Source of the DNA: Desulfarculaceae bacterium
Lineage (GTDB): Bacteria > Desulfobacterota > Desulfarculia > Desulfarculales > Desulfarculaceae
Direction of reading: 5' to 3'
Length of the DNA: 64,000 nucleotides
NCBI GenBank assembly: GCA_020444545.1
Contig: JAHLKT010000004.1
Coordinates: 558,001-622,000, forward strand
Shown here: positions 1 through 64,000 of the stretch, piece after piece
Position numbering within the stretch: the first letter of the stretch is position 1
Layout: each line of letters begins with the position of its first letter
Notes under the pieces: model-generated
Database searches by the model: none
What the model was told of the DNA's origin: nothing
The model's input: the letters and a program-made list of their open reading frames with translations, nothing else
Translations under genes and position numbers: made by a program

Positions 1-158
1 TCGACTACATGGCCTTGGTGGCCTTTGACATCTACATGGGATGCCGTGAGCAGCTTTATGAGCTGAAGGTCAAGGAAATGCATTCCAACGCCTTCAGCCT
101 GCTGCGGCGGGCGAATATTTTGGTGGAAACAACCGGCGAAGAGCCGGAAAGTGTGTAA
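1..158 (+). CDS. C-terminal end of RsbRD-N-like protein (partial)
   Basis: The reading frame is open from the window edge (first full codon at base 3) to a TAA at 156-158, about 51 residues. It contains the segment FDIYMGCREQLYEL followed by a second helix ending in LLRRANILVET. This resembles the end of the small helical RsbRD N-terminal-type proteins commonly encoded directly before dsrM in sulfate reducers. It lies 42 bases before dsrM on the same strand, so it is probably the first gene of the operon. Its role is unknown; a sensory or regulatory role is inferred only from the domain name. The family call is from memory of the motif and gene position. Confidence 0.6.
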   Translation, partial: DYMALVAFDIYMGCREQLYELKVKEMHSNAFSLLRRANILVETTGEEPESV

Positions 159-200
159 GCCGAACCAACAAGGCTAACCGTGTAACGAGGTAGCAGTAGA

Positions 201-1295
201 ATGATTGGTTTCCTATTTAGCGTAGTCGCCGTGCTAGTGCTCGTGGGGATAGCGCTGGTGGGAGTCGGAGGCTTGGGCCTCAAGGTCCTGTTTGGGGTGA
301 TCATCCCGTACGCGGCGGTGCTCACCTTCTTCGCGGGGCTGGTCTACCGGGTGGTGGACTGGGCTCGGTCGCCGGTGCCCTTCAGGATTCCCACGACGTG
401 CGGCCAGGAGAAATCGCTCCCCTGGATCAAGCCCAACAAGATCGACAACCCGTGTAGCGGGGGAATGGTGCTGCTGAGGATGGCCTTCGAGGTCCTCACC
501 TTCCGCAGCCTGTTCCGCAACATGAAGTTGGACTACCGCCAGGGGCCCACCATTCGCTACAGCTCGGAGAAGTTCCTCTGGCTGTTCGCCATGATGTTCC
601 ACTGGGCCTTCCTGGTGGTGATCATCCGGCACGCCCGGTTGTTCACCGAGCCCATCGCCCAGTGGCTCCAGACCCTGGAGCACCTGGACGGGTTTTTGGA
701 GTTCAACCTGGCCACCTTCGGCATCGGCTTGCCCACCATCCAGATCAGCGGCCTGGTGCTGCTGGGCGGGGTGAGCCTGCTGCTGGTGCGGCGCATCGTG
801 GTCCCCTCGGTGCGCTACATCTCCTTGGCGGCCGACTGGTTCCCCCTGTTCCTGATCACCTTCATCGCCCTCACCGGCATCCTCGCCCGGTACGTCATCC
901 GTATCGACGTGGTGAAGGTCAAGGAGCTGGCCATGGGCCTGGCCACCTTCCATCCGGTGGTGCCCGACGGAATCAGCGTCTGGTTCTACGTCCACTTCTT
1001 CCTTGTGTGCGTGCTCTTCGCCTACTTCCCCTTCAGCAAGCTCATGCACCTGGGAGGCGTGTTCCTCAGCCCCACCCGCAACATGGTCAACAACAGCCGC
1101 GCCGTACTCCACGTCAACCCCTGGAACTACCCCGTCAAGACTCACGACTATCATGAGTACGAGGACGACTTCCGGGAGGAGATGGTCGAAGCCGGCCTGC
1201 CGGTGGAAAAGACCCTGGAAGAGGCCGAGGCCGAAAAGGCGCCCGCCGCTCCGGCTCCGGCCGAGGCCGAGGTGACTGAGGAGAAGGAAGACTAA
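201..1295 (+). CDS. dsrM: DsrM, membrane cytochrome b subunit of DsrMKJOP
   Basis: 364 residues. DsrM is the heme b menaquinol-interacting subunit of the DsrMKJOP complex, which links the menaquinone pool to the DsrC trisulfide during sulfate reduction. Hydrophobic segments lie near residues 3-25, 33-50, 125-145, 180-198, 212-232 and 260-280. Histidines fall in or beside them (FHWAFLV near 134, TFHPVV near 251, YVHFF near 265), as expected for heme b ligands in a NarI-like fold. The charged Ala/Glu/Pro-rich tail (about 335-364) is low complexity. dsrK follows after 2 bases, so the two are translationally linked. Confidence 0.95.
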   Translation: MIGFLFSVVAVLVLVGIALVGVGGLGLKVLFGVIIPYAAVLTFFAGLVYRVVDWARSPVPFRIPTTCGQEKSLPWIKPNKIDNPCSGGMVLLRMAFEVLTFRSLFRNMKLDYRQGPTIRYSSEKFLWLFAMMFHWAFLVVIIRHARLFTEPIAQWLQTLEHLDGFLEFNLATFGIGLPTIQISGLVLLGGVSLLLVRRIVVPSVRYISLAADWFPLFLITFIALTGILARYVIRIDVVKVKELAMGLATFHPVVPDGISVWFYVHFFLVCVLFAYFPFSKLMHLGGVFLSPTRNMVNNSRAVLHVNPWNYPVKTHDYHEYEDDFREEMVEAGLPVEKTLEEAEAEKAPAAPAPAEAEVTEEKED

Positions 1296-1297
1296 CC

Positions 1298-2953
1298 ATG
1301 GCTGCCAAAACTCCGAGTCCCGAAGTAGTCGGAAAAATTGATCACCATCCTCCAGCCCAAAACTGGATGGATACCAAGCCCGAGTTCAAGCCGGGCAACT
1401 ACCTCTATGCGGGCAAAGCGTCGGCCCTGGAGACGGTGGGCCTGCCCAACCCGCGTGACTGGAACCCCACCGACGATGACTGGAAGCTGCCGGCCGACTG
1501 GAAGGGCACTGTCCGGGAGGGCATCGCCCAGCGCCTGGAGCGCTTCCGCAGCTTCAAGCTGTTCATGGACATCTGCGTGCGCTGCGGCGCCTGCGCCGAC
1601 AAGTGTCACTTCTTCATCGGCACCGGCGACCCCAAGAACATGCCGGTGCTCCGGGCCGAGCTGATCCGCAGCATCTACCGCGGCGAGTTCAAGACCGCGG
1701 GCAAGATCCTGGGCAGGCTGGCCGGCGGGCGCAAGCTCACCGAAGAGGTGATCAAGGAGTGGTTCTACTACTTCTTCCAGTGCACCGAGTGCCGCCGCTG
1801 CAGCGTGTTCTGCCCCTACGGCATCGACACCGCCGAGATCACCATCATCGCGCGCGAGATCATCAACCTGATCGGCTGCAACATTGACTGGATCGCCTCT
1901 CCGGTGGCCAACTGCTTCATGACCGGTAACCACCTGGGCCTGAAGCCGCACACATTCAAGGAGAACATCGAGTACCTGCTCGATGACATCGAGGAGTACG
2001 TAGGGATCAAGATCGAGCCCTCCTTCAACCGCAAGGGAGCCGAGATCCTCTTCGTAACCCCCTCGGGCGACGTCTTCGCCGAGCCGGGCATCTTCACCCT
2101 CATGGGCTATTTGATGCTCTTCGAGCACATCGGGCTGGACTACACCTGGTCCACCTACGCCTCCGAGGGCGGCAACTTCGGCTTCTTCACCTCCCACGAG
2201 ATGATGAAGCGCTTGAACGCCAAGATGTACGCCGAGTCCAAGCGCCTGGGGGTCAAGTGGATCCTGGGCGGCGAGTGCGGCCACATGTGGCGGGTGGTGC
2301 ACCAGTACATGAACACCCTCAACGGCCCGCCCACCTGGCTGGATCGCCCGGTGAGCCCCATCACCGGCACGGTGTTCGAGAACGCGGTGTCCACCAAGAT
2401 GGTGCACATCACCGAGTTCACCGCCGACCTGATCAAGAACAACAAGCTGAAGCTGGACCCCAGCCAGAACGATCACTACACCGTGACCTTCCACGACTCC
2501 TGCAACACCTCCCGCGGCATGGGCATGCTGGAGGAACCGCGCTATGTCATCAACAACGTGTGCAACAACTTCGTGGACATGGCGCCCCAGGTGATCCGGG
2601 AAAACACCTTCTGCTGCGGTTCGGGCTCCGGCCTAAACGCCGGTGAGTACCTGGAAATGCGCCTCAGGGGCGGCCTGCCCCGGGCCAACGCGGTCAAACG
2701 GGTGGCCGAGGACAAGGGAGTGAACATGCTCTCCTGCGTCTGCGCCATCGACCGCGCGGTGTTCCCGGCCCTGATGGACTACTGGGTGCCGGGCACCGAG
2801 GTCTGCGGCGTATCCGAGCTGGTGGCCAACGCCTTGGTCATGGAAGGCCAGGGCGAGCGCGAGTACAACCTGCGCGGCGAGGAAAACCCATCCTATGTCC
2901 CGCCTGAAGAGCCGGAAGGCGAAGGCGAGGCCGGAGAGGAGGGTGAAGAGTAA
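1298..2953 (+). CDS. dsrK: DsrK, HdrD-like iron-sulfur subunit of DsrMKJOP
   Basis: 551 residues. DsrK is the cytoplasmic catalytic Fe-S subunit related to heterodisulfide reductase HdrD, and is thought to reduce the DsrC trisulfide. Two [4Fe-4S] motifs are visible: CVRCGACADKC near residue 93 and CTECRRCSVFCPYG near 162. Two later cysteine-rich segments, HDSCNTSRG and FCCGSGSG (about 438), match the CCG signature for the noncubane cluster. The C-terminus is a short acidic Glu/Gly tail. The TAA stop overlaps the dsrJ start by one base (TAATG), typical of tight coupling in this operon. Confidence 0.96.
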   Translation: MAAKTPSPEVVGKIDHHPPAQNWMDTKPEFKPGNYLYAGKASALETVGLPNPRDWNPTDDDWKLPADWKGTVREGIAQRLERFRSFKLFMDICVRCGACADKCHFFIGTGDPKNMPVLRAELIRSIYRGEFKTAGKILGRLAGGRKLTEEVIKEWFYYFFQCTECRRCSVFCPYGIDTAEITIIAREIINLIGCNIDWIASPVANCFMTGNHLGLKPHTFKENIEYLLDDIEEYVGIKIEPSFNRKGAEILFVTPSGDVFAEPGIFTLMGYLMLFEHIGLDYTWSTYASEGGNFGFFTSHEMMKRLNAKMYAESKRLGVKWILGGECGHMWRVVHQYMNTLNGPPTWLDRPVSPITGTVFENAVSTKMVHITEFTADLIKNNKLKLDPSQNDHYTVTFHDSCNTSRGMGMLEEPRYVINNVCNNFVDMAPQVIRENTFCCGSGSGLNAGEYLEMRLRGGLPRANAVKRVAEDKGVNMLSCVCAIDRAVFPALMDYWVPGTEVCGVSELVANALVMEGQGEREYNLRGEENPSYVPPEEPEGEGEAGEEGEE

Positions 2954-3342
2954 TGAAGCTCTATAACGGACCGCAGATCATAGTTGGCCTGGTTATCTTC
3001 CTGGCCATCTTCACCTACCCGTTCTGGAGCGGCGCGGGCAAGGCGGCCCCGGTGCCCAAGCCCCAGCCGGTGCCCAAGAGCGTGGCCACCCAGTGCGTGG
3101 CGGACACCGCCTACATGCGCACCAGCCACATGACCCTGCTCAACCATTGGCGGGACGAGGTGGTGCGCGACGGCGACCGGCTCTACGAGTCGGCCAACGG
3201 CAAGACCTTCAACATGAGCCTGAGCAACACCTGCTTCCAGTGCCACACCAGCAAGGTCAAGTTCTGCGACCAGTGTCACAACTACCTGGCCGTGGCGCCG
3301 TTCTGTTGGGATTGCCACCTTGTGCCGAAGGAGAAGAAGTGA
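2953..3342 (+). CDS. dsrJ: DsrJ, periplasmic triheme cytochrome c
   Basis: 129 residues. An N-terminal hydrophobic segment (about 9-24) anchors the protein to the periplasmic side. Three CXXCH heme motifs are present at residues 94-98 (CFQCH), 105-109 (CDQCH) and 118-122 (CWDCH). Cys48, in the segment TQCVADTAYM, sits where DsrJ proteins carry the conserved Cys that is an unusual axial heme ligand; that assignment rests on known DsrJ biochemistry and was not tested here. The length is normal for the family. The gene overlaps the stop of dsrK and the start of dsrO. Confidence 0.95.
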   Translation: MKLYNGPQIIVGLVIFLAIFTYPFWSGAGKAAPVPKPQPVPKSVATQCVADTAYMRTSHMTLLNHWRDEVVRDGDRLYESANGKTFNMSLSNTCFQCHTSKVKFCDQCHNYLAVAPFCWDCHLVPKEKK

Positions 3343-4169
3343 TGGGCGTGGACAGGAGACAGTTTCTAAAACTCGCCGGGATCGCGGGCGCCCTTGGCCT
3401 GGGAGGCTCCGTGGGTTTCCAGCTGCTCAAGCCTGGTTCCCTGGACGCCGCCGAGCGTATGCCCACGCCTTATCAGATGGTCTTCCCCAAGAGCCAGGGC
3501 AACTCCGAGGTGATGCCCAACCCCAAGGCCCTGAAGGGCCGCCGCTGGGGCATGGTCATCGATATGCGCAAGCTCACCGAGGAAAAGGCCCGGGCGGCCA
3601 TTCAGGCCTGCAACTACTACCACAACGTGCCGGACATCCCGGGTAAGCAAACCATCAAGTGGATCTGGCTGACGGGCTACGTCAACGCCTTCCCCGAGGT
3701 GGAGAACCCCTTCGCGGATCCCGAGATCAAGAACGCCCGGTTCATCGCCATGTGCAACCACTGCGACAACCCGCCCTGCGTCCGGGTGTGCCCCACCAAG
3801 GCCACCTTCCAGCGCGAGGACGGCATCGTCATGATGGACATGCACCGCTGCATCGGCTGCCGGTTCTGCATGGCCGGTTGCCCCTACGGCTCGCGGAGCT
3901 TCAACTTCCGCGATCCTCGCCCCTTCATCAAGAAGGAGTACCCCCTCTACCCCACCCGCACCAAGGGCGTGGTCGAGAAGTGCACCTTCTGCTCCGAGCG
4001 CCTCGCGGTGGGCAAGCTGCCCTACTGCGCCGAGGCCAGCGGCGGGGCCATGGTCTTTGGCGATGTGGACGACGCGGGCAGCGAGCTTCGCAGGCTGCTG
4101 CGCTCGCGCTACAGCATTCGCCGTAAACCCAACCTGGGCACCCATCCCCAGGTCTACTACCTGGTATAG
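3342..4169 (+). CDS. dsrO: DsrO, periplasmic ferredoxin-like subunit
   Basis: 275 residues from the ATG at 3342, which overlaps the dsrJ stop (TGATG). The frame is open further upstream, but this start places a twin-arginine signal at the N-terminus (RRQFLKLAG, Arg5-Arg6, then a hydrophobic stretch), as expected for Tat export. Cysteine groups CNHCDNPPCVRVC (138-150), CIGCRFCMAGC (170-180), CTFC (214-217) and Cys229 make a multi-cluster electron-transfer protein that partners DsrP. The longer start would lie inside dsrJ and bury the Tat signal, so I reject it. Confidence 0.95.
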   Translation: MGVDRRQFLKLAGIAGALGLGGSVGFQLLKPGSLDAAERMPTPYQMVFPKSQGNSEVMPNPKALKGRRWGMVIDMRKLTEEKARAAIQACNYYHNVPDIPGKQTIKWIWLTGYVNAFPEVENPFADPEIKNARFIAMCNHCDNPPCVRVCPTKATFQREDGIVMMDMHRCIGCRFCMAGCPYGSRSFNFRDPRPFIKKEYPLYPTRTKGVVEKCTFCSERLAVGKLPYCAEASGGAMVFGDVDDAGSELRRLLRSRYSIRRKPNLGTHPQVYYLV

Positions 4170-4177
4170 AGGTCGTC

Positions 4178-5338
4178 ATGCTTGAAAAGGCGCTAAGCGG
4201 AAGCAAGCTGTACTGGACCTGGCTCATCTGCCTGCTCGTGGTTATCGGAGCCGGTTTCGGGGCCTATTTGGTTCAGTACAATAAAGGCCTCATGATCACC
4301 GGCATGAGCCGGGACGTTTCCTGGGGCTTCTACATCGCCCAGTTCACCTTCCTGGTGGGCGTTGCCGCCTCGGCGGTCATGCTGGTGCTGCCCTACTATC
4401 TGCACCACTACAAGACCTTCGGGCGCATCACCATCCTGGGCGAATTCCTGGCCATCGCGGCGGTGATCATGTGCATCCTGTTCATCACCGTCGACCTTGG
4501 TAAACCGAGCCGCATCCTGAACGTGATGCTGCACCCCACGCCCAACTCCATCCTGTTCTGGGACATGATCGTCCTGAACGGATACCTGATCATCAACCTG
4601 GTGGCCGGGTGGGTGACTCTGGAGGCCGAGCGCAAGCAGCTGGCTCCTCCGGGGTGGATCAAGCCCATCATCTACCTGTCCATCCCCTGGGCGGTGTCCA
4701 TCCACACCGTGACGGCCTTCCTGTACGCCGGTCTGCCCGGCCGCGGCTTCTGGCTCACCGCCATCATGGCCCCGCGCTTTTTGGCCTCGGCTTTCGCGGC
4801 CGGCCCCGCGGTGCTCATCCTGCTGGGCTACCTGGTCAAGAAGCTCACCCGCTTCGACGCGGGCCGCGAGGCCTTCGAGACCCTGGCCAAGATCGTTTGC
4901 TACGCCATCATCCTGCACATCTTCTTCTTCCTGCTGGAGGTGTTCACGGTGGCCTACAGCGCGATCCCCAGCCACACCTCGCACCTGAAGTACCTCTACT
5001 TCGGCCTGCACGGGCACAACAACCTGGTGCCCTGGGTTTGGACCGCTCTGGCCTGCGGCTTCACGGCCATCGTCCTCTTGGTCAACCCGCGCACCCGCAA
5101 GAACCCCACCATCCTGCCCTTCGCCTGCGTCCTGGTGTTCATCTGCACCTGGATCGACAAGGGCATGGCCATGATCTCCGGCGGGTTCGTGCCCAACCCC
5201 TTGCACGAGGTCACCGAGTACTCGCCCACCGGGCTCGAGCTGATGATCACCATCGGGGTGTACGCGGCCGGCGCCCTGGTGCTGACCATCCTGTACAAGG
5301 TGGCCCTGGGGGTCAAGGCGGAGGAAGAGGCCGTCTAA
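4178..5338 (+). CDS. dsrP: DsrP, NrfD-like quinone-interacting membrane subunit
   Basis: 386 residues, almost entirely hydrophobic, with about ten predicted membrane helices (first near 16-35, last near 355-378). It belongs to the NrfD/PsrC family and exchanges electrons between menaquinone and DsrO. A purine-rich ribosome site (GAGG) precedes the ATG. It is the last dsr gene and is followed by a strong intrinsic terminator at 5371-5403, so the operon ends here. No truncation or frameshift is seen. Confidence 0.94.
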   Translation: MLEKALSGSKLYWTWLICLLVVIGAGFGAYLVQYNKGLMITGMSRDVSWGFYIAQFTFLVGVAASAVMLVLPYYLHHYKTFGRITILGEFLAIAAVIMCILFITVDLGKPSRILNVMLHPTPNSILFWDMIVLNGYLIINLVAGWVTLEAERKQLAPPGWIKPIIYLSIPWAVSIHTVTAFLYAGLPGRGFWLTAIMAPRFLASAFAAGPAVLILLGYLVKKLTRFDAGREAFETLAKIVCYAIILHIFFFLLEVFTVAYSAIPSHTSHLKYLYFGLHGHNNLVPWVWTALACGFTAIVLLVNPRTRKNPTILPFACVLVFICTWIDKGMAMISGGFVPNPLHEVTEYSPTGLELMITIGVYAAGALVLTILYKVALGVKAEEEAV

Positions 5339-5370
5339 GGCCGCTCCGCCCCTTTCAACGGACAACAGCG

Positions 5371-5403
5371 CCCCTCCCGCTTCGGCGGGAGGGGCTTTCT
5401 TTT
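5371..5403 (+). terminator. Intrinsic terminator of the dsr operon
   Basis: A perfect 10-bp stem (5371-5380 pairing with 5385-5394) closes a TTCG tetraloop and is followed by a T-rich tail (CTTTCTTTT). It lies about 30 bases after the dsrP stop. Confidence 0.93.
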
Positions 5404-5414
5404 ACCCGGGCATC

Positions 5415-5441
5415 TTCTCCCAGGACATTGGTAGGTATAAT
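5415..5441 (+). promoter_or_regulatory. Possible promoter for the three-repeat Cys protein
   Basis: A perfect TATAAT hexamer at 5436-5441 lies about 35 bases before the ATG at 5477 and just after the dsr terminator. No good -35 hexamer is visible at 16-18 bases upstream, so this is only a candidate. Confidence 0.3.
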
Positions 5442-5476
5442 TGTAGCCAGATACCACACCCCAGCGGAGGTGACCC

Positions 5477-5791
5477 ATGGGAGATCAAGACAAGCCCCAA
5501 GGCCAGGGAGCCTGGCTCAACGTGTTCTGCCCCGAGGCGCGCTGCCTCACAGAGGCCGAGGTGGCCTCCCTGCCCCCGGAAATGCGTCAGGCGCCCGGCG
5601 TAAAAGACAAGGACGGCCTGTGGCTCAAGGTGTTCTGCCCGGACGACTCATGCCTGAGCGAGACGGAGAAGGGCTCGCCCGTGGCCCCGGTGCTCAGGGC
5701 CCAAAAAAATCCGGGCGAAAAGGGGTTGTGGCTCAACCTCTTTTGCCCGGATGACGCTTGCCTGGTGGAGGAGGACACCGACCTGCCCTAG
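5477..5791 (+). CDS. Small three-repeat FCPxxxCL protein, unknown function
   Basis: 104 residues, with a good ribosome site (GGAGGTGACCC before the ATG). The protein is three copies of a motif W-L-[NK]-[VL]-F-C-P-x3-C-L at residues 13-24, 49-60 and 85-96. The spacing is exactly 36 residues: W13/W49/W85, C18/C54/C90 and C23/C59/C95. The linkers are polar and differ from each other. No signal peptide or membrane segment is seen, so it is probably cytoplasmic. Paired cysteines four residues apart could bind a metal or form disulfides, but nothing proves either. I do not recognise the family. It is expressed separately from dsr, after that operon's terminator. Confidence 0.8.
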   Translation: MGDQDKPQGQGAWLNVFCPEARCLTEAEVASLPPEMRQAPGVKDKDGLWLKVFCPDDSCLSETEKGSPVAPVLRAQKNPGEKGLWLNLFCPDDACLVEEDTDLP

Positions 5792-5815
5792 GCGGGGCCG
5801 GCCGGTCCGAAAACC

Positions 5816-6298
5816 CTACAGGCGGCAGTGTTCCGGCCCGCGCACGCTCAGCACCGGGCAGGGGGCGTGACGGAATATCTTCTCGGCGGTGGAGCCGAAC
5901 AGGGCCCCGGCCAGGTTGCTGCGGCCCTTGGTGCCCATCACCAGAAGGGACACGCCCTCGTTCTTGAGCAGCTTGAGCAGCTCGTCGTGGGGATGACCCA
6001 CGGTGAACAGCACCCGCACCTTCAAGTCCTTGACCACGGGGAGGTAGTCCTTGTCCAGGATGCCCTGGCGTTCCTCCTCCACCCGCTGGATATAGCCGGC
6101 CTTGCCTCCCAGGTCGTAGCCCTGCGCGGCCAGGCGGTCCAGCTCGTCCAGGCCCCGGTCGTTGATCACGTTGAGGATCAACAGCTCGGACTTGTGGGAG
6201 CGGGCCTGTTCCACGGCATGGGTAAAGGTGATCTCGGAATAATCGCTGAAGTCTATGGCCGCGGCCACCACCTTGTAATCGACCTTGCAATCCTGCAT
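5816..6298 (-). CDS. Universal stress protein, UspA family
   Basis: 160 residues. It begins with the strand VVAAAIDFSDYSE and ends with the nucleotide-binding signature G-T-K-G-R-S-x8-GS (near 131-146) followed by the strand PVLSV, the classic ATP-binding Usp fold. The ribosome site AGGAG lies upstream of the ATG at 6298. It stands alone on the minus strand, convergent with the preceding gene. UspA proteins act as cytoplasmic ATP-binding stress factors; the specific trigger is unknown. Confidence 0.9.
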   Translation of the reverse strand: MQDCKVDYKVVAAAIDFSDYSEITFTHAVEQARSHKSELLILNVINDRGLDELDRLAAQGYDLGGKAGYIQRVEEERQGILDKDYLPVVKDLKVRVLFTVGHPHDELLKLLKNEGVSLLVMGTKGRSNLAGALFGSTAEKIFRHAPCPVLSVRGPEHCRL

Positions 6299-6428
6299 GA
6301 ATTAAGCTCCTGTTTGAAGAATATAGTTACGTGAATCTTATTATAACCCCTACTCATGGGAGTTAAACAACAATCGCCTAACTGGACAACTCCCCGCGCC
6401 TATGGTAGAAATGCCATCTGACCTACGC

Positions 6429-6505
<77 letters not shown>

Positions 6506-6512
6506 GCAATTC

Positions 6513-6546
6513 AAGGGGTTAGCCCAATGCGGCTAACCCCTTTCCT
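6513..6546 (+). terminator. Hairpin after tRNA-Arg
   Basis: A 12-bp perfect stem (6513-6524 with 6531-6542) with a 6-base loop lies 7 bases after the tRNA CCA. The tail is pyrimidine-rich (TTCCT) rather than a long T-run. It probably terminates or processes the tRNA transcript. Confidence 0.7.
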
Positions 6547-6683
6547 GTCACCAACTGTCACCATTTCAGGTTTCGGTCTCATCTTCCAACTCTGGCCTTC
6601 CTCGTGAACGCCCATGTGGTCCAGCAACTGGGCTCTGAACCCGAAATGGCCGCGCTGGATCAGGGGAATAAAAAGCGGCTGAA

Positions 6684-7132
6684 CATATTGTTTCAGAGGC
6701 CAAGAAGATGCCTGAGCTCACCCCTCGAGAGCTGGCCTGGCACATCACCGACAGCCAGGGCGCCTTCATCAGCGAGTCCAGCGTCTATCGCATCTTGGGG
6801 GACGGGGCAAGCCCTACCACCCCATGACCCAGGGCAAGATCGAACGATACCGCCGGACCTTGAAGAACCGGATCAACCAGGAGAACTATTACCTGCCCTG
6901 GGACCTGGAGCATCAGATCGGCCGTTTCGTGGATTACTACAACCACCGGCGGGTGCACGAGTCCCTGGGCAACCTGCCCCCCGCCGATGTGTATCACGGC
7001 CGGGCCAGAGAAATGGTGACGGCCAGGAATCTGGTCAAGGAGCAAACCACGCGGCACAGGAGGCGCCACAACCTGGGGCTGAGGCCTCTAAACTCGGATC
7101 GTACGGCAACACGAGCATGGGGCTATTCGTGA
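6684..7132 (+). pseudogene. IS3-family transposase (OrfB/DDE) remnant
   Basis: Two pieces of one transposase lie in different frames. The first (about 6696-6827) reads PELTPRELAWHITD...SESSVYRIL, the helix-turn-helix part of IS3-type OrfB. The second (about 6812-7132) reads KPYHPMTQGKIERY...FVDYYNHRRVHESL, the end of the DDE domain with its third catalytic acid (Glu in GKIERY). The roughly 100 residues between them, which hold the two catalytic Asp, are missing and the frame is broken. No terminal inverted repeats are clear. The element is dead and marks the edge of the array region beside the tRNA gene. Confidence 0.85.
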
Positions 7133-7217
7133 GCAATAGCGCCAGGCACAACCAGCCCGTGACCGGGTGTTTGCAGCTGCCATCGCTGATCAATGGCAGT
7201 ATGCCGTCCGGGAGGGC

Positions 7218-7613
7218 CTATTTCTTACTGGCGTTGTCGCAATCGCAATCGCAGTAGGTGATGGTCTTGTTCTCCACGTGTGTGCCGTCGTGCTTGTAGA
7301 CCTTGACCTTGTCGGGGTAGATGCGGGCGTACCCACCCTTGGGGATGCTGAAGCCATCCTGGTTGCAGCGGCAGCATTTGTCGCCGTGTTTCACCAGGTA
7401 GACCGCGTAGACGTGGCTGAGGCTGTCGCCGTGCCCGCCGTTGTGCTTGCCGTGGGCCGGGATCATGAACTTGCAGTTATCGAGGAGAAATTGAGACCAA
7501 AAGGTTTGTATGCACACCTTGTGGTCAACGTGGTTGTAGATGGCATAGGCCTGGGCGGAGCCCGCCGCCAACAGGGCTGCGGCGCAAAGCATAACGATCA
7601 TCAGGATTTTCAT
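7218..7613 (-). CDS. Array protein 1, small secreted His/Cys-rich (V type)
   Basis: 131 residues. Signal peptide about 1-22 (MKILMIVMLCAAALLAAGSAQA), with the mature form beginning AYAIYNHVDHKVC. The centre has IPAHGKHNGGHGDSLSH, and the C-terminal core is IPKGGYARIYPDKVKVYKH. It has the most C-terminal cysteines of the array (CCRC in the middle and CDCDC near the end). It is the last gene of the array; its ATG overlaps the stop of the preceding copy by 4 bases (ATGA). An extracytoplasmic location is inferred from the signal peptide; function unknown. Confidence 0.85.
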   Translation of the reverse strand: MKILMIVMLCAAALLAAGSAQAYAIYNHVDHKVCIQTFWSQFLLDNCKFMIPAHGKHNGGHGDSLSHVYAVYLVKHGDKCCRCNQDGFSIPKGGYARIYPDKVKVYKHDGTHVENKTITYCDCDCDNASKK

Positions 7614-7984
7614 GGTTTTTGCTCCCTTGACTCTGTCTTTGAGTAATCCGGGGTTATGTCCACGGTCTTTATGTGCTTGTCGCTGTGAGTGTAGATTTTG
7701 ACCCTTTTGTTGTAGATGCGGGCATAACCGCCCTTGGGTATGCTGAACTTGCCGCTGTGGTATTCGTTACTTTTAGTTTCGTAGAAGGCATATACGTTGT
7801 TCAGGCCCGCACCGTGCTCGCCGTTGTGGGTGCTGTGCGGGTCGACGCTCACATAGCAGCTAATTTGGTACCACCTCTTTAGGCAGAAGTGATGGCTGGT
7901 GTGGTTGTAAATTGCATAGGCTTGGGCGGAGCTTGCCGTGAGCAACGCGGCCAGGCACAGCAACGCGATGACTAAGGATTTCAT
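7610..7984 (-). CDS. Array protein 2, small secreted His-rich (T type)
   Basis: 124 residues from the ATG at 7984, chosen because it begins the signal peptide MKSLVIALLCLAALL and follows a GAGAGAGGAAG ribosome site; the frame is open upstream but that part is not signal-like. The mature start AYAIYNHTSHHFC, the T-type centre DPHSTHNGEHGAGL and the core IPKGGYARIYNKRVKIY match the family. It has two mature-region cysteines, near the N-terminus of the mature chain. The tail is longer and more charged than in other T-type copies. Confidence 0.85.
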   Translation of the reverse strand: MKSLVIALLCLAALLTASSAQAYAIYNHTSHHFCLKRWYQISCYVSVDPHSTHNGEHGAGLNNVYAFYETKSNEYHSGKFSIPKGGYARIYNKRVKIYTHSDKHIKTVDITPDYSKTESREQKP

Positions 7985-8009
7985 GGACTTCCTCTCTCGG
8001 GATTTTTGG

Positions 8010-8357
8010 TTAACTGTCGCGCTGTATGGACACGGTCTTTTGGTGCTTGTCGTGGTGATCATAGACTTTCAGCTCTCGGTCGTAGACCCTGATGTAGCCA
8101 CCCTTGGGAATGCTGAACTCGTCACTCCGGTAGTCGTTCCCCTTGGCGCGGAAAGAAGCCCATACCCGCTTCAGCCCGGCCCCATGCTCGCCGTTTAGGG
8201 TGCTGTGCGGGCCGACCTTCATGTCGCAGCCACTCATGGAGTACCAGTGGGCTATGCAAACCTTGTAAGAGGTGTGGTTGTAGATGGCATAGGCCTGCGC
8301 GGAACCCGCCATCAGCAGTGCCCCGGCGATAAAAATCGCTATTAATAAAGTTTTCAT
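8010..8357 (-). CDS. Array protein 3, small secreted His-rich (T type)
   Basis: 115 residues. Signal peptide about 1-22, then AYAIYNHTSYKVC, GPHSTLNGEHGAGL and IPKGGYIRVYDRELKVYDH. The usual STHNG is STLNG here, so one centre His is lost, and ARIY is changed to IRVY. It lies 25 bases upstream of array gene 2 on the same strand. Confidence 0.85.
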   Translation of the reverse strand: MKTLLIAIFIAGALLMAGSAQAYAIYNHTSYKVCIAHWYSMSGCDMKVGPHSTLNGEHGAGLKRVWASFRAKGNDYRSDEFSIPKGGYIRVYDRELKVYDHHDKHQKTVSIQRDS

Positions 8358-8394
8358 GGCCTCTCCCGGCTAATGGTTGCGGACCGTGCCGGCC

Positions 8395-8781
8395 CTAGGG
8401 CTTCTTTTTGCCCCTGCCCGGCCCCCAACAGTCGCAGTCGTACACATCGTGCTCGGCCACGTGCTTACCGTTGTGCTTGTAGACCTTGACCACTTCGTTG
8501 TACACGCGGGCGTAGCCGCCGTCCGGTATGTCGAATACCGCGACGCACCGACAGGTGCCGGAGCTATGCCAGATCATGCCCTGGTTCTTCATGCCGGAGC
8601 CGTGGGAACCATTGTGCTTGCCGTGCGGGGGAATGGTGAACTTGCAGGCGGCGAAAAAGGCACTGGCCGCGCTGGCCACGCAGATCTCGTGATCCACGTG
8701 GTTGTAGATGGCATAGGCCTGGGCCGTGCCCGCCGTCAGCAGGACGGCCAGGCACGCCGCGACAATCAGTAGTCTGTTCAT
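8395..8781 (-). CDS. Array protein 4, small secreted His/Cys-rich (V type)
   Basis: 128 residues. Signal peptide MNRLLIVAACLAVLLTAGTAQA, mature start AYAIYNHVDHEIC, centre IPPHGKHNGSHGSGM, then C-R-C, the core IPDGGYARVYNEVVKVYKH and a C-terminal CDC followed by a basic GRGKKKP tail. The extra cysteines place it with the longer V-type copies. It is followed after 37 bases by array gene 3. Confidence 0.85.
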   Translation of the reverse strand: MNRLLIVAACLAVLLTAGTAQAYAIYNHVDHEICVASAASAFFAACKFTIPPHGKHNGSHGSGMKNQGMIWHSSGTCRCVAVFDIPDGGYARVYNEVVKVYKHNGKHVAEHDVYDCDCWGPGRGKKKP

Positions 8782-8820
8782 GGTGCTGCCCTCCTTGGCA
8801 ACTATGGGTGGCCGCTGGAC

Positions 8821-8920
8821 TTAATTTCTGGTGTAAGGAAACGGCCAGCCGCCTTTGCGGTCATACTTGGTGGTGCTTTTGCTTTTGACGCGCTCGCCGT
8901 CGTGTTTATAAACTTCCGCC
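8821..8920 (-). pseudogene. Decayed C-terminal fragment of an array gene
   Basis: Directly after the stop of array gene 5 the minus strand reads EVYKHDGERVKSKS and on to a TAA at 8821. This matches the C-terminal VKVYKHDGKHV block of the family, but no signal peptide, Cys pair or His centre precedes it. It looks like the scar of an unequal crossover that removed the front of one copy. Confidence 0.75.
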
Positions 8921-9289
8921 CTACCCTCCGCAGTGGTACTTTTCGACGCCTCTGGTCTCGATGTGCTTGCCGTCGTGTTTATAGACTTTCACCTTGTCCT
9001 CGTAAATGCGGGCGTAGCCGCCATGGGGTATGTCGAAGCTGTCCCGGTTACTATGGCATGTATCATGCGCATCCCAAAACACGTGTACATGGCTGAGGCT
9101 GTCGCCATGCCCGCCGTTATGCTTGTCGTGGGCCGGTATCGTGAATTTGCATCCCTTGAAAGTAAATGGGGTCCAACGAGTAGACACGCACACCTCGTGG
9201 CCCACGTGGTTGTAGATGGCATAGGCTTGCGCCAGGCCGGCGGGCAGCAGGAGTGAAATCGCCAACAAGGCGATGGCCAACTTTTTCAT
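8921..9289 (-). CDS. Array protein 5, small secreted His/Cys-rich (V type)
   Basis: 122 residues. Signal peptide MKKLAIALLAISLLLPAGLAQA, mature start AYAIYNHVGHEVC, centre IPAHDKHNGGHGDSLSH, Cys in DTCHSN, core IPHGGYARIYEDKVKVYKH and a short tail ending KYHCGG. Its stop codon abuts the decayed fragment at 8821-8920. Confidence 0.85.
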   Translation of the reverse strand: MKKLAIALLAISLLLPAGLAQAYAIYNHVGHEVCVSTRWTPFTFKGCKFTIPAHDKHNGGHGDSLSHVHVFWDAHDTCHSNRDSFDIPHGGYARIYEDKVKVYKHDGKHIETRGVEKYHCGG

Positions 9290-9374
9290 GGGTTTCCCTT
9301 CTCTGCTTTTGCGATGTGAGGCAAAGACCTAGTAGCCGGTGGCGGCCGGCGCGGCCCCCGCCCGGCAACCGTTG

Positions 9375-9758
9375 CTATAAAAGGTGGTAGTATGAGGGGC
9401 ATTCCGTGCGGTGGATCCCCTTGGATCGTAGATGCTTGTTGTGGTGGTTGTAGATTTTCACCTCATGCTTGTAGATCCTGATGAACCCCCCCTTGGGAAT
9501 GTCGAATCTGCCGCTTCCCATGCAAAGGCCGCCGCTGGTGTTCCAAAACACGGCGGCGTCCCGCAGGCCCGAGCCGTGCTCCCCGTTGTGGTGGTCGTGG
9601 CTGCCCACATAGAAATTGCAGCCCCCTGCCCCGATGGCGACACAGACCTCGTGGTCCACATGGTTGTAGATGGCGTAGGCATGGGCCGGCATTGCCGCGC
9701 CCAGGCAGATCAGCCCGGCTATCAAAAAGGCCACCCCAAAGACTGTCTTGCTTTTCAT
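9375..9758 (-). CDS. Array protein 6, small secreted His/Cys-rich (V type)
   Basis: 127 residues from the ATG at 9758. The frame could start at a TTG four codons earlier, but the GGAGAGGG ribosome site overlaps that TTG and is well placed for the ATG. Long signal peptide ending PAHA, then AYAIYNHVDHEVC. The centre is GSHDHHNGEHGSGL, with an extra His. The core is IPKGGFIRIYKHEVKIYNHH, where Tyr-Ala of GGYAR is replaced by Phe-Ile. The tail has one Cys and ends SYYHLL. Confidence 0.83.
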   Translation of the reverse strand: MKSKTVFGVAFLIAGLICLGAAMPAHAYAIYNHVDHEVCVAIGAGGCNFYVGSHDHHNGEHGSGLRDAAVFWNTSGGLCMGSGRFDIPKGGFIRIYKHEVKIYNHHNKHLRSKGIHRTECPSYYHLL

Positions 9759-9853
9759 ATCCCTCTCCAAGTCTCATCAGCCGCCCACCCCGGAGTTGGC
9801 GGCGATCAAAATCCGATTAATACGTGCAGCCATGGTCCACCCGTGCCGCCTGC

Positions 9854-10231
9854 CTAGTCTCTGACTATGGTGGTGGAGCACTCCTCGCGTAGCGCGCTGT
9901 CCTTGTGCTTACTCTTTACGGTGACTTTCTTGCCGTCCTGGTAAACCGTCACCCAGCCGTGGGCGCCCACCTTCACCACGCAGACCCCATCGCCGATCTC
10001 GCCCCGGTTAGCCGCGTCCATAACCCTGACCGCGACCACGCCGGGCTTGCCCGGCAGGCATTTGTGATAGGTGGGATGTATGGTCCAGTTGTTGGAGCAG
10101 CCGGGCCCGCAGTCGAAAACCACGTAAATGGGCGAATGGGCCCTGTTGTAAACGCACGCCGCCAGGCCCGCCCGGGGCCGGAGGCAGGCCGCCAGGACAA
10201 GAGCCAATATGGCGACAAGCAACTGTTTCAT
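9854..10231 (-). CDS. Array protein 7, highly divergent family member
   Basis: 125 residues from the ATG at 10231, chosen because it begins a signal peptide (MKQLLVAILALVLAACL) and avoids overlapping the decayed copy upstream. The mature start AACVYNRAHSPIYVVF parallels AYAIYNH. The segment VKVGAHGWVTVYQDGKKVTV lies where others have IPKGGYARIYPHEVKVY. The HNG-HG centre is absent and there are more cysteines (about six in the mature part). Cys in the signal region (AACLRPRAGLAAC) could alternatively be a weak lipobox. Homology to its neighbours is by pattern and position, less certain than for the others. Confidence 0.72.
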   Translation of the reverse strand: MKQLLVAILALVLAACLRPRAGLAACVYNRAHSPIYVVFDCGPGCSNNWTIHPTYHKCLPGKPGVVAVRVMDAANRGEIGDGVCVVKVGAHGWVTVYQDGKKVTVKSKHKDSALREECSTTIVRD

Positions 10232-10281
10232 GATCACCCTTGGTTTCGGCGCGCTCATAGCCGTGTCTGGAAACCTTCCCC

Positions 10282-10455
10282 CTACCATGTGCAGTCATAT
10301 TTGGTGATGCCTCTAGTTTCGACGTGATCGCCGTTGCGTTTATAGACCTTCACCTCGTCATCGTGGATGCGGGCGTAGCCGCCACGGGGGATGGTGAAGG
10401 GGGCCCGGTTGCCGCGGCATAATTGGTAACGCATTACGATCATCAGAGTTTTCAT
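10282..10455 (-). pseudogene. Internally deleted array copy (57-codon ORF)
   Basis: The frame runs from an ATG at 10455 to a TAG at 10282. It begins MKTLMIVM, identical to the signal start of array gene 9, then jumps directly into PFTIPRGGYARIHDDEVKVYKR. The rest of the signal peptide, both conserved cysteines and the His centre are gone, yet the frame is intact. Without a full signal peptide it is unlikely to be exported, so I call it a deletion derivative. Confidence 0.8.
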
Positions 10456-10477
10456 GGGTAATCTTCCCCGGCTCTGT

Positions 10478-10828
10478 TTAGTAGTTGTCCATTTCTATGG
10501 GCACGGTATTTTCGTGCTTGCCGTGGTGATTGTAGATCTTGATTTTTTTGTCGTAGATGCGAGCATAGCCGCTCTTGGGAATGCTGAACTCGTCGCTTTT
10601 ATAGAGGTTCCCCTTGGAGTGGTAGGAGGCCCACACGCTCTTCAAGCCCGCGCCGTGCTCGCCGTTATGGGTGCTGTGCGGGTCAACGCTTACATGGCAG
10701 TTGCCGGTGTCGTACCACTTGGTAATGCAGATGTTATGGCTGGTGTGGTTGTAGATGGCATAGGCCTGGGCGAAACCAGGAACTAATAAGGCCGCGGCGC
10801 AAAGCATAATGATCATCAGAGTTTTCAT
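10478..10828 (-). CDS. Array protein 8, small secreted His-rich (T type)
   Basis: 116 residues. Signal peptide MKTLMIIMLCAAALLVPGFAQA, mature start AYAIYNHTSHNIC, second Cys in DTGNCHV, centre DPHSTHNGEHGAGL, core IPKSGYARIYDKKIKIYNHH, C-terminus EMDNY. GGY is changed to SGY, as in array gene 10, its closest relative by eye although another copy lies between them. Confidence 0.86.
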   Translation of the reverse strand: MKTLMIIMLCAAALLVPGFAQAYAIYNHTSHNICITKWYDTGNCHVSVDPHSTHNGEHGAGLKSVWASYHSKGNLYKSDEFSIPKSGYARIYDKKIKIYNHHGKHENTVPIEMDNY

Positions 10829-10854
10829 GGGTTTTCCTTCACCGGCTGTGTTTA

Positions 10855-11205
10855 TTAGTCCTCTTTATCTATGCGCACGGTATTTTTGTGCTTGCCATGG
10901 TGAGTGTAGATTTTGATCTCTCTGTCGTAGATGCGGGCATAACCGCCCTTGGGTATGCTGAACTTGTCGCTTTCGTAATCGTGTTTCTTGGTTCCGTAGT
11001 AGGCGTAAACGCTGCTCAGGCCCGCGCCGTGCTCACCGTTGTGGGTGCTGTGCGGGTCAACGTACACGTGGCATTCGCCGGGGTAGTCGTACCACTTCTT
11101 TAGGCAGATGTAATAGTTGGTGTGGTTGTAGATGGCATAGGCTTGCGCGGAGCCCGCCGTCAGCAGGGCCGCGGCGCAGAGCATAACGATCATAAGAGTT
11201 TTCAT
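10855..11205 (-). CDS. Array protein 9, small secreted His-rich (T type)
   Basis: 116 residues. Signal peptide MKTLMIVMLCAAALLTAGSAQA, mature start AYAIYNHTNYYIC, second Cys in GECHV, centre DPHSTHNGEHGAGL, core IPKGGYARIYDREIKIYTHH, C-terminus DKED. It has two mature-region cysteines only. The leader is almost the same as in array genes 1 and 8. Confidence 0.86.
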   Translation of the reverse strand: MKTLMIVMLCAAALLTAGSAQAYAIYNHTNYYICLKKWYDYPGECHVYVDPHSTHNGEHGAGLSSVYAYYGTKKHDYESDKFSIPKGGYARIYDREIKIYTHHGKHKNTVRIDKED

Positions 11206-11226
11206 GGTTCTTGCTCCCCCGGGTTT

Positions 11227-11577
11227 TTAGTAGTTGTCCAACTCTATGGGCACGGTCTTTTTGTGCTTGTTGTGGTGATTGTAGATCTTGACCTCTTTGT
11301 CGTAGATGCGGGCATAACCGCTCTTGGGAATGCTGAACTCGTCGCTTTCATAGCGGTTTCCCTTGGAGTGATATTCGGCCCACACCCTGCTCAGGCCCGC
11401 GCCGTGCTCTCCGTTGTGGGTGCTGTGCGGGCCAACGCGCACATGGCAGTTGCCGGTGTCGTACCACTTGAGTATGCAGATGTGATGGCTGGTGTGGTTG
11501 TAGATGGCATAGGCTTGCGCCACGCCGGCAGGCAGCAGCAGCGCAATCGCCAACAGGGCTATAGATAACTTTTTCAT
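11227..11577 (-). CDS. Array protein 10, small secreted His-rich (T type)
   Basis: 116 residues from the ATG at 11577, which begins the signal peptide MKKLSIALLAIALLLPAGVAQA and follows a GGAGAGGAGA ribosome site; the open frame upstream reads out of phase through the next copy's tail. Mature start AYAIYNHTSHHIC, centre GPHSTHNGEHGAGL, core IPKSGYARIYDKEVKIYNHH, C-terminus ELDNY. The leader is of the MKKLSIALLA type shared with V-type neighbours, while the body is T type, so this copy looks like a recombinant. Confidence 0.87.
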   Translation of the reverse strand: MKKLSIALLAIALLLPAGVAQAYAIYNHTSHHICILKWYDTGNCHVRVGPHSTHNGEHGAGLSRVWAEYHSKGNRYESDEFSIPKSGYARIYDKEVKIYNHHNKHKKTVPIELDNY

Positions 11578-11650
11578 TGGTCTCTCCTCTCCGGACTGCG
11601 GCGCGGGGTGATAATTATTAGCTTTTGCAAGGTAGTTACCCTTGAAAAGT

Positions 11651-12055
11651 TTAGTTGTCCCCGCTGGAATTTTTCCTGTCCTCCGAGGGTCCGCAATATC
11701 CCCTGCCGATGCTTTTAGTATCCACATGCTTGCCGTCGTGCTTGTAGACCTTGACCTCATGGGGGTAGATGCGGGCGTAGCCACCCTTGGGTATGCTGAA
11801 TCTTTCACCGTTGCTCATGCACACAAAGCGGTGCGGATACCACATCACAAGAACATGACTGAGGCTGTCGCCATGCCCGCCGTTGTGCTTGCCGTGGGCC
11901 GGTATCGTGAATTTGCAGTCTTTAAAAGAAAAAGCGGACCCAAGAGTACCCACGCATACCTCGTAGTCCACGTGGTTGTAGATGGCATAGGCCTGGGCCA
12001 TGCCGGCGGGCAGCAGCAGGGCAATCGCCAACAGGGCGATGGATAACTTTTTCAT
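11651..12055 (-). CDS. Array protein 11, small secreted His/Cys-rich (V type)
   Basis: 134 residues from the ATG at 12055 (signal peptide MKKLSIALLAIALLLPAGMAQA, ribosome site GAGGAAG). Mature start AYAIYNHVDYEVC, centre IPAHGKHNGGHGDSLSH, Cys in FVCMSNG, core IPKGGYARIYPHEVKVYKH, then GYCGPSEDRKNSS. The three earlier mature-region cysteines plus the tail Cys are typical of the V type. Confidence 0.87.
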   Translation of the reverse strand: MKKLSIALLAIALLLPAGMAQAYAIYNHVDYEVCVGTLGSAFSFKDCKFTIPAHGKHNGGHGDSLSHVLVMWYPHRFVCMSNGERFSIPKGGYARIYPHEVKVYKHDGKHVDTKSIGRGYCGPSEDRKNSSGDN

Positions 12056-12103
12056 CAGCTTCCTCTCTCTGGTGGTCAAGCATGTAACCCGTTTCCGGGT
12101 CGC

Positions 12104-12496
12104 CTACTTTTGCTTGGCTCCATAGGGACCGGCGTTGGGGCATGCGCAGTCGTGGGGGGTCTTGTGGTGGAAGCGATCGCCGTTGTGCTTGTAGATCTTT
12201 ACTTTGCCTTCGTAGATGCGGGCGTAGCCGCCATCGGGAATGTCAAAGTAGCCATCGGTGCCCCGGCAAGCCTCTCCATGCGCCCACACCACCCTCATCT
12301 TGTGCAGCCCGGCCCCGTGCTCGCCGTTCAACTTGCCGTTGGCAGGGATCTGGTTACGGCAACCGCCTAATTCCATCGCGCTGCGGTCCTGCAGGCACAC
12401 CACTTTGCCCACGTGGTTGTAGATGGCCCAGGCCCTAGCCATGCCGGCGGGCAGCAGGAGTGCGATCGCCAACAGGGCAATGGATAACTTTTTCAT
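12104..12496 (-). CDS. Array protein 12, small secreted His/Cys-rich (V type)
   Basis: 130 residues from the ATG at 12496 (signal peptide MKKLSIALLAIALLLPAGMARA). Mature start AWAIYNHVGKVVC, with Tyr changed to Trp. The centre IPANGKLNGEHGAGL has lost two of the usual His. The core is IPDGGYARIYEGKVKIYKH and the tail HDCACPNAGPYG adds two Cys. The 5' flank is homologous to that of array gene 10. Confidence 0.86.
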   Translation of the reverse strand: MKKLSIALLAIALLLPAGMARAWAIYNHVGKVVCLQDRSAMELGGCRNQIPANGKLNGEHGAGLHKMRVVWAHGEACRGTDGYFDIPDGGYARIYEGKVKIYKHNGDRFHHKTPHDCACPNAGPYGAKQK

Positions 12497-12605
12497 TGGT
12501 CTCTCCTCTCCGGATTGCGGCGTGGCGCTAGTAGTCTTTTCAGGGCATTTGCCCTTTGAAAGTTTGGTTGTCGCCGCTGGAATTTTTATTCGCAATTCGC
12601 CTTTT

Positions 12606-13016
12606 TTAGTTTTCTGGTTTCCGCACGGCGCCCGTTGCGTATTTCTCCTTTCTTATGCTTCTGGTTTCCACAATGTCGCCGTTGTGCTTATAAACCTTCA
12701 CCTCGCCATCATAGATACGGGCGTAGCCGCCATGGGGAATGGTGAAGCTGTCCGGGTTGTGCTTCCAATGGTCATGGCCCAGGTCCCAACTCACGGTTAC
12801 ATGGCTGAGGTTATCGCCATGCCCGCCGTTGTGCGTGCTATGAGGCGGGATCGTGAACTTGCAATCCGGCATCACATATTCACTCCAATAGGTTTGCACG
12901 CACACATGGTGGCCCACGTGGTTGTAGATGGCATAGGCCTGGGCCACGCCCGCCGCGCCCAAGCAAATCAACAGGGCCAGGGCAAGAATTAATAGCTTGC
13001 TGGAAACGATCTTCAT
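12606..13016 (-). CDS. Array protein 13, small secreted His/Cys-rich (V type), first gene
   Basis: 136 residues from the ATG at 13016; a longer frame exists but would begin upstream of the likely promoter at 13048-13076. Long signal peptide ending GVAQA, then AYAIYNHVGHHVC, centre IPPHSTHNGGHGDNLSH, core IPHGGYARIYDGEVKVYKH and a basic tail without Cys. The centre mixes the T-type STHNG with the V-type GHGDNLSH. It is the first gene of the presumed polycistron. Confidence 0.86.
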   Translation of the reverse strand: MKIVSSKLLILALALLICLGAAGVAQAYAIYNHVGHHVCVQTYWSEYVMPDCKFTIPPHSTHNGGHGDNLSHVTVSWDLGHDHWKHNPDSFTIPHGGYARIYDGEVKVYKHNGDIVETRSIRKEKYATGAVRKPEN

Positions 13017-13047
13017 GATTCTCTCCACGTTGCGGGGGCAGGCTCGG

Positions 13048-13076
13048 TTTAAAGCAATTTGCCGATTGATTGTCAG
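13048..13076 (-). promoter_or_regulatory. Candidate promoter of the secreted-protein array
   Basis: On the minus strand CTGACA (13071-13076) is separated by 17 bases from TTTAAA (13048-13053), about 32 bases before the first array ATG. Each hexamer has one or two mismatches to the sigma-70 consensus. Confidence 0.5.
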
Positions 13077-13078
13077 TC

Positions 13079-13102
13079 TCACTTTCCCGTGTCTCAAAGT
13101 GA
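13079..13102. promoter_or_regulatory. Inverted repeat upstream of the array promoter
   Basis: TCACTTT (13079-13085) and AAAGTGA (13096-13102) form a perfect 7-bp inverted repeat with a 10-base spacer, starting 3 bases upstream of the candidate -35. The position fits an activator or repressor site. The protein that binds is unknown. Confidence 0.45.
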
Positions 13103-13185
13103 TCTACGGTTATCTATTGCCATTGACGCCAAGGAAATCAATGGACCGCGGGCGGGCATCCGGCGAACGGACGCAATAATCAGGC

Positions 13186-13209
13186 GGGCGGCGCCAAGAG
13201 GCGTCGCCC
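13186..13209 (-). terminator. Possible hairpin after the response regulator gene
   Basis: A 10-bp stem with one mismatch (13186-13195 with 13200-13209, loop AAGA) lies about 43 bases after the stop of the minus-strand response regulator. There is no T-run, so an intrinsic terminator role is uncertain. Confidence 0.4.
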
Positions 13210-13251
13210 GGGCAAGCTAAGGATGGATTTTCGCGGAAAGCCGAAGTGCGA

Positions 13252-13992
13252 TCAGTCCGCCAAGGAAGAGAGACGTTTGCGAATCTGGGGGGTGAGACGG
13301 CGGCTGGCGACGCAAGATTCGGCCACGCCTCTCAGGCACAGCTTGAGCCGGTTGCCCGGAAGGGATTCAAAGGCCTCGACCTGTTCTAGGTTCACGATCA
13401 TCCCCCGGTGGATGCGCACGAACTGATCAGGGGGAAGCAACTCCTCCCATTGACGCAGGCTGCGCCAAACCGTGCCGGAGCCGCCGTCCGCGGACCGCAA
13501 TAAGGTGAAATCGCCGTTCGCTTCGATGAGACACACATGCTTCAGGTCCAGCCAACGGCGCTGCTTGCCGTCCTGGACCAGGATTACGTCGTCCTCGTGC
13601 AACCCTTCCGAGGAAGCTGACGGCGCCCGCTGCCCCTGCCTCTCGCCGAGCCGGCGGATGCTTTCGGCCAAACGGTCCTTGGTGACCGGCTTGAGCAGAT
13701 AGTCCAGTGCGTTGACCTCAAAAGCCCGGATAGCGTATTCGTTGAAAGCGGTGACGAAAACCACTGCTGTCTCATTGTCCAGCTTGGGCACCAGTTCGAA
13801 GCCGCTTTCACCGCACAATTCAATGTCCAGGAAGACCACCCCGGCCCGGGTTTCTTTGATCAATCGCTCCGCCTGGTCCACCGAATCGGCCTCGCCGCAA
13901 AGCTCGATCTCGGGGAAATCCGCCAGCATGCGCTTTAGAGCCTGCCTGGCCATGGGCTCGTCATCCACTATGATCACGCGCAGATCAGGCAT
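13252..13992 (-). CDS. LytTR-family response regulator
   Basis: 246 residues. The receiver domain (about 4-118) has the acidic pair Asp10-Asp11, phospho-acceptor Asp56 (FLDIEL), Thr81 and Lys101 (KPV). A LytTR DNA-binding domain follows (about 140-240: VCLIEANGDFTLL, FVRIHRGMIVNLEQV). The start overlaps the end of the kinase gene by 8 bases, so the two form one operon. Such regulators bind pairs of direct repeats and control secreted or surface functions. The target is not proved, but the secreted-protein array lies directly downstream on the same strand. Confidence 0.93.
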   Translation of the reverse strand: MPDLRVIIVDDEPMARQALKRMLADFPEIELCGEADSVDQAERLIKETRAGVVFLDIELCGESGFELVPKLDNETAVVFVTAFNEYAIRAFEVNALDYLLKPVTKDRLAESIRRLGERQGQRAPSASSEGLHEDDVILVQDGKQRRWLDLKHVCLIEANGDFTLLRSADGGSGTVWRSLRQWEELLPPDQFVRIHRGMIVNLEQVEAFESLPGNRLKLCLRGVAESCVASRRLTPQIRKRLSSLAD

Positions 13993-16090
13993 TTGGGTTT
14001 TCCGGCCGCGCGGGGAAAACGATACGGGCGATCACCCAGCCGTCTTCTTCCCTGATGTCAAAAGCGGCGTCCGAGCCATAGTGATGGGCCAGGCAGCGCT
14101 GCACGTATTCCAAACCCAATTGGGTGCCGGGCCCATGCCCGGCTTGGTCGGGCTCGAACCAGTGGCCGGTGTTGGCCACGATGAACAGGCATTTGTCACC
14201 CTCAAGGTGCGCGCTGATTTGAATCTTCAATGGCCTGGCGCCGGATCGCCGGCCGTATTTGACCGCGTTTTCCACGATCGGCTGGCCCAGGAAAACCGGT
14301 ATGAAAACCTGCTCGGCAGCCGCATCTACCCGTATGGCCGTCTCCATTTGATCCCCAAACCGGATTTCCTGTATTTGGAGATAATTTGCAATACGGTCGA
14401 ACTCATCAGAGACCGTGGTCAATAGTTCGGAACGATGGGTAAGGCTGGAGTGGTAGAAACCCGCCAGGGCCTCGATCATTTCCACCCCGCCGTCGGGGTC
14501 GGTCAGGACCATTTCCCGTATGGAGTTTAAGGTGTTGAATAAAAAATGGGGGTTCACTTGATAGCGAAGCATCTCGAGCTTGGTCCGGAGTAATAGATCT
14601 TCCGCCTCGCGGGTGCGCCTCGCCTTTGCCTCCGCTTCCCTGAGTTCGGTTACGTCTTCCACGCTGCCGTGAATAACGTTTATCCCCCCCTGGTCATCCA
14701 GTTCCGCGCGGGCGTGCAGGAGCGCCTGTAGCCGGGCTCCGTCCATGCGGACCATTTCGCATTCAAAGCCGCTCACCTCGCCTTCGCTGCGGAGCCGGTC
14801 CAGCAATTGCCCCCGCATGTCTCGCTCAACATAAAAATCAAGCGAGCTTCTTCCGACCAGATCGTCGGCGTTGGCGGCACGCAACATCTCCGCCAGCCTG
14901 GGGTTGGCCGCCAGCATGATGCCATCCCTGTTGGTCTGAAATATGCCCTCCACCGAGTTCTCAAATATGCCGCGGTATTTGCGCTCGGCCTCCGCTATAT
15001 CGTGAAAGTTCTCTTCCAGCCGAACGGCCATCTCGTTTAGGTCCCGGGCCAAGTCGCCCACCTCGTCACGCGGGCCCGGCGGCAAGCGCCTCTCCAGGCG
15101 GCCCCGGCATATATCCCCGGAGAACTCGCGGCAACGTTCTATTCTCTTGACCACCGGGGCGGTGAGTAGAAATACGGACACAATCAGCAGAGCGATGGTG
15201 AGGGCCACCACAATCAGCGTGATCTTACCCAGGAACCTAACCGGTGCGAGGATGATGGCCATGGGCTGCGAGACCACGATCGACCATCGGGGAGCCCTCA
15301 GTTGGGCGAAAGCGACAAGGTGTTCCCCTTCGGAGTCGCGGTAGCGAAAGATGCTTTCGCTCCTCTTTTCAAAGGCTGCCCGCAGTTCCTTGGGAGGAGG
15401 CGAATAATTCATCCAATTGGCCGGGGCTCGAATCTTGAGGGACTTGGGCGAGCTCGAGGGCAGAGAGGGGTCGAGAAAATATACCTTTTCTTTTGGCGCA
15501 ACGGTGTGAAGCGCCAGCACTTCCTGGCCGAAGCGGCCCAAATCCACGCCGGCCCGCAGGATCGCCACCACCTTTCCCAAGTGACGGACCGGGGCGGTCA
15601 GCGTAACCACGGGACGGTCGTCGGCCACGCCCACCACGGTGCGGCCTATGTTGGCGGTCCCGGCATAACCCGCCACCGCGCTGGGCCGCTTGCTGACGAC
15701 CTTGGGGCAGTGGGGGTGGAACAAGCGGCGAGGGTCGTCGCTGGCAATGCACTCACCTTTTTTATCGATCAGATATATGCTGGAATACGGCTCCCGAGTC
15801 ACCACGGCGGAGAAGTATTTGTCAAATGCGGCCCGCGTCTTGGGGTCCTTGTAATGCAGGACGGTATTGCTGACCAAGGGCATGGCGGCCCAATATTCGA
15901 ACTTGCGCAGCTCGGTGTCGAACCGGAGCTGAATTGCTTCCGCCAAAAGAACCGCGGTGCCCGCCAGCCGCTGCTTGGCCCTTTGTTCCAATCTTTCGGA
16001 TGCGAACAAATACACCAGGGACGAGGATGTCAGCGCCACGGCGATGACGATAGAGGTGAGTAGCAATATTAATTTGGTTCTGAGGCTCAT
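13985..16090 (-). CDS. LytS/YehU-type sensor histidine kinase with periplasmic sensor and PAS
   Basis: 701 residues. In order: membrane helix (about 7-28), a large extracytoplasmic double-Cache-like sensor (about 30-275), a second helix (about 285-310), HAMP (about 312-365), a PAS domain (about 370-490) and a His_kinase domain with YQVNPHFLFNTL (His near 513). The C-terminal ATP-binding part has lost some canonical G boxes but keeps LGLEYVQRCLAHHYG, normal for this subfamily. It pairs with the LytTR regulator. The ligand is unknown; Cache domains usually bind small organic molecules. Confidence 0.92.
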   Translation of the reverse strand: MSLRTKLILLLTSIVIAVALTSSSLVYLFASERLEQRAKQRLAGTAVLLAEAIQLRFDTELRKFEYWAAMPLVSNTVLHYKDPKTRAAFDKYFSAVVTREPYSSIYLIDKKGECIASDDPRRLFHPHCPKVVSKRPSAVAGYAGTANIGRTVVGVADDRPVVTLTAPVRHLGKVVAILRAGVDLGRFGQEVLALHTVAPKEKVYFLDPSLPSSSPKSLKIRAPANWMNYSPPPKELRAAFEKRSESIFRYRDSEGEHLVAFAQLRAPRWSIVVSQPMAIILAPVRFLGKITLIVVALTIALLIVSVFLLTAPVVKRIERCREFSGDICRGRLERRLPPGPRDEVGDLARDLNEMAVRLEENFHDIAEAERKYRGIFENSVEGIFQTNRDGIMLAANPRLAEMLRAANADDLVGRSSLDFYVERDMRGQLLDRLRSEGEVSGFECEMVRMDGARLQALLHARAELDDQGGINVIHGSVEDVTELREAEAKARRTREAEDLLLRTKLEMLRYQVNPHFLFNTLNSIREMVLTDPDGGVEMIEALAGFYHSSLTHRSELLTTVSDEFDRIANYLQIQEIRFGDQMETAIRVDAAAEQVFIPVFLGQPIVENAVKYGRRSGARPLKIQISAHLEGDKCLFIVANTGHWFEPDQAGHGPGTQLGLEYVQRCLAHHYGSDAAFDIREEDGWVIARIVFPARPENPNA

Positions 16091-16626
16091 CTACCCCCCG
16101 ATCGACATGCTCTTTTGGATAACGCGAGTCGGGGGGGCGTGGCGAGCATGTAAAGCAGTCGTGGCGAGCATGTAAAGCAATGCTTGCTAAACTAACTTGC
16201 TTTTCATGGGCGGGTCAATATGCAGTCCTCCTATTTCAGATATGAGAACGACATCCTTACCCACGGCAGCTCCCATATTACAAAACAGAGCGCCTTTGCC
16301 TCCGGTTTTTCGCAGGTGCTTTCCGGCGGGCATCATATCGTTCAAAAACGACTGGCGGCGGCCGGAGACACCGGGAAATTGATAGGTTGCTCTACGCCGC
16401 TCCACCAAATCATCAAGTGGCATTCCTGCCATAAATCAAACCTGCTCGTTGGAAGTAGATTGCGGAAGGAGGTCAGATTGACTTAGCACTTGGCGATAGT
16501 CCACCATCTAACTAGACAAAGACTCCTCACCCTGATCCTTCCCCCCCGCACGCCGAGTCTGCCCCACGCGAGCGGGCCCCGGCCCGCCTACAATGCCGCA
16601 CACTCTTGTCACGAAAGGAGTGTCTC
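16091..16626. other. Intergenic region between sensor kinase and glycyl radical gene
   Basis: About 530 bases separate two divergent genes. Short frames exist on both strands (16187-16432 minus, 16220-16486 plus), but none has a ribosome site, family motif or codon pattern I trust. The only structured element is the 20-base tandem repeat at 16138-16179. No confident promoter for the glycyl radical gene could be picked. Confidence 0.6.
16138..16179. repeat. 20-bp direct repeat pair, period 22, upstream of the kinase gene
   Basis: CGTGGCGAGCATGTAAAGCA occurs at 16138-16157 and again at 16160-16179, identical in both copies with a 2-base spacer. It lies about 48-90 bases upstream of the kinase start. 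LytTR regulators bind direct repeats about two helical turns apart, so it may be an autoregulatory site; that is inference. Confidence 0.75.
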
Positions 16627-19614
16627 ATGCAGGCAGCCTTGAGCCCCAGGCCGTCCAAGCAGCTCTATTCCCTCCTCGTATCCACAGCCGACACATTCAA
16701 CCAGCGCCCCGATCTGCAAAGCGAGATGAAAGGCACCCAGGGATGGATCAACGCCACGGTGGGCTTTCGCGCCGCTGACGGCAGCATGGGCGCGGCGGTG
16801 CGGATCAAGGACGGCGTCATAACCGCCCTGGATCACGTCCCCGCCGACGTGGACGCCTGCCTGGTGTTCCGCGGCGCGGCCGATTTCAGCGCTTTTCAGG
16901 AGGCCAGCAAGGACGAGGCCTCCCAGATGATCCTCAAGGGCCGCATCTGGATCGAAGGAACCATCGCCTACTACAACTACGCCGAGTACCTGGTGAACCT
17001 GTTGTTCCTGGACCAGGCCAAGGCAGCCACCGAACAGGCCATGCACGAGCACAAGCTTGAGAGCCTGCGCATCGCCGAGGGGGCCGACACCAGCGGCCGC
17101 GACGAGAAGGCCCGCCGCAAGGTGGAGCGGCTTCGGGGGCAGAGGGTGGACCCCGGGGTGAAGTGGCTGGAGGACCCCTATCTCTCCGAGCTGGGCCTGG
17201 AGGACTTGCCCCGTCTGGAGCGTTTCCGGCGGGAATTGTTCACCACCAAGGCCCAGGTGAGCTGCGAGCACGGCAAACTGCTTACCGATTTTTTCTTGGC
17301 CAACGGCTATGAGACCATGCCCGACGGCACCCCCTGGGAGCCCAACCTGCGCAAGGCCAAGAGCTTTTATCACCTGATGGCCAACCGCCAGGCGCTTGTC
17401 CGCGAGGGCGACCTGCTGGCCGGCACCTACACTCCCTATCCAATCTTCGGCCTGGTCAACCAGCCCTACACCTTCGGCTGGCAGGTGTGGGGCGAGCTCA
17501 GGACCCTGGGCTTCAGGGAGCTGGACTCCTACAAGATCGACGAGGAGACCATCGAGACCCTGCACAAGCACGTGATGCCCTTCTACGCCACGCGCAACAT
17601 CCAGCATCTGTGGAAGGCCGAGTTCAACAACCCCCTGGCGGCCCAGATACACGAGCGCTACTTCGCGGTGTTCTACTACAAGACCGTGTCCCACAGCCAG
17701 ACCACGCCGGGGCACATCAAGGTGCTCACCCAGGGCCTGGACGGCATCCGCCGGCGCATCGCCGAGGAGTTGGCCCGCGACACCCGGGCCGACCAGGAGA
17801 AGAAGGACACCCTGGAGGCCATGCGCATCAGCCTGGACGCGGTATCGGCCTACACTCAAAACCTGGCCTCCCAGGCGAAAGCAAAGGCCGAGGCGGAGAG
17901 CGACGCGTCCCGCCGCGCGGAGCTGGAGGAAATGCACCGCATTCTGTGCAAGGTGCCCGACCAACCGGCCGAGACGCTTTACGAGGCGGTGCAGGCCATG
18001 TGGATCGTGCATCTGTCCCTGGGTCTGGAGAGCAGTGACGACGGGCCCCACCTGGGCCGCCTGGACGGCATCCTGCAACCATACTTCGAGGCGGACCTGG
18101 CCAAGCTGGACAGCGAACCGGAGCGCCGTGCCTACATCAAGTGGGCGGTGGAGCTGATCGGCTGTTTGTATCTGCGCCTGTCCAGCCACTACAACATCAC
18201 CATGGAGATCACCTCCTGGATGAACTCGGGCGGCCCGCCCAGCACCACCATCAACCTGGGCGGAGTCACTCCCACCGGCGGCGACGCGGTCAACGACATG
18301 ACCTATGTGATCCTCAAGGTCACCGAGCTGCTCAGCCTGAACGACCCCAATATGCACGCCCGCTACATGCCCGGGGTCAATAGCGAGACCTACTTGAAGC
18401 GGGTATGCGAGGTGAACTACATCACCGGGGCCACCCCCTGCATCCACAACGACGCGGCGGTGATCGCCGCCCTGAGCGGGGTGAACCCGGAGTGGCCCCA
18501 GGAGGACATCCGCGAGTGGACCGCGGTGGGCTGCGTGGAGCCCTGTCTGGCGGGCATGCACTTTCCTTCCACCGGCAGCATCGAGCTGAATCTCATGGCG
18601 CCTTTGGAGATGGCCCTGAACAACGGGGTCCATCCCCTGCTGGACTGGGCCCTGGGGCCCGAGACCGGCAAGGTGGAGGATGGCGACTTCGAGACCTTCG
18701 AGGACTTCATGGATGCCTTCACTCAGCAATACCATTTCCTGTGCGGGGTCAGCGTGGAGGGCAACAATCAGCTGGGTCACATCCACCAGCAGCACATGCC
18801 CTCGCCGCTGATCTCGGCCATAGTGGACGACTGCATCACCAACGGCCGGGGGATCACCCGGGGCGGGTCCCGTTACAACACCAGCGGGGTCACCTCCATC
18901 GGCATGGCTGATGTGGCCGACTCCTTGAGCGCCATCAAGAAGGCGGTCTACGACGAGAAGAAGGTCAGCTTCAAGGAACTCAAGGAGGCGCTCCAGTACA
19001 ACTTCGAGGGCTACAAGAGTCTCCGGGCCTGGATTCAGAACCAGGTGCCCAAGTTCGGCTCCAACGACCCCGAGGCGCTGGCCATGGCTCAGCGGGTCAC
19101 CGCCATGGTGGCCGATTTTGCCCACGGTCAGCAGAACTACCGGGGCGGCCATTACACCTCGGGCTGGTGGTCCATGAACTACCACGCCATCTACGGCCGG
19201 GTGTCGGGGGCCTCGCCCTCGGGCCGCCTGGCCGGCGAGGCCTTCACCCCCGGCCTCACCCCCCAGGCCTCGGCCTCCAAGAACCTGCTGGACAACCTGC
19301 TGGACGTGGCCAAGCTGGACCCCACCACCATGGACAACAACATCGCCTTCAACGTGCGCGTGGTGCCCTCGGCCAAGGACACTCACGAACAGACCATCAC
19401 CCGCATGAGCGACACCATCCGGGCCTACTTCGACCAGGGAGGCATGCAGGTGCAGTTCATCATGATCAACACGGACACCTTGCGCGACGCCATGGCCCAC
19501 CCGGAGTACTACCCCGACCTGCTGGTGCGCATCTCGGGCTACTGCGGCTACTTCACCAAGCTGCACCGCGACCTTCAGTTGGAGATCATCCGGAGGAACG
19601 AGTATGGCCTCTGA
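16627..19614 (+). CDS. Glycyl radical enzyme with N-terminal SCP2-like domain
   Basis: 995 residues from the ATG at 16627, preceded by AAAGGAG with ideal spacing; a TTG 21 bases earlier would overlap that site. Residues about 10-130 resemble an SCP2 lipid-binding fold (VRIKDGVITAL, ACLVFRGAADFSAF, LKGRIWIEGTIAYY). The rest is a pyruvate-formate-lyase-type barrel with the thiyl Cys636 in GCVEP (Glu638 as likely general base) and the glycyl radical loop VRISGYCGYF (Gly971). Cys-x-Glu is shared by diol/choline/hydroxyproline/isethionate lyases and aryl-acetate decarboxylases and is not a formate-lyase pattern. The substrate cannot be read from sequence; the SCP2 part hints at something hydrophobic. 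Confidence 0.9.
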   Translation: MQAALSPRPSKQLYSLLVSTADTFNQRPDLQSEMKGTQGWINATVGFRAADGSMGAAVRIKDGVITALDHVPADVDACLVFRGAADFSAFQEASKDEASQMILKGRIWIEGTIAYYNYAEYLVNLLFLDQAKAATEQAMHEHKLESLRIAEGADTSGRDEKARRKVERLRGQRVDPGVKWLEDPYLSELGLEDLPRLERFRRELFTTKAQVSCEHGKLLTDFFLANGYETMPDGTPWEPNLRKAKSFYHLMANRQALVREGDLLAGTYTPYPIFGLVNQPYTFGWQVWGELRTLGFRELDSYKIDEETIETLHKHVMPFYATRNIQHLWKAEFNNPLAAQIHERYFAVFYYKTVSHSQTTPGHIKVLTQGLDGIRRRIAEELARDTRADQEKKDTLEAMRISLDAVSAYTQNLASQAKAKAEAESDASRRAELEEMHRILCKVPDQPAETLYEAVQAMWIVHLSLGLESSDDGPHLGRLDGILQPYFEADLAKLDSEPERRAYIKWAVELIGCLYLRLSSHYNITMEITSWMNSGGPPSTTINLGGVTPTGGDAVNDMTYVILKVTELLSLNDPNMHARYMPGVNSETYLKRVCEVNYITGATPCIHNDAAVIAALSGVNPEWPQEDIREWTAVGCVEPCLAGMHFPSTGSIELNLMAPLEMALNNGVHPLLDWALGPETGKVEDGDFETFEDFMDAFTQQYHFLCGVSVEGNNQLGHIHQQHMPSPLISAIVDDCITNGRGITRGGSRYNTSGVTSIGMADVADSLSAIKKAVYDEKKVSFKELKEALQYNFEGYKSLRAWIQNQVPKFGSNDPEALAMAQRVTAMVADFAHGQQNYRGGHYTSGWWSMNYHAIYGRVSGASPSGRLAGEAFTPGLTPQASASKNLLDNLLDVAKLDPTTMDNNIAFNVRVVPSAKDTHEQTITRMSDTIRAYFDQGGMQVQFIMINTDTLRDAMAHPEYYPDLLVRISGYCGYFTKLHRDLQLEIIRRNEYGL

Positions 19615-20548
19615 GGCGCGCAGCGGCCGTCCATTGATCATCGACATCAAGGGCAACTCCCTGGACGACGGGCCGGGCACCCGCTCGGTGGTGTTCATGA
19701 AGGGCTGCCCGCTTAACTGCGTGTGGTGCCAGAATCCCGAGAGCAAGAAGATCGCCCCGGAGCTGTGGTTCGAAAAGGACAAATGCGTGGCCAGCGGGGA
19801 GTGCGTGCCCGCCTGCCCCGATGGGGCCTTGGCCCTGGGAGACTCCCTGAGCATCGACCGGGACAAGTGCACCCTGTGTTTCGACTGCGTGGAGGCCTGC
19901 CCCTCCACCGCCCTGAAACGGGTGGGTCAGGACATGAGCGTGACACAGGTAGTCGCCAAGATCGTGCCTTACAAGCCCTTCTTCGACACCACCGGCGGCG
20001 GGGTCACCCTGTCCGGTGGCGAGCCCACCCTGTTCATGGATTTCACCTCCCGGCTGCTGCAAGCGCTCAAGGCCGAGGGCATCCACACCTTGGTGGAGAC
20101 CGCCGGCCTGTTCGACTTCGACGATTTCGCCGCGCTTGTGTTGCCCCACAGCGACATGATCTTCATGGACATGAAGATCATCGACCCCGTGTTGCACAAG
20201 CGCTGGTGCGGGGTGGACAACGGGCGCATAAAGGAGAACTTCTCGCGCCTGCACCGGATGGCTCGGGAGGGAGGCGCTTTCAGCATCAAACCCCGCACCC
20301 CGCTGATTCCGGGGGTGACCGACACTGACGAGATGATGGCCGCCCTTGCCGAGTTCTACCTGGAGCACGGGGTCACCCTGGCCGCCCTGGAGAAAAACAA
20401 CCCCATCTGGTTCGACAAGAGCGAGAAGGTGGGGGTGAACCCGGACTTCGCGGCCGATGACCCGGCCCGGAGCTTTTACGACAATGAGCGCTACGCCCGC
20501 ATCAAGCGATACTTCGAGCAGCGGGGCATAACCATTTTGGAGTCTTGA
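19604..20548 (+). CDS. Glycyl radical enzyme activase (radical SAM)
   Basis: 314 residues, overlapping the end of the glycyl radical gene by 11 bases. The radical-SAM motif C-x3-C-x2-C is at Cys35, Cys39 and Cys42 (GCPLNCVWCQNPE). A ferredoxin insert follows: Cys61, Cys67, Cys71 and Cys89, Cys92, Cys95, Cys99. The first group lacks one of the usual four Cys (Ser64 stands there). GGGVTLSGGEP matches the SAM-binding glycine motif. It installs the glycyl radical on the upstream enzyme. Confidence 0.94.
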   Translation: MASEARSGRPLIIDIKGNSLDDGPGTRSVVFMKGCPLNCVWCQNPESKKIAPELWFEKDKCVASGECVPACPDGALALGDSLSIDRDKCTLCFDCVEACPSTALKRVGQDMSVTQVVAKIVPYKPFFDTTGGGVTLSGGEPTLFMDFTSRLLQALKAEGIHTLVETAGLFDFDDFAALVLPHSDMIFMDMKIIDPVLHKRWCGVDNGRIKENFSRLHRMAREGGAFSIKPRTPLIPGVTDTDEMMAALAEFYLEHGVTLAALEKNNPIWFDKSEKVGVNPDFAADDPARSFYDNERYARIKRYFEQRGITILES

Positions 20549-20596
20549 GCGGACGCGCCCGGGCGGGCCGGCGGGACCTTGGCAAAGGAGAGGCAC

Positions 20597-21037
20597 ATGA
20601 AGCGGTTGTTGCAAGCAGCCTTGTTGTGGTTGGCGGTTGTCCTGACAGCCCCTAGCGCCCTGGCCGGAGGCCTTGGTGGAGTGTGGACCCTGGACATCAG
20701 CCAGTACAAGAACACCTGCGGCGACAAGCCCACCGCGGCCAAGCAGCTGACCCTTACCCAAAAGGGCCGGGAGCTCACAGCGGCCATCGGGGTCTTGGGC
20801 GAGGACGGAAAGACCTACACCGGCACCTTCCACGGCCGCCTGGAGAACGACTCGCCCCCGGCCAAGGCCTCGCTTTATGGCAAGTTCGAAGTGGGCGGCT
20901 TCACTACCGAGGAGACGATCCAGATTCATTTCCTCAACGCCAAGAGCTATACGGGAGCCTCACAGTGGAAGACCCAATCCGTGGACAAGAAAATCACTTG
21001 CCTTGGCACTCAGAAAATTAAGGGAAGCAAAAAATAG
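20597..21037 (+). CDS. Small secreted protein, unknown
   Basis: 146 residues from the ATG at 20597 (ribosome site AAAGGAGAGG). Signal peptide MKRLLQAALLWLAVVLTAPSALA, then a beta-rich mature chain (GVWTLDISQYKNTCG, KQLTLTQKGRELTAAIG, YTGTFHGRLEND) with two cysteines (about 46 and 135) that could form a disulfide. It looks like a small lipocalin-like or beta-sandwich protein, which is a guess from strand pattern. It lies 48 bases after the activase on the same strand and may be cotranscribed. Confidence 0.75.
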   Translation: MKRLLQAALLWLAVVLTAPSALAGGLGGVWTLDISQYKNTCGDKPTAAKQLTLTQKGRELTAAIGVLGEDGKTYTGTFHGRLENDSPPAKASLYGKFEVGGFTTEETIQIHFLNAKSYTGASQWKTQSVDKKITCLGTQKIKGSKK

Positions 21038-21456
21038 ACGGTAAGGCGGCAAAGCTCCGGGATTCGTCAGGGTCGGGAGCCGCGCAACAATGCGTAACAG
21101 AAAAGTATGAATTGAACCGCACCGTTTATACTAGTATACTAAATTGTCATTTTTGGTAATTGTTATTACGTGTTAGACACCTTAGCGCCTAGAGGGCGCA
21201 TGGGGCCTAGGGCGATTAATCAGCCCGAGTTGCCGGCGACAGGGAAAGGTCCTGCCGGTTGGAACAACTGAAAAGCCAACTCAAGGACAGGCCTGCCCAT
21301 GGTTTCGGTTCTTACAGTACATTCTTGCCCTCCGGCCCCGATAAGGGGTAAAAATTCTCTTACAACAAATCCCCACGCCTTGGAGGGGAAACTAATTGCT
21401 CGGCCGCTATACCTGAAAAAGGCCATGCATCTCAGTTGGAACTCTAGGTAGTGAAC
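21038..21456. other. AT-richer intergenic region before the chemosensory operon
   Basis: About 420 bases without a credible gene. It contains a perfect 12-bp palindrome TATACTAGTATA (21127-21138) and an inverted repeat GTAAT-TGTT-ATTAC (21156-21169), in the most AT-rich stretch nearby. These may be regulatory sites for the operon starting at 21457. A 68-codon minus-strand frame here has no supporting signal. Confidence 0.5.
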
Positions 21457-22014
21457 ATGGCGGAACCCGAGAGCACTCAGTCCTTCCCAGAGGCGGCTTC
21501 ATCCGCCGCCTCCGTCCCATCGGACGCGCGCCAAAGCTTCGTCAGCTTTCGCCTGGACCAAAAGCTGTTCGCCCTTCCCCTGGACCGGGTGGAGCGGGCC
21601 TTGCGCATGGTGGCGCCGGTGCGCCTTCCCGAGGCCCCGCCTTGGATCGCCGGGGTGATCAACCTGCACGGCCAGGCGCTGCCCGTCCTGGACCTGGGCC
21701 AGATATTCGGCCGCCTCCCTCGCCAGCCCCATCCTGACCAGCGGCTCCTGGTGGTCGCCCAGCGGCCCCGCAGGGTGGCCTTGCAGGTGGACGCGGTGGA
21801 GAGCGTGGTCAAGGCCTCGCCCGGAGAGATCGTGCCGCCCACGGGCCATTTGGCCGAGTCGCGGGTGCTGGCGGGCATTTTCGAGCACGGCGAGGAACTG
21901 GTCCTGCTGTTGGACCCGGAGCGCTTGGCTCCCGCCGATTGGCGGGACCGGGAAGACTTGTGGGCAGAGCTGGAAGAGCAGGGCGCTCGTCTGATGCCGG
22001 CGGCCGATGAGTAG
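21457..22014 (+). CDS. cheW: CheW-like coupling protein (WspB-like)
   Basis: 185 residues from the ATG at 21457; a GTG two codons earlier is possible but sits against the AGGTAG ribosome site. After a Ser/Ala-rich leader it has the CheW fold: FVSFRLDQKLFALPLDRVERAL, WIAGVINLHGQALPVLDLG and VALQVDAVESVV. It couples receptors to the CheA kinase in the cytoplasm. The gene overlaps the next one by 8 bases. Together with a CheR-TPR and a second CheW it reproduces the wspBCD set. Confidence 0.88.
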   Translation: MAEPESTQSFPEAASSAASVPSDARQSFVSFRLDQKLFALPLDRVERALRMVAPVRLPEAPPWIAGVINLHGQALPVLDLGQIFGRLPRQPHPDQRLLVVAQRPRRVALQVDAVESVVKASPGEIVPPTGHLAESRVLAGIFEHGEELVLLLDPERLAPADWRDREDLWAELEEQGARLMPAADE

Positions 22015-23491
22015 CCTCGCCGTGGATAGCGCCCTGAGCGCGGGGGAGTTCTCCCTGTTCCACGACCTGGTGTTGCGGCGCACGGGTATGCATTTTTCCT
22101 CCCACCGCCAGGAAGAGATGATCCGCCATCTGCGCCTGGTGGCCGAAGAAGAAGGCCTGGAAGACCTCACCCGGCTGTACCGGGAGATGGATCGCTCCCG
22201 CACCGACAGCCCCCTGTGGGACAGGGTGATCAGCGGCCTGACCGTGGGCGAGACCTATTTCATGCGCGACAGCGCCCAGTTCGCGGCCATGCGCCAGCAC
22301 ATCCTGCCCGAGATCATCCGCCGCCGCCGGGGGGAGCGCCGCCTGCGCATATGGAGCGCGGGCTGCGCCTCGGGCGAGGAACCCTACTCCCTGGCCATGC
22401 TGCTCAGTGAACTGATCCCGGACTGGGAACGCTGGTCGGTGCTCATCCTGGGCACCGACATCAACAAGCAGTCCCTGGCCCGCGCCCGCAAGGGGCATTA
22501 CAAGAAGTGGTCCTTCCGCCAGTGCGGCCCCGAGGTGATGGGCCGCTACTTCACCCCCCAGGGCCAGCTCTTTCAGATCAAACCGGAGCTGGCCCGCCGG
22601 GTTTCCTTCGCCTACCTCAATCTGGCCGAGGACACCTATCCTTCCCTGATGACCAACACCTGCGCCATGGACCTCATCCTGTGCCGCAACGTGGCCATCT
22701 ACCTGCCCGAGGATCAGGTGCACCAGATCGTGAACCGCTTCGCGGGGTGCCTGGCCCAAGAGGGATGGCTCATGGTGGCCGCCACCGAGACCGATCCGCG
22801 GGGATTCCCCGGCTTCGCCACCCGCGCCTTGGGCTCGGTGACCGCCTACCAACTGCCGGCCCCGGGCCAGCCCACCCGCGCGGAGGCCGCGCCTCCGGCC
22901 GGGTGCGAAGCGCCTCCCGCCCCCCGGGCGGTGTACCAGGCCCCCAAGCCCCGGCCGGCCGCGCCTCCGCTGCGGTCCCGGCCTCCTTTGCACGCGGGCC
23001 CGGAGCTTCTCTCCCAGGCCCGCCGCTTGCTGGAGCAAGACCAGCTCCAGTCCGCCCGCTGCCTGTTGGAGCAGGCCAAGGGCCAGCGCCGCTCCGCCGC
23101 CGGGCTTTGGCTAAAAGGGGCCCGCCGCTTGGCCAACCTGGGCCGCCTGGCCGAGGCCCGGCACTGGTGCGGCCAGGCCTTGCAGGCCGATCCCTTGCTG
23201 GCCGAGGCCCATCACTGCCGGGCGCTGATCGCCCTGGAGGAGGGCGAGACGGAGCTGGCCGGGGACCATCTGCGCAAGGTCCTGTACTTGGAGCCCAACC
23301 ACTTGGCGGCCCATTTTTCCCTGGCCACCCTGTATCGCAGGATGGGCCGTAATCAAAAGGCCCTGCTGCACGGCCGCCAGGCCATCCGCCTGGCCTCCAG
23401 CCTGCCCCCGGACCAGAAGGTGCCCGAGGCCGACGGTTTGGCCGCGGGGCGAATCGTGACCATGTTGCAGGTCCTGCTGGACGCGGCCTGA
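22007..23491 (+). CDS. cheR: CheR methyltransferase with TPR tail (WspC-like)
   Basis: 494 residues. The N-terminal part (about 10-275) is a CheR SAM-dependent methyltransferase: SGLTVGETYFMRD, RIWSAGCASGEEPYSLAML and DLILCRNVAIYL, the last marking the catalytic core. An Ala/Pro-rich linker (about 285-325) leads to tetratricopeptide-like repeats (about 330-475: ARRLLEQDQLQSARCLLEQA, AEARHWCGQALQADPLLAEA). It methylates glutamates of the receptors encoded downstream. A TPR-tailed CheR is typical of Wsp-type systems. Confidence 0.93.
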   Translation: MSSLAVDSALSAGEFSLFHDLVLRRTGMHFSSHRQEEMIRHLRLVAEEEGLEDLTRLYREMDRSRTDSPLWDRVISGLTVGETYFMRDSAQFAAMRQHILPEIIRRRRGERRLRIWSAGCASGEEPYSLAMLLSELIPDWERWSVLILGTDINKQSLARARKGHYKKWSFRQCGPEVMGRYFTPQGQLFQIKPELARRVSFAYLNLAEDTYPSLMTNTCAMDLILCRNVAIYLPEDQVHQIVNRFAGCLAQEGWLMVAATETDPRGFPGFATRALGSVTAYQLPAPGQPTRAEAAPPAGCEAPPAPRAVYQAPKPRPAAPPLRSRPPLHAGPELLSQARRLLEQDQLQSARCLLEQAKGQRRSAAGLWLKGARRLANLGRLAEARHWCGQALQADPLLAEAHHCRALIALEEGETELAGDHLRKVLYLEPNHLAAHFSLATLYRRMGRNQKALLHGRQAIRLASSLPPDQKVPEADGLAAGRIVTMLQVLLDAA

Positions 23492-23515
23492 GCCGGATAA
23501 GGAGACGAGCCACCC

Positions 23516-24073
23516 ATGACCTCGAACAGCAAGGCCAAGACCGGCGTCAGCCAGCAGCAGGTGCTGGAACAGCGGGCCCGCGAGCTGGCTCGCCGCATCG
23601 GACGCCAGCGGGAAGAGGTCAAGGACCTGGCCATGATCACCTTCGGCCTGGGCCGGGAGCGCTATGGGGTGGAGCTGTCCCACCTCAGGGAGGTGCAGCC
23701 GCTCAGGGGGCTCAACTGGTCGCCGGTGCCCTGCACCCCGCCCTTCATCCTGGGAGTGGTCAACCTGCGGGGCCGGCTCTACTCGGTGATGGATTTGGCC
23801 CGCTTTTTCGGGGCCGGGGCCTCCGGGTTGCCGGAGCAGGCTCATGTCTTGCTGGTCAGCGGAGGGCGCCTGCCCGACGGCGAGCCCATGGAGCTGGGCC
23901 TGCTCTCCGACGACCTGCCCCGCATAAGCCGCCTGTCCCGCGAGGCGTTGCAGGACCCCGAGCACACGGCCTCCCCCCAAGCGCGCAAGTATTTCCAGGG
24001 TGTAACCAGCGAAATGGTCACCCTTTTGGATATAGAAAGTTTGCTTTCCGACCCGGCCATCGTCGTCGGCTAG
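23516..24073 (+). CDS. cheW: CheW-like coupling protein (WspD-like)
   Basis: 185 residues. A basic helical N-terminus (about 10-40) is followed by the CheW domain: [45 protein letters not shown], and a C-terminal ending [14 protein letters not shown]. It is a second coupling protein, distinct from the one at 21457. A GGAGACGAG ribosome site precedes the ATG. Confidence 0.92.
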
Positions 24074-24113
24074 GCACTCGCCCGGAGCACACGCCAAGAG
24101 TTGGAGAAAAGCC

Positions 24114-26513
24114 ATGCCCCCCATGCAGCCACAAAAGCAGACCTCCCCCGGCCCCGCGCCGCACGGCCTGGCCAAAAAAGGCCGGCGCAGTTTGGGCAAG
24201 ACGCTGATGGCCCTGGTGCTGGCGGTATCCCTTCTGCCCCTGGCCGTGGTGGCGGCGGTGAACTGGGGGGCCATGCAACAGCAGTCGAAAACCATGGAGA
24301 CGGGAGTCGCCCGCCTGACCCAGGAGATGAAATCTCTCGCGGGCAAAGAGGTGGCCAACCTGGCCTACGTGACCATCTACAACATCGACGACTATCTTAG
24401 GGTGCACCTGCTCGACGCGGTGTGGATCGCGCACAGCCCCCAGGTCACCGAGGCGGCCAAGGCCGCCGCCCTGAAGGCCAAGGTCATGGGTTTGGACGAA
24501 ATGGGCGAGGCCGAGGCTGAAAAGCGCATGAAAAAGGAGCGCGCCCTCACCAACAACCCCGAGCTGGTGGCCTTCCTAAAGGCCATGAGGCAGCGCCTGC
24601 CCGCCTTCAAGGAGATTTTCTTCACCGATAAAAACGGCTTCAACGTGGCCTACACCAACCCGACCAGCGATTTCGTGCAAGCGGGGGAAAAGTGGTGGGA
24701 AGAGGCCATGAAGGCGGGCCTATACCTCAGCGACATAACCTACGACGCCTCGGCCAAAGTCTACGCCATGGAAGTGGCGGTCCGCATCGACGGAAGCAAT
24801 GGCGAGGCCCTGGGCGTCCTCAAGGCGGTGCTGGATATACGCAAGGTGCGCGAGCGCATCATGGAAGCGGCCAAAAGCCTGCCCCAGGCTGAAGTGCTTT
24901 TGTTCACCGGTTCGGGCCGTCTAATCGCAGACTCGGACAAGGTGCGCAAAGGCGACATCGTGCGGGACATGGATATCAACCTGCTGCGGAATAAGTGGCT
25001 CCCGGCATCAAAGGCAGTGGCGCTGGCCCCGGGTCAGACCGGCTACGTCCTGGACCAGAAAACCCAGGAAGGCAAGCCCGCGGTGGTGGGCTTCGCCGCC
25101 TGCCAGGGCAAGGAGTTCTTCGGGGTGGAGGGGATGCCCCAGCTCCGTTGGTACGTGGCGGTCAATCTCTCCGAGAGCTATGCCCTCAAGCCGCTGGCCG
25201 TGCTCAACAGCGAAGTCAGCCTCCTCAGCAACCTGGCCCAGCGCAACCTGTGGCTGTTTTTCGCCATCTGCCTGGCGGCTGCGCTGGGGGCCGCGTTGGC
25301 GGGCCTCTATTTCTCCCGGCGCATAAGCCGTCCCTTGATTTCCATGGCCGATGCCAGCCTGCGGGTGGGCGCGGGCGACCTCTCGGTGGAGGTGCCCAAG
25401 CTGCGCAACGACGAAACCGGCGTGCTGGCGGAGTCCTTCAACCAGATGGTGGCCCAGGTCCGCGATACCCGCAACGACCTGGAGCAGAAGGCGGAGCAGG
25501 AGCGGGCCACCAAGGCTTATCTGGAAGAGACGATCAGCCAGTACGTGGCCTTCGTGGAGAAGGTGGGGGCCGGTGACCTGACCGGCCAGGTCACCCCGCC
25601 CCGGGCCGACGACGAGTTGGGCACCCTGGGGGCCATGCTCAACGACATGACCGCCAGCCTGGGCGCCCTGGCCGGCCAGATGCGCGAGGCCACCGGCAAC
25701 CTCACTTCCATGTCCACCGAGCTGGTGGCCTCGGCCTCCCAGCAGGCGGCGGTGTCCAGCGAGCAGGCCGCCGCGGTGAGCCAGACCACCACCACCGTGG
25801 CCGAAGTGCGCCAGACCGCCGAGCAGTCCGCCCGCCGGGTGAACACGGTGGCCGAGCAGGCCCAGGAATCCATGCGCCTGGCCGGCGAGGGCCTCAAGGC
25901 GGTGGACAGCACCGTGGAGGGCATGAACCAGATCAAGGAACAGGTGATGGTCATCGCCGAGAGCATCCTCGGCCTGAGCGAACAGACCCAGCAGATCGGC
26001 GATATCATCTCCACGGTCAACGACATCGCCGACCAGAGCAACCTGCTGGCCCTCAACGCCTCCATCGAGGCGGCCCGGGCCGGCGAGGCTGGCAAGGGCT
26101 TCGCGGTGGTGGCCGACGAGGTGCGGGCCCTGGCCGAGCAGTCGCGCCAGGCAACCGATCAGGTGCGCGAGATTCTGGGCGAGATCCAGAAGGCGGCCAA
26201 CACCGCGGTGATGGTGACCGAGGAGGGCAGCAAGCGGGCCGAGCTGGGGGTGGAGCTGAGCCAGCAGACCGGCGACACCATCGCGGGCATCGACCAGCGC
26301 GTCTCCCAGGTGGCCCAGGCAGCCCAGCAGATCGCCGCCTCCACCAAGGAGCAGGTGGCGGGCATGGAGCAGATGGTGGCGGCCATGGAGAGCATCGACC
26401 AGGCCACCGGCCAAAGCCAGGCAGGGACCAGGCAGGTGGAGGAGGCGGCGGCCAACCTCAACGCCCTGGCCGCCCAGCTAAACGGCTTGGTGGAAAAGTA
26501 CCGGGTTGATTAG
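24114..26513 (+). CDS. Methyl-accepting chemoreceptor with Cache sensor
   Basis: 799 residues. Membrane helix about 28-48, extracytoplasmic double-Cache sensor about 60-370 ([38 protein letters not shown]), second helix about 378-402, HAMP about 403-455, then the MCP signalling domain (about 520-799) with the hairpin tip [22 protein letters not shown]. From about residue 462 the protein is nearly identical to the next receptor. It feeds the CheA-REC kinase of this operon. Confidence 0.94.
25696..26460 (+). repeat. 765-bp block repeated in the next receptor, copy 1
   Basis: By eye this stretch is identical, base for base, to 27546-28310 (constant offset 1850). Divergence starts abruptly on each side: single differences at 25695 and 26461, more farther out. 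It covers most of the MCP signalling domain and suggests recent duplication or gene conversion. Confidence 0.88.
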
Positions 26514-26563
26514 GAATAATAATTTCGGCGCATCAAGGCACACGCAGTAAGGGATTTCATCTC

Positions 26564-28363
26564 ATGCTCGAACACGTCAGCCCCAAGGCCAAGCTTTACG
26601 TCACCATATTGATCATTGCCCTGGTCATCGCCGGCCTGTTCATGATCGGCAAGGTGGGCTTCGACACCCTCACGGGGCTCAGGGCCTACGTAAACGGGGA
26701 AAGCTTGTGGGCCAAGGCCCAAAAGGACGCGACCTACAATCTGCGCCGCTATGCCGCCACCAGAAACGAAAAGTATTACGCCCGATACCTGAAGAGGCTC
26801 GAGGTAACCGATGGTTTTACCAAGGCCCGCCTGGAGCTGGAAAAGCCCGATCCGAACCCGCGGGTGGCGAGTCAAGGCTTTGCCCAGGGAGGGGTTCACC
26901 CGGATGACCTTGAATTAACGGTCTGGCTCTATACCCGTTTCCGCAATTTGGACCTTATGGAAAAGGCCATAGGCTACTGGGCTCAGGCCGACGTTTTGAT
27001 TGCCCAACTGGAAAAAATGGGCGCAATGCTGAAAAACCGCGTATCCCAAGGAGACGCCGACCCAAGATACCTGGAAAAATTCGACGACAAGCTCGACGCC
27101 ATGGAAAAGAAGCTGAACCTGGCGGAAGAAAGCTTCTCCACCACCATCGGCGAGGCTTGCCGGTGGGCGGCCGGCCTTCTGCTCACGGTGATGATCGCTT
27201 TTACCATCGTGGGCGGCATCATTTGCCTCACCCTGCTCTTGTTCGTGGGTAGGATCATCACCAGAATGCAGCAATATGGCGAGGACTTGGAAAAGAAGGC
27301 CGCCGCTGAAAAGGATGCCTTGAACAAGCTGAGCCAAAAAATGGAGCAGGAGCGGGCCACCAAGGCATATCTGGAAGAAACGATCAGCCAATATGTGGCC
27401 TTCGTGGAGAAGGTGGGGGCCGGCGATCTGACCGGCCATGTCACCCCGCCCCGGGCCGACGACGAGCTGGGCACCCTGGGGACCATGCTCAACGACATGA
27501 CCGCCAGCCTAGGCGCCCTGGCCGGCCAGATGCGCGAGGCCACCAGCAACCTCACTTCCATGTCCACCGAGCTGGTGGCCTCGGCCTCCCAGCAGGCGGC
27601 GGTGTCCAGCGAGCAGGCCGCCGCGGTGAGCCAGACCACCACCACCGTGGCCGAAGTGCGCCAGACCGCCGAGCAGTCCGCCCGCCGGGTGAACACGGTG
27701 GCCGAGCAGGCCCAGGAATCCATGCGCCTGGCCGGCGAGGGCCTCAAGGCGGTGGACAGCACCGTGGAGGGCATGAACCAGATCAAGGAACAGGTGATGG
27801 TCATCGCCGAGAGCATCCTCGGCCTGAGCGAACAGACCCAGCAGATCGGCGATATCATCTCCACGGTCAACGACATCGCCGACCAGAGCAACCTGCTGGC
27901 CCTCAACGCCTCCATCGAGGCGGCCCGGGCCGGCGAGGCTGGCAAGGGCTTCGCGGTGGTGGCCGACGAGGTGCGGGCCCTGGCCGAGCAGTCGCGCCAG
28001 GCAACCGATCAGGTGCGCGAGATTCTGGGCGAGATCCAGAAGGCGGCCAACACCGCGGTGATGGTGACCGAGGAGGGCAGCAAGCGGGCCGAGCTGGGGG
28101 TGGAGCTGAGCCAGCAGACCGGCGACACCATCGCGGGCATCGACCAGCGCGTCTCCCAGGTGGCCCAGGCAGCCCAGCAGATCGCCGCCTCCACCAAGGA
28201 GCAGGTGGCGGGCATGGAGCAGATGGTGGCGGCCATGGAGAGCATCGACCAGGCCACCGGCCAAAGCCAGGCAGGGACCAGGCAGGTGGAGGAGGCGGCG
28301 GCCAACCTCAGCGCCCTGGCCGCCCAGCTAAACGGCCTGGTGGAAAAGTACAAGGTTGGCTGA
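26564..28363 (+). CDS. Methyl-accepting chemoreceptor with 4-helix sensor
   Basis: 599 residues. Membrane helix about 10-30, a short extracytoplasmic helical sensor about 35-200 ([21 protein letters not shown]), second helix about 203-225, a coiled linker, then an MCP signalling domain nearly identical to that of the preceding receptor. The sensor is helical and lacks Cache features, so the two receptors likely detect different inputs with one shared output. This resembles WspA more than the Cache receptor does. Confidence 0.93.
27546..28310 (+). repeat. 765-bp block shared with the upstream receptor, copy 2
   Basis: This is the partner of 25696-26460, identical by eye. The differing flanks include Ala/Thr and Gly/Ser changes just upstream and Asn/Ser just downstream. 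Confidence 0.88.
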
Positions 28364-28408
28364 GGCTATGGGCGCCAAGCTTCATAAGCTCCGGACAGGA
28401 GAAGCGGC

Positions 28409-30694
28409 ATGAGTTCCGCCGACGACTTCCGTCGCCAGCTCATGGAGACCTTTCAGGTCGAGCTGCAAGAGCACATAGAGGTGCTCACCGACGGCTGCCT
28501 GGCCCTGGAGAAAAGCCCCTCGGCCCAAGAGGTGGCAAGCCGCATCGAGGGCATGTTCCGCGCGGCCCACAGCCTTAAGGGCGCGGCCCGGGCGGTGGAG
28601 CTGGAGGACTTGGGCCTGATCGCCCATCGCCTGGAGGACGTATTCAGCGCCATCCGGCGAGGGGAGATGGAGTTCTCCCAGGAGCTGGGCGACCTCTGCC
28701 TGCACACCCTTGATTTCCTGAACCAGGCCTCTCAAGCCCACCAGCAGGGCACCTCCCTGCCTTCGGGTTCCCTGCGCGCCTTGCTCGCTCAGCTGGAACG
28801 GGCCGCCCAAGGGCAGCCCTTCACCCCGCCCCAGCCCCCTGCCGCCGCCCCTCCGGAGGCGCCCGCCGAGCCCGCGCCCGCGGCGCCGCCGTCTTCCGAG
28901 CAGCCCATGGAGGCGGACGCCTGCGCCCCTCCCGCGGAAACCGCTGCCGAGGCGGCCCCGGCCGGCGGCACCATCCGGGTCAAGGTAAGCAAGATCGACG
29001 CCCTGATGGAAGGCATGGTGGAGCTGCTGGTGGCGCGCATGCGTCCGGTGCATCGCCTGGACGAGCTGGGCCTGATGCGCAAAAAGCTGGCCGCCTGGGA
29101 GACCGGTTGGCGGCAGATGCGGGCCACGGTGAACCAAATTCGCCGCCGCGAGGCCAACGATCCCCAGATCATGTCCCTGGTCAATTACCTCATGGAGAGC
29201 GAGCACTCCCTGAGGGAGCTCAACGATGCGGCCGGCCGCATAGCCCACGGCATGGCCGCCGACATCCGCCAACTGGTGCTGTTGACCGACGAGATGCAGG
29301 TGGGGGTGCACCGCGTGCGCATGAGGCCCCTGTCCAACCTCTTCTCCTTGTTCCCCCGCATGGTGCGGGACCTGGCCCGCGACGCGGGCAAGCGGGTGGA
29401 GCTGGTGCTCCGGGGCCAGGATACCGAGGTGGACCGCCAGGTCTTGGAGGCCATGAAGGCCCCCCTGACCCACCTGCTGCGCAACGCGGTGGACCACGGC
29501 ATCGAAGCCCCGGCCCAGAGGGTGGCCGCGGGCAAGACCTCCCATGGCACCATCACCCTGAGCGCCTCCCAGCAGGGGGGCATGGTGGTGCTGGAGGTGA
29601 GCGACGACGGCGTGGGCGTGGACCTGGAACAGGTGCGCCGGGAGGCCTCCACCAGGGGCATTGCCTTGGATGGCCGCGAGGAAGCTCACGAGATCCATCA
29701 ACTGCTTTTCATCTCGGGCTTCAGCACCAAGGACCAGGTGAGCCAGGTGTCCGGCCGCGGAGTGGGACTGGATGCGGTCAAGGCCGGGGTGGAAGCCCTG
29801 CAAGGTATGGTCACCCTGGAGTCGACGCCTGGCCGGGGCTCCCGCTTCACCATGCACTTGCCCCTGACCATGGCCACCACCAACACCCTGCTGCTCACCG
29901 TGGCCGGAGTTACCGTGGCCGTGCCGGCCACGGCGGTGGAGCGCATCCATCAGGTGCCCCTTGAGAAGATAGGCAGCGTGGAAGGGCGGACCGTGGTGGA
30001 GCTTGGCGGCCGCGCCATGCCCCTGGTCTCCATGGCGGGAGTCTTGGGCCTGGAGCAAGAACCCGAACCAGGCGGCGACGGCGTTTTGGTGGTGGTGATG
30101 GGCTTGGCCGAGCGGCGCTGCGCTTTCATGGTGGATGCCCTCCGGGGCATTCAGGAGGTGGTGGTCAAAAACCTGGGCCGCCAGCTCAAGAGCGTGCCCA
30201 ACGTGGACGGCGCGGCGGTTCTGGGCAGCGGCGAAGTCATCGTGGTGCTAAACGTGGCGGACCTGCTGGCCTCATCGCGCCAGACGGCCACGCGGGCCCC
30301 CGCCCCGGCCAGCGCCCCCCAGGCGGCGGCTCCGCTGATCCTGGTGGCCGACGATTCCATCACCACGCGCACCCTGGAAAAGAACATCCTGGAAACCGCG
30401 GGCTACCGGGTGGAGGTATCCAGCGACGGCGAGGAAGCCTGGACCCAGTTGCAGCGGGGCGGCTTCGCCCTGGTGGTGAGCGACGTGGACATGCCTCGCC
30501 TGGACGGCTGCGGGCTCGCCGAGAGGCTCAAGAAGGACGAGCGCTTCCGGGATGTCCCGGTGGTGCTGGTCACCTCCCTGGACTCCGAGGATGACAAGCT
30601 GCGCGGCATGCAAAGCGGGGCCGACGCCTACATTACCAAGGGCGAGTTTGATCAAGGGAACCTGCTGAGCACCATCGAACGGCTGATCGGATAA
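28409..30694 (+). CDS. cheA: Hybrid CheA kinase with C-terminal receiver (WspE-like)
   Basis: 761 residues. Hpt domain with phospho-His54 (RAAHSLKGAAR), Ala/Pro-rich linker (about 130-190), dimerisation helices, HATPase (HLLRNAVDHGIE, SDDGVGVD, SGRGVGLDAVK, GRGSRFTMHLPL), CheW-like regulatory domain (about 495-625) and a receiver (about 645-761: VADDSITTR, phospho-Asp in VSDVDMPRLDG, a Thr-Lys in place of the usual Lys-Pro). It phosphorylates its own receiver, CheB and probably the GGDEF regulator. CheA-REC fusions are the hallmark of WspE. Confidence 0.94.
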   Translation: MSSADDFRRQLMETFQVELQEHIEVLTDGCLALEKSPSAQEVASRIEGMFRAAHSLKGAARAVELEDLGLIAHRLEDVFSAIRRGEMEFSQELGDLCLHTLDFLNQASQAHQQGTSLPSGSLRALLAQLERAAQGQPFTPPQPPAAAPPEAPAEPAPAAPPSSEQPMEADACAPPAETAAEAAPAGGTIRVKVSKIDALMEGMVELLVARMRPVHRLDELGLMRKKLAAWETGWRQMRATVNQIRRREANDPQIMSLVNYLMESEHSLRELNDAAGRIAHGMAADIRQLVLLTDEMQVGVHRVRMRPLSNLFSLFPRMVRDLARDAGKRVELVLRGQDTEVDRQVLEAMKAPLTHLLRNAVDHGIEAPAQRVAAGKTSHGTITLSASQQGGMVVLEVSDDGVGVDLEQVRREASTRGIALDGREEAHEIHQLLFISGFSTKDQVSQVSGRGVGLDAVKAGVEALQGMVTLESTPGRGSRFTMHLPLTMATTNTLLLTVAGVTVAVPATAVERIHQVPLEKIGSVEGRTVVELGGRAMPLVSMAGVLGLEQEPEPGGDGVLVVVMGLAERRCAFMVDALRGIQEVVVKNLGRQLKSVPNVDGAAVLGSGEVIVVLNVADLLASSRQTATRAPAPASAPQAAAPLILVADDSITTRTLEKNILETAGYRVEVSSDGEEAWTQLQRGGFALVVSDVDMPRLDGCGLAERLKKDERFRDVPVVLVTSLDSEDDKLRGMQSGADAYITKGEFDQGNLLSTIERLIG

Positions 30695-30701
30695 AGACGC
30701 G

Positions 30702-31796
30702 ATGATCAGGACCCTCATAGTTGACGACTCGGCGACTCAGCGCCAGTTGCTGCGCCGGGTGCTGGCGGAGGACCCGGAGTTCGAGGTGGTGGGCGAGGCG
30801 GCCGACGGCCTGGAGGCGCTGCAGATGTGCCTCGGCCTGGAGCCGGACCTGGTGACCATGGACATCCAGATGCCGCGCATGAACGGCTACGAGGCCATCC
30901 AGCGCATCATGTCCGAATCGCCCCGGCCCGTGGTGGTGCTCACCAGCTCCATGAGCGACCGGGAGCTGGGCATCAGCTTCAAGGCCCTGGAACACGGCGC
31001 CTTGATGGTGCTGGGCAAGCCCACCAGCCTTGCGGACCCCGGCGGGGAGCTGCCGCGCTTGCGGGACCAGCTCAAGGCCATGGCCGAGGTGAAGGTCGTC
31101 GGTCGCCGCCGGGATCTGACCAAACCGCGCCCGGCCCCCCCGCCCCCGGTTCCCCGCGCCCCGGCTCAGGCCCGCTCTCCGGTGGAGCTGATCTGCCTGG
31201 GCGCCTCCACCGGAGGCCCTCCGGCCCTGCAGGCCATATTGCAGGGGCTCAAGCCGGAAGAGACCCCACCCATCGCGGTGGTGCAGCACATCAACCCCGG
31301 CTTCGTGCAAAGCCTGGCCTCCTGGCTGACTGACACCACCGGCTTCCAGGTGAAGCCGGCCTCGGCCGGTGAGCGCCTGCTGCCCGGCACGGCGCTCCTG
31401 GCCCCGGAGAACAGGCATATGGCGGTCACCCGGAGCGGGAGGGTCAACCTGGTGGCCGGGGCGACGGTGGACGGCCACTGCCCCTCGGTCACCGCCCTGT
31501 TCCGCTCGGCGGCGGCCGCCTACGGCCGGGCGGCGCTGGGGGTCCTACTCACCGGCATGGGCCGCGACGGAGCCCAGGGGCTCTACGAGATGCGCCAGGC
31601 CGGAGCCAAAACCATCGCCCAAGACCAGCAAAGCAGCGTGGTCTGGGGCATGCCCGGAGAAGCGGTGGCCCTGGGAGCGGCCATCGACATATTGCCTCTT
31701 GCCTCCATGGCCCCGCGCATCAAGGCGCTGTGTTTCCTGGGCAAGAAGGCCACCAATGACAAGAAACTCAATTCACAAGACGGAACGACTCCATGA
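30702..31796 (+). CDS. cheB: CheB methylesterase response regulator (WspF-like)
   Basis: 364 residues. Receiver about 3-120 (VDDSATQRQLL, MDIQMPRMNGYEA) and CheB esterase domain about 165-345 with the catalytic triad segments GASTGGPPAL (Ser near 169), QHINPGF and GMGRDGAQG. It removes methyl groups from the receptors and balances CheR. It begins 7 bases after cheA and overlaps the next gene by 4 bases (ATGA). Confidence 0.94.
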   Translation: MIRTLIVDDSATQRQLLRRVLAEDPEFEVVGEAADGLEALQMCLGLEPDLVTMDIQMPRMNGYEAIQRIMSESPRPVVVLTSSMSDRELGISFKALEHGALMVLGKPTSLADPGGELPRLRDQLKAMAEVKVVGRRRDLTKPRPAPPPPVPRAPAQARSPVELICLGASTGGPPALQAILQGLKPEETPPIAVVQHINPGFVQSLASWLTDTTGFQVKPASAGERLLPGTALLAPENRHMAVTRSGRVNLVAGATVDGHCPSVTALFRSAAAAYGRAALGVLLTGMGRDGAQGLYEMRQAGAKTIAQDQQSSVVWGMPGEAVALGAAIDILPLASMAPRIKALCFLGKKATNDKKLNSQDGTTP

Positions 31797-32821
31797 AGCC
31801 TGCGTCCGACAACATCAACCAGCAGCCGGCCGAATGCATCCTGTGCGTGGAGGACAGCCCCACCCAGGCGGCCCAGATCAAGCACATCCTGTCCCAGGAA
31901 GGCTATAGGGTGGAGGTGGCGGCGAACGGCTACGAGTCGCTAGCCATGGCCCGAGAGCTCAACCCGGACCTAGTGGTGTTGGACATCATGCTGCCCGACA
32001 TTGACGGTTACAGCGTATGCCGCAAGCTGCGCTCCCAGTCCACGGCCTACGTGCCGGTGCTGATGCTCAGCGCCCGACAGGAGGTGGAGGATCGCCTGGA
32101 CGGGCTGGAGGTGGGCGCGGACGACTATCTGCCCAAACCCTTCGACTCCCGCGAGCTGCTGGCCCGGGTGAAATCCCTGCTCCGGATCAAGCGGCTCAAC
32201 GCCGACCTCAGCGACCGGCTCAGCGAGGCCCAAGAGTCCTTCAACGTGTGGCGCCAGGTGGCGGTCACCGACCACCTCACCGGGCTCTACAATCGCCACT
32301 ACTTGCAAAAGATGTTGCAGGAGGAGACCTCCGTGGCCGCGCGCTACGGCACCGCCCTGGCCTGCATCATGCTGGACATCGACCACTTCCGCGACTTCAA
32401 CAACACCCACGGTCATCTGGTGGGCGACGAGGTGCTCAAGGGATTGGCGGATATCCTGGGCAGAAACTCACGGAAATCCGACGTGATCGCCCGCTACGGC
32501 GGCGAAGAGTTCGTCTTGCTTTTGCCCATGACCGACCTGGAGGCGGCCGCCCTCAAGGCCCGGCGCCTTTGCGCCGAGGTCTGCGCCACGCCCATGTCCA
32601 GCGAGGCGGGCAGTCTGCATGTGACCATAAGCCTGGGGGTGGCCTCGCTGCCCGACGAAGAGATAACCACGCCGCTCAAGCTGATCGCCAAGGCCGACCG
32701 GGCCTTGTATCTGGCCAAGGAGCGCGGCCGCAACCGCGTGGTAGTCTTGGGCCCCGGCGACGGCGAACCTCGGGAGTTCCCCTGCGAAGGGGAAGGGGGC
32801 GCCTGCGCCCCGGTGGAATGA
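31793..32821 (+). CDS. REC-GGDEF diguanylate cyclase (WspR-like)
   Basis: 342 residues. Receiver about 15-130 (CVEDSPTQAAQ, LDIMLPDIDGY, PKPFDSREL) and GGDEF domain about 155-325 with VTDHLTGLYNRHY and the active-site loop RYGGEEFVLLLP (about 233-244). GGEEF is an active variant. It makes cyclic di-GMP when its receiver is phosphorylated. As the output of a Che-type operon it closely parallels WspR, which drives surface attachment and biofilm. Confidence 0.93.
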   Translation: MKPASDNINQQPAECILCVEDSPTQAAQIKHILSQEGYRVEVAANGYESLAMARELNPDLVVLDIMLPDIDGYSVCRKLRSQSTAYVPVLMLSARQEVEDRLDGLEVGADDYLPKPFDSRELLARVKSLLRIKRLNADLSDRLSEAQESFNVWRQVAVTDHLTGLYNRHYLQKMLQEETSVAARYGTALACIMLDIDHFRDFNNTHGHLVGDEVLKGLADILGRNSRKSDVIARYGGEEFVLLLPMTDLEAAALKARRLCAEVCATPMSSEAGSLHVTISLGVASLPDEEITTPLKLIAKADRALYLAKERGRNRVVVLGPGDGEPREFPCEGEGGACAPVE

Positions 32822-32833
32822 GAGGAAACCGCC

Positions 32834-33250
32834 ATGATTAAGGTGCTGGTGGTCGATGATTCGCCGACCACCCGGGAGCTGCTGGCCCATATCCTGGACC
32901 AGGAACCCGGAATGGAGGTGGTGGGCCGGGCGTCCAACGGGGCCCAGGCCGTGGAGCTGGCGGCCCGGCTAGAGCCCGACGTCATCACCATGGACGTGGT
33001 GATGCCCGACATGGACGGAGTGGAGGCGACCAGGCGGATCATGGCCTCCAACCCGGTGCCTATCGTTATGGTCACCGCCCATGCCGGCTCCGGCGAGCCG
33101 AAGGTGGCCTTCGAGGCGCTCAAGGCCGGCGCCCTGGAGGTGGTGGCCAAGTCCGGGGGAGCGCCGGACCGCGACCCGGACTGGGAACAGCGCCTGGTGG
33201 CCACGGTAAAGGCGATGGCCGGAGTATCGGTAGCGCGTAAATTCGCTTAG
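32834..33250 (+). CDS. Stand-alone CheB-like receiver
   Basis: 138 residues, receiver only: VVDDSPTTRELLA, MDVVMPDMDGVEATRRIM, and FEALKAGALEVVAKSGG. That last segment and the tail ATVKAMAGVSVARK are characteristic of CheB receivers just before the linker, but the protein stops where the esterase domain should begin. It could be a truncated CheB duplicate used as a phosphate sink or CheY-like output. The ribosome site GAGGAAACCGCC precedes the ATG. Confidence 0.88.
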   Translation: MIKVLVVDDSPTTRELLAHILDQEPGMEVVGRASNGAQAVELAARLEPDVITMDVVMPDMDGVEATRRIMASNPVPIVMVTAHAGSGEPKVAFEALKAGALEVVAKSGGAPDRDPDWEQRLVATVKAMAGVSVARKFA

Positions 33251-33255
33251 GAGTT

Positions 33256-35652
33256 ATGTTGAGTCTTATGGAGGAACCGGTCCGCATACTGGTTGCAGAG
33301 GACAGCCCCACCCAGGCCATCAAGCTGGCCATGCTCCTGCAACAGGCAGGCTACCGCCCGGAGGTGGCCGGCAACGGAAAAGAGGCCCTGGCCAAGCTCC
33401 GGCGGGAGCCCGCCGCCCTGGTGATAAGCGACGTGATGATGCCGGAGATGACCGGCTACGAGCTCTGCCTGGCCGTAAAGCAGGACCCCGCCCTGGCCTT
33501 CACTCCGGTGATACTGCTCACCTCCCTCAACGACACCGAGGACGTGATCCGGGGCCTGGAGCACCAGGCCGACTATTACGTCACCAAGCCCTATGATCAG
33601 CAATACCTTCTGAGCAAGGTGGCCGCCATCATTTCCGGCCGGGACAAGGTGGAGGCCGACGGCGACGAGCTGGTGGTCAGCATCGAGGGCCGCCGCCTGC
33701 GGGTGTCCGCTAGCCGCCGCCAGATGCTCAACCTGCTCTTGTCCACCTATGAGAACGCGGTGCTGCAAAACCGGGAGTTGAGGCTCACGCGCGACGAGCT
33801 GGAGGTGACCAACGCCCGGCTCGCCGACAACCTCAGCGAGCTCGCCGCCTCGGAGTCCCGCTTCCGCAGCCTGGTGCAGACCGTGCCCGACATCGTCTAT
33901 CGCCTGAACCCCGAGGGCGAGATCACCTTTGTCAACGAGGCCATCGGCCGGCTGGGCTACGCCCCAGGCGAGCTCCTGGGACGTCACTTCAGTTCAATTA
34001 TCGAGCCCGCCGATGTAGGGGAAGTGAGCCGGGATGAGGTGCTGCCCCGTTTCAGGGGGGTGGCCACCGGGACCCGGAGCGCGCCCAAGCTTTTCGACGA
34101 GCGGCGTTCCGGCAAGCGCAAGACCACCGGCCTGGAAGTAAAGTTGCTATGCAAAGACCCGGCGGACACCAAGCCGGGCTTCATCGAGCCTTTAACATCA
34201 GACCTACTATACGCCGAGGTAAGCAGCTCGGGCCTTTATCAGGACGAGCCCGACACCTCGGCTCCCTTTTTCATCGGCACGGTGGGGGTCATCCGGGACA
34301 TCACCAAACGCAAGCGCATGGAAAAGGACCTGGAGCAGGCCAACTTGGAGTTGGAACGCAAGGTGGCCCAGCGCACCAGCAGCCTGGCGGCCAGCAACCA
34401 GGCCCTGCAAGAGGAGATAGCCAGCCGCCGCAAGGCCGAGGGTGAGCTGCAACGTTCCTTGCAGGAGATAAAAAAGGCCCAGGCCGAAGCCCGCGAGATG
34501 GAATTGCAGCTTCGCCAGGCCCACAAGATGGAGGCGGTGGGCACCCTGGCCGGAGGCATAGCCCACGACTTCAACAATATCCTCTCGGTGGTGATGGGCT
34601 ACGCCGAGTTGGCCCTGGAAGACGCCAAGCAGGGCCGGGTCAGCCCCAACGAGCTGGAGGAGGTGATCAACTCCGCCAAGCGGGCCAAGGAGCTGATCAA
34701 GCAAATCCTGACCTTCAGCCACCGCATGGAGCCGGAGTTCAAGCCCCTGGACATCAACCAGGAGGTGGCGACGGTGGCCAACCTGCTGCGCACCACCTTG
34801 CCCAAGATGATCCAGGTCCACTTGTCGCTGTCCGACGAGCTGCCCCTGATCAATGGCGACCCCCATCAGATACAGCAGTTGGTGATGAACCTGGGGACCA
34901 ACGCGCGCGACGCCATGCCCGAAGGCGGCGAGATGACCCTGGCCACCGCCATCGAGGAGGTCGACGGCCTCACCTGCATGGCTTGCTCCAACAATTTCTC
35001 GGGACGCTACCTAACCGTGTCGCTGAGCGACAACGGGACCGGCATTAGCAGCGAGGTGCTGCGCCGGATGTTCGAGCCCTTCTTCACCACCAAGGAGGTG
35101 GGCAAAGGCACCGGCCTGGGCTTGTCCACGGTCTTCGGCATAGTCAGCGCCCACGGCGGCCATCTATCTTGCCAAAGCCTGCCCAATCGCGGGTCAGTGT
35201 TCACCGCTTACCTGCCCATCGACGAAAACGCTCTGACCACGGCGCCCAACGAGGCGTCCCACAACGAGCACCCCGCGCCCAGCGGAGAAGAAACCGTGCT
35301 GCTGGTGGACGACGAAGAGCACCTGCTCAAAATAGGCAAAATCCACCTGAGCAAAGCCGGCTACCGGGTGCTGGCGGCGACCAGCGGGGAGCAGGCCCTG
35401 GAAGTTTTCCGGGAACACCAGGATATAATCGACCTGGTCATCCTGGACATGAGCATGCCCGGCATGGGCGGGCCCAAATGCATGGAGGAGCTGCTGGCCC
35501 TGGCTCCCCAAGCCAGGGTGATCATCTCCAGCGGCTACTCCCGCGACGGCGACCTGCGCGGAGCCCTGATGGACAAGGCGGCGGGACTGCTGCCCAAGCC
35601 GTTCAGCAAACAGGAGCTGCTGCGCGCCGTGCGCATGGCCCTGGACAGCTGA
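33256..35652 (+). CDS. Hybrid histidine kinase, REC-PAS-HK-REC
   Basis: 798 residues. N-terminal receiver about 8-125 ([33 protein letters not shown]), PAS about 195-350 with a long insertion, coiled coil about 352-415, HisKA with phospho-His in [15 protein letters not shown] (about 432), HATPase ([28 protein letters not shown]), and a second receiver about 675-795 ([20 protein letters not shown]). No membrane helix is seen. The start at 33256 is close to the AGGAG site; TTG 33259 or ATG 33268 are alternatives. It is the last gene of the operon. Confidence 0.9.
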
Positions 35653-36069
35653 GGCGCCAGCCGCGCCACGGCCGCCCACCCCGTTCAGGAGCGGCGTCCA
35701 CCATTTCACCACCTCGGCCCGCACCCCCTTGGGCGCATCCTGGGCCGCTTAGCGCAGCACCATGGGCTTGTCGCCCGAGGCCATGGCGAACCCCGTCCCC
35801 ATGGCCGTCAGGGCCGGCATCGTCACCAAGATGCCATTGCATATAGCCTTCATCGGCAATTCCCTCCCTTTGTTTACAGGTGATGAAACCCGACAGCTCC
35901 AGCAGGCGCGGGGCCCCGCGGATGGTCTAGCGGCCAACCCCGGACTGCTGGGCGAGCTGGGCCTCCGGCGGGAGGCGGCCATACTATTTATAATTATTTC
36001 ATACGTTTACTTCTGATAAAATCGGAGCGGCCAACTATAGTCCAGTAAGCACGGTGGCAAATAGGGGGC
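35653..36069. other. Intergenic region before the IclR gene
   Basis: About 415 bases. Apart from a small minus-strand ORF (35749-35853) nothing coding is convincing. The right half becomes AT-rich (ATACTATTTATAATTATTTCATACG near 35981-36005) before the IclR promoter. Confidence 0.5.
35749..35853 (-). CDS. Possible 34-residue peptide
   Basis: ATG at 35853 with a GGGAGGG ribosome site 8 bases upstream, ending TAA at 35749. The peptide MKAICNGILVTMPALTAMGT... is hydrophobic in its first 25 residues, like a small membrane or leader peptide. After the stop the same frame continues with protein-like sequence, so it may instead be the start of a broken gene. No family recognised. Confidence 0.3.
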   Translation of the reverse strand: MKAICNGILVTMPALTAMGTGFAMASGDKPMVLR

Positions 36070-36099
36070 TTGACACCGAAGCTCGCGATAAAATATGCT
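36070..36099 (+). promoter_or_regulatory. Sigma-70 promoter of the IclR/catabolic operon
   Basis: TTGACA (36070-36075, perfect) with an 18-base spacer to TATGCT (36094-36099). Transcription would start near 36106, which rules out translation from the GTG at 36054 and supports the TTG at 36132. Confidence 0.7.
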
Positions 36100-36113
36100 A
36101 TTTTCGTTACCTA

Positions 36114-36130
36114 TTAACGGAGTGCGTTAA
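36114..36130. promoter_or_regulatory. Candidate IclR operator
   Basis: TTAACG (36114-36119) and CGTTAA (36125-36130) form a perfect 6-bp inverted repeat with a 5-base spacer, between the promoter and the start codon. The position suits autorepression. Confidence 0.55.
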
Positions 36131-36131
36131 T

Positions 36132-36947
36132 TTGACGAGAAGCCAACGGCATTTCGTGCAGTCCCTGGCCAAAGGGCTCAAGGTCCTTCAGGTATTCTCC
36201 GCCGAGCACCCCAACCTCACCCTAACTCAACTAGCTGAACGCACTGGCTTTACCATCATGGCCGTGCAGCGCTACACCGACACGCTCATGGAGCTGGGCT
36301 TCCTGAAGCGCAACCGGCACCGCGAGTTTTTCCTGGGGCCCGAGGTTCTCACCTTGGGCTTCGCCTTTCTGAACCGCACTCAGCTAAAAAAAATCGCGGA
36401 GCAGTACATCTCGGAGTTTTCCGACCGGGTGAAGCGCACCTTGAACATGGCCATCCTGGACAAGGCCGAGGTGATCTTCATCTACCGCAAGGAAGTGCAC
36501 CGCTTTCTTTCCTATGACCTGCACGCCGGCTCCAAGCTGCCGGCCCACTGCACCGGCTCGGGCAAGTGCCTCCTGGCCGGGCTGGACGACGCCAGCCTCA
36601 AGAGCCTGCTGCGCACCACCAAGTTGCAGCGGGTTACCGCCCACACCATCGTGGACCCGGACGAACTCTGGCAAGACCTGATGGCCACCCGTGAGCGCGG
36701 CTACAGCATCTCCGACCGCGAGTGGATCCTGGACCTTTATTCCCTGGGCGTGCCGGTGCTCACCCAGGAGGGCAAGATGGAGGCCGCGGTCAACCTGTCG
36801 CTGTCCATGGAAGAGGCCAAGGGAGAGCATCTCAAAGACATGCTGGACCAGTTCATCGAGCTGGGCAGCTCCCTGTCGGCGGCCATGGGCTACCAAGGCC
36901 CTTACCCGGTCATACCGATCGGCTCGACATCGAAAGACTCGCGATGA
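36132..36947 (+). CDS. IclR-family transcriptional regulator
   Basis: 271 residues from the TTG at 36132 (GGAG 9 bases upstream and downstream of the promoter). Winged helix-turn-helix about 7-70 (SLAKGLKVLQVFSAEHPNLTLTQLAE) and an IclR effector domain about 85-260 (GSKLPAHCTGSGKCLLAG, GYSISDREWILDLYSLGVPV). It probably senses a substrate or CoA thioester of the pathway encoded behind it; its stop overlaps the start of the ligase gene. Confidence 0.9.
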   Translation: MTRSQRHFVQSLAKGLKVLQVFSAEHPNLTLTQLAERTGFTIMAVQRYTDTLMELGFLKRNRHREFFLGPEVLTLGFAFLNRTQLKKIAEQYISEFSDRVKRTLNMAILDKAEVIFIYRKEVHRFLSYDLHAGSKLPAHCTGSGKCLLAGLDDASLKSLLRTTKLQRVTAHTIVDPDELWQDLMATRERGYSISDREWILDLYSLGVPVLTQEGKMEAAVNLSLSMEEAKGEHLKDMLDQFIELGSSLSAAMGYQGPYPVIPIGSTSKDSR

Positions 36948-38470
36948 ACATCGGCAACCTGTTGATCAACTCGGCCGGCAAGTTCCCCGGCGCCATCGCC
37001 GTGGCCAGCGGCGAAACCCGGCTGAGCTTCGCGGAGCTGGAAGCGCGCACCCGCGCCCTGGCCGGAGCCCTCATCGCCCAGGGCCTGCGCCCCGGCGACC
37101 CGGTGGCCATGCTCTTTTACAACGGCATCCCCATGGTGGAGTGCTACCTGGCCGTGATCCGGGCCGGGCTGGTGGCGGTGCCCATCAACTTCCGCCTGGC
37201 CCCGCGCGAGATGGCCTTCATGTTGGCCGACTCCGGGGCCAAGGCCCTGTTCTACGACCCCGAATTCGACGAGGCCATCGCGGGGATCAGCGGCAGCCTG
37301 GAAGAGCTGAAGCTCTATATCTCCCCGGAGCCCGGCCCCAGCGGCCTGGCCCAAGACTACGAGGCCTTCGTGGCCTCGGCCCCGTCCACCCGGCTGGCTC
37401 CCGGACCGGGCGACGACCACCCCTGCCAGATCATGTACACCTCCGGCACCACCGGGCGGCCCAAGGGCGCGGTGATCACCCACCGCAACGTGCTGTGGAA
37501 CCTGTTCAACACCATGCACGGCCGCGAGGACCGGGCGGGCCAGGTGTCCATCGTGGTGGGCCCGCTCTACCACACCGCCGCCCTGAACAACCACCTGACC
37601 ATACAGCTGGCCCTGGGGGGCACCTGCCTGCTGGTGAAAAGCTTCGACGCCGAGGGGCTTCTGGCCCTTATCGCCCGGGAAAAGGCCACCACCATCTCCG
37701 GCTCCCCGGCCATGTACAACCTGCTCATGCAGCACCCGGCCGCCGGAAGCTTCGACACCCGGAGCATCACCAAGTGCACCGCCGGGGCCGACAAGCTGGC
37801 CATGGAGACCAAGCGCAAGCTGATGCGCTTTTTCCCCAACATCGAGGGCGTGTACGACGTTTACGGCTGCACCGAGGCCTCACCTTGCGTCACCATCCTG
37901 AGCGCGCGCGATTCCTTGCGCAAGGACGGCTCGGTGGGCCCCGCCCTGCCCTATCTCCAGGCCCGGGTGCTGGGCGAAGGCGGCGAGGTGCTGGGCCCGG
38001 ACCAGGTGGGCGAGCTGGCCTGCCTGGGGCCCAACGTGATGCAGGGCTACCACAACAACCCCGATGCCAGCGCCGAGGCCATCGTGGACGGCTGGCTGCA
38101 AACCGGCGACCTGGCCCGCATGGACGACGAGGGTTTCTTCTACATCGTGGACCGCAAGAAGGACCTGATCGTCAGCGGCGGGGAGAACATCTACCCCCGC
38201 GAGCTGGAAGAGGTGCTCTACACCCACCCCGAGATCGCCGACGCCGCCGTGGTGGGCCTGGCCGACGAGCTCTGGGGAGAGAGCGTGTGCGCCTTCGTGG
38301 CCAAGAAGCCGGGCAGCGGCCTGGGCGAGGGCGAGGTGGTGGAGTTCTGCAAGGCCAACCTGGCCTCCTACAAGAAACCCAAGCGAGTCATTTTCCTGGA
38401 GCAGATTCCGCGCAACCCCTCGGGCAAGGCGCTCAAGGCGGATCTGCGCCGGGAATGGGAGAAGCGATAG
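36944..38470 (+). CDS. Acyl-CoA synthetase (AMP-forming), first copy
   Basis: 508 residues from the ATG at 36944, overlapping the IclR stop (ATGA). ANL-superfamily motifs: YTSGTTGRPKGAVITH (P-loop, about 163), YGCTEAS (about 308) and GWLQTGDLARMDDEG; the catalytic Lys lies in NPSGKALK near the C-terminus. It activates a carboxylic acid with ATP and CoA. The longer open frame upstream lies in the IclR gene and is rejected. The substrate is unknown; the TRAP receptor next door probably brings it in. Confidence 0.9.
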   Translation: MNIGNLLINSAGKFPGAIAVASGETRLSFAELEARTRALAGALIAQGLRPGDPVAMLFYNGIPMVECYLAVIRAGLVAVPINFRLAPREMAFMLADSGAKALFYDPEFDEAIAGISGSLEELKLYISPEPGPSGLAQDYEAFVASAPSTRLAPGPGDDHPCQIMYTSGTTGRPKGAVITHRNVLWNLFNTMHGREDRAGQVSIVVGPLYHTAALNNHLTIQLALGGTCLLVKSFDAEGLLALIAREKATTISGSPAMYNLLMQHPAAGSFDTRSITKCTAGADKLAMETKRKLMRFFPNIEGVYDVYGCTEASPCVTILSARDSLRKDGSVGPALPYLQARVLGEGGEVLGPDQVGELACLGPNVMQGYHNNPDASAEAIVDGWLQTGDLARMDDEGFFYIVDRKKDLIVSGGENIYPRELEEVLYTHPEIADAAVVGLADELWGESVCAFVAKKPGSGLGEGEVVEFCKANLASYKKPKRVIFLEQIPRNPSGKALKADLRREWEKR

Positions 38471-38561
38471 AGAGAACCGCCCCCGGCGCCGTATGCGGTA
38501 ACTTCGGCGCCGGGATGTCTAAAGAACGCTACGGAATCATTTAAGGGAGGAGTTGGATTCC

Positions 38562-39539
38562 ATGAAAGCAATCAAACAAAGCAAAGGTATCTTGGCCCTG
38601 TTCTTGGCCTTGGCCCTGACCTTCGGCCTGGCCCTGGGGGCCACCGCGGCCGATCAGCGCCTGTCCATCGGCACCGCCAGCACCGGCGGCAGCTGGTATC
38701 CCCTGGGCGGCGGCGTGGCCAACATGATCAACAAGTACATCAAGGGCTACTACGCCTCGGCCCACCCCTCGGGTGCTTCCATCGAGAACATCCGGGCGGT
38801 CATGAAGGGCATCGACGCCCTGGCCCTGTCCATGCCCGACGCGGCCCTGTACGCCTACGAGGGCAAGGGCGCCTTCGAGGGCAAGCCCCAGAAGAAGCTG
38901 CGCGGCCTGTTCTCCACCTACCCGGTGGACATCCAGTTCTACGTGCTGGCCTCCTCGCCGGTTAAGACCATCGCCGACATCAAGGGCAAGAACCTCAAGG
39001 TGGCCGTGGGCGCCCCGGGCAGCGGGACCGAGAAGATGGCCCAGTATGTGCTCAAGGTCTACGGCATCACCTACGACGACATCGACGAGCAGTTCCTGAG
39101 CGCCACCGAGACCACCGCCGCCATGAAGGACGGCAACATCGACGTGGGCATCGTGACCCTGGGCACCCCGGCCCCCACCCTGATGGACCTGGCCACCCAG
39201 CGCGAGATCCGCTTCCTGGACATCGAGCCCGAAGTGGCCCAGAAGATCAACAAGGACTTCCCGGCCTACTTCCCCCGCACCATCCCCGCGGGCACCTACA
39301 AAGGCATGACCAAGCCGCACCACACCCTGGCCTGGATGGGCCTGTTCGTGGTCAACGCCGATATGTCCGACAAGCTGGCCTATGACATCTGCAAGGCCGT
39401 GTTCGACCACAAGGCCGAGCTGGACAAGATCCACAAGAAGTTCCTGCTGATCAACCTGGAAAGCGCCACCAGCGGCATGTCCGTGCCTCTGCATCCGGGC
39501 GCGATCAAGTTCTTCAAGGAGCGCGGCATCCTGAAGTAG
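38562..39539 (+). CDS. TAXI-family TRAP solute-binding protein
   Basis: 325 residues from the ATG at 38562 (GGGAGGAG ribosome site). Signal peptide about 1-29 (ending LALGATAA), then the TAXI signature LSIGTASTGGSWYPLGGGVANMIN and the GAPGSGTE ligand-pocket segment. It is the periplasmic receptor that delivers a carboxylate to the fused permease at 40111. Confidence 0.94.
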   Translation: MKAIKQSKGILALFLALALTFGLALGATAADQRLSIGTASTGGSWYPLGGGVANMINKYIKGYYASAHPSGASIENIRAVMKGIDALALSMPDAALYAYEGKGAFEGKPQKKLRGLFSTYPVDIQFYVLASSPVKTIADIKGKNLKVAVGAPGSGTEKMAQYVLKVYGITYDDIDEQFLSATETTAAMKDGNIDVGIVTLGTPAPTLMDLATQREIRFLDIEPEVAQKINKDFPAYFPRTIPAGTYKGMTKPHHTLAWMGLFVVNADMSDKLAYDICKAVFDHKAELDKIHKKFLLINLESATSGMSVPLHPGAIKFFKERGILK

Positions 39540-39549
39540 GGACCGGCAG

Positions 39550-40110
39550 TTGCTTCTCGGGAAAGCCAAGACCGAACCGGAGCGCCCGCCTCGGCCCTGG
39601 GCCGGGGCGGCGCGCTCCCTCGCCAGGCGGCTGGCCTGCCTGGCCGGCGCGGCTCTGCTGGTTCTGCTCTGCGCCGCCCCCTCGCCGGGGGCCATGCTCA
39701 GCCTAAACCTGGTGGAGACCGACACCGGCCGGGTGGCCATGAGCCTGCCCATCAAGCCGGGCGAGGAATTCACGGTGTGGTTTCTCCACTCCTATGACCG
39801 GGCCTTTTTCGCGGAGCACTACCAGGCCCTGGCCCCGGGACGCATCCTGCTGACCCACATGACCTTCAAGTCCAATCTCAACGGCGAGGGCTTCGAGTAC
39901 CACGACTTTCACTTGCGCCCGGACGGGGTGGGCGAGCTCAGGAACATCAACGAGCCGCGCGGCGAGGTCCATTTCATGGTGGGATCACCGGACATGGCCA
40001 ACCACACCCTCATTTTCAGGGGCAAGCGCATCCCTCTGTTGAACTACGTGGCCCCTAGGACCCTGGTCAGTTTTCGCATCGGACAAGCGGCACGCCAAGA
40101 CAAGGATTAG
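39550..40110 (+). CDS. DUF1850 protein of TAXI-TRAP operon
   Basis: 186 residues from a TTG at 39550; no ATG gives a better start before the conserved region. A basic N-terminus and hydrophobic helix (about 30-52) lead to the DUF1850 core: FTVWFLHSYDRAFFAEHYQA. Proteins of this family sit between TAXI receptors and permeases, often as a small membrane-attached partner. Role unknown. Confidence 0.82.
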   Translation: MLLGKAKTEPERPPRPWAGAARSLARRLACLAGAALLVLLCAAPSPGAMLSLNLVETDTGRVAMSLPIKPGEEFTVWFLHSYDRAFFAEHYQALAPGRILLTHMTFKSNLNGEGFEYHDFHLRPDGVGELRNINEPRGEVHFMVGSPDMANHTLIFRGKRIPLLNYVAPRTLVSFRIGQAARQDKD

Positions 40111-42012
40111 GTGAACCTAATGCCCAGCAAGGACTCCAAAAGCATCACCGCCTGGGCCATCACCGTGGTGGCCTTGGGCATGAGTGCTTTTCAGATATAC
40201 ACCGCCCAATTCGGCCTCTATTCGGCCATGGTGCAAAGACCCATCCACCTGCTTTTTGCCTGCGCCCTGGTTCTGCTGATCTTCCCCGTGGCGCGCAGCA
40301 TGTCCACCGAGTCCTATCCCCTGTACATGCGCGTGTGGGACTGGATACTCATCGCCGCCTCGGCGGCGGCCCTATTGCACATCGTGTCCACCTACAAGGA
40401 GTTGGTCTCCCGGGGCGGCGCGGCCACGGAGACCGACCTGTGGCTGGGCGGCATGCTCATCCTCCTGGTCTTGGAGACCACCCGCCGGGTCATGGGGCCC
40501 TCGCTGCCCATAATCACCCTGGTGGCCATCGCCTACACCCTGCTGGGCCATCTCATCCCCGGGCTGTGGGGCCACCGGCTCATCGACCTGGAGCAGCTGA
40601 TCAGCTACCAGTACCTGACCACCGAGGGTCTGTTCACCATCCCCCTGGGGGTCTCGGCCAGCTTCATCTTCATCTTCATTCTCTTCGGGGCCTTCCTGGT
40701 GGCCTCGGGCACCGGCGAGTTTTTCATACAGTTCGCCAACGCCCTGGCCGGCCACTTGCGCGGCGGCCCGGCCAAGGTGGCCGTGCTTAGCAGCGCCACC
40801 TTCGGCTCCATCTCCGGATCGGCGGTGGCCAACGTGGTCAGTACGGGATCATTCACCATCCCCCTGATGAAGAAGATCGGCTACCGCCCGGTGTTCGCCG
40901 GGGCCATCGAATCGGTGGCCTCCACCGGAGGGCAGTTCATGCCCCCGGTGATGGGCGCGGCCGCCTTCATCATCGCCGACATGCTGGGGGTCAGCTACCT
41001 GGAGGTGTGCAAGGCGGCCCTGATCCCCTCGGTGCTCTATTTCTTCGCCTTGATCTACATGGTGCACCTGGAGGCCCAGCGCCGCGACCTCAGGGGCCTG
41101 AACCGCTCCGAGCTGCCCAACCTGTGGAAGACGGTGAAAGGGGGCGGCCATTTGCTGCTGCCCGCGGTGCTCCTGGTCATCCTGTTGGTGCAGGGCTACT
41201 CGCCCATGAAGGCCGGCCTCTGGGCCCTGGTGGCGGTTGTCGTGGTCAGCTTGTTTAAAAAGGAGACCCGCATGGGTCCCCGGGCCATCCTCACCGCCCT
41301 GGAAAAGGGCGCCAAGGGATGCCTGGAAGTGGCCCTGGCCTGCGCCTGCGCGGGCATCGTCATCGGCTGCGTCACCCAGTCCGGCCTGGGGCTCAAGTTT
41401 TCCAGCCTGGTCATCCAGGCCTCGGGCGGCAGCCTGATCCTCTCCCTGGTCTTCGTGATGATCGCCTCGCTGGTGCTGGGCATGGGGCTCACCACCTCGG
41501 CGGCCTACATCCTGACCATCATCCTGGCCGGGCCGGTGCTGGTGGACCTGGGAGTGGCCCCGCTGGCCGCCCACATGTTCGTGTTCTACTACGCCTGCCT
41601 CTCCTGCATCACCCCGCCGGTGGCCCTGGCCGCCTTCGCGGGCGCGGGCATCGCGGGCTCCAAGCCCTTCCCCACCGGCTTCGAGTCCATGCGCCTGGCC
41701 ATCATCGCCTATTTGGTGCCCTTCATCTTCGTGTATCACCCGGTGCTGATCTGGCAGGGCTCCTGGTGGGCCATCGCCCTGTCCTTTGTCACCGCCACCC
41801 TGGGCTGCATGGCCATCGGCTCGGCCCTGATGGGCTTCATGAAGTTCCGCATCAACTTGCTGCTGCGCCTATTGCTGCTGGTCGCGGCCCTGGGCCTGAT
41901 CATGCCCGGGCTGCAGACCGACCTGCTGGGCGGGGCCCTGTTGGCGGCGGTTTATTTGTTCACCTGCTTCCGCGCGCGCAAGATGGAGCCTGAGCCGGCG
42001 GTGGGGTCCTAG
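40111..42012 (+). CDS. TRAP transporter fused permease (DctQM type)
   Basis: 633 residues, about 15 membrane helices. The start may be the GTG at 40111 or the ATG at 40120. The N-terminal part corresponds to the small DctQ subunit and the rest to DctM, with the signature GSISGSAVANVVSTGSFTIP and STGGQFMPPVMGAAAFI. It imports the substrate captured by the TAXI protein using an ion gradient. Confidence 0.93.
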   Translation: MNLMPSKDSKSITAWAITVVALGMSAFQIYTAQFGLYSAMVQRPIHLLFACALVLLIFPVARSMSTESYPLYMRVWDWILIAASAAALLHIVSTYKELVSRGGAATETDLWLGGMLILLVLETTRRVMGPSLPIITLVAIAYTLLGHLIPGLWGHRLIDLEQLISYQYLTTEGLFTIPLGVSASFIFIFILFGAFLVASGTGEFFIQFANALAGHLRGGPAKVAVLSSATFGSISGSAVANVVSTGSFTIPLMKKIGYRPVFAGAIESVASTGGQFMPPVMGAAAFIIADMLGVSYLEVCKAALIPSVLYFFALIYMVHLEAQRRDLRGLNRSELPNLWKTVKGGGHLLLPAVLLVILLVQGYSPMKAGLWALVAVVVVSLFKKETRMGPRAILTALEKGAKGCLEVALACACAGIVIGCVTQSGLGLKFSSLVIQASGGSLILSLVFVMIASLVLGMGLTTSAAYILTIILAGPVLVDLGVAPLAAHMFVFYYACLSCITPPVALAAFAGAGIAGSKPFPTGFESMRLAIIAYLVPFIFVYHPVLIWQGSWWAIALSFVTATLGCMAIGSALMGFMKFRINLLLRLLLLVAALGLIMPGLQTDLLGGALLAAVYLFTCFRARKMEPEPAVGS

Positions 42013-42020
42013 AGGTCGTA

Positions 42021-43604
42021 ATGCAAAACCTACGCGAGCTGATAGAGGCCCGGTCCGCCGAGCTGGGGCCCAAGCAGTATCTGATTTTCGGCGATCGCTC
42101 CTACACCTTTGAGCAGATGAACCAGAAGGTGGACCAGATGGCCGCCGGCCTGGCCGGCCTGGGCCTGGGCCCGGGCGACAAGGCGGCCATGCTGGTGAAC
42201 AACTCCCCGGAGTTCATCTGGCTGTGGTGGGCCATCCTCAAACTGGGCGCGGTGATGGTGCCGGTGAACCTGCGCCTCACCGCCGGGGAGGCGGCCTACA
42301 TCATCAACCACTCCGAGGCCAAGGCGGTGCTCCTGGGTGACCAGTCCCTGCCCCTGCTCCCCGAGCTCCGGGCCGAGTGCGAGGCCGTGGCCTCCTGGCT
42401 GGGCGTGGGCCTGGAGCCCGGCGCGGGGCTGCCCGGGGTGGAGGCGTTTCTGGAGGGGCCCGCCGCGCCGCCCGCCCCGGCGGCCCTGGGCCTGGACGAC
42501 CCGGCGGCCATTCTATACACCAGCGGGACCACCGGCTTCCCCAAGGGCGTGATCCACACCCACGGCAACTACCTGCGCACCGCGGCCTCCTTTGCCCGCA
42601 CCTGCGGGCTCGAAGCCAGCGACCGCCTGATGACCGCCAACCCCCTGTTCCACGTCAACGCCCAGTTCTACTCCTGCATGGGCACCCTCTGGGCCGGAGC
42701 CACCTTTGTCTTGGCTGAGAAGTTCAGCGCCTCGCGCTGGTGGGGCTGGACCCGCGAGCACCGGGTGAACAAGGCGGTTATGCTCCTGCCCCTGACCACC
42801 ATTCTCTTCAACGCCCCGCCCCGGGACGACGACGCGGACAACCCGGTGGAGCTGGTGGTGGCCGGCGGTGCGCCCAAGGGCCGCTACGCCGAGTTCGAGA
42901 GCCGCTTCGGGGTGAAGCTGCAAACCCTCTACAGCCTCACCGAGGCGCCCCTGGCCCTGATGGGCAAGCTCGACGAGCCGGTGCGCGACAGCTCGGTGGG
43001 GGTGCCCATGGTGCCGGACTGGCCCGGCCTGAGCAACGAGGTGGCCATCTTCGGCGAGCAGGACCAGCCCCTGCCACCGGGCGAGGCCGGCCAGATCGTG
43101 CTGCGCAGCCAGGGCCTGCTCAAGGAGTATTTGCGCGACCCCCAGGCCACGGCCGAGGCCCTGGCCGGCGGCTGGCTGCACACCGGCGACCGGGGCCGCA
43201 TGGATGACGACGGCTGGGTCTATTTCCTGGGCCGGGGCAAGGACGTGATCCGCAAGAAGGGCGAGAACGTCGCCGCCGTGGAGGTGGAGAACGCCCTGGC
43301 CGCCAGCGAGCTGGTGGTGGAAGCGGCCGTGCTGGGGGTCATGCCCCCGGACGCGGTGGGCGAGGAGGAGATCATGGCCTTCGTGGTGCGCGCCCCCGGC
43401 GCGGCGCCCGGCTGGGAAGCGCTGATCGAGCATTGCGCCCAGCGCCTGGCCGACTTCAAGGTGCCCCGCTTCTGGCTGGCCGTGGATGAGCTGCCCAAGA
43501 ACGCCATGAACCGAGTGGTGAAAAACAGGCTGCGCCAGCGCGAGGACCTGGAGAATACTCCCGGAACCTTCGACCGGCAGAGCGGCGAGGAGGCAAAATC
43601 ATGA
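42021..43604 (+). CDS. Acyl-CoA synthetase (AMP-forming), second copy
   Basis: 527 residues. ANL motifs: YTSGTTGFPKGVIHTH (about 165), YSLTEAP, GWLHTGDRGRMDDDG and the catalytic Lys in LPKNAMNRVVKNR. It is clearly homologous to the first ligase but not a recent duplicate (low identity by eye). Two ligases in one operon suggest two acids or two steps of a chain. It overlaps the dehydrogenase gene by 4 bases. Confidence 0.9.
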   Translation: MQNLRELIEARSAELGPKQYLIFGDRSYTFEQMNQKVDQMAAGLAGLGLGPGDKAAMLVNNSPEFIWLWWAILKLGAVMVPVNLRLTAGEAAYIINHSEAKAVLLGDQSLPLLPELRAECEAVASWLGVGLEPGAGLPGVEAFLEGPAAPPAPAALGLDDPAAILYTSGTTGFPKGVIHTHGNYLRTAASFARTCGLEASDRLMTANPLFHVNAQFYSCMGTLWAGATFVLAEKFSASRWWGWTREHRVNKAVMLLPLTTILFNAPPRDDDADNPVELVVAGGAPKGRYAEFESRFGVKLQTLYSLTEAPLALMGKLDEPVRDSSVGVPMVPDWPGLSNEVAIFGEQDQPLPPGEAGQIVLRSQGLLKEYLRDPQATAEALAGGWLHTGDRGRMDDDGWVYFLGRGKDVIRKKGENVAAVEVENALAASELVVEAAVLGVMPPDAVGEEEIMAFVVRAPGAAPGWEALIEHCAQRLADFKVPRFWLAVDELPKNAMNRVVKNRLRQREDLENTPGTFDRQSGEEAKS

Positions 43605-44698
43605 AAACCCGCGCCATGGTGGCCACCGCCCCCGGCGAGCTGGAGATGCGCGAGTTCCCCCTGCCCGAGATCGGCGAGGAGGACGGCATCCTCAAGATAG
43701 ACCTGGTGGGGGTGTGCGGCTCGGACCCCGGCATCTTCAAGGGCAAGTCGGCCCGGGGGGCCCGGCCCTATCCCATCATCCTGGGCCACGAGATCGTGGG
43801 CCGGGTATACCGTATGGGCGAGGCGGCCCAGAAACGCCACGGCGTCAAGGAAGGTGACCGGGTCATCGTGGAGTACGCCTTTGGCTGCGGCAAGTGCCGC
43901 CCCTGCATCGAGGGCCGCTACACCCTGTGCAGCAACTTCTACAACTACGGCTCCATGATCTCCTGCGCCGAACCGCCGCACCTGTTCGGGGCCTATGCCG
44001 ACTACCTTTACATCCACCCCCGCTCCATGCTGCACAAGATCGGCGACGAGATCTCCGACGAGGCGGCGGTGCTCACCTGCGCGGTGCTGGGCAACGGGGT
44101 GCGCTGGCTGCACCAGATCGGCGGGGTGGGCATCGGCCAGGCGGTGGCCATCGTGGGGCCGGGCCAGCAGGGTATGGCCGGGGTGGCCGTGGCCAAGGAG
44201 GCCGGGGCCGGGCCCATCATGGTGGTGGGCCTGGAGCGCGACGCCCCCCGCCTGGAGATGGCCAAACGCTTCGGCGCGGATGTGGTGATCAACGCGGAGC
44301 GCGAGGACCCGGTGGAGGCGGTGAGCCGGGCCACCGGCGGGGACATGGCGAGCCTCACCATGGACGTGACCGGCCACCCCAGCGGCGCGCGCCTGGCCCT
44401 GGACCTGGCCGGCCTGGGGGCCACGGTGATCCTGCCCGGCATCTACGGGGCCGGGGTGGATGTGCCCCTGCCCCTGGACAAGGTGGTGTTCAAGGAGATC
44501 ACCCTCAAGGGCGTCTTCTCCCACGACTACCCGGCGGTGGAGCCGGCCATCAAGGTGGCCGCCTCGGGCCGCTATCCCCTGGAGGACATGGTGACCCACC
44601 GTTTGCCCCTGGAGCAGGCGCGCCACGCCCTGGCCCTGGTGGGCGGAGAGGTGCCCGGCGAAACGGTGATGAAGGTGGTCCTGGACCCGGCGCTCTAG
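43601..44698 (+). CDS. Zinc-dependent medium-chain alcohol dehydrogenase
   Basis: 365 residues. GVCGSD (about 39) and GHEIVGRV (about 66) contribute catalytic zinc ligands, and CGKCRPCIEGRYTLC (about 98-112) is the structural zinc lobe. The nucleotide-binding region reads AIVGPGQQGMAGV, close to the GxGxxG pattern with Gln in place of one Gly. It oxidises an alcohol or reduces an aldehyde/ketone of the same pathway. It ends the operon, before a bidirectional terminator. Confidence 0.91.
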   Translation: MKTRAMVATAPGELEMREFPLPEIGEEDGILKIDLVGVCGSDPGIFKGKSARGARPYPIILGHEIVGRVYRMGEAAQKRHGVKEGDRVIVEYAFGCGKCRPCIEGRYTLCSNFYNYGSMISCAEPPHLFGAYADYLYIHPRSMLHKIGDEISDEAAVLTCAVLGNGVRWLHQIGGVGIGQAVAIVGPGQQGMAGVAVAKEAGAGPIMVVGLERDAPRLEMAKRFGADVVINAEREDPVEAVSRATGGDMASLTMDVTGHPSGARLALDLAGLGATVILPGIYGAGVDVPLPLDKVVFKEITLKGVFSHDYPAVEPAIKVAASGRYPLEDMVTHRLPLEQARHALALVGGEVPGETVMKVVLDPAL

Positions 44699-44727
44699 AA
44701 CAGACGGCCGAGAATAACCCGCGATCC

Positions 44728-44757
44728 AAGGGGTCGGCCGGAACCGGCCGGCCCCTT
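44728..44757. terminator. Bidirectional terminator between convergent genes
   Basis: AAGGGG-T-CGGCCGG (44728-44741), a 2-base loop and CCGGCCG-G-CCCCTT (44744-44757) form a strong stem. It lies between the ends of the dehydrogenase and the PrpD-like gene. Confidence 0.82.
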
Positions 44758-44769
44758 TGCTTTGCCCGG

Positions 44770-46137
44770 CTAGATCAGGCGGCGCTTGAGGGGCGAGGTC
44801 AGCCAGGCCAGGCCCTTCTGTTCCTCCAGCTTCCACACCCCCGCGATCACCGCGTCCACCTCGGCCTTGTCCTCGGCAAAGAAGAAGTAGGCGCGCAGCT
44901 TGTCCTCCAACTCGGCGTCGGGCAAGGGATCGTTGGGGTCTCCTTTGGGGTAGTCCCGCGCGGCTTGCAAGGTCGAACCGTCGGCCAGGGTCACCGTTAT
45001 CTCGCAGCGGGCCTTGGCCGGGTAGGCCTGGGTGAGGGCCGGGTCCTCGCTCACCGCCACCTTGGGCAGCAGGGCTTGCAGCTCCGGGTCCGTGGAGCGC
45101 GCCTGGTCGAAGTCCTCGTAGGCGATGGGCTTGAGCAGGGCGGTGGCCACGCAGTAGGGGATGGAATGGGTGCGCCCGGCCCGGCTCTCCGGGTGCAGGG
45201 CCGCCGCGGTGCCCCCGTTGCGCAAGGCCACCTGATATGTCTTTACCTCCACCGCCTGGATGGCCGCGGGGTCCTTGATTCGGGGGGCCAAATCCAGGGC
45301 CACGTCGATGGGCGTCTGGCAGAAGACCAGGGCGGGCCAGCGCTTGAACACGATCAGGCCCAGATCGGGCGGCGGGTCGAAGACCGCCGCCGCGTGGGGG
45401 AAGAACTGGTTCACCCCCGCCGCGCCCTCGTATATCTGGCTGGGGGCCTGGAAGCCGGCCAGGGCCAGGCGCGCCGCCTGCAAGGCGCGCAAGGCGCAGG
45501 AGGCGTAGGTGCAGTGCTTCCAATCGGTCACCTGGCCCACGGCGGCCTGGTTGATATCCAGGCCGAACATGCCCGCGATGCGCTGCACCAGCACCAGCTG
45601 CTCTTGGCTGAGCCCCAGGGCCTTGCCGATGGTCAGGGCGGTGTAAAAGGTGGCCGCCGCGTCGTGGTCGTATTTGGCGGGCTCGGGGTTGTAATAGGTG
45701 GCAAAGGCCGCGGCCAGGTAAAAGGCGGTGTACACCGTGGTCAGGAAGTCCCGGCCGTTCATCTTCAGCCAGTCGGCCAGGGTGAGGGCCAGGGCCAGGT
45801 TGTCCGAGGGGTGCACCCCGCCCATGCCGTTGGGTGCCAGGTAGGTGTTGAGCAGGTCGCTGCGCCGGGCCAGGATGGCGTTCATGAACACCGCGTCCAT
45901 GAAGCCACCCTTGCGGTTGATGCCCCACACCTCCAGGTCCGCGCCCGAGGCCGGGGCGGCCACCAGGCGGTCGAAGTTGGCCAGCATGCCCCGGTCCTTG
46001 AGCGAGCCGCAGATGCCCGCGTAGGAGTCCAGGATGCTGCGCTTGACTAGGTGGAGCAGCTCGGGGCTCATGCTCTCGTAGGTCAGCTCCAGGGCCCGCT
46101 GGGCGATGGCCTCTTCCATGCTTGGCTTGGCGCTCAT
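44770..46137 (-). CDS. MmgE/PrpD family protein
   Basis: 455 residues. The helical front reads ELTYESMSPELLHLVKRSILDSYAGICG and GKALGLSQEQLVLVQRIAGMFGLD; the C-terminal lobe has SIPYCVATALLKP and a domain with LPDAELEDKLRAYF. This is the fold of 2-methylcitrate dehydratase PrpD, although many members have other or unknown activities. It overlaps the hydrolase gene upstream by 4 bases. The pair may supply a later step of the convergent catabolic operon, which is inference. Confidence 0.88.
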   Translation of the reverse strand: MSAKPSMEEAIAQRALELTYESMSPELLHLVKRSILDSYAGICGSLKDRGMLANFDRLVAAPASGADLEVWGINRKGGFMDAVFMNAILARRSDLLNTYLAPNGMGGVHPSDNLALALTLADWLKMNGRDFLTTVYTAFYLAAAFATYYNPEPAKYDHDAAATFYTALTIGKALGLSQEQLVLVQRIAGMFGLDINQAAVGQVTDWKHCTYASCALRALQAARLALAGFQAPSQIYEGAAGVNQFFPHAAAVFDPPPDLGLIVFKRWPALVFCQTPIDVALDLAPRIKDPAAIQAVEVKTYQVALRNGGTAAALHPESRAGRTHSIPYCVATALLKPIAYEDFDQARSTDPELQALLPKVAVSEDPALTQAYPAKARCEITVTLADGSTLQAARDYPKGDPNDPLPDAELEDKLRAYFFFAEDKAEVDAVIAGVWKLEEQKGLAWLTSPLKRRLI

Positions 46138-46775
46138 GCCTCACCTCCGCCCAGCGCGGCGGCCACGTCCTCGGCCTGGCGCACGTCGCCGAAAAAGAGC
46201 CGCGTGTTGTTGATGGTGTTTTGCACCGCCGCTTGGTCTGGCCCGGTGGTGCCGTCGGCGATGAGGATCACCTCGTAGTCCAGCTGCATGGCGTCGCGCA
46301 GGGTGGACTCCACGCACACGTTGGCCGCCACGCCGGTGATTAAAAGCTGGTTCCGGCCCAGCTCAACCAGTTTGCTTCGCAGCTCGGGCGGGTCGGAGAG
46401 GAAGGCGCTGTAGCGGTTTTTGCATACGAAGTGGTCCTGGGCCGGGTCGGTTTGCATGGCCGGGAAGAGCTCGCCGCTTTGGGAGCCGCGCGCCACGTTG
46501 GCCAGGCCCTGGGGAGAGTGGAAGAGCCCGTACATCCCGCCGTCGTCTTGGCCGCCGGATTCCTCCAGGGCGTGGCGCACCCAAATCACCGGTACGCCGC
46601 TCTCCCGGCAGGCTCCGGCCAGGGCGTTGATGCGCCCCACTACCCCCTCCAGGCCGGGCAGGGGCGAGCCGCCGGGCGGGGCGCAGGCAAAGTTCTGCAT
46701 GTCGATGACCACCAGGGCGGCCTTGGCGCGGTCAGGGGGGAACAGGACCTCCGGGCGCTGCCAGGGGGTGGGCAT
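46134..46775 (-). CDS. Isochorismatase-like cysteine hydrolase
   Basis: 213 residues. The family triad is visible: Asp in LVVIDMQNF (about 24), Lys in FVCKNRYSAF (about 118) and Cys in ITGVAANVCVESTLRDA (about 153). Members hydrolyse amides or ureido compounds. It is the first gene of the minus-strand pair with the PrpD-like gene; a purine-rich ribosome site (CAGGAGGACG) precedes the ATG. Confidence 0.92.
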   Translation of the reverse strand: MPTPWQRPEVLFPPDRAKAALVVIDMQNFACAPPGGSPLPGLEGVVGRINALAGACRESGVPVIWVRHALEESGGQDDGGMYGLFHSPQGLANVARGSQSGELFPAMQTDPAQDHFVCKNRYSAFLSDPPELRSKLVELGRNQLLITGVAANVCVESTLRDAMQLDYEVILIADGTTGPDQAAVQNTINNTRLFFGDVRQAEDVAAALGGGEA

Positions 46776-46956
46776 GATCGTCCTCCTGTCATGCGGGCTA
46801 CGGCGGAAAACAGGGCGCGGGGCCGCGCCCCGCCCAAGGCCATTTTAGGGAGTTACGATTTCCCGGTCAACGTGGGATGTTTCTCCGCCCGGACGGCCAC
46901 GGCTCCGCGCCGCCTCTGCTAAGATACGGCTAGACCTATTTCAGGGGAGCGATGCC

Positions 46957-47289
46957 ATGTCCAAGAAAATGATCTTCGCGTTGACGCTGCTTACCATGCT
47001 GGCCGGTTTCATCGGTGGCACCCTGGGTAGCCAACTGGTGCAGGCCAAGAGCACGGTGCAGCGGGTGGTTCAGACCCAGGCGATTCACCTTAAGGACAAG
47101 CAAGGCGTCACCCGGGCCAGCATCGACCTGTCCAGCAAGGGGGACATTTACTTCGCCCTGTACGACCCCAAGGGCAAGGCCACCGAATCCATGCTCATCA
47201 CTCCCGGCATGATCCGGGCATCGCGCAAGACCGCGGCCACGGTGGCCAAGCTGGAGCGCATGTTCTCCAGCATCATGCCGGGCAAGTAG
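46957..47289 (+). CDS. Small exported or anchored protein, unknown
   Basis: 110 residues. A hydrophobic N-terminal segment (about 5-26) ends near QLVQA and resembles a signal peptide or anchor. The rest has a strand-turn pattern with IHLKDKQGVTRASIDL and IYFALYDPKGKA, seen in small bacterial proteins of unknown role. A GGGGAGCG ribosome site precedes the ATG. It stands alone, convergent with the lipoprotein gene. Confidence 0.75.
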   Translation: MSKKMIFALTLLTMLAGFIGGTLGSQLVQAKSTVQRVVQTQAIHLKDKQGVTRASIDLSSKGDIYFALYDPKGKATESMLITPGMIRASRKTAATVAKLERMFSSIMPGK

Positions 47290-47301
47290 CTCCCCGCCGC
47301 C

Positions 47302-47342
47302 CCAAAAATAAAGAGGGGCCGCGCGCGAGGCGCAACCCCTCT
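47302..47342 (-). terminator. Terminator of the iron-uptake gene run
   Basis: On the minus strand an AGAGGGG...CCCCTCT stem with inner GC pairs is followed by TTATTTTTGG. It lies about 60 bases after the lipoprotein stop. On the plus strand the tail is not T-rich. Confidence 0.75.
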
Positions 47343-47403
47343 GGCGTCACGAGGGGCAAGGTCCGGTTAGTCTCGTCCCCTGCACCGGTGCCGGGCCCAG
47401 CCC

Positions 47404-47739
47404 CTAGGGACACTGATAGGCCTTGCCCAAGGCCACGGCCCGCCGGTTGCCCTGATAGCCTTCCAGCACCGCGTCGGTGGCGCCCATGTCCCCGGCCCGT
47501 TGCAACATGTCGTCGCGCGCGGTGAGCCGGGCCAGGGGCACGTTGCCCGATTTGGTGGGCTCGGCATAGCCCCGCACCTCGCCCAAATAGCGGCACTTGC
47601 CCACCTCGCCGGTTTGGGCCAGGCGGGCGGTGGGGGGCAGCTCCTTGCTAAAGAGCTTGCTGGTGGTGCCTTTGGCGCAGCCGGCCAGGGCCAGCAGAGC
47701 CGCCCCCAGCAACAATGCCCAGGCCATTTTCTTTTCCAT
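47404..47739 (-). CDS. DUF4156-like lipoprotein
   Basis: 111 residues from the ATG at 47739. The lipobox LALAGC (Cys near 21) follows a hydrophobic signal. The mature part includes GEVGKCRYLGEV, LTARDDMLQRAGDMGATDAVLEG and a C-terminal Cys, the pattern of DUF4156/RcsF-like small lipoproteins with a disulfide. It follows the porin gene on the same strand after 113 bases and may belong to the same transcript. Confidence 0.8.
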   Translation of the reverse strand: MEKKMAWALLLGAALLALAGCAKGTTSKLFSKELPPTARLAQTGEVGKCRYLGEVRGYAEPTKSGNVPLARLTARDDMLQRAGDMGATDAVLEGYQGNRRAVALGKAYQCP

Positions 47740-47852
47740 CGCTTCAATCCTTCCATGGCGCCAGTCCCTGGGGGCATGGTCGCACAAATTTTCCGAGTGG
47801 CCAACGGCCAGGGCCGGGGAGGGATGGCCCCGGCCGTTGGCGGTCCGCTTGC

Positions 47853-49091
47853 CTAGAAGGCCACCGCCAGTTGGGTGGTCACCAGGGTCCGCTCGTCTTC
47901 GTTGGCGTAGTTGCCGCGCAACAGCTCCAGGCTGATAGTGGTGTCGGGCAGGAAGTCCCAAGCCACGGCGAAGCCGTACTGCTGCTCGGGCTGGAAGTCG
48001 CCCAAATCGCCGCCGCCTTCGTAGCGCACCGCGAAGGTCCAGTCCTCGATGGGCAGCAGGGCCAGCTCCAGGTTGTAGGCGTAGGGCTTGGCCTTGCCCG
48101 AGGCGAAGGACAGCTCGCCGGCCGAGAAGTCGTCCAAGGCGGTGATGTACTCGGCGTTGAACACGGCCCACTTGTACTGGGCGTTGAGCATCAGGCTAAG
48201 GCCGCCCACCAGGTCTTGCAGGGACTCGTCAGGCACCTCGTCGGCCAAATTGCCCGCCGCGATGTTGTTGGTGTAGGCCGCGCCGAAGTTCAGGTCCACG
48301 CCGTCGCCCAGGGCGCCCTCGGGCGCGTCGAACTGGGCCCGCACGTAGAAGGTGTTCAGGTTGTTGTCCGGCGCGTCGCTGGTCTGGTGCAGGCCGGAGT
48401 TGTATACGCCCGCGCCCACGTTGAACCAGTTCTGGGCCCAACCGATCTCGGCCGCCGTGGCCTGGACCTCGAACACGTTCTGGGTGATGGGGTCACTTAC
48501 CATGTAGGTCTCGAACAGGCCGACGGCCGGGTAGATCAGGCCGCCCAGGAAGTAGAAGGGCATGTCCTCGGTCTGGCCCACCAGGATGAAGGCCTCGTCC
48601 ACGTTGAAGGGGTCGCCCTCGTTCTCGTAAAGCAGGTGCAGCAGGCCCTTCACGTACTTGTTGATGGTGGCCTCGAAGAATATCTCGGCCGTGGCCACGC
48701 TGAAGTCGCTCTCGGTCCTGCTCTGGCCATTATTGGGCTCGTAGTTCTGGTAGGAGCCTTCCAGCTCCACCGCGCCGTAGACCTTGAGGCGCTTGCCCGC
48801 CTCGGTGAGCAGGCCCTGGGGCTGGCGGTCGGTGGTCTTGGACAACTGCTGGCTCATTTTCAGGGAGTTGGCCGAGGTCTTGCGTGCCTCCATGGCCGCG
48901 TCCTGGGCGGTCTTGGCCGACTTTTGGGCCTCGGCCAGCTTGTCTTCCAGATAGGTCACCCGGTTTTGCAGGGCCTCCAGTTTTTTAAGGATCGCCTCCT
49001 GGGTGGGGTCAATGGCGGCCAGGCCCGGGGCCGGGGCCAGCAAAAGCGCCCCCAAAGCCAAAAGGGCCCCCATGCGTACCATGCTTCTCAT
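47853..49091 (-). CDS. LbtU-family outer-membrane porin
   Basis: 412 residues. Signal peptide about 1-26, a coiled coil about 30-80 (ILKKLEALQNRVTYLEDKLAEAQ), then an all-beta barrel with alternating aromatic strands and a C-terminal Phe, typical of outer-membrane insertion. LKVYGAVELEGSYQNYE and VATAEIFFEATINKYVKG match the LbtU family, named for a Legionella siderophore receptor; coiled-coil porins of this type also occur in many anaerobes. Its position behind feoAB suggests iron passage across the outer membrane. Confidence 0.85.
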   Translation of the reverse strand: MRSMVRMGALLALGALLLAPAPGLAAIDPTQEAILKKLEALQNRVTYLEDKLAEAQKSAKTAQDAAMEARKTSANSLKMSQQLSKTTDRQPQGLLTEAGKRLKVYGAVELEGSYQNYEPNNGQSRTESDFSVATAEIFFEATINKYVKGLLHLLYENEGDPFNVDEAFILVGQTEDMPFYFLGGLIYPAVGLFETYMVSDPITQNVFEVQATAAEIGWAQNWFNVGAGVYNSGLHQTSDAPDNNLNTFYVRAQFDAPEGALGDGVDLNFGAAYTNNIAAGNLADEVPDESLQDLVGGLSLMLNAQYKWAVFNAEYITALDDFSAGELSFASGKAKPYAYNLELALLPIEDWTFAVRYEGGGDLGDFQPEQQYGFAVAWDFLPDTTISLELLRGNYANEDERTLVTTQLAVAF

Positions 49092-49121
49092 TGTGGTTCC
49101 TTTCCTGTGGTTGGGTTGGTT

Positions 49122-49262
49122 TCAGGCGCCGGTGTCGCCGTCCTCGGAGGCGCGCTTTTGGCGGCAGGTGCAGTTCGCGCAGTCGCCCGCGCAGCCGCAA
49201 TGGCCCTGGGCGTGGCCGTGTCCCGGGGGCAGGTTGGTTTGTGTTTGGCTGTTTTTAGGCAC
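49122..49262 (-). CDS. 46-residue Cys/His-rich protein in the feo run
   Basis: GTG start at 49262 with AAGGAG six bases upstream; stop TGA at 49122. The centre reads GHGHAQGHCGCAGDCANC, followed by TC: three His (15, 17, 21) and five Cys (22, 24, 28, 31, 33). A basic-acidic tail follows. No signal peptide, so it is probably cytoplasmic. The ligand set is metallothionein-like and suggests binding of Fe, Zn or Cu; this is inference. It lies 30 bases before the porin start and behind the FeoB-associated gene. Not a family I know. Confidence 0.7.
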   Translation of the reverse strand: MPKNSQTQTNLPPGHGHAQGHCGCAGDCANCTCRQKRASEDGDTGA

Positions 49263-49330
49263 AGAGCTCTCCTTTCCCGGCGCGGGGCCGGGCGAAATAT
49301 CGCCAGTCTGTATGGCTAGTTAGCTAGTTT

Positions 49331-49450
49331 TTAGCGGGTCGGGGCCGCCAGGGCGCGGCGCGGGCCCTGCCGCGGGAAGACCCAGCGGCGCTGGCGGCCG
49401 GCAACCCGGTTGGGGGCCACCCCCACCTCGAAGGCGCATGGTCCGTGCAT
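49331..49450 (-). CDS. Possible 39-residue basic peptide
   Basis: ATG at 49450 with a strong AAGGAGG seven bases upstream that overlaps the end of the FeoB-associated gene; stop TAA at 49331. Sequence begins MHGPCAFEVGVAPNRV and is then Arg-rich. Another ATG two codons earlier is too close to the ribosome site. One Cys only; no family recognised. The strong ribosome site is the main argument for translation. Confidence 0.45.
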   Translation of the reverse strand: MHGPCAFEVGVAPNRVAGRQRRWVFPRQGPRRALAAPTR

Positions 49451-49452
49451 GA

Positions 49453-49626
49453 TCATTCCTCCTTGCACAGGGGATGAATGGATTCCTGGAGACCGCCCGG
49501 GCAGCCGCCGCAGGAGCCGCCGCAGCCGCATCCCGTCTCGGGCCGCCGGGCGGCGCGCCACCAGCGGCGCGCCAGCCAGGCGGCAGCCAGGGCCACCAGG
49601 GCCAGAACGATGATCAACTGATCCAT
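49453..49626 (-). CDS. FeoB-associated Cys-rich membrane protein
   Basis: 57 residues from the ATG at 49626. One membrane helix (MDQLIIVLALVALAAAWLA), a basic stretch (RRWWRAARR) and then GCGCGGSCGGCPG, with a final Cys near the end. This is the layout of the small FeoB-associated proteins that follow feoB in many anaerobes. It lies 4 bases after the feoB stop. Confidence 0.88.
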   Translation of the reverse strand: MDQLIIVLALVALAAAWLARRWWRAARRPETGCGCGGSCGGCPGGLQESIHPLCKEE

Positions 49627-49630
49627 GTCT

Positions 49631-51769
49631 CTATCCCAATCCCAGGACGCGGCCGCCCTGATAGACCAATAAGGCCAACACATAGGCCAGGATTGTGGTG
49701 TAGCCCATGGCGAACAGGGCCCAGCCCCAGCCCCCGGCCTCGCGGCGGATCATCACCACCGTGACGAAGCAGGGGGCGTAGACCATCACGAAGATCATCA
49801 GGGCAAAGGCCATGAGCGGGTTCCAGGCCGGGTCCTTGGCCAGGCGGTCGCCCAAGCTCTCGCTCTCCTCCGGGTCCACCTCGCCCAGGCTGTAGGCGGT
49901 GCCCATGGTGGCCACCACCACCTCCTTGGCCGCGAAGCCGCCCACCAGGGCCACGTTGGTGCGCCAGTCGAAGCCCAGCGGCGCGGTGACATAGGTCAGG
50001 GCGTGGCCCATGCGGCCGGCCACGGAGTGGCGCACCTCGTCCTGAGCCATCAGGTGGGCCAGCTCGTCCTTGGCCTCCTGGGTCTGGGCCGCCTCGATGC
50101 GGCTCTCCCACGAGGCCACCCGCTCCTCGGGCAGGCCGGGGAAGGTCATCAGGGCCCACATGACCACGCTCACCCCCAGAATCACGGTGCCCGCCTTTTT
50201 GGCGTACTGCCAGGTGCGCTCCCAGGTGTGGATCAACAGGCCCTTGAGGGTGGGCATACGGTAGGGGGGCAGCTCCATCACAAATGGCGCGGTCTCGCCC
50301 TTGAGCAGGGTCCAGCGCAGGATGCGCGCCGCGATCAACGCCAGGCCCCAGGAGATCAGGGTCAGGGCGAAGAGCATGTTGGCCTGCTGGGCCGCGAAGA
50401 AGGCGCCGATCAACAAGGCGTACACCGGCAGCTTGGCCCCGCAGTTCATCAGGGGCACGGTGAGGATGGTGGCCAGGCGGGCCTTGGGGTCCTTGAGGGT
50501 GCGGGTGGCCATGACCCCGGGCACCGCGCAGCCGCCGGAGATGCCGCCGCTGACGATCAGGGCGATCACGCTGTTGCCGTGCAGGCCGAAGTGCCGCAGA
50601 AGGCGGTCCAGAATATAGGCCACCCGGGCCATGTAGCCGGTGTCTTCCATGATGGCGATGGCGAAGAACATGAAGGCGATCAGCGGCACGAAGCCCAAGA
50701 CCCCGCCCACGCCGTCGATCACGCCGGAGACGATGAGCGACTGGAGCAGGCCCTCGGGAATGGCCGCCTCGGCCACGCCGCCCAGCCAGCCGAAGAAGGT
50801 CTCGAACCAGCCCACCGGCGTCTCGCTGGCCCAGAACACGAACTCGTATACCCCGTAGAGGATGGCCAGCAGGAACACCGGCCCCAGCAGGCGGTTGGTG
50901 AGCACCTTGTCGATGCGGTCGCTCAGCTCCAGGCGCTGGCCCCGGGTCTCGGTGACTGCCTGGCGGTAGAGGCCGCTGATGAAGCCGTAGCGGTGGTCGG
51001 CGATGATCCCCTCGGGGTCGTCGTCCATGGTGGAGCGGATGTGTTCGCTCAGCTCTTGGCGCCGGGTGCCGGTGAGGGCGGCCAGGGACGGATCGCGCGC
51101 CACCTGGGCCTTTACTTCGCTGTCGTTCTCCAGCAGCTTGAGGCCCACCCAACGGGGACTGAGCGGCTCCCACTCGCGGCCTCCGCCGTTCAGGCTGGCG
51201 GTCAGCTCGTTGAGCGCCTGGTCCACGTCGTGGCCGTAGGAGAGCTCCAGGGGTTTCCACTCCTTGCGCTCGGCGGCCACTTTGGCGGCGGCGGCCAAAA
51301 GCTCGGGCACCCCCTTGCCGGTGCGGGCCACGGTGGGCACCAGGGGCGCGCCCAAGAGCTTGCCCAGCTTGTCGGTGTCGATACTCAGTCCCTTGGCCTC
51401 GGCCACGTCCATCATGTTCAGGGCGATGACCAGGGGCACGCCCAACTCCAGGAACTGCACCGCCAGGTAGAGGTTGCGCTCCAGGTTGGCCGCGTCGGCC
51501 ACGTGGACCACCACGTCGGGCTTTTCCTGGACGAGGTAGTCGCGGGCCACCAACTCCTCGGGGGAGTAGGCGGTGAGGCTGTAGGTGCCGGGCAGGTCCA
51601 CGATGGTCACGTCGTTGCCGCCCAGCTTGGCGACGCCCCACTTCTTCTCCACGGTCACGCCGGGGTAGTTGCCCACGTGCTGGCGCGCGCCGGTGAGGGC
51701 GTTGAACAGAGAGGTCTTGCCCGAGTTGGGGTTGCCCGCCAGGGCGATGGTCAGTTTTTCTCCGGCCAT
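49631..51769 (-). CDS. feoB: FeoB ferrous iron transporter
   Basis: 712 residues. N-terminal G domain with GNPNSGKT (12-19), a switch region (YPGVTVEKK), DLPGTYSL and NMMD; a helical GDI-like spacer (about 170-290); then a membrane part with about ten helices and the Gate motifs (GGISGGCAVPGVMATRT, FAAKEVVVATMGTAYSLGE). It imports Fe(II) across the inner membrane, gated by GTP. It follows feoA by 2 bases. Confidence 0.96.
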   Translation of the reverse strand: MAGEKLTIALAGNPNSGKTSLFNALTGARQHVGNYPGVTVEKKWGVAKLGGNDVTIVDLPGTYSLTAYSPEELVARDYLVQEKPDVVVHVADAANLERNLYLAVQFLELGVPLVIALNMMDVAEAKGLSIDTDKLGKLLGAPLVPTVARTGKGVPELLAAAAKVAAERKEWKPLELSYGHDVDQALNELTASLNGGGREWEPLSPRWVGLKLLENDSEVKAQVARDPSLAALTGTRRQELSEHIRSTMDDDPEGIIADHRYGFISGLYRQAVTETRGQRLELSDRIDKVLTNRLLGPVFLLAILYGVYEFVFWASETPVGWFETFFGWLGGVAEAAIPEGLLQSLIVSGVIDGVGGVLGFVPLIAFMFFAIAIMEDTGYMARVAYILDRLLRHFGLHGNSVIALIVSGGISGGCAVPGVMATRTLKDPKARLATILTVPLMNCGAKLPVYALLIGAFFAAQQANMLFALTLISWGLALIAARILRWTLLKGETAPFVMELPPYRMPTLKGLLIHTWERTWQYAKKAGTVILGVSVVMWALMTFPGLPEERVASWESRIEAAQTQEAKDELAHLMAQDEVRHSVAGRMGHALTYVTAPLGFDWRTNVALVGGFAAKEVVVATMGTAYSLGEVDPEESESLGDRLAKDPAWNPLMAFALMIFVMVYAPCFVTVVMIRREAGGWGWALFAMGYTTILAYVLALLVYQGGRVLGLG

Positions 51770-51771
51770 GG

Positions 51772-52014
51772 CTATTCCTCTCCCGACCGGACCATGATGT
51801 GGTCGGCCTCGTTGTTGCGCAGGGTGAGGTTGTAGCCCTTGAGCTTGATCTCCACCGGGTCCTTGAGGGGCGCGCGTCCCATGATCTTGATGGTGGTGCC
51901 GGGCACCAGCCCCATCTCCCGGATGCGCCGCCCCAGCTCGCCGCTGGCCGTGACCTTGTCGATCACCGCCTCTTCGCCCGGCCCCAGCATTCGCAGGGTT
52001 TCTTTAGTAGCCAT
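51772..52014 (-). CDS. feoA: FeoA, SH3-like partner of FeoB
   Basis: 80 residues from the ATG at 52014; the open frame upstream is not FeoA-like. The fold is a small barrel: RMLGPGEEAVIDKV, RRIREMGLVPGTTIKIMGRAPLKDPVEIKL and NLTLRNNEADHIMV, which is the FeoA signature. It interacts with FeoB in the cytoplasm. Confidence 0.93.
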   Translation of the reverse strand: MATKETLRMLGPGEEAVIDKVTASGELGRRIREMGLVPGTTIKIMGRAPLKDPVEIKLKGYNLTLRNNEADHIMVRSGEE

Positions 52015-52114
52015 TGCCGTCTCCCATAAGTTTGATGTATCAAACATTGCTTCCAAAAAAATTCCCCAATGCGCCCAAACCCCGGTGCGCCTGGGCGCGC
52101 GCCGGGCAGGTGCC

Positions 52115-52264
52115 TCAGGAGTAAGCCGAAAAAACGGAGTCCGGGTCTGTGGGGCGGCGCATGTCGCAGCCGCAGGCCGGGCAGCGCACCACCCGGTCGT
52201 CAATCCCGGTCACCCTAGTCTCCTGGCGGGTGCAATTGGGGCATTGATAAGTATATATCGGCAC
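52115..52264 (-). CDS. 49-residue zinc-ribbon protein
   Basis: GTG start at 52264 with GAGG five bases upstream, stop TGA at 52115. The protein reads MPIYTYQCPNCTRQE...VVRCPACGCDM: two CxxC knuckles (Cys8/Cys11 and Cys28/Cys31, plus Cys33), as in FmdB-type zinc ribbons. It is the first gene behind the feo promoter, about 100 bases before feoA. A regulatory or metal-sensing role is possible but not shown. Confidence 0.72.
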   Translation of the reverse strand: MPIYTYQCPNCTRQETRVTGIDDRVVRCPACGCDMRRPTDPDSVFSAYS

Positions 52265-52384
52265 TTATGCCTCACATTGTTTAGGCGCCGGCAGAGTCGC
52301 TTCGCCTCCGGCCGGGCCGGATAGCGTGGGCATGCGCCGTGCAGGATGGTTTCGGTGCGCCTCGCTGTGTTTGCAAATCATGAT

Positions 52385-52418
52385 TTAGTTAGTTACTACT
52401 AAGTTTATAAGTTGTCAA
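52385..52418 (-). promoter_or_regulatory. feo promoter with DtxR-like operator
   Basis: On the minus strand TTGACA (52413-52418) is followed after 17 bases by TAACTA (52390-52395). The -10 is weak but overlapped by TTAGTTAG-TT-ACTACTAA (52385-52402), which resembles the interrupted TTAGGTTAG/CTAACCTAA operator of DtxR/IdeR proteins. The same arrangement occurs before the DUF2325 gene. Confidence 0.55.
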
Positions 52419-52449
52419 GTACTACGGGGCGCTTTTTCGCCTTTCCGGC

Positions 52450-53652
52450 TCAGGCGCTTAGGGCCCGGTCCTGGCTTAGTTGGATTAAATGCGATTCCAG
52501 GGCTGTGGGACTGGTGCAGTTGAGCGGGCAGAAGGGTTTTTCGCAGAGCTTGCACTGCTTCTTGACCACATTCATAGCGGCGTGGGAGTTGATGGGGGTA
52601 AGGAACACGACCAGGTCGGACTTGTTCACGATCTGGCGCAGACGCCGAGCCCCGGAGCGCACCTTGCCGGTGTGGCACAGACAGCTCCCGCCCATCTGCT
52701 CGATTATCTCGGTGTAGTTCTTTTCCAGCCGGTCCAGGCCGCCGATCACCGCCACCGAGCGGCCCCGCAGGGGGCAGCGGCTACGGGCGGGACGCGCCCC
52801 GGCGCGGGCCTGGCCGCAGTCAGGACAGGCCTCGGGGCACGCCTCTGCCGAGCAACAGGCCTCTGCCCCGGCCTGGGCGGCGCGCGCTTCTTCCTCGGCC
52901 TGGAGGGCCAGGGCGCGCCACACAGCCAGGTCGTTGCGCAGTTGTTCTATCTCCGCGCGGGCCTGCTCCAGCTCGCGGCCCAATTCCTTGGCCCGCTTCT
53001 TGTGGGGCGAGGGCGCGGCGGCCTGGGGTACGGCGGGTTCACTGCGAACCTGCGGGGTTTTCAAACGCAGGGCCAGATCGCGGTTCTCGGCCTTCAATTC
53101 TTCCAGGCTTTGGCGCAGGGCTCGATTCTGGGCGCAGTAGGTCTCGGCCCGTCCCTTTTCACGCTCCACCAGGGACTCGCCTTGCAGGCGCTTCATGCCC
53201 CGCGCGGCAACGAGGTGGGCCAGGCGGCGGCCGGCCTCGCGGCGCTCCCTGCCCTCACCCTGGTAACAGGCCCAGAGCAGGGGGATGGGCCAGGCGGTGT
53301 CCCGGGCCTGAGCCAGGATCTCGCCACCGCTCAGGGAGGCGGTTTTATGCAGGGTGGCCCGGAAGCGGGCGCTCAGCTCCTTGCTCACCGCTGCTTGCGC
53401 CTGCGGGTTGGTGTGACAGGCCTCGTGCAGGGCGTGCAGCAGGGCCTCGCCGCGCCCCTGCTGGGCCTCCTCCGGCAATCCCGCGCGTTTCAGATGTTTT
53501 TTCAGGGCCTTCTTGTCAAAAGCCGCCCCCAGGAGCAAGGTCACCACCAAGCAGTCCTGGTGCCATTCCAGAGACGCGGCGCCCCCGGACTCTTGGGTTA
53601 AAGCCAACGGCTCTTCAAGGGCGGGCCGGGGTGGGCTAATCATGGGTGCCAA
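52450..53652 (-). CDS. DUF2325 protein with long helical front
   Basis: 400 residues from a TTG at 53652, eight bases after an AAGGAG site; an ATG at 53643 is the alternative. The front is helical and basic, with a coiled coil (about 160-270). A Cys cluster follows (ACCSAEACPEACPDCG) and then the DUF2325 domain about 298-385: VAVIGGLDRLEKNYTEIIEQMGG, SDLVVFLTPINSHAAMNVVKKQCK, CEKPFCPLNC. The biochemical role of DUF2325 is unknown; the Cys clusters suggest metal binding. It shares a promoter motif with feo. Confidence 0.85.
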   Translation of the reverse strand: MAPMISPPRPALEEPLALTQESGGAASLEWHQDCLVVTLLLGAAFDKKALKKHLKRAGLPEEAQQGRGEALLHALHEACHTNPQAQAAVSKELSARFRATLHKTASLSGGEILAQARDTAWPIPLLWACYQGEGRERREAGRRLAHLVAARGMKRLQGESLVEREKGRAETYCAQNRALRQSLEELKAENRDLALRLKTPQVRSEPAVPQAAAPSPHKKRAKELGRELEQARAEIEQLRNDLAVWRALALQAEEEARAAQAGAEACCSAEACPEACPDCGQARAGARPARSRCPLRGRSVAVIGGLDRLEKNYTEIIEQMGGSCLCHTGKVRSGARRLRQIVNKSDLVVFLTPINSHAAMNVVKKQCKLCEKPFCPLNCTSPTALESHLIQLSQDRALSA

Positions 53653-53687
53653 AACAAAAGCTCCTTTATGGTCTGGTTTATTTAATT

Positions 53688-53716
53688 AGGTACAGTTAAT
53701 TTTATTTGAGGTCAAG
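53688..53716 (-). promoter_or_regulatory. Promoter/operator of the DUF2325 gene
   Basis: Minus strand TTGACC (53711-53716), 17 bases, TACCTA (53688-53693). Aligned without gaps to the feo promoter, about 26 of 37 bases agree, including ATAAA-x-TTA in the spacer and CTAA-x-TAAAT across and after the -10. AATTAGGTACAGTTAATT in this stretch is an imperfect palindrome. Confidence 0.5.
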
Positions 53717-53725
53717 TTTTTTGTG

Positions 53726-53753
53726 TTGGGGAACCGAGCGGTGTACATATAAA
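53726..53753 (+). promoter_or_regulatory. Promoter of the DtxR-family regulator
   Basis: TTGGGG (53726-53731), a 16-base spacer and TATAAA (53748-53753), with the ATG 18 bases after the -10. It implies a very short leader and excludes the in-frame start at 53706. Confidence 0.5.
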
Positions 53754-53771
53754 TGGAACAGGGAGGGTGTT

Positions 53772-54269
53772 ATGAGCCAGGCCACGTCCCGGCGGTTGAA
53801 GGGCAAGCGGCTCACCGCACAGTCGGAAGACTATCTGGAGGCCATCGCCGAGCTGCAAAAGGAAAACCAGGTAGCCCGGACCAAGGACATCGCCGAGCGC
53901 CTGGGGGTGACTCCGGGCACCGTGACCTCGGCTTTAAAAAGCCTGGGCGACAAGGGCCTGGTCAACTACCAGCCCTACAGCCCCATCAGCCTCACCGCCT
54001 CGGGCGAGCGCCTGGCCGGGGAGATCATCCGCCGCCACGACACGCTCACCCGCTTCTTGGGCGAGGTGCTGGGCGTGCCTCCCAGCCAGGCCGAGGACAA
54101 CGCCTGCCGGGCCGAGCACGTCCTGGGCCGCGAGGTCATCGAGCGCATGGCCTGCTTCCTGGAGTTTTTGGACAGCTTCCCGCGCTCCAACCAGGCCTGG
54201 CGCGACGAATACGCCCGCTTCTGCGAAAGCACCGGCCAGGAGTGCCGGGCCCTGGAGGAGCCGGCCTGA
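53772..54269 (+). CDS. DtxR/MntR-family metal-dependent regulator
   Basis: 165 residues from the ATG at 53772 (GGGAGGG ribosome site). Winged helix about 15-75 (LTAQSEDYLEAIAELQKENQVARTKDIAERLGVTPGTV) and metal-binding/dimer domain about 85-150 (HDTLTRFLGEVLGVP, AEDNACRAEHVLG), which carries the conserved Cys/Glu/His ligand pattern. No SH3-like third domain, as in MntR. It likely senses Fe(II) or Mn(II) and controls the adjacent feo genes. Confidence 0.92.
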   Translation: MSQATSRRLKGKRLTAQSEDYLEAIAELQKENQVARTKDIAERLGVTPGTVTSALKSLGDKGLVNYQPYSPISLTASGERLAGEIIRRHDTLTRFLGEVLGVPPSQAEDNACRAEHVLGREVIERMACFLEFLDSFPRSNQAWRDEYARFCESTGQECRALEEPA

Positions 54270-54273
54270 TCGC

Positions 54274-55554
54274 CTAGCAGCAGCCCATGCCGCCGCCGCC
54301 CTGCCCCATCCCGGCCGCGCAGCAGGCCTTGCCCTTGCGCACCCGCATGGCCGACAGGTCGTCGCCCGCGTAGATGGCCTTGAGCGCCTCCTCGATGAAG
54401 CCGTTCACCTCCAGGGGCTCCACGCCGTAGCCGGAGAGCACCGCGCGCGGCGTCTCCCCTATTCCGCTGACCAAGACGTTGCGGCAGTCGTCCAGGGACT
54501 CGGCCAGGCGCTTCCAGCGCAGCTCGCCGTCGCCCGCCGGCGGGGCGGGCCGCGTCTCGATGAGCTCGAAGCCCTCCACCCCCGGCCCCCAGATCTGAAA
54601 CTCCATGGCCTGGCCCAGGTGCAGGTTGACCAAAAGCCCCTCGCGGCTGGCCACGGCCACGTGGGGCCGGGTCAGGTCCATGGGCTCGGGCAGCTTGCCG
54701 CAGGAGGAGAGGCAGCCGGCCATTTCCTTGCTCTTGTCCTGGCCCAACAGGCCCACCGCGTCGGCCCGGCAGCGGGTGCAATGGGTCATCTGACTCATGT
54801 GCCTGTCGCACACCTCCCGGAGCGACTGCATCAGGGGGCGGCTGGGTTCGCCCAGGCTCTCGAAGGGGGTGCCCGCGGTGGGGTACATGGGCATCAGGTT
54901 CATCAGGTCCGCGTTCAGCTCGGCCCCCCAGCGGGCCACCTCTTCCACGTGCTGGTCATTGACCCCGGGGATGACGATGGTGTTGAGCTTGACCACGATG
55001 CCCCGCTCCTTCAAGCCGGCCACCGCCTCGCTCTGGCGAGATAGCAGCAGCCGCGCCGCCTCCTCGCCGCGATAGGCCATCTTGCCGTCCTTGACATAGG
55101 CGTATATCCGGCTGCCGATGGCCGGGTCCACCGCGTTGATGGTGATGGTCATGTGAGTGACCCCCACCTGAGCCAGCTCGTCCAGATGCGCGGGCACGGC
55201 CAGGCCGTTGGAGGAGAGGCAATAGAGCATCTGGGGGAAGCGCTCCTTGACCAGGCGCATCGTCTCCAGGGTGCGGCCCGCGTTGGCCATGGGGTCGCCT
55301 GGCCCGGCGATGCCCGCCACGGAGATGCGCGGCTCGGCGGCCAGCACCTGCTCCAGATAGGCCAGGGCCTGGTGGGGAGCCAAAACCCCGCAGGTCACGC
55401 CCGGGCGCGACTCGTTGACGCAGGAGTACTTGCGGTCGCAGTAGTTGCACTTGATGTTGCAGGCCGGGGCCACGGGCAGATGCACTCGCCCGTGGGAGCC
55501 CTTGGCCGCGCGGTTGAAACAAGGATGCTTGGCGCTGATGTCGTGTGCGTCCAT
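54274..55554 (-). CDS. nifB: NifB, FeMo-cofactor core biosynthesis (radical SAM)
   Basis: 426 residues. The radical-SAM motif C-x3-C-x2-C is at Cys32, Cys36 and Cys39 (ACNIKCNYCDRKYSC), after the NifB signature HPCFN...HGRVHLPVAP. Further Cys at 12, 45 and 55 bind the substrate clusters. The last third (about 300-400) is the NifX-like cofactor-binding domain (VAVASREGLLVNLHLGQA). The extreme C-terminus is Cys/Gly-rich (ACCAAGMGQGGGGMGCC). It makes NifB-co for FeMo-co. Last nif gene in the run. Confidence 0.96.
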   Translation of the reverse strand: MDAHDISAKHPCFNRAAKGSHGRVHLPVAPACNIKCNYCDRKYSCVNESRPGVTCGVLAPHQALAYLEQVLAAEPRISVAGIAGPGDPMANAGRTLETMRLVKERFPQMLYCLSSNGLAVPAHLDELAQVGVTHMTITINAVDPAIGSRIYAYVKDGKMAYRGEEAARLLLSRQSEAVAGLKERGIVVKLNTIVIPGVNDQHVEEVARWGAELNADLMNLMPMYPTAGTPFESLGEPSRPLMQSLREVCDRHMSQMTHCTRCRADAVGLLGQDKSKEMAGCLSSCGKLPEPMDLTRPHVAVASREGLLVNLHLGQAMEFQIWGPGVEGFELIETRPAPPAGDGELRWKRLAESLDDCRNVLVSGIGETPRAVLSGYGVEPLEVNGFIEEALKAIYAGDDLSAMRVRKGKACCAAGMGQGGGGMGCC

Positions 55555-55563
55555 GATGTCTCC

Positions 55564-56940
55564 CTATAGGTATCCGTAGCCCACGTCGGAGTCGGCCTGC
55601 TTCTGGGCCAAGACGGCGTTCACCAGGCGGTCGTAGAGCTGCTGCGCGCCGCGATAGCCCAGGTGCAGGATGCGGGAGCCGCCGATGCGGTCGTGGATGG
55701 GCATGCCCACCCGCACCAGGGGCGCGCCCTGCTCACGGGCCATGCGGTAGCCCTTGGAGTGGCCCACGAACAGGTCCGGCTTGAGCTCGCGGCTGATCTC
55801 GGCGATGCGGTAGAAGTCGATGCCCGCCTCCACCCGCGGCGTCTCGCGGGTCAGGCCGTCGCAGAATTCATGCACCTTCTCGCCGAAGTTGAGAGCCCGG
55901 CCGCCCGAGGCGCAGAGCACCGGCGTAATCCCGATCTCGGCCAAGAAGGCGCTGAGCCCGATGACCAGATCCTGCTCGCCGTAGACCACCGCCCGCTTGC
56001 CCGAGAGGTACTTGTGCCCGTCCACCATGGCGTCCAGCAGGCGACCGCGTTCCTCAACGTGCTTGTCAGGGATGGGCCGCCCACTTATCTCCTCCAGCAC
56101 GGCGAAGAGCTCGTCGCTGGCCCGCAGGCCGAGAGGCAGGCCCGGGCTGTGCAGGGGCACCCCGCAACGCTCGGCCAGGTCGCGGCCCGCGTCCTGGGAG
56201 GCCGGGGTCCAGCCCAAGGCCAGGCTGGCCCGCGCCCCGCCCATGGCCTTGATCGCCGCCAGAGGGGTGCCACCCTCGGGCAGAATCTCGTAGGCCTCGC
56301 TGGCCGGGGCATCCAGGGGCCGGGAGTAGTCGGGCAGCAGGGTGGCCTCCAGGCCGAAGTCCCCGGCCACCTCCAGCAGATGGCGGATGTCCGCCGGGCT
56401 GATCAGGCCGGGCAGCAGGTTGATGCCCTCGTGGCGCGGGCCGGGCTCGGCCAGCTGGGCCACGGTGGCGGCCACCGCCGCGTAGAAGCCCTCCATGTGG
56501 GTGGCCGCATAGGACGGCGTGGCCGCGTGGATCAGGGCGGGCATCTCGGTGCAAGAGCCCTCCAGCACCGCCTCGGCCAGGAACTCCCTCACGATGGCCG
56601 GCACGTTGTCGCCGATGGTCTCGGTGAGACAGGTGGTGGCGATGCCCACCGCCTTGGCCTGGTATTTGTTGATCACGTTGACCAGGCCCGCCTTCAGGTT
56701 GGGCCCGCCGCCGAACACCGCCTCGCCCTCGCCCAGGGCGCTGGAGGCGATGTCCACCGGCTCGCGGTAGTGGCTGATCAAATAGCGCCGCATGTAGGTG
56801 GCGCAGCCCTGGGAGCCATGCAGGAAGGGCACGCAGCCCTCGATGCCCTTGAAGGCGATGCAGGCGCCTAGGGGCATGCAGGCCTTGCAGGCGTTGGTGC
56901 TGGAAACGTAGTCGTGCTTCTTGGCCAGGTTGTTTTTCAT
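55564..56940 (-). CDS. nifN: NifN, FeMo-co assembly scaffold
   Basis: 458 residues from the ATG at 56940, overlapping the nifE stop by one base (TGATG); a start 16 codons earlier would lie in nifE. NACKACMPLGACIAFKGIEGCVPFLHGSQGC is the NifK/NifN-type cluster-binding front. NifEN holds the FeMo-co precursor. Confidence 0.95.
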   Translation of the reverse strand: MKNNLAKKHDYVSSTNACKACMPLGACIAFKGIEGCVPFLHGSQGCATYMRRYLISHYREPVDIASSALGEGEAVFGGGPNLKAGLVNVINKYQAKAVGIATTCLTETIGDNVPAIVREFLAEAVLEGSCTEMPALIHAATPSYAATHMEGFYAAVAATVAQLAEPGPRHEGINLLPGLISPADIRHLLEVAGDFGLEATLLPDYSRPLDAPASEAYEILPEGGTPLAAIKAMGGARASLALGWTPASQDAGRDLAERCGVPLHSPGLPLGLRASDELFAVLEEISGRPIPDKHVEERGRLLDAMVDGHKYLSGKRAVVYGEQDLVIGLSAFLAEIGITPVLCASGGRALNFGEKVHEFCDGLTRETPRVEAGIDFYRIAEISRELKPDLFVGHSKGYRMAREQGAPLVRVGMPIHDRIGGSRILHLGYRGAQQLYDRLVNAVLAQKQADSDVGYGYL

Positions 56941-58304
56941 CACACCGCCTCCAGCCGCCGCCGCGCCCGGCGCGGGGTGAAGCGCCACACCGGGCTCAGG
57001 GCCGTGGCCGCCACCTCCTCGGCAAAGTTGAGCATGCCCACGAAGCCCTCCAGGGCCAGCTTGCGCTCATGGTTGTGATCCACGAAACCGATGCCCAGCT
57101 TGTGGGCGATGGGCCGCTCCTTCACGCCGCCCACAAAAACGTCCACGTCCTTTTCGATCAGGTAGGTCATCAGCTCCAGGGGGTTGGCGTCGTCCACGAT
57201 CACCGTGCCCGGCTCGCAGATGGAAGCCAGTTCCTGGTAGTCCTCCTCGGTGCCGGTCTGGGAGCCGGCCAGCACCACCTTCATGCCCAGCAGGCGGAAG
57301 GACTTGATCAGGCTGAAGGCCTTGAAGGCCCCGCCCACGTACAGGGCAGCCCGCTTGCCCTCCAGGCTCTCGCGCAATTCCATGAGCCGGGGATAGATGC
57401 GGCCCAGCTCCTCGCGCACCAGCTCCTTGGCCTTTTCCATGGCCTCGTCGGAGCCAAAGAACTCAGCCACGTCGTAGAGCGCCTGGGCCATGTCCTCCAC
57501 GCCCAGATAGCTCACCCGCTTGAAGGGGATGCCGTAGGTCTCCTGCATCATCTTGGCCAGCTCCATGGTGGAGCCGGAGCACTGCACCAGGTTGAGCGCC
57601 GCGCCGTGGGCCCGCTGCATCTGGGCCACCCGGCCGTCGCCGGTCACGTTGGCAACCACGCTCACCCCCATGCGCTCCAGGTACTCTCGAATGATCCATA
57701 TCTCGCCGGCCAGGTTGAAGTCGCCCAGCAGGTTCACCGCCATGGGCGGGATATCGCTGATGTCGCCGCTGCCCACCAGACGAAACAGGGCGTTGCAGGC
57801 CGCGTAGTAGCCGGCCCGCTTGTTGCCCTTGAAGCCCTCGCTCATCACCGGAATCACCGGGATGCCGTGGCGCTCTTCGGCCTTCCTGCACACCGCGTTG
57901 ATGTCGTCGCCGATGAGCCCCACCATGCAGGTGGAGTAGACGAACGCCGCCTGGGGCTGGTGCAGGGGGATCAGCTCGTCCAGGGCGCGGGTCAGCTTCC
58001 CTTCGCCCCCAAAGATCACGTCGGTCTCGCCCAGGTCGGTGCTGAAGGAGTAGCGGTGCAGCTCCGGGCCCGAGGACAGGGCGCCCCGGATATCCCAGGT
58101 GTAGGAAGCGCAGCCGATGGGACCGTGGATCAGGTGCAGGGCGTCGGCGATGGGATAGAGCACCACCCGCGAACCGCAGAACACGCAGGCCCGCTGGCTG
58201 ACCGCCCCGGCCAGGCTCTGCTTGTCGCAGCTGATGCGGAAGGGCTTGTCCCCGCCGGTTTCATGAATCTGATCCTCGCGCTCGGCGAATATCACCTGGG
58301 ACAT
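56940..58304 (-). CDS. nifE: NifE, FeMo-co assembly scaffold
   Basis: 454 residues. Fe-S ligating segments RACVFCGSRVVLYP and HGPIGCASYTWDIRGA, then VYSTCMVGLIGDDI. Together with NifN it forms the NifEN heterotetramer that matures NifB-co. Length is normal. A GGAGC ribosome site precedes the ATG. Confidence 0.95.
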   Translation of the reverse strand: MSQVIFAEREDQIHETGGDKPFRISCDKQSLAGAVSQRACVFCGSRVVLYPIADALHLIHGPIGCASYTWDIRGALSSGPELHRYSFSTDLGETDVIFGGEGKLTRALDELIPLHQPQAAFVYSTCMVGLIGDDINAVCRKAEERHGIPVIPVMSEGFKGNKRAGYYAACNALFRLVGSGDISDIPPMAVNLLGDFNLAGEIWIIREYLERMGVSVVANVTGDGRVAQMQRAHGAALNLVQCSGSTMELAKMMQETYGIPFKRVSYLGVEDMAQALYDVAEFFGSDEAMEKAKELVREELGRIYPRLMELRESLEGKRAALYVGGAFKAFSLIKSFRLLGMKVVLAGSQTGTEEDYQELASICEPGTVIVDDANPLELMTYLIEKDVDVFVGGVKERPIAHKLGIGFVDHNHERKLALEGFVGMLNFAEEVAATALSPVWRFTPRRARRRLEAV

Positions 58305-58313
58305 GGCTGCTCC

Positions 58314-58769
58314 TTAGGCCCGCTTACGCAGGCAGATCATCCGGGTGTTTTCCCAGCCCAGACCACGGTGAAACTTGAGCCCGGCCTGGTTCTCCCGGTC
58401 GGCCAAAAGCTGCATCCGCGTGGCCCCGCGCTCAGCGGCCCAGGCGGCGATGGCTTCCATGAGCCCCCGCCCCACCCCCCGGCCCCGCCAGGCGGGCGCC
58501 ACCACCAGGTCCTCGGCCCACAAGGACCAGGCCCCCTCGGCGGTGGACACCACGAGCTGCCCGGCCACCATGCCCACCACTTCGCCATCGGCCTCGGCGG
58601 CCAGCAGCCGCGCGGTGGGCGAGGCCAGGAGCATCTCCAGGCCCCGCGTCTGGCGCGCCGCGTCCACGGCGAAGTCTGGCTCCACCGAGAACAGCACGCC
58701 CAGCAGATCGCTCAGGGCGAGCAGGTCCTCGGCGCGGGCCGGGCGTATGTTCACCGTGGGGTGGCTCAT
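58314..58769 (-). CDS. GNAT acetyltransferase in the nif run
   Basis: 151 residues. The GNAT core is clear: VNIRPARAEDLLALSDLLG, GEVVGMVAGQLVVST, DLVVAPAWRGRGVGRGLMEAIAAWA (acetyl-CoA loop, RGRGVG near 95-100) and GLKFHRGLGWENT. It lies 9 bases before nifE on the same strand. Acyl acceptor unknown. Confidence 0.88.
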   Translation of the reverse strand: MSHPTVNIRPARAEDLLALSDLLGVLFSVEPDFAVDAARQTRGLEMLLASPTARLLAAEADGEVVGMVAGQLVVSTAEGAWSLWAEDLVVAPAWRGRGVGRGLMEAIAAWAAERGATRMQLLADRENQAGLKFHRGLGWENTRMICLRKRA

Positions 58770-58785
58770 GGTGGGGCGTCTCTCC

Positions 58786-59088
58786 CTAGCCGATCAAATA
58801 TTCCTCGGGCGGTTCGCCGTCTTCCAGGCCGTCCAGGATGGCGTCGATGGCCGCCTCGCTGTCCACGCCCTTGAACCACCAGTTGTTGGGCTGCACCACC
58901 ATGGCCGGGCCCTGGTCGCACTGCTTGAGGCAGCCGGTGGCCACCACCTGGCAGTCCAGGCCACGGTCCAGGATCTCCTCTTCCAGGTACTGCAAAAAGC
59001 CGTCGGTCTTCTTGTGGCAGATGCCCTGGGGATCGCCCTTGAGGCGGAAGCTCTGACAGACCAGAATCTGATTGGCCGGGATTCCCAT
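58786..59088 (-). CDS. Thioredoxin-like [2Fe-2S] ferredoxin
   Basis: 100 residues. Cys11, Cys24, Cys53 and Cys57 give the C-x12-C...C-x3-C pattern of thioredoxin-fold [2Fe-2S] proteins (VATGCLKQCDQGPAMVV); Cys46 is extra. This matches the ferredoxin often found in nif clusters. It may pass electrons to nitrogenase assembly or protect it. GGAGC lies upstream of the ATG. Confidence 0.88.
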   Translation of the reverse strand: MGIPANQILVCQSFRLKGDPQGICHKKTDGFLQYLEEEILDRGLDCQVVATGCLKQCDQGPAMVVQPNNWWFKGVDSEAAIDAILDGLEDGEPPEEYLIG

Positions 59089-59135
59089 TTGGTTTGCTCC
59101 TTAATGCGAAGTCGTTCGCTCGTGTCGTGGGGGCC

Positions 59136-60299
59136 CTATTTCTTGCCGCCCTTTTTCTTGCCGCCGCCGAAGAGCACGTCCACCAGGCCTTCCACGTTGC
59201 CCTCCTGGATCAACACCGGCAGGCCCTTGTCGCCCAACAGCCTGCGCGGCGCTTGCCCGGCGGCCGCGGCCAAGACCGCGAAGCAGTCGCTGAGCACCAG
59301 GTAGACCTGTTGCCAGCGGGCATCGCCCTCGCCGGGCTCGGGCGCGGGCCGCGCCTCCCGGAGCACCACCGGCCCGTCCTGGGGACCGTAGATGAGGAAC
59401 TGCCCGGCCTGGCCCAAATGCAGGTCCACCTCGAAGCCGTCAGAGCTGCACACCGCCAAATAGGGCTTCTGCTGGCTGGGCTTTGGCAACACCACCTGGC
59501 TGGCGGCGGGCTCGTTGAAGTCCCACTCCAGGGCCTGGGCGCAGGAGGCCAGGTCGATGGCCTGGACGGGAAGGTGCTTGGAAGCCAGGGCGGCCAGGCG
59601 CTCCAGCTCGGCCGGGTCGGCCGGCTGGCAGGGCTGGGGGCAGTCCTCGCCCTTGGGCAGGAAGGGGAACAGCTTCATCTCCGCCACCCCTAACTCGGCC
59701 GCCCGCTGGGCGATCTCGCCCACCTGCTCCGCGTTGATCCAGGGATAGAGGGTGGTCTTCACCTGCACCGGCACCTCGGCCTCCACCAGGGCGGCGATGG
59801 CAAAGGGCTGTTCCTTGACCAGGGTCTTGGCCGCCTCGCTCAGCGGCAGGGTGCGCTTGCCCGGGCGTATCCAGGCGTAGATGCGCTCCACCACCGAGGG
59901 GTCCACCGCGTCCATGAGGATGGACACGTGGGCCAGGCCCAGCTTGGCCAGCTCGGGCGCGATCTCCGCCGCGCCCAGGCCCAGGGTGGTGAGGCACAGG
60001 CTGACCTCGGGGTAGCGCTCGCGCACCAGGGCCAGGGTCTTGAGGGTCAACTCCGGCGTTGCCAGGGGGTCGCCGGGGCCGTTGAGGTTGACCACCTTGA
60101 TGGCGTCGCCCTGGTCTTCCAAATACTCCAGCCAGTTGAGGGCCTGCTCCGGAGTCAGGGCCCGGGGCAGGGGCTGGTCCGGGGTGAAGCGCACCTTGGC
60201 CAGGGCCCGGGGGGCCACAGGCAGGTGGATGCGTCCCGAGGAGCGGCGGTGGTCGGCGCAAAAGTCCGGGGCCGAGTCGTGATCGATAATCTTAGCCAT
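59136..60299 (-). CDS. NifB-like protein without radical-SAM cysteines
   Basis: 387 residues. It aligns with NifB from the N-terminus without gaps in the key region: SSGRIHLPVAPRALAKVRFT against SHGRVHLPVAPACNIKCNYC, so residues 32, 36 and 39 are Ala, Val and Thr instead of Cys. The NifB barrel (VVNLNGPGDPLATPELTLKTL, ILMDAVDPSVVERIYAWI) and the NifX-like tail (LAVCSSDGFEVDLHLGQAGQFLIYGP) are kept. The protein cannot bind the SAM cluster in the usual way. Cys14 is retained. A scaffold, carrier or regulator role is inferred. It lies between nifK and the [2Fe-2S] ferredoxin gene. Confidence 0.88.
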   Translation of the reverse strand: MAKIIDHDSAPDFCADHRRSSGRIHLPVAPRALAKVRFTPDQPLPRALTPEQALNWLEYLEDQGDAIKVVNLNGPGDPLATPELTLKTLALVRERYPEVSLCLTTLGLGAAEIAPELAKLGLAHVSILMDAVDPSVVERIYAWIRPGKRTLPLSEAAKTLVKEQPFAIAALVEAEVPVQVKTTLYPWINAEQVGEIAQRAAELGVAEMKLFPFLPKGEDCPQPCQPADPAELERLAALASKHLPVQAIDLASCAQALEWDFNEPAASQVVLPKPSQQKPYLAVCSSDGFEVDLHLGQAGQFLIYGPQDGPVVLREARPAPEPGEGDARWQQVYLVLSDCFAVLAAAAGQAPRRLLGDKGLPVLIQEGNVEGLVDVLFGGGKKKGGKK

Positions 60300-60340
60300 C
60301 CTTCACCTGCCCTGTTCCGGCGGGGCCTTCCCCGCCTTGC

Positions 60341-61720
60341 CTACATCACCAGCTCGAAGCTCGTCTCCGGGTCGTCGCGGTCCTTGCGGTCCAGCAAAGC
60401 ATTTAGGATCTTCTCCAGCAGCCGGATGCCGCCCTTGTAGCCCACGGTGGGGAAGTACTGGTGCCCCTGGCGGTCCAGGATGGGGAAGCCCCAGCGCACC
60501 AGGGGGATGTCCTCGTCGCGGGCCATGTACTTGAGGTAGGTGTTGCCGATGAGCATATCCACCGGCTCGTTCTTGATCCACTGGTGCAAGAGGAACATGT
60601 CCGCGTTCTGGTCGCACTTCACGTTGACCTCGTAGGGCAGATCCGCGGTGAGCTCCCGGATGCGCTTTTCAAAGGCCTTGCCCGGCGTGCCGCTCACCAC
60701 GTGGACGGGCCACATATCGATGGACACCAGGAACTCGGTCATAGCGATGAGCTGGTCCGGGTCGCCGGCCAGGGCCACCTTCTTGTGGAAGAAGTACTGG
60801 TGCATGTCGCTGATCATGTCCACCAGCTGGCCGCGCTCGTGGGTCACCTCCTCGGGCACGCTCACCCCGGCGATGATGCGCAGGGCGTCCACGAAGCGGT
60901 CGGTGGCCATGAGGCCTATGGGGATGTCCAGCACCCGGCAAGGGACCTTGTGGTTGGTGTCCAGATAGCGGGCCGCGTCTGCGCTGCACCACTCGCCCAT
61001 GGCCAGGGTGCCGATGGAATCGCCGGCGCTCTTGAGCGCGTCGATGGTGACCCCGCCTTCGGGGAACATCTTGTATTCGCCGGACAGGGGGCCGTTCAAG
61101 ATGCCCGAGGTGTCGGGGAACAGGATGATCTCCACCCCGATGAGCCCGGCCAGGCGCTTGATCTCCTCCATGTCGGCCGGCTCCACCCAGCCGGGGATGA
61201 TGTTCACCTTGCCGTTCTTCTTGCCCGTGTGCTCGGCCTTCATGGCCATGCCCTTGACCATGTTGGAGAAGCCGGTCACGTGGCTGCCCACGTAGCTGGG
61301 GGTGTTGGCGTAGATGACGTCTTTGCCCTTGGGGATCTTGCCGTCCTTGGTGGCCTTGTCCACGATCTGGGGCAAATCGTCGCCGATGGTCTCGGACAGG
61401 CAGGTGGTGTGCACCGCCACCACCTCGGGCTCGTAAACCGTGAAGATGTTGTCGAGGGCCTGCAACAGGTTGGCCTGCCCGCCGAAGACGGATGCCCCCT
61501 CGGTGAAGGAGCTGGTGCCCGCGCTGATGGGCTCCTTGTAGTGGCGTGTCAAGGTGCTGCGGTGATAGGCGCAGCAGCCCTGGGAGCCGTGGCTGTGGGG
61601 CAGGCAGCCGTGCACCCCCAGCGCGGCGTACATGGCGCCGATGGGCTGGCAGGTCTTGGCCGGGTTGATGGTCAGAGCGTGGCGCTCGGCTATCTTTTCG
61701 GGCGTGTGTCTAAGCAGCAT
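60341..61720 (-). CDS. nifK: NifK, MoFe nitrogenase beta subunit (short type)
   Basis: 459 residues. P-cluster ligands lie in TCQPIGAMYAALGVHGCLPHSHGSQGCCAYHR, with CLSETIGDDLPQI further on. It lacks the N-terminal extension of about 60 residues found in Azotobacter-type NifK, as in the Clostridium form. It pairs with the long NifD next to it. Confidence 0.96.
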   Translation of the reverse strand: MLLRHTPEKIAERHALTINPAKTCQPIGAMYAALGVHGCLPHSHGSQGCCAYHRSTLTRHYKEPISAGTSSFTEGASVFGGQANLLQALDNIFTVYEPEVVAVHTTCLSETIGDDLPQIVDKATKDGKIPKGKDVIYANTPSYVGSHVTGFSNMVKGMAMKAEHTGKKNGKVNIIPGWVEPADMEEIKRLAGLIGVEIILFPDTSGILNGPLSGEYKMFPEGGVTIDALKSAGDSIGTLAMGEWCSADAARYLDTNHKVPCRVLDIPIGLMATDRFVDALRIIAGVSVPEEVTHERGQLVDMISDMHQYFFHKKVALAGDPDQLIAMTEFLVSIDMWPVHVVSGTPGKAFEKRIRELTADLPYEVNVKCDQNADMFLLHQWIKNEPVDMLIGNTYLKYMARDEDIPLVRWGFPILDRQGHQYFPTVGYKGGIRLLEKILNALLDRKDRDDPETSFELVM

Positions 61721-61747
61721 GGCTCTTGTCCTTGGTCTCGCCGGGCG

Positions 61748-63388
61748 TTATTCCCAAACGTAGGTTGCCGAGAGTTCGGGGTTCTCCTGCCAGGGGGCCT
61801 TCATGTAGCCCCAGACCTTGCTGTTCACCAGGCGGTCGATCTCGCGGTAGAAGTTGATGGCTCCCTGGAATCCGGCGTAGGGCCCGCCCGAGTCGTAGGA
61901 ATGGAGCTGCTTCATGGGGATGCCCAGCTTCTGGATGGAGAACTTCTCCTTGATGCCCGCGCAGAAGATGTCGGGCTTGAGAAGCTCCACCAGCTGTTCG
62001 GCCTCGTACTGGTTGAGGTCGTCGATGACCATGGTCCCGTTTTCCATGTCCGGGATCATGCCCTCGTAGCCCTTGAACTCCAGGCCGGACTCGGCCAGGG
62101 CCTTGAGCTCATCCTCGCTCTTGCGCGGGGAGTAGAGGCTCTCGTCGGCCTCCACCTCCAGCTCCTCGATGTTGCGGCTGTCCGCGTCCACCTTGAGGTT
62201 GGGGATCACGTGGCGGCCTTCGTAGTCGTCGCGGTGGGCGAACTCGTAGCCCGCGCTGATGGTCTTCATGCCCAGTTCCTTGAACAGTTCCTGGTAGTGA
62301 TGGGCCCGGGAGCCGCCCACGAAGAGCATGGCCGTCTTGCCATCGGTGCGGGGGCGCACCTCCTTGGCCACCGCTTCCACGGCGGGCATTTCCTCGGCGA
62401 TCACCTCCTCCACCCGGTCGATGAGCTCCTGGTCGCCGAAGTACTGGGCTATCTTGCGTAGGCTCTTGGCCGCGGCGCCCGCGCCGATGAAGTTCACCTT
62501 GATCCAGGGGATGCCGTACTTCACCTCGAGCATGTCGGCCACGTAGTTGATGGAGCGGTGGCACATCACCGCGTTCAGGTCGCTGGTGTGGGCACTGGCG
62601 AACTGGTCGTAGGAGCTGTTGCCGCTGAAGGTGGCGTTGTTGGTGATGCCGCACTTGTTCAACAAGCGATCGATCTCAAAGCCGTCGCCGCCGATGTTGT
62701 ACTCGCCCAAGAGGTTGATGCGGTACTTGCCCGGCTTGCCCTCGTCCTTGTTGCCCACCAGGTGCCTGAACACCTGGTTGTTGGCGATGTGGTGCCCGGC
62801 GGACTGAGAAACGCCCTTGTAGCCCTCGCAGGAGAAGGCGAAGACGTTGCAATCGCCCAGCTTCTTCTTCATCTTGGCGGCCACGGCGTGGATGTCGTCG
62901 CCGATGAGCCCCACCGGGCAGGTGGCGAACACGCAGATGCCCTTGGGGTGGAACAGGTCGTAGGCCTCCTGGATGGCCGCTTCCAGCTTTTTCTCGCCCC
63001 CGAAGATGATGTCCTTGTCCTGCATGTCCGTGCTGAAGCAGTAGGTCATGTAGTTCTGGGCATCCGGGGCGGTGGCGTCGGTCTGGTTGCGCCGGGTGAG
63101 CCAGGAGTAGAAGCCGCAGCCGATGGGGCCGTGGGTGATGTTCACGATGTCCCGGGTGGGGCCCATGATCACGCCCTTGCAACCGGCGTAGGTGCAGCCC
63201 CGCATGGTGATGATGCCCGGGATGGTGCGCACGTTGGCGGTGATCTCCGGGGTCTCGTTCTGCAAGGCCTCGTTGATCAGAATCTGCTTGGCGCGCTTGC
63301 GGGCCACCTTGGGGGGATACTTGGTGAGTATCTTTTCCTTGATGACCGCCGGGTCCGCCGGCGCCTTGTTGTCATGGGCTGAAATCAT
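61748..63388 (-). CDS. nifD: NifD, MoFe nitrogenase alpha subunit (long type)
   Basis: 546 residues. P-cluster ligands in GCTYAGCKG, HGPIGCGFYSW and FATCPVGLIGDD; FeMo-co Cys in CHRSINYVADM; the homocitrate-side His in LHSYDSGGPYAGFQGA. An insertion of some 50 residues around LEVEADESLYSPRKSEDELKAL distinguishes the Clostridium/methanogen type from Azotobacter. Nothing points to a vanadium or iron-only form, since no anfG/vnfG lies between D and K. Confidence 0.96.
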   Translation of the reverse strand: MISAHDNKAPADPAVIKEKILTKYPPKVARKRAKQILINEALQNETPEITANVRTIPGIITMRGCTYAGCKGVIMGPTRDIVNITHGPIGCGFYSWLTRRNQTDATAPDAQNYMTYCFSTDMQDKDIIFGGEKKLEAAIQEAYDLFHPKGICVFATCPVGLIGDDIHAVAAKMKKKLGDCNVFAFSCEGYKGVSQSAGHHIANNQVFRHLVGNKDEGKPGKYRINLLGEYNIGGDGFEIDRLLNKCGITNNATFSGNSSYDQFASAHTSDLNAVMCHRSINYVADMLEVKYGIPWIKVNFIGAGAAAKSLRKIAQYFGDQELIDRVEEVIAEEMPAVEAVAKEVRPRTDGKTAMLFVGGSRAHHYQELFKELGMKTISAGYEFAHRDDYEGRHVIPNLKVDADSRNIEELEVEADESLYSPRKSEDELKALAESGLEFKGYEGMIPDMENGTMVIDDLNQYEAEQLVELLKPDIFCAGIKEKFSIQKLGIPMKQLHSYDSGGPYAGFQGAINFYREIDRLVNSKVWGYMKAPWQENPELSATYVWE

Positions 63389-63409
63389 TTCTGCTGTCTC
63401 CCCGCCGTA

Positions 63410-63784
63410 CTAGACGATTGCCTTGGGGCCGATTTCTCCGGTGCGCACCCGGGCCGCGTTGCTGATGGGCAAAACGAAGATCTTGCCGTCGCCGGGCTTG
63501 CCGGTCTGGTTGGTCTCGATGATGGTCCTCACCGCCGGCTCCACGTTGTGATCCGAGACCACCATGGTCAGCATGCGCTTGGAGTAGAGCTTGCCTTTTT
63601 CGCCCAACAGGGCGATGGCCTCCTCGTAGCCCTCGCTGGCCCCGGCCAGGATCTTCACGTCCACCAGCCCCTTGCCGCGTCCCTGACACTCGTGGGCAAA
63701 CATGGAGTCGATGCCGATCTTGGTCAGGGCCTGCTTGGTCTGGTTCATGGTGTTCATGCGCACCACGGCGATGATCTCTTTCAT
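63410..63784 (-). CDS. nifI2: NifI2, PII-like nitrogenase regulator
   Basis: 124 residues. PII fold: MKEIIAVVRMNTMNQTKQAL at the front and GDGKIFVLPISNAARVRTGE near the end, with the T-loop region (about 35-55) altered from GlnB. NifI1/NifI2 inhibit dinitrogenase directly when nitrogen is plentiful and release it in response to 2-oxoglutarate. It overlaps nifI1 by 4 bases. Confidence 0.94.
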   Translation of the reverse strand: MKEIIAVVRMNTMNQTKQALTKIGIDSMFAHECQGRGKGLVDVKILAGASEGYEEAIALLGEKGKLYSKRMLTMVVSDHNVEPAVRTIIETNQTGKPGDGKIFVLPISNAARVRTGEIGPKAIV

Positions 63785-64000
63785 GCCGTGGCCTCGGCTT
63801 CCTCCAGCGGCGCGGTGTCGCAGACCCCGGAGCTGATGGTGTAGACCTCTTCCACCGGGCTTACGAAGATCTTGCCGTCGCCGAAGGCTCCCTTGCCCTT
63901 GGTGCGGGCCGCCTCCATGATGGTCTTGATCACGAACTCCACGTCCTCGTCCTTGACCACGCTCATCAAGAGGGTCTTGGGGATCTCGTCGTAGGTGATC
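63781..64000 (-). CDS. nifI1: NifI1, PII-like regulator (partial at window edge)
   Basis: The frame is open from the right edge (…TYDEIPKTLLMSVVKDEDVEFVIKT) to the stop at 63781, covering the C-terminal 72 residues; the start lies outside the window. GDGKIFVSPVEEVYTISSG is the PII C-terminal signature. It probably follows nifH, which would lie just outside. The ATG at 63969 is internal and not the start. Confidence 0.93.
   Translation of the reverse strand, partial: ITYDEIPKTLLMSVVKDEDVEFVIKTIMEAARTKGKGAFGDGKIFVSPVEEVYTISSGVCDTAPLEEAEATA

What the first reader, a model, noticed from the sequence alone, without database searches (positions are those of the whole stretch)
7218..13016. Tandem array of about 15 secreted His/Cys-rich paralogues of unknown family
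Thirteen intact copies and two broken ones of one small secreted protein stand in one strand run. The fold skeleton (AYAIYNH, Cys pair, HNG-HG centre, GGYARIY, VKVY-H) is constant, while loops, Cys number and tails vary. This pattern suits a diversifying set: surface or extracellular metal binders, toxins or antagonism factors, adhesins or matrix parts. I recognise no family. The basis is direct for the array; the roles are inference.
Basis: partly seen in the sequence, partly recalled or inferred. Interest (0 to 1): 0.85.

Follow-up and report, generated by a model that had tools for sequence, protein, structure and literature searches.

The report
Array of disulfide-stapled secreted binding-type proteins
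A sulfate-reducer-type bacterium carries a row of about fifteen related genes for small exported proteins of a family absent from the public libraries searched; they share one rigid, disulfide-braced core but have fast-changing loops, sit beside their probable sensor-regulator pair in an accessory stretch of the genome, and their function is not yet known.

Summary
In detail: 13 intact copies (12 of one type, one divergent) plus an internally deleted copy and a C-terminal fragment lie on the minus strand at 7218-13016. They are exported (AxA signal peptides). No Pfam, NCBIfam, PHROGs, PADLOC or PDB sequence family matches. Close relatives are confined to one genus of Desulfarculaceae-like bacteria (0-7 per genome, mostly single genes). 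AlphaFold2 gives a confident small beta-sandwich (pLDDT 95) for both the main and the divergent type; the best solved fold for both is PUD-1, with weak scores. A loop cysteine and a tail cysteine are always present or absent together (19/0/0/10 sequences, 4 concerted changes on a tree), which implies a disulfide. Core omega is 0.2-0.3, loops/tail about 0.7. Signal peptides and mature domains have been exchanged between copies. New here: the array lies directly behind a dCache histidine kinase and a LytTR response regulator. The same order, beside the same tRNA-Arg, occurs in another genus, and that tRNA is an insertion hotspot. Best reading: an accessory, probably LytTR-controlled set of exported binding proteins with variable loops on one scaffold. 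What they bind (protein, glycan or metal) is not shown.

The parts
13985..16090 (-). Histidine kinase, 701 aa: dCache_1 sensor, HAMP, PAS, His_kinase (LytS type)
   Evidence: Pfam scan; 68% identical orthologue in another genus of the family (G011), not found in 7 congeners
13252..13992 (-). Response regulator with LytTR DNA-binding domain, 246 aa, overlaps the kinase gene
   Evidence: Pfam scan; 77% identical in G011
13017..13251 (-). 235-bp gap between regulator and first copy; probable promoter region; TCCGTTCGC (8 of 9 to the LytTR half-site consensus) at 13163-13171 also occurs behind the regulator in G011 (weak lead)
12606..13016 (-). copy c1, intact, 136 aa (V class, loop and tail Cys both absent)
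12104..12496 (-). copy c2, intact, 130 aa; sister of a single gene in congener G007 (66% identity)
11651..12055 (-). copy c3, intact, 134 aa (V class)
11227..11577 (-). copy c4, intact, 116 aa (T class; signal peptide of the c2/c3/c10 type, mature part of the c5/c6 type)
   Evidence: AF2 model of this copy
10855..11205 (-). copy c5, intact, 116 aa (T class)
10478..10828 (-). copy c6, intact, 116 aa (T class)
10282..10455 (-). copy c7, internally deleted, 57 aa
9854..10231 (-). copy c8, intact divergent 'C-type' paralogue, 125 aa; its orthologue is the one behind the regulator in G011 (50% identity)
   Evidence: AF2 model
9375..9758 (-). copy c9, intact, 127 aa
8921..9289 (-). copy c10, intact, 122 aa (V class)
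8822..8920 (-). C-terminal fragment of a lost copy (EVYKHDGERVKSKSTTKYD...)
8395..8781 (-). copy c11, intact, 128 aa (2 loop Cys, 2 tail Cys)
8010..8357 (-). copy c12, intact, 115 aa (T class)
7610..7984 (-). copy c13, intact, 124 aa (T class)
7218..7613 (-). copy c14, intact, 131 aa (V class; 3 loop Cys, 3 tail Cys); 4-bp overlap with c13
6824..7132 (+). remnant of an IS3-type transposase (rve_3), left border of the variable stretch
   Evidence: Pfam scan
6429..6505 (+). tRNA-Arg (CCG), insertion hotspot beside the array
   Evidence: ARAGORN and Rfam; same tRNA followed by an integrase in G004, an IS110-type transposase in G006, and the kinase-regulator-secreted module in G011

Best explanation
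This is an accessory, probably LytTR-controlled operon of exported binding proteins. Each gene makes a protein of about 95-115 residues that leaves the cytoplasm by a cleavable Sec-type signal peptide and folds into a small beta-sandwich. One disulfide (Cys12-Cys22 of the mature chain) braces the N-terminal part, and in most V-type copies a second ties the C-terminal tail to a hairpin loop. The scaffold is kept by purifying selection while loops and tail change fast. New combinations arise by tandem duplication, multi-gene segment duplication and exchange between copies, also at the signal-peptide/mature border. A membrane kinase with an extracytoplasmic dCache sensor and its LytTR regulator, encoded just upstream, probably switch the row on. 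The set would then act outside the inner membrane as a mixed panel of variants, each holding a different loop face to an external partner. I think the likeliest partner is a variable macromolecule (protein or glycan of neighbours, phage or surface), with the panel working by binding or neutralising it. Shown: the array, the pairing of cysteines, mosaicism, selection pattern, linkage and hotspot. Predicted: the fold and export. Inferred: regulation by the kinase/regulator, co-expression, binding role and target.
For: Array and signal peptides. AF2 pLDDT 95.4 for a main copy and 95.0 for the divergent type, from separate alignments, with similar strand order. Loop Cys and tail Cys co-occur perfectly, 19/0/0/10, Fisher p 5e-8, with 4 changes of each on the tree; Cys12/Cys22 are lost together in two relatives. 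Core omega 0.27 (T) and 0.21 (V) against loops/tail 0.68 in both. c4 and c3 share 89% DNA identity in the signal peptide but 52% in the mature N-half; c4 and c6 share 45% and 90%. Kinase + LytTR regulator directly upstream on the same strand; the same order kinase-regulator-C-type secreted gene in another genus at 68%/77%/50% identity, beside the same tRNA-Arg. Insertion hotspot: integrase, IS3 and IS110 elements follow this tRNA in congeners. GC 56% against 64% for the window. LytTR regulators are known to control secreted factors elsewhere, e.g. PlnC/PlnD (PMC2714321).
Against: No partner, target or activity is known. Omega never exceeds 1 over a whole domain, so positive selection is not shown, and fast loops also fit relaxed constraint. 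The kinase and regulator are missing from congeners that keep single members, so the proteins can work without them. No clear LytTR double site was found. The tree-aware test of the Cys pairing has too few independent pairs to be significant (3 of 3 agree, p 0.25), although the concerted changes are without exception. No att repeat of the tRNA end was found, so 'mobile island' is not proven.
Confidence: 0.4

Rival explanations
1. The copies are periplasmic or extracellular metal binders: conserved histidines (mature positions 6, 29, 32, 36, 79) make one site for zinc, copper, nickel or iron, and copy number gives dosage or a range of affinities.
For: H6, H36 and H79 are present in 12 of 12 array copies, H29 in 11 and H32 in 10; H36 and H79 go together over 29 relatives (20/1/1/7, p 4e-5). 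7 to 13 His per mature chain.
Against: Related sequences in the same genus keep the fold but lose the His. The H36/H79 link rests on only 2 changes on the tree, not independent evidence. No metal gene nearby. Coordinates of the model were not available, so clustering of the His was not tested.
Confidence: 0.25
2. The copies are secreted antagonism factors (bacteriocin-like proteins) released as a mixture under kinase control.
For: Secreted, disulfide-braced, diversified and accessory; LytTR regulators control bacteriocins elsewhere (PMC2714321, PMC8545106). c1 gives a weak end-to-end match to the secreted antibacterial JUQZ-1/BLB8 family (13.8 bits).
Against: The JUQZ match is far under the 40-bit cut-off, vanishes when the signal peptide is left out, and the same profile scores better on an unrelated place in this genome and gives sub-cut-off matches in 11 of 14 control genomes. 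No immunity partner genes alternate with the copies.
Confidence: 0.15
3. The copies are structural parts of a surface layer or matrix, or adhesins.
For: Exported, many copies, variable loops; small beta-sandwich.
Against: No sorting, anchor or repeat domain; chains of about 95-115 residues; single dispersed genes in congeners have no shared surface-gene neighbourhood.
Confidence: 0.1
4. Selfish or neutral gene amplification in an accessory region, now decaying, without function for most copies.
For: One internal deletion, one fragment, transposase remnant, low GC.
Against: 13 of 15 copies are intact over deep divergence (median dS about 1.1) with core omega 0.2-0.3.
Confidence: 0.07

Closest known systems
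PUD-1/PUD-2 (C. elegans, PDB 4jde), and folds near it (cytolysin domain 4, transthyretin-like, aegerolysin)
   Same: Small two-sheet beta-sandwich; PUD-1 is the top solved match for both independently predicted models (VIA-align Z 6.7, rmsd 3.6, 87 aligned; and Z 7.6, rmsd 2.8, 86 aligned). PUD-1/2 also come as small paralogue families (PMC3683130).
   Different: Z under 8 can mean only a common arrangement; no sequence match; identity 9-14%; no disulfide-tail anatomy recorded here for PUD.
LytTR-controlled secreted factor operons (e.g. PlnC/PlnD bacteriocin regulon)
   Same: LytTR regulator with its kinase next to genes for small secreted proteins (PMC2714321).
   Different: Here the sensor is dCache/HAMP/PAS; no inducer peptide, transporter or immunity genes; control not shown.
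JUQZ-1/BLB8 secreted antibacterial protein family (NF053514)
   Same: Secreted protein of about 12 kDa (PMC11747845).
   Different: 13.8 bits against a cut-off of 40, driven by the signal peptide.
Orphan immunity gene arrays on accessory islands (acquired interbacterial defence clusters; from memory)
   Same: Row of diversified small genes in an accessory stretch near a tRNA/integrase hotspot.
   Different: Those mix unrelated immunity families and lie beside recombinases; here one family, no cognate toxin known, only a transposase remnant.

Membership tests
Any family of Pfam-A, NCBIfam, PHROGs or PADLOC | profile score over the curated cut-off (or a significant E-value where the library has none) | tested here: not met
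   Best hits are partial and far under cut-off
PUD / aegerolysin-like beta-sandwich | same fold | tested here: inconclusive
   Top match of both models but Z 6.7 and 7.6, Foldseek E 0.034 and 0.0094
PUD / aegerolysin-like beta-sandwich | sequence profile match (Pfam Aegerolysin; PDB chain 4jde) | tested here: not met
   No such hit at E up to 10
JUQZ-1/BLB8 (NF053514) | 40-bit cut-off | tested here: not met
   13.8 bits at best; no match from mature chains
LytTR two-component target operon | kinase + LytTR regulator adjacent and co-oriented | tested here: met
   conserved in a second genus
LytTR two-component target operon | pair of LytTR half-sites in the promoter | tested here: inconclusive
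   One 8-of-9 half-site shared by both loci, no second at the usual spacing
LytTR two-component target operon | transcription depends on the regulator | not testable with these tools
   needs RNA data
Exported disulfide protein | cleavable signal peptide in every intact copy | tested here: met
   Positively charged start, hydrophobic stretch and AxA before the mature chain in the 12 main copies, read from the alignment; no signal-peptide predictor was run
Exported disulfide protein | paired gain or loss of cysteines | tested here: met
   19/0/0/10, 4 concerted changes
Orphan immunity array | homologous to a known immunity protein or beside a cognate toxin | tested here: not met
   PADLOC, Pfam and NCBIfam empty; no toxin gene among the neighbours scanned
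Metal-binding protein | spatial cluster of ligands | not testable with these tools
   model coordinates not available; conservation only

The most novel reading that the evidence does not exclude
A sulfate-reducing lineage has its own repertoire system: a sensor-kinase-switched panel of scaffolded exported binders, re-shuffled between signal-peptide, scaffold and disulfide-pinned tail modules at a tRNA hotspot, used to recognise or neutralise changing external partners such as toxins, phages or competitors.
Probability: 0.2. Interest if true: 0.75.

Novelty: new variant of a known kind. Interest (0 to 1): 0.47.

Why it matters
It adds an undescribed exported protein family with a confidently predicted fold, a clear disulfide logic and a natural set of 13 intact variants, tied to a sensor that can be tested. 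If the variants bind different partners, it would be a compact bacterial system for studying how a fixed scaffold with exchangeable loops is diversified, in a group (Desulfarculaceae-like sulfate reducers) where extracellular interactions are little studied. If they bind metal, it would explain a gene amplification in an organism that probably lives in sulfide-rich, metal-poor conditions.

Tried and rejected
Phage, plasmid and viral origin: no relatives in phage or plasmid records or in viral contigs. RNA element: only the tRNA found. JUQZ bacteriocin membership: rejected. Partial hits to IDH, KdpA, PraB, Anophelin, PhrC/PhrF and others: short, single-member, under cut-off. Viral structure library: no match at E 0.001 or better. 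Kinase relative in G379 (31%) has no such secreted gene beside it. att duplication of the tRNA end: none found. Whole-domain positive selection: omega under 1. His covariation as proof of a site: not independent on the tree. Promoter and terminator scan: no clear excess over shuffles. A profile-profile comparison of main and divergent types aligns only the last 30 columns (prob 65); their kinship rests on the HMM match (E 2e-21) and the similar strand order of the models.
Full report
OBSERVATION. The array is real and lies where stated. On the minus strand of 7218-13016 there are 12 intact main-type copies, one intact divergent copy (9854-10231), one copy with its middle deleted (10282-10455) and a C-terminal fragment at about 8822-8920. 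A profile of the set recovers the main copies at E 4e-45 to 2e-55 in the window's own genome, the divergent copy at 2e-21 and the deleted one at 6e-13. Gaps are short (21-139 bp, one 4-bp overlap), most starts are preceded by a purine-rich stretch, and no excess of promoter- or terminator-like sites is seen. An operon is therefore likely but not shown.

FAMILY. Pfam, NCBIfam, PHROGs and PADLOC give only partial matches well under any cut-off, and the PDB sequences give nothing. The same genome holds four more members as single genes on other contigs. The seven held congeners have 0-7 members each. The main type was found in no other genus among 395 genomes of the phylum, nor, by a pattern-based scan, outside these relatives in the 84,980-species collection. 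That scan reaches only close relatives. The divergent 'C-type' reaches another genus of the family (G011) and, weakly, another family of the phylum (G243).

FOLD. With 29 aligned relatives, AlphaFold2 models copy c4 at mean pLDDT 95.4 as an all-beta chain. The C-type, modelled from its own 8 sequences, gives pLDDT 95.0 and a similar strand order. For both, PUD-1 (4jde) is the first solved match (Z 6.7 with rmsd 3.6 over 87 residues; Z 7.6 with rmsd 2.8 over 86), followed by PepT extracellular domains, cytolysin domain 4 and transthyretins. Scores of this size can reflect only a common sandwich arrangement, so I file the proteins under no fold family.

DISULFIDES. Across 29 sequences, Cys in the loop at mature positions 48-58 and Cys in the C-terminal tail are present together in 19 and absent together in 10, never one alone (p 5e-8). 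In two copies even the numbers match at more than one (c14 3+3, c11 2+2); in c2 and three relatives a single loop Cys meets two tail Cys. On a tree built without those columns both traits change four times. Cys12 and Cys22 are lost together in two relatives. Together with the signal peptides this is good evidence that the proteins fold outside the cytoplasm with a second disulfide that staples the tail. The tree-aware sign test is too small to be significant (3 of 3 pairs agree), and I mark this limit.

EVOLUTION. Core omega is 0.27 (T class) and 0.21 (V class), against 0.68 for loops and tail in both classes; the whole-domain median is 0.43. So the scaffold is kept and the exposed parts change fast, but positive selection is not demonstrated. 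Copies are mosaics: c4 has the signal peptide of c3 (89% DNA identity) on the mature domain of c6 (90%), while the other halves are only 52% and 45% alike. A 784-bp stretch spanning copies c5-c6 matches the c12-c13 stretch (70%), so blocks of more than one gene have been duplicated. The tree puts c2 next to a single gene of congener G007 and the T class near one of G009. The array therefore holds several old lineages, not one recent burst.

SURROUNDINGS. Directly upstream, co-oriented and overlapping each other, are a 701-aa histidine kinase (dCache, HAMP, PAS, His_kinase) and a LytTR response regulator. Among 20 genomes of the family the kinase is found only here and in G011, where kinase (68%), regulator (77%) and a C-type secreted protein (50% to copy c8) follow in the same order, with two more small apparently secreted proteins behind. 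In both genera this unit ends at the same tRNA-Arg (CCG), which faces it in the same orientation, although in G011 the sulfite-reductase-complex (Dsr-type) genes that lie near the tRNA here are on another contig. In congeners this tRNA is followed by a phage-type integrase and IS3 (G004), an IS110-type transposase (G006) or other genes (G008), and the pyruvate-formate-lyase-like gene on the far side of the kinase lies in other contexts in G008 and G009. With a transposase remnant at 6824-7132 and a GC of 56% against 64%, the simplest account is an accessory stretch at a tRNA hotspot. No att repeat was found, so mobility is inferred.

HOW IT MAY WORK. Shown: sequence anatomy, cysteine pairing, mosaicism, selection pattern, linkage, hotspot. 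Predicted: beta-sandwich and export. Inferred: the kinase and LytTR regulator switch on the array in response to an external small molecule, and the exported panel binds external partners through its variable loops. A metal-binding role stays open: His 6, 36 and 79 are in all 12 array copies, but dispersed relatives lose them and the link has few independent changes. Antagonism and structural roles are less likely for the reasons in the rival list.

COMPARISON. By regulation it works like LytTR-controlled operons of secreted factors such as the plantaricin regulon (PMC2714321); by its array form and insertion near a hotspot it recalls orphan immunity arrays (from memory, a lead only). It is a member of neither by the tests available. 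The end-to-end but weak match of c1 to the JUQZ-1 family was followed up and rejected.

VERDICT. The array is an undescribed, lineage-restricted family of exported, disulfide-stapled beta-sandwich proteins in a sensor-linked accessory operon. The kind of thing (diversified tandem array of secreted paralogues) is known; the family, the staple logic and the kinase linkage appear new. Function is open and directly testable.

Noticed in passing
window 6429-6505 and L110, L111, L114, L080: tRNA-Arg (CCG) is an insertion hotspot in this genus: what follows it differs between species (integrase + IS3, IS110-type transposase, GntR gene region, or the kinase-regulator-secreted module).
   Followed up: partly
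window 5477-5791 (+): Small cytoplasmic-looking protein behind a DsrMKJOP-like gene set (201-5338), made of three repeats of the form GLWLxVFCPDxxCL; G004 has a version with two repeats (L110:12725-12970). No Pfam match.
   Followed up: partly
L080:4412-4864 and 4919-5284: In G011 two further small apparently secreted proteins without Pfam match follow the C-type gene behind the same regulator; possibly further targets of it.
   Followed up: partly
window 9854-10231 (-): The divergent copy has LAAC at residue 16 and again at the mature start, a possible lipoprotein signal not shared by its relatives.
   Followed up: no
L077:3392-4176 (G009): Two different members of the family lie side by side in another species, a minimal array.
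   Followed up: no
window 16606-19614 (+): Large glycyl-radical enzyme (pyruvate formate-lyase-like) whose neighbours upstream differ in each congener, i.e. the right border of the variable stretch.
   Followed up: partly
window 22007-35652 (+): Chemotaxis-type cluster (CheR-TPR, two MCPs, CheA-like kinase, CheB, GGDEF response regulator, hybrid kinase).
   Followed up: no
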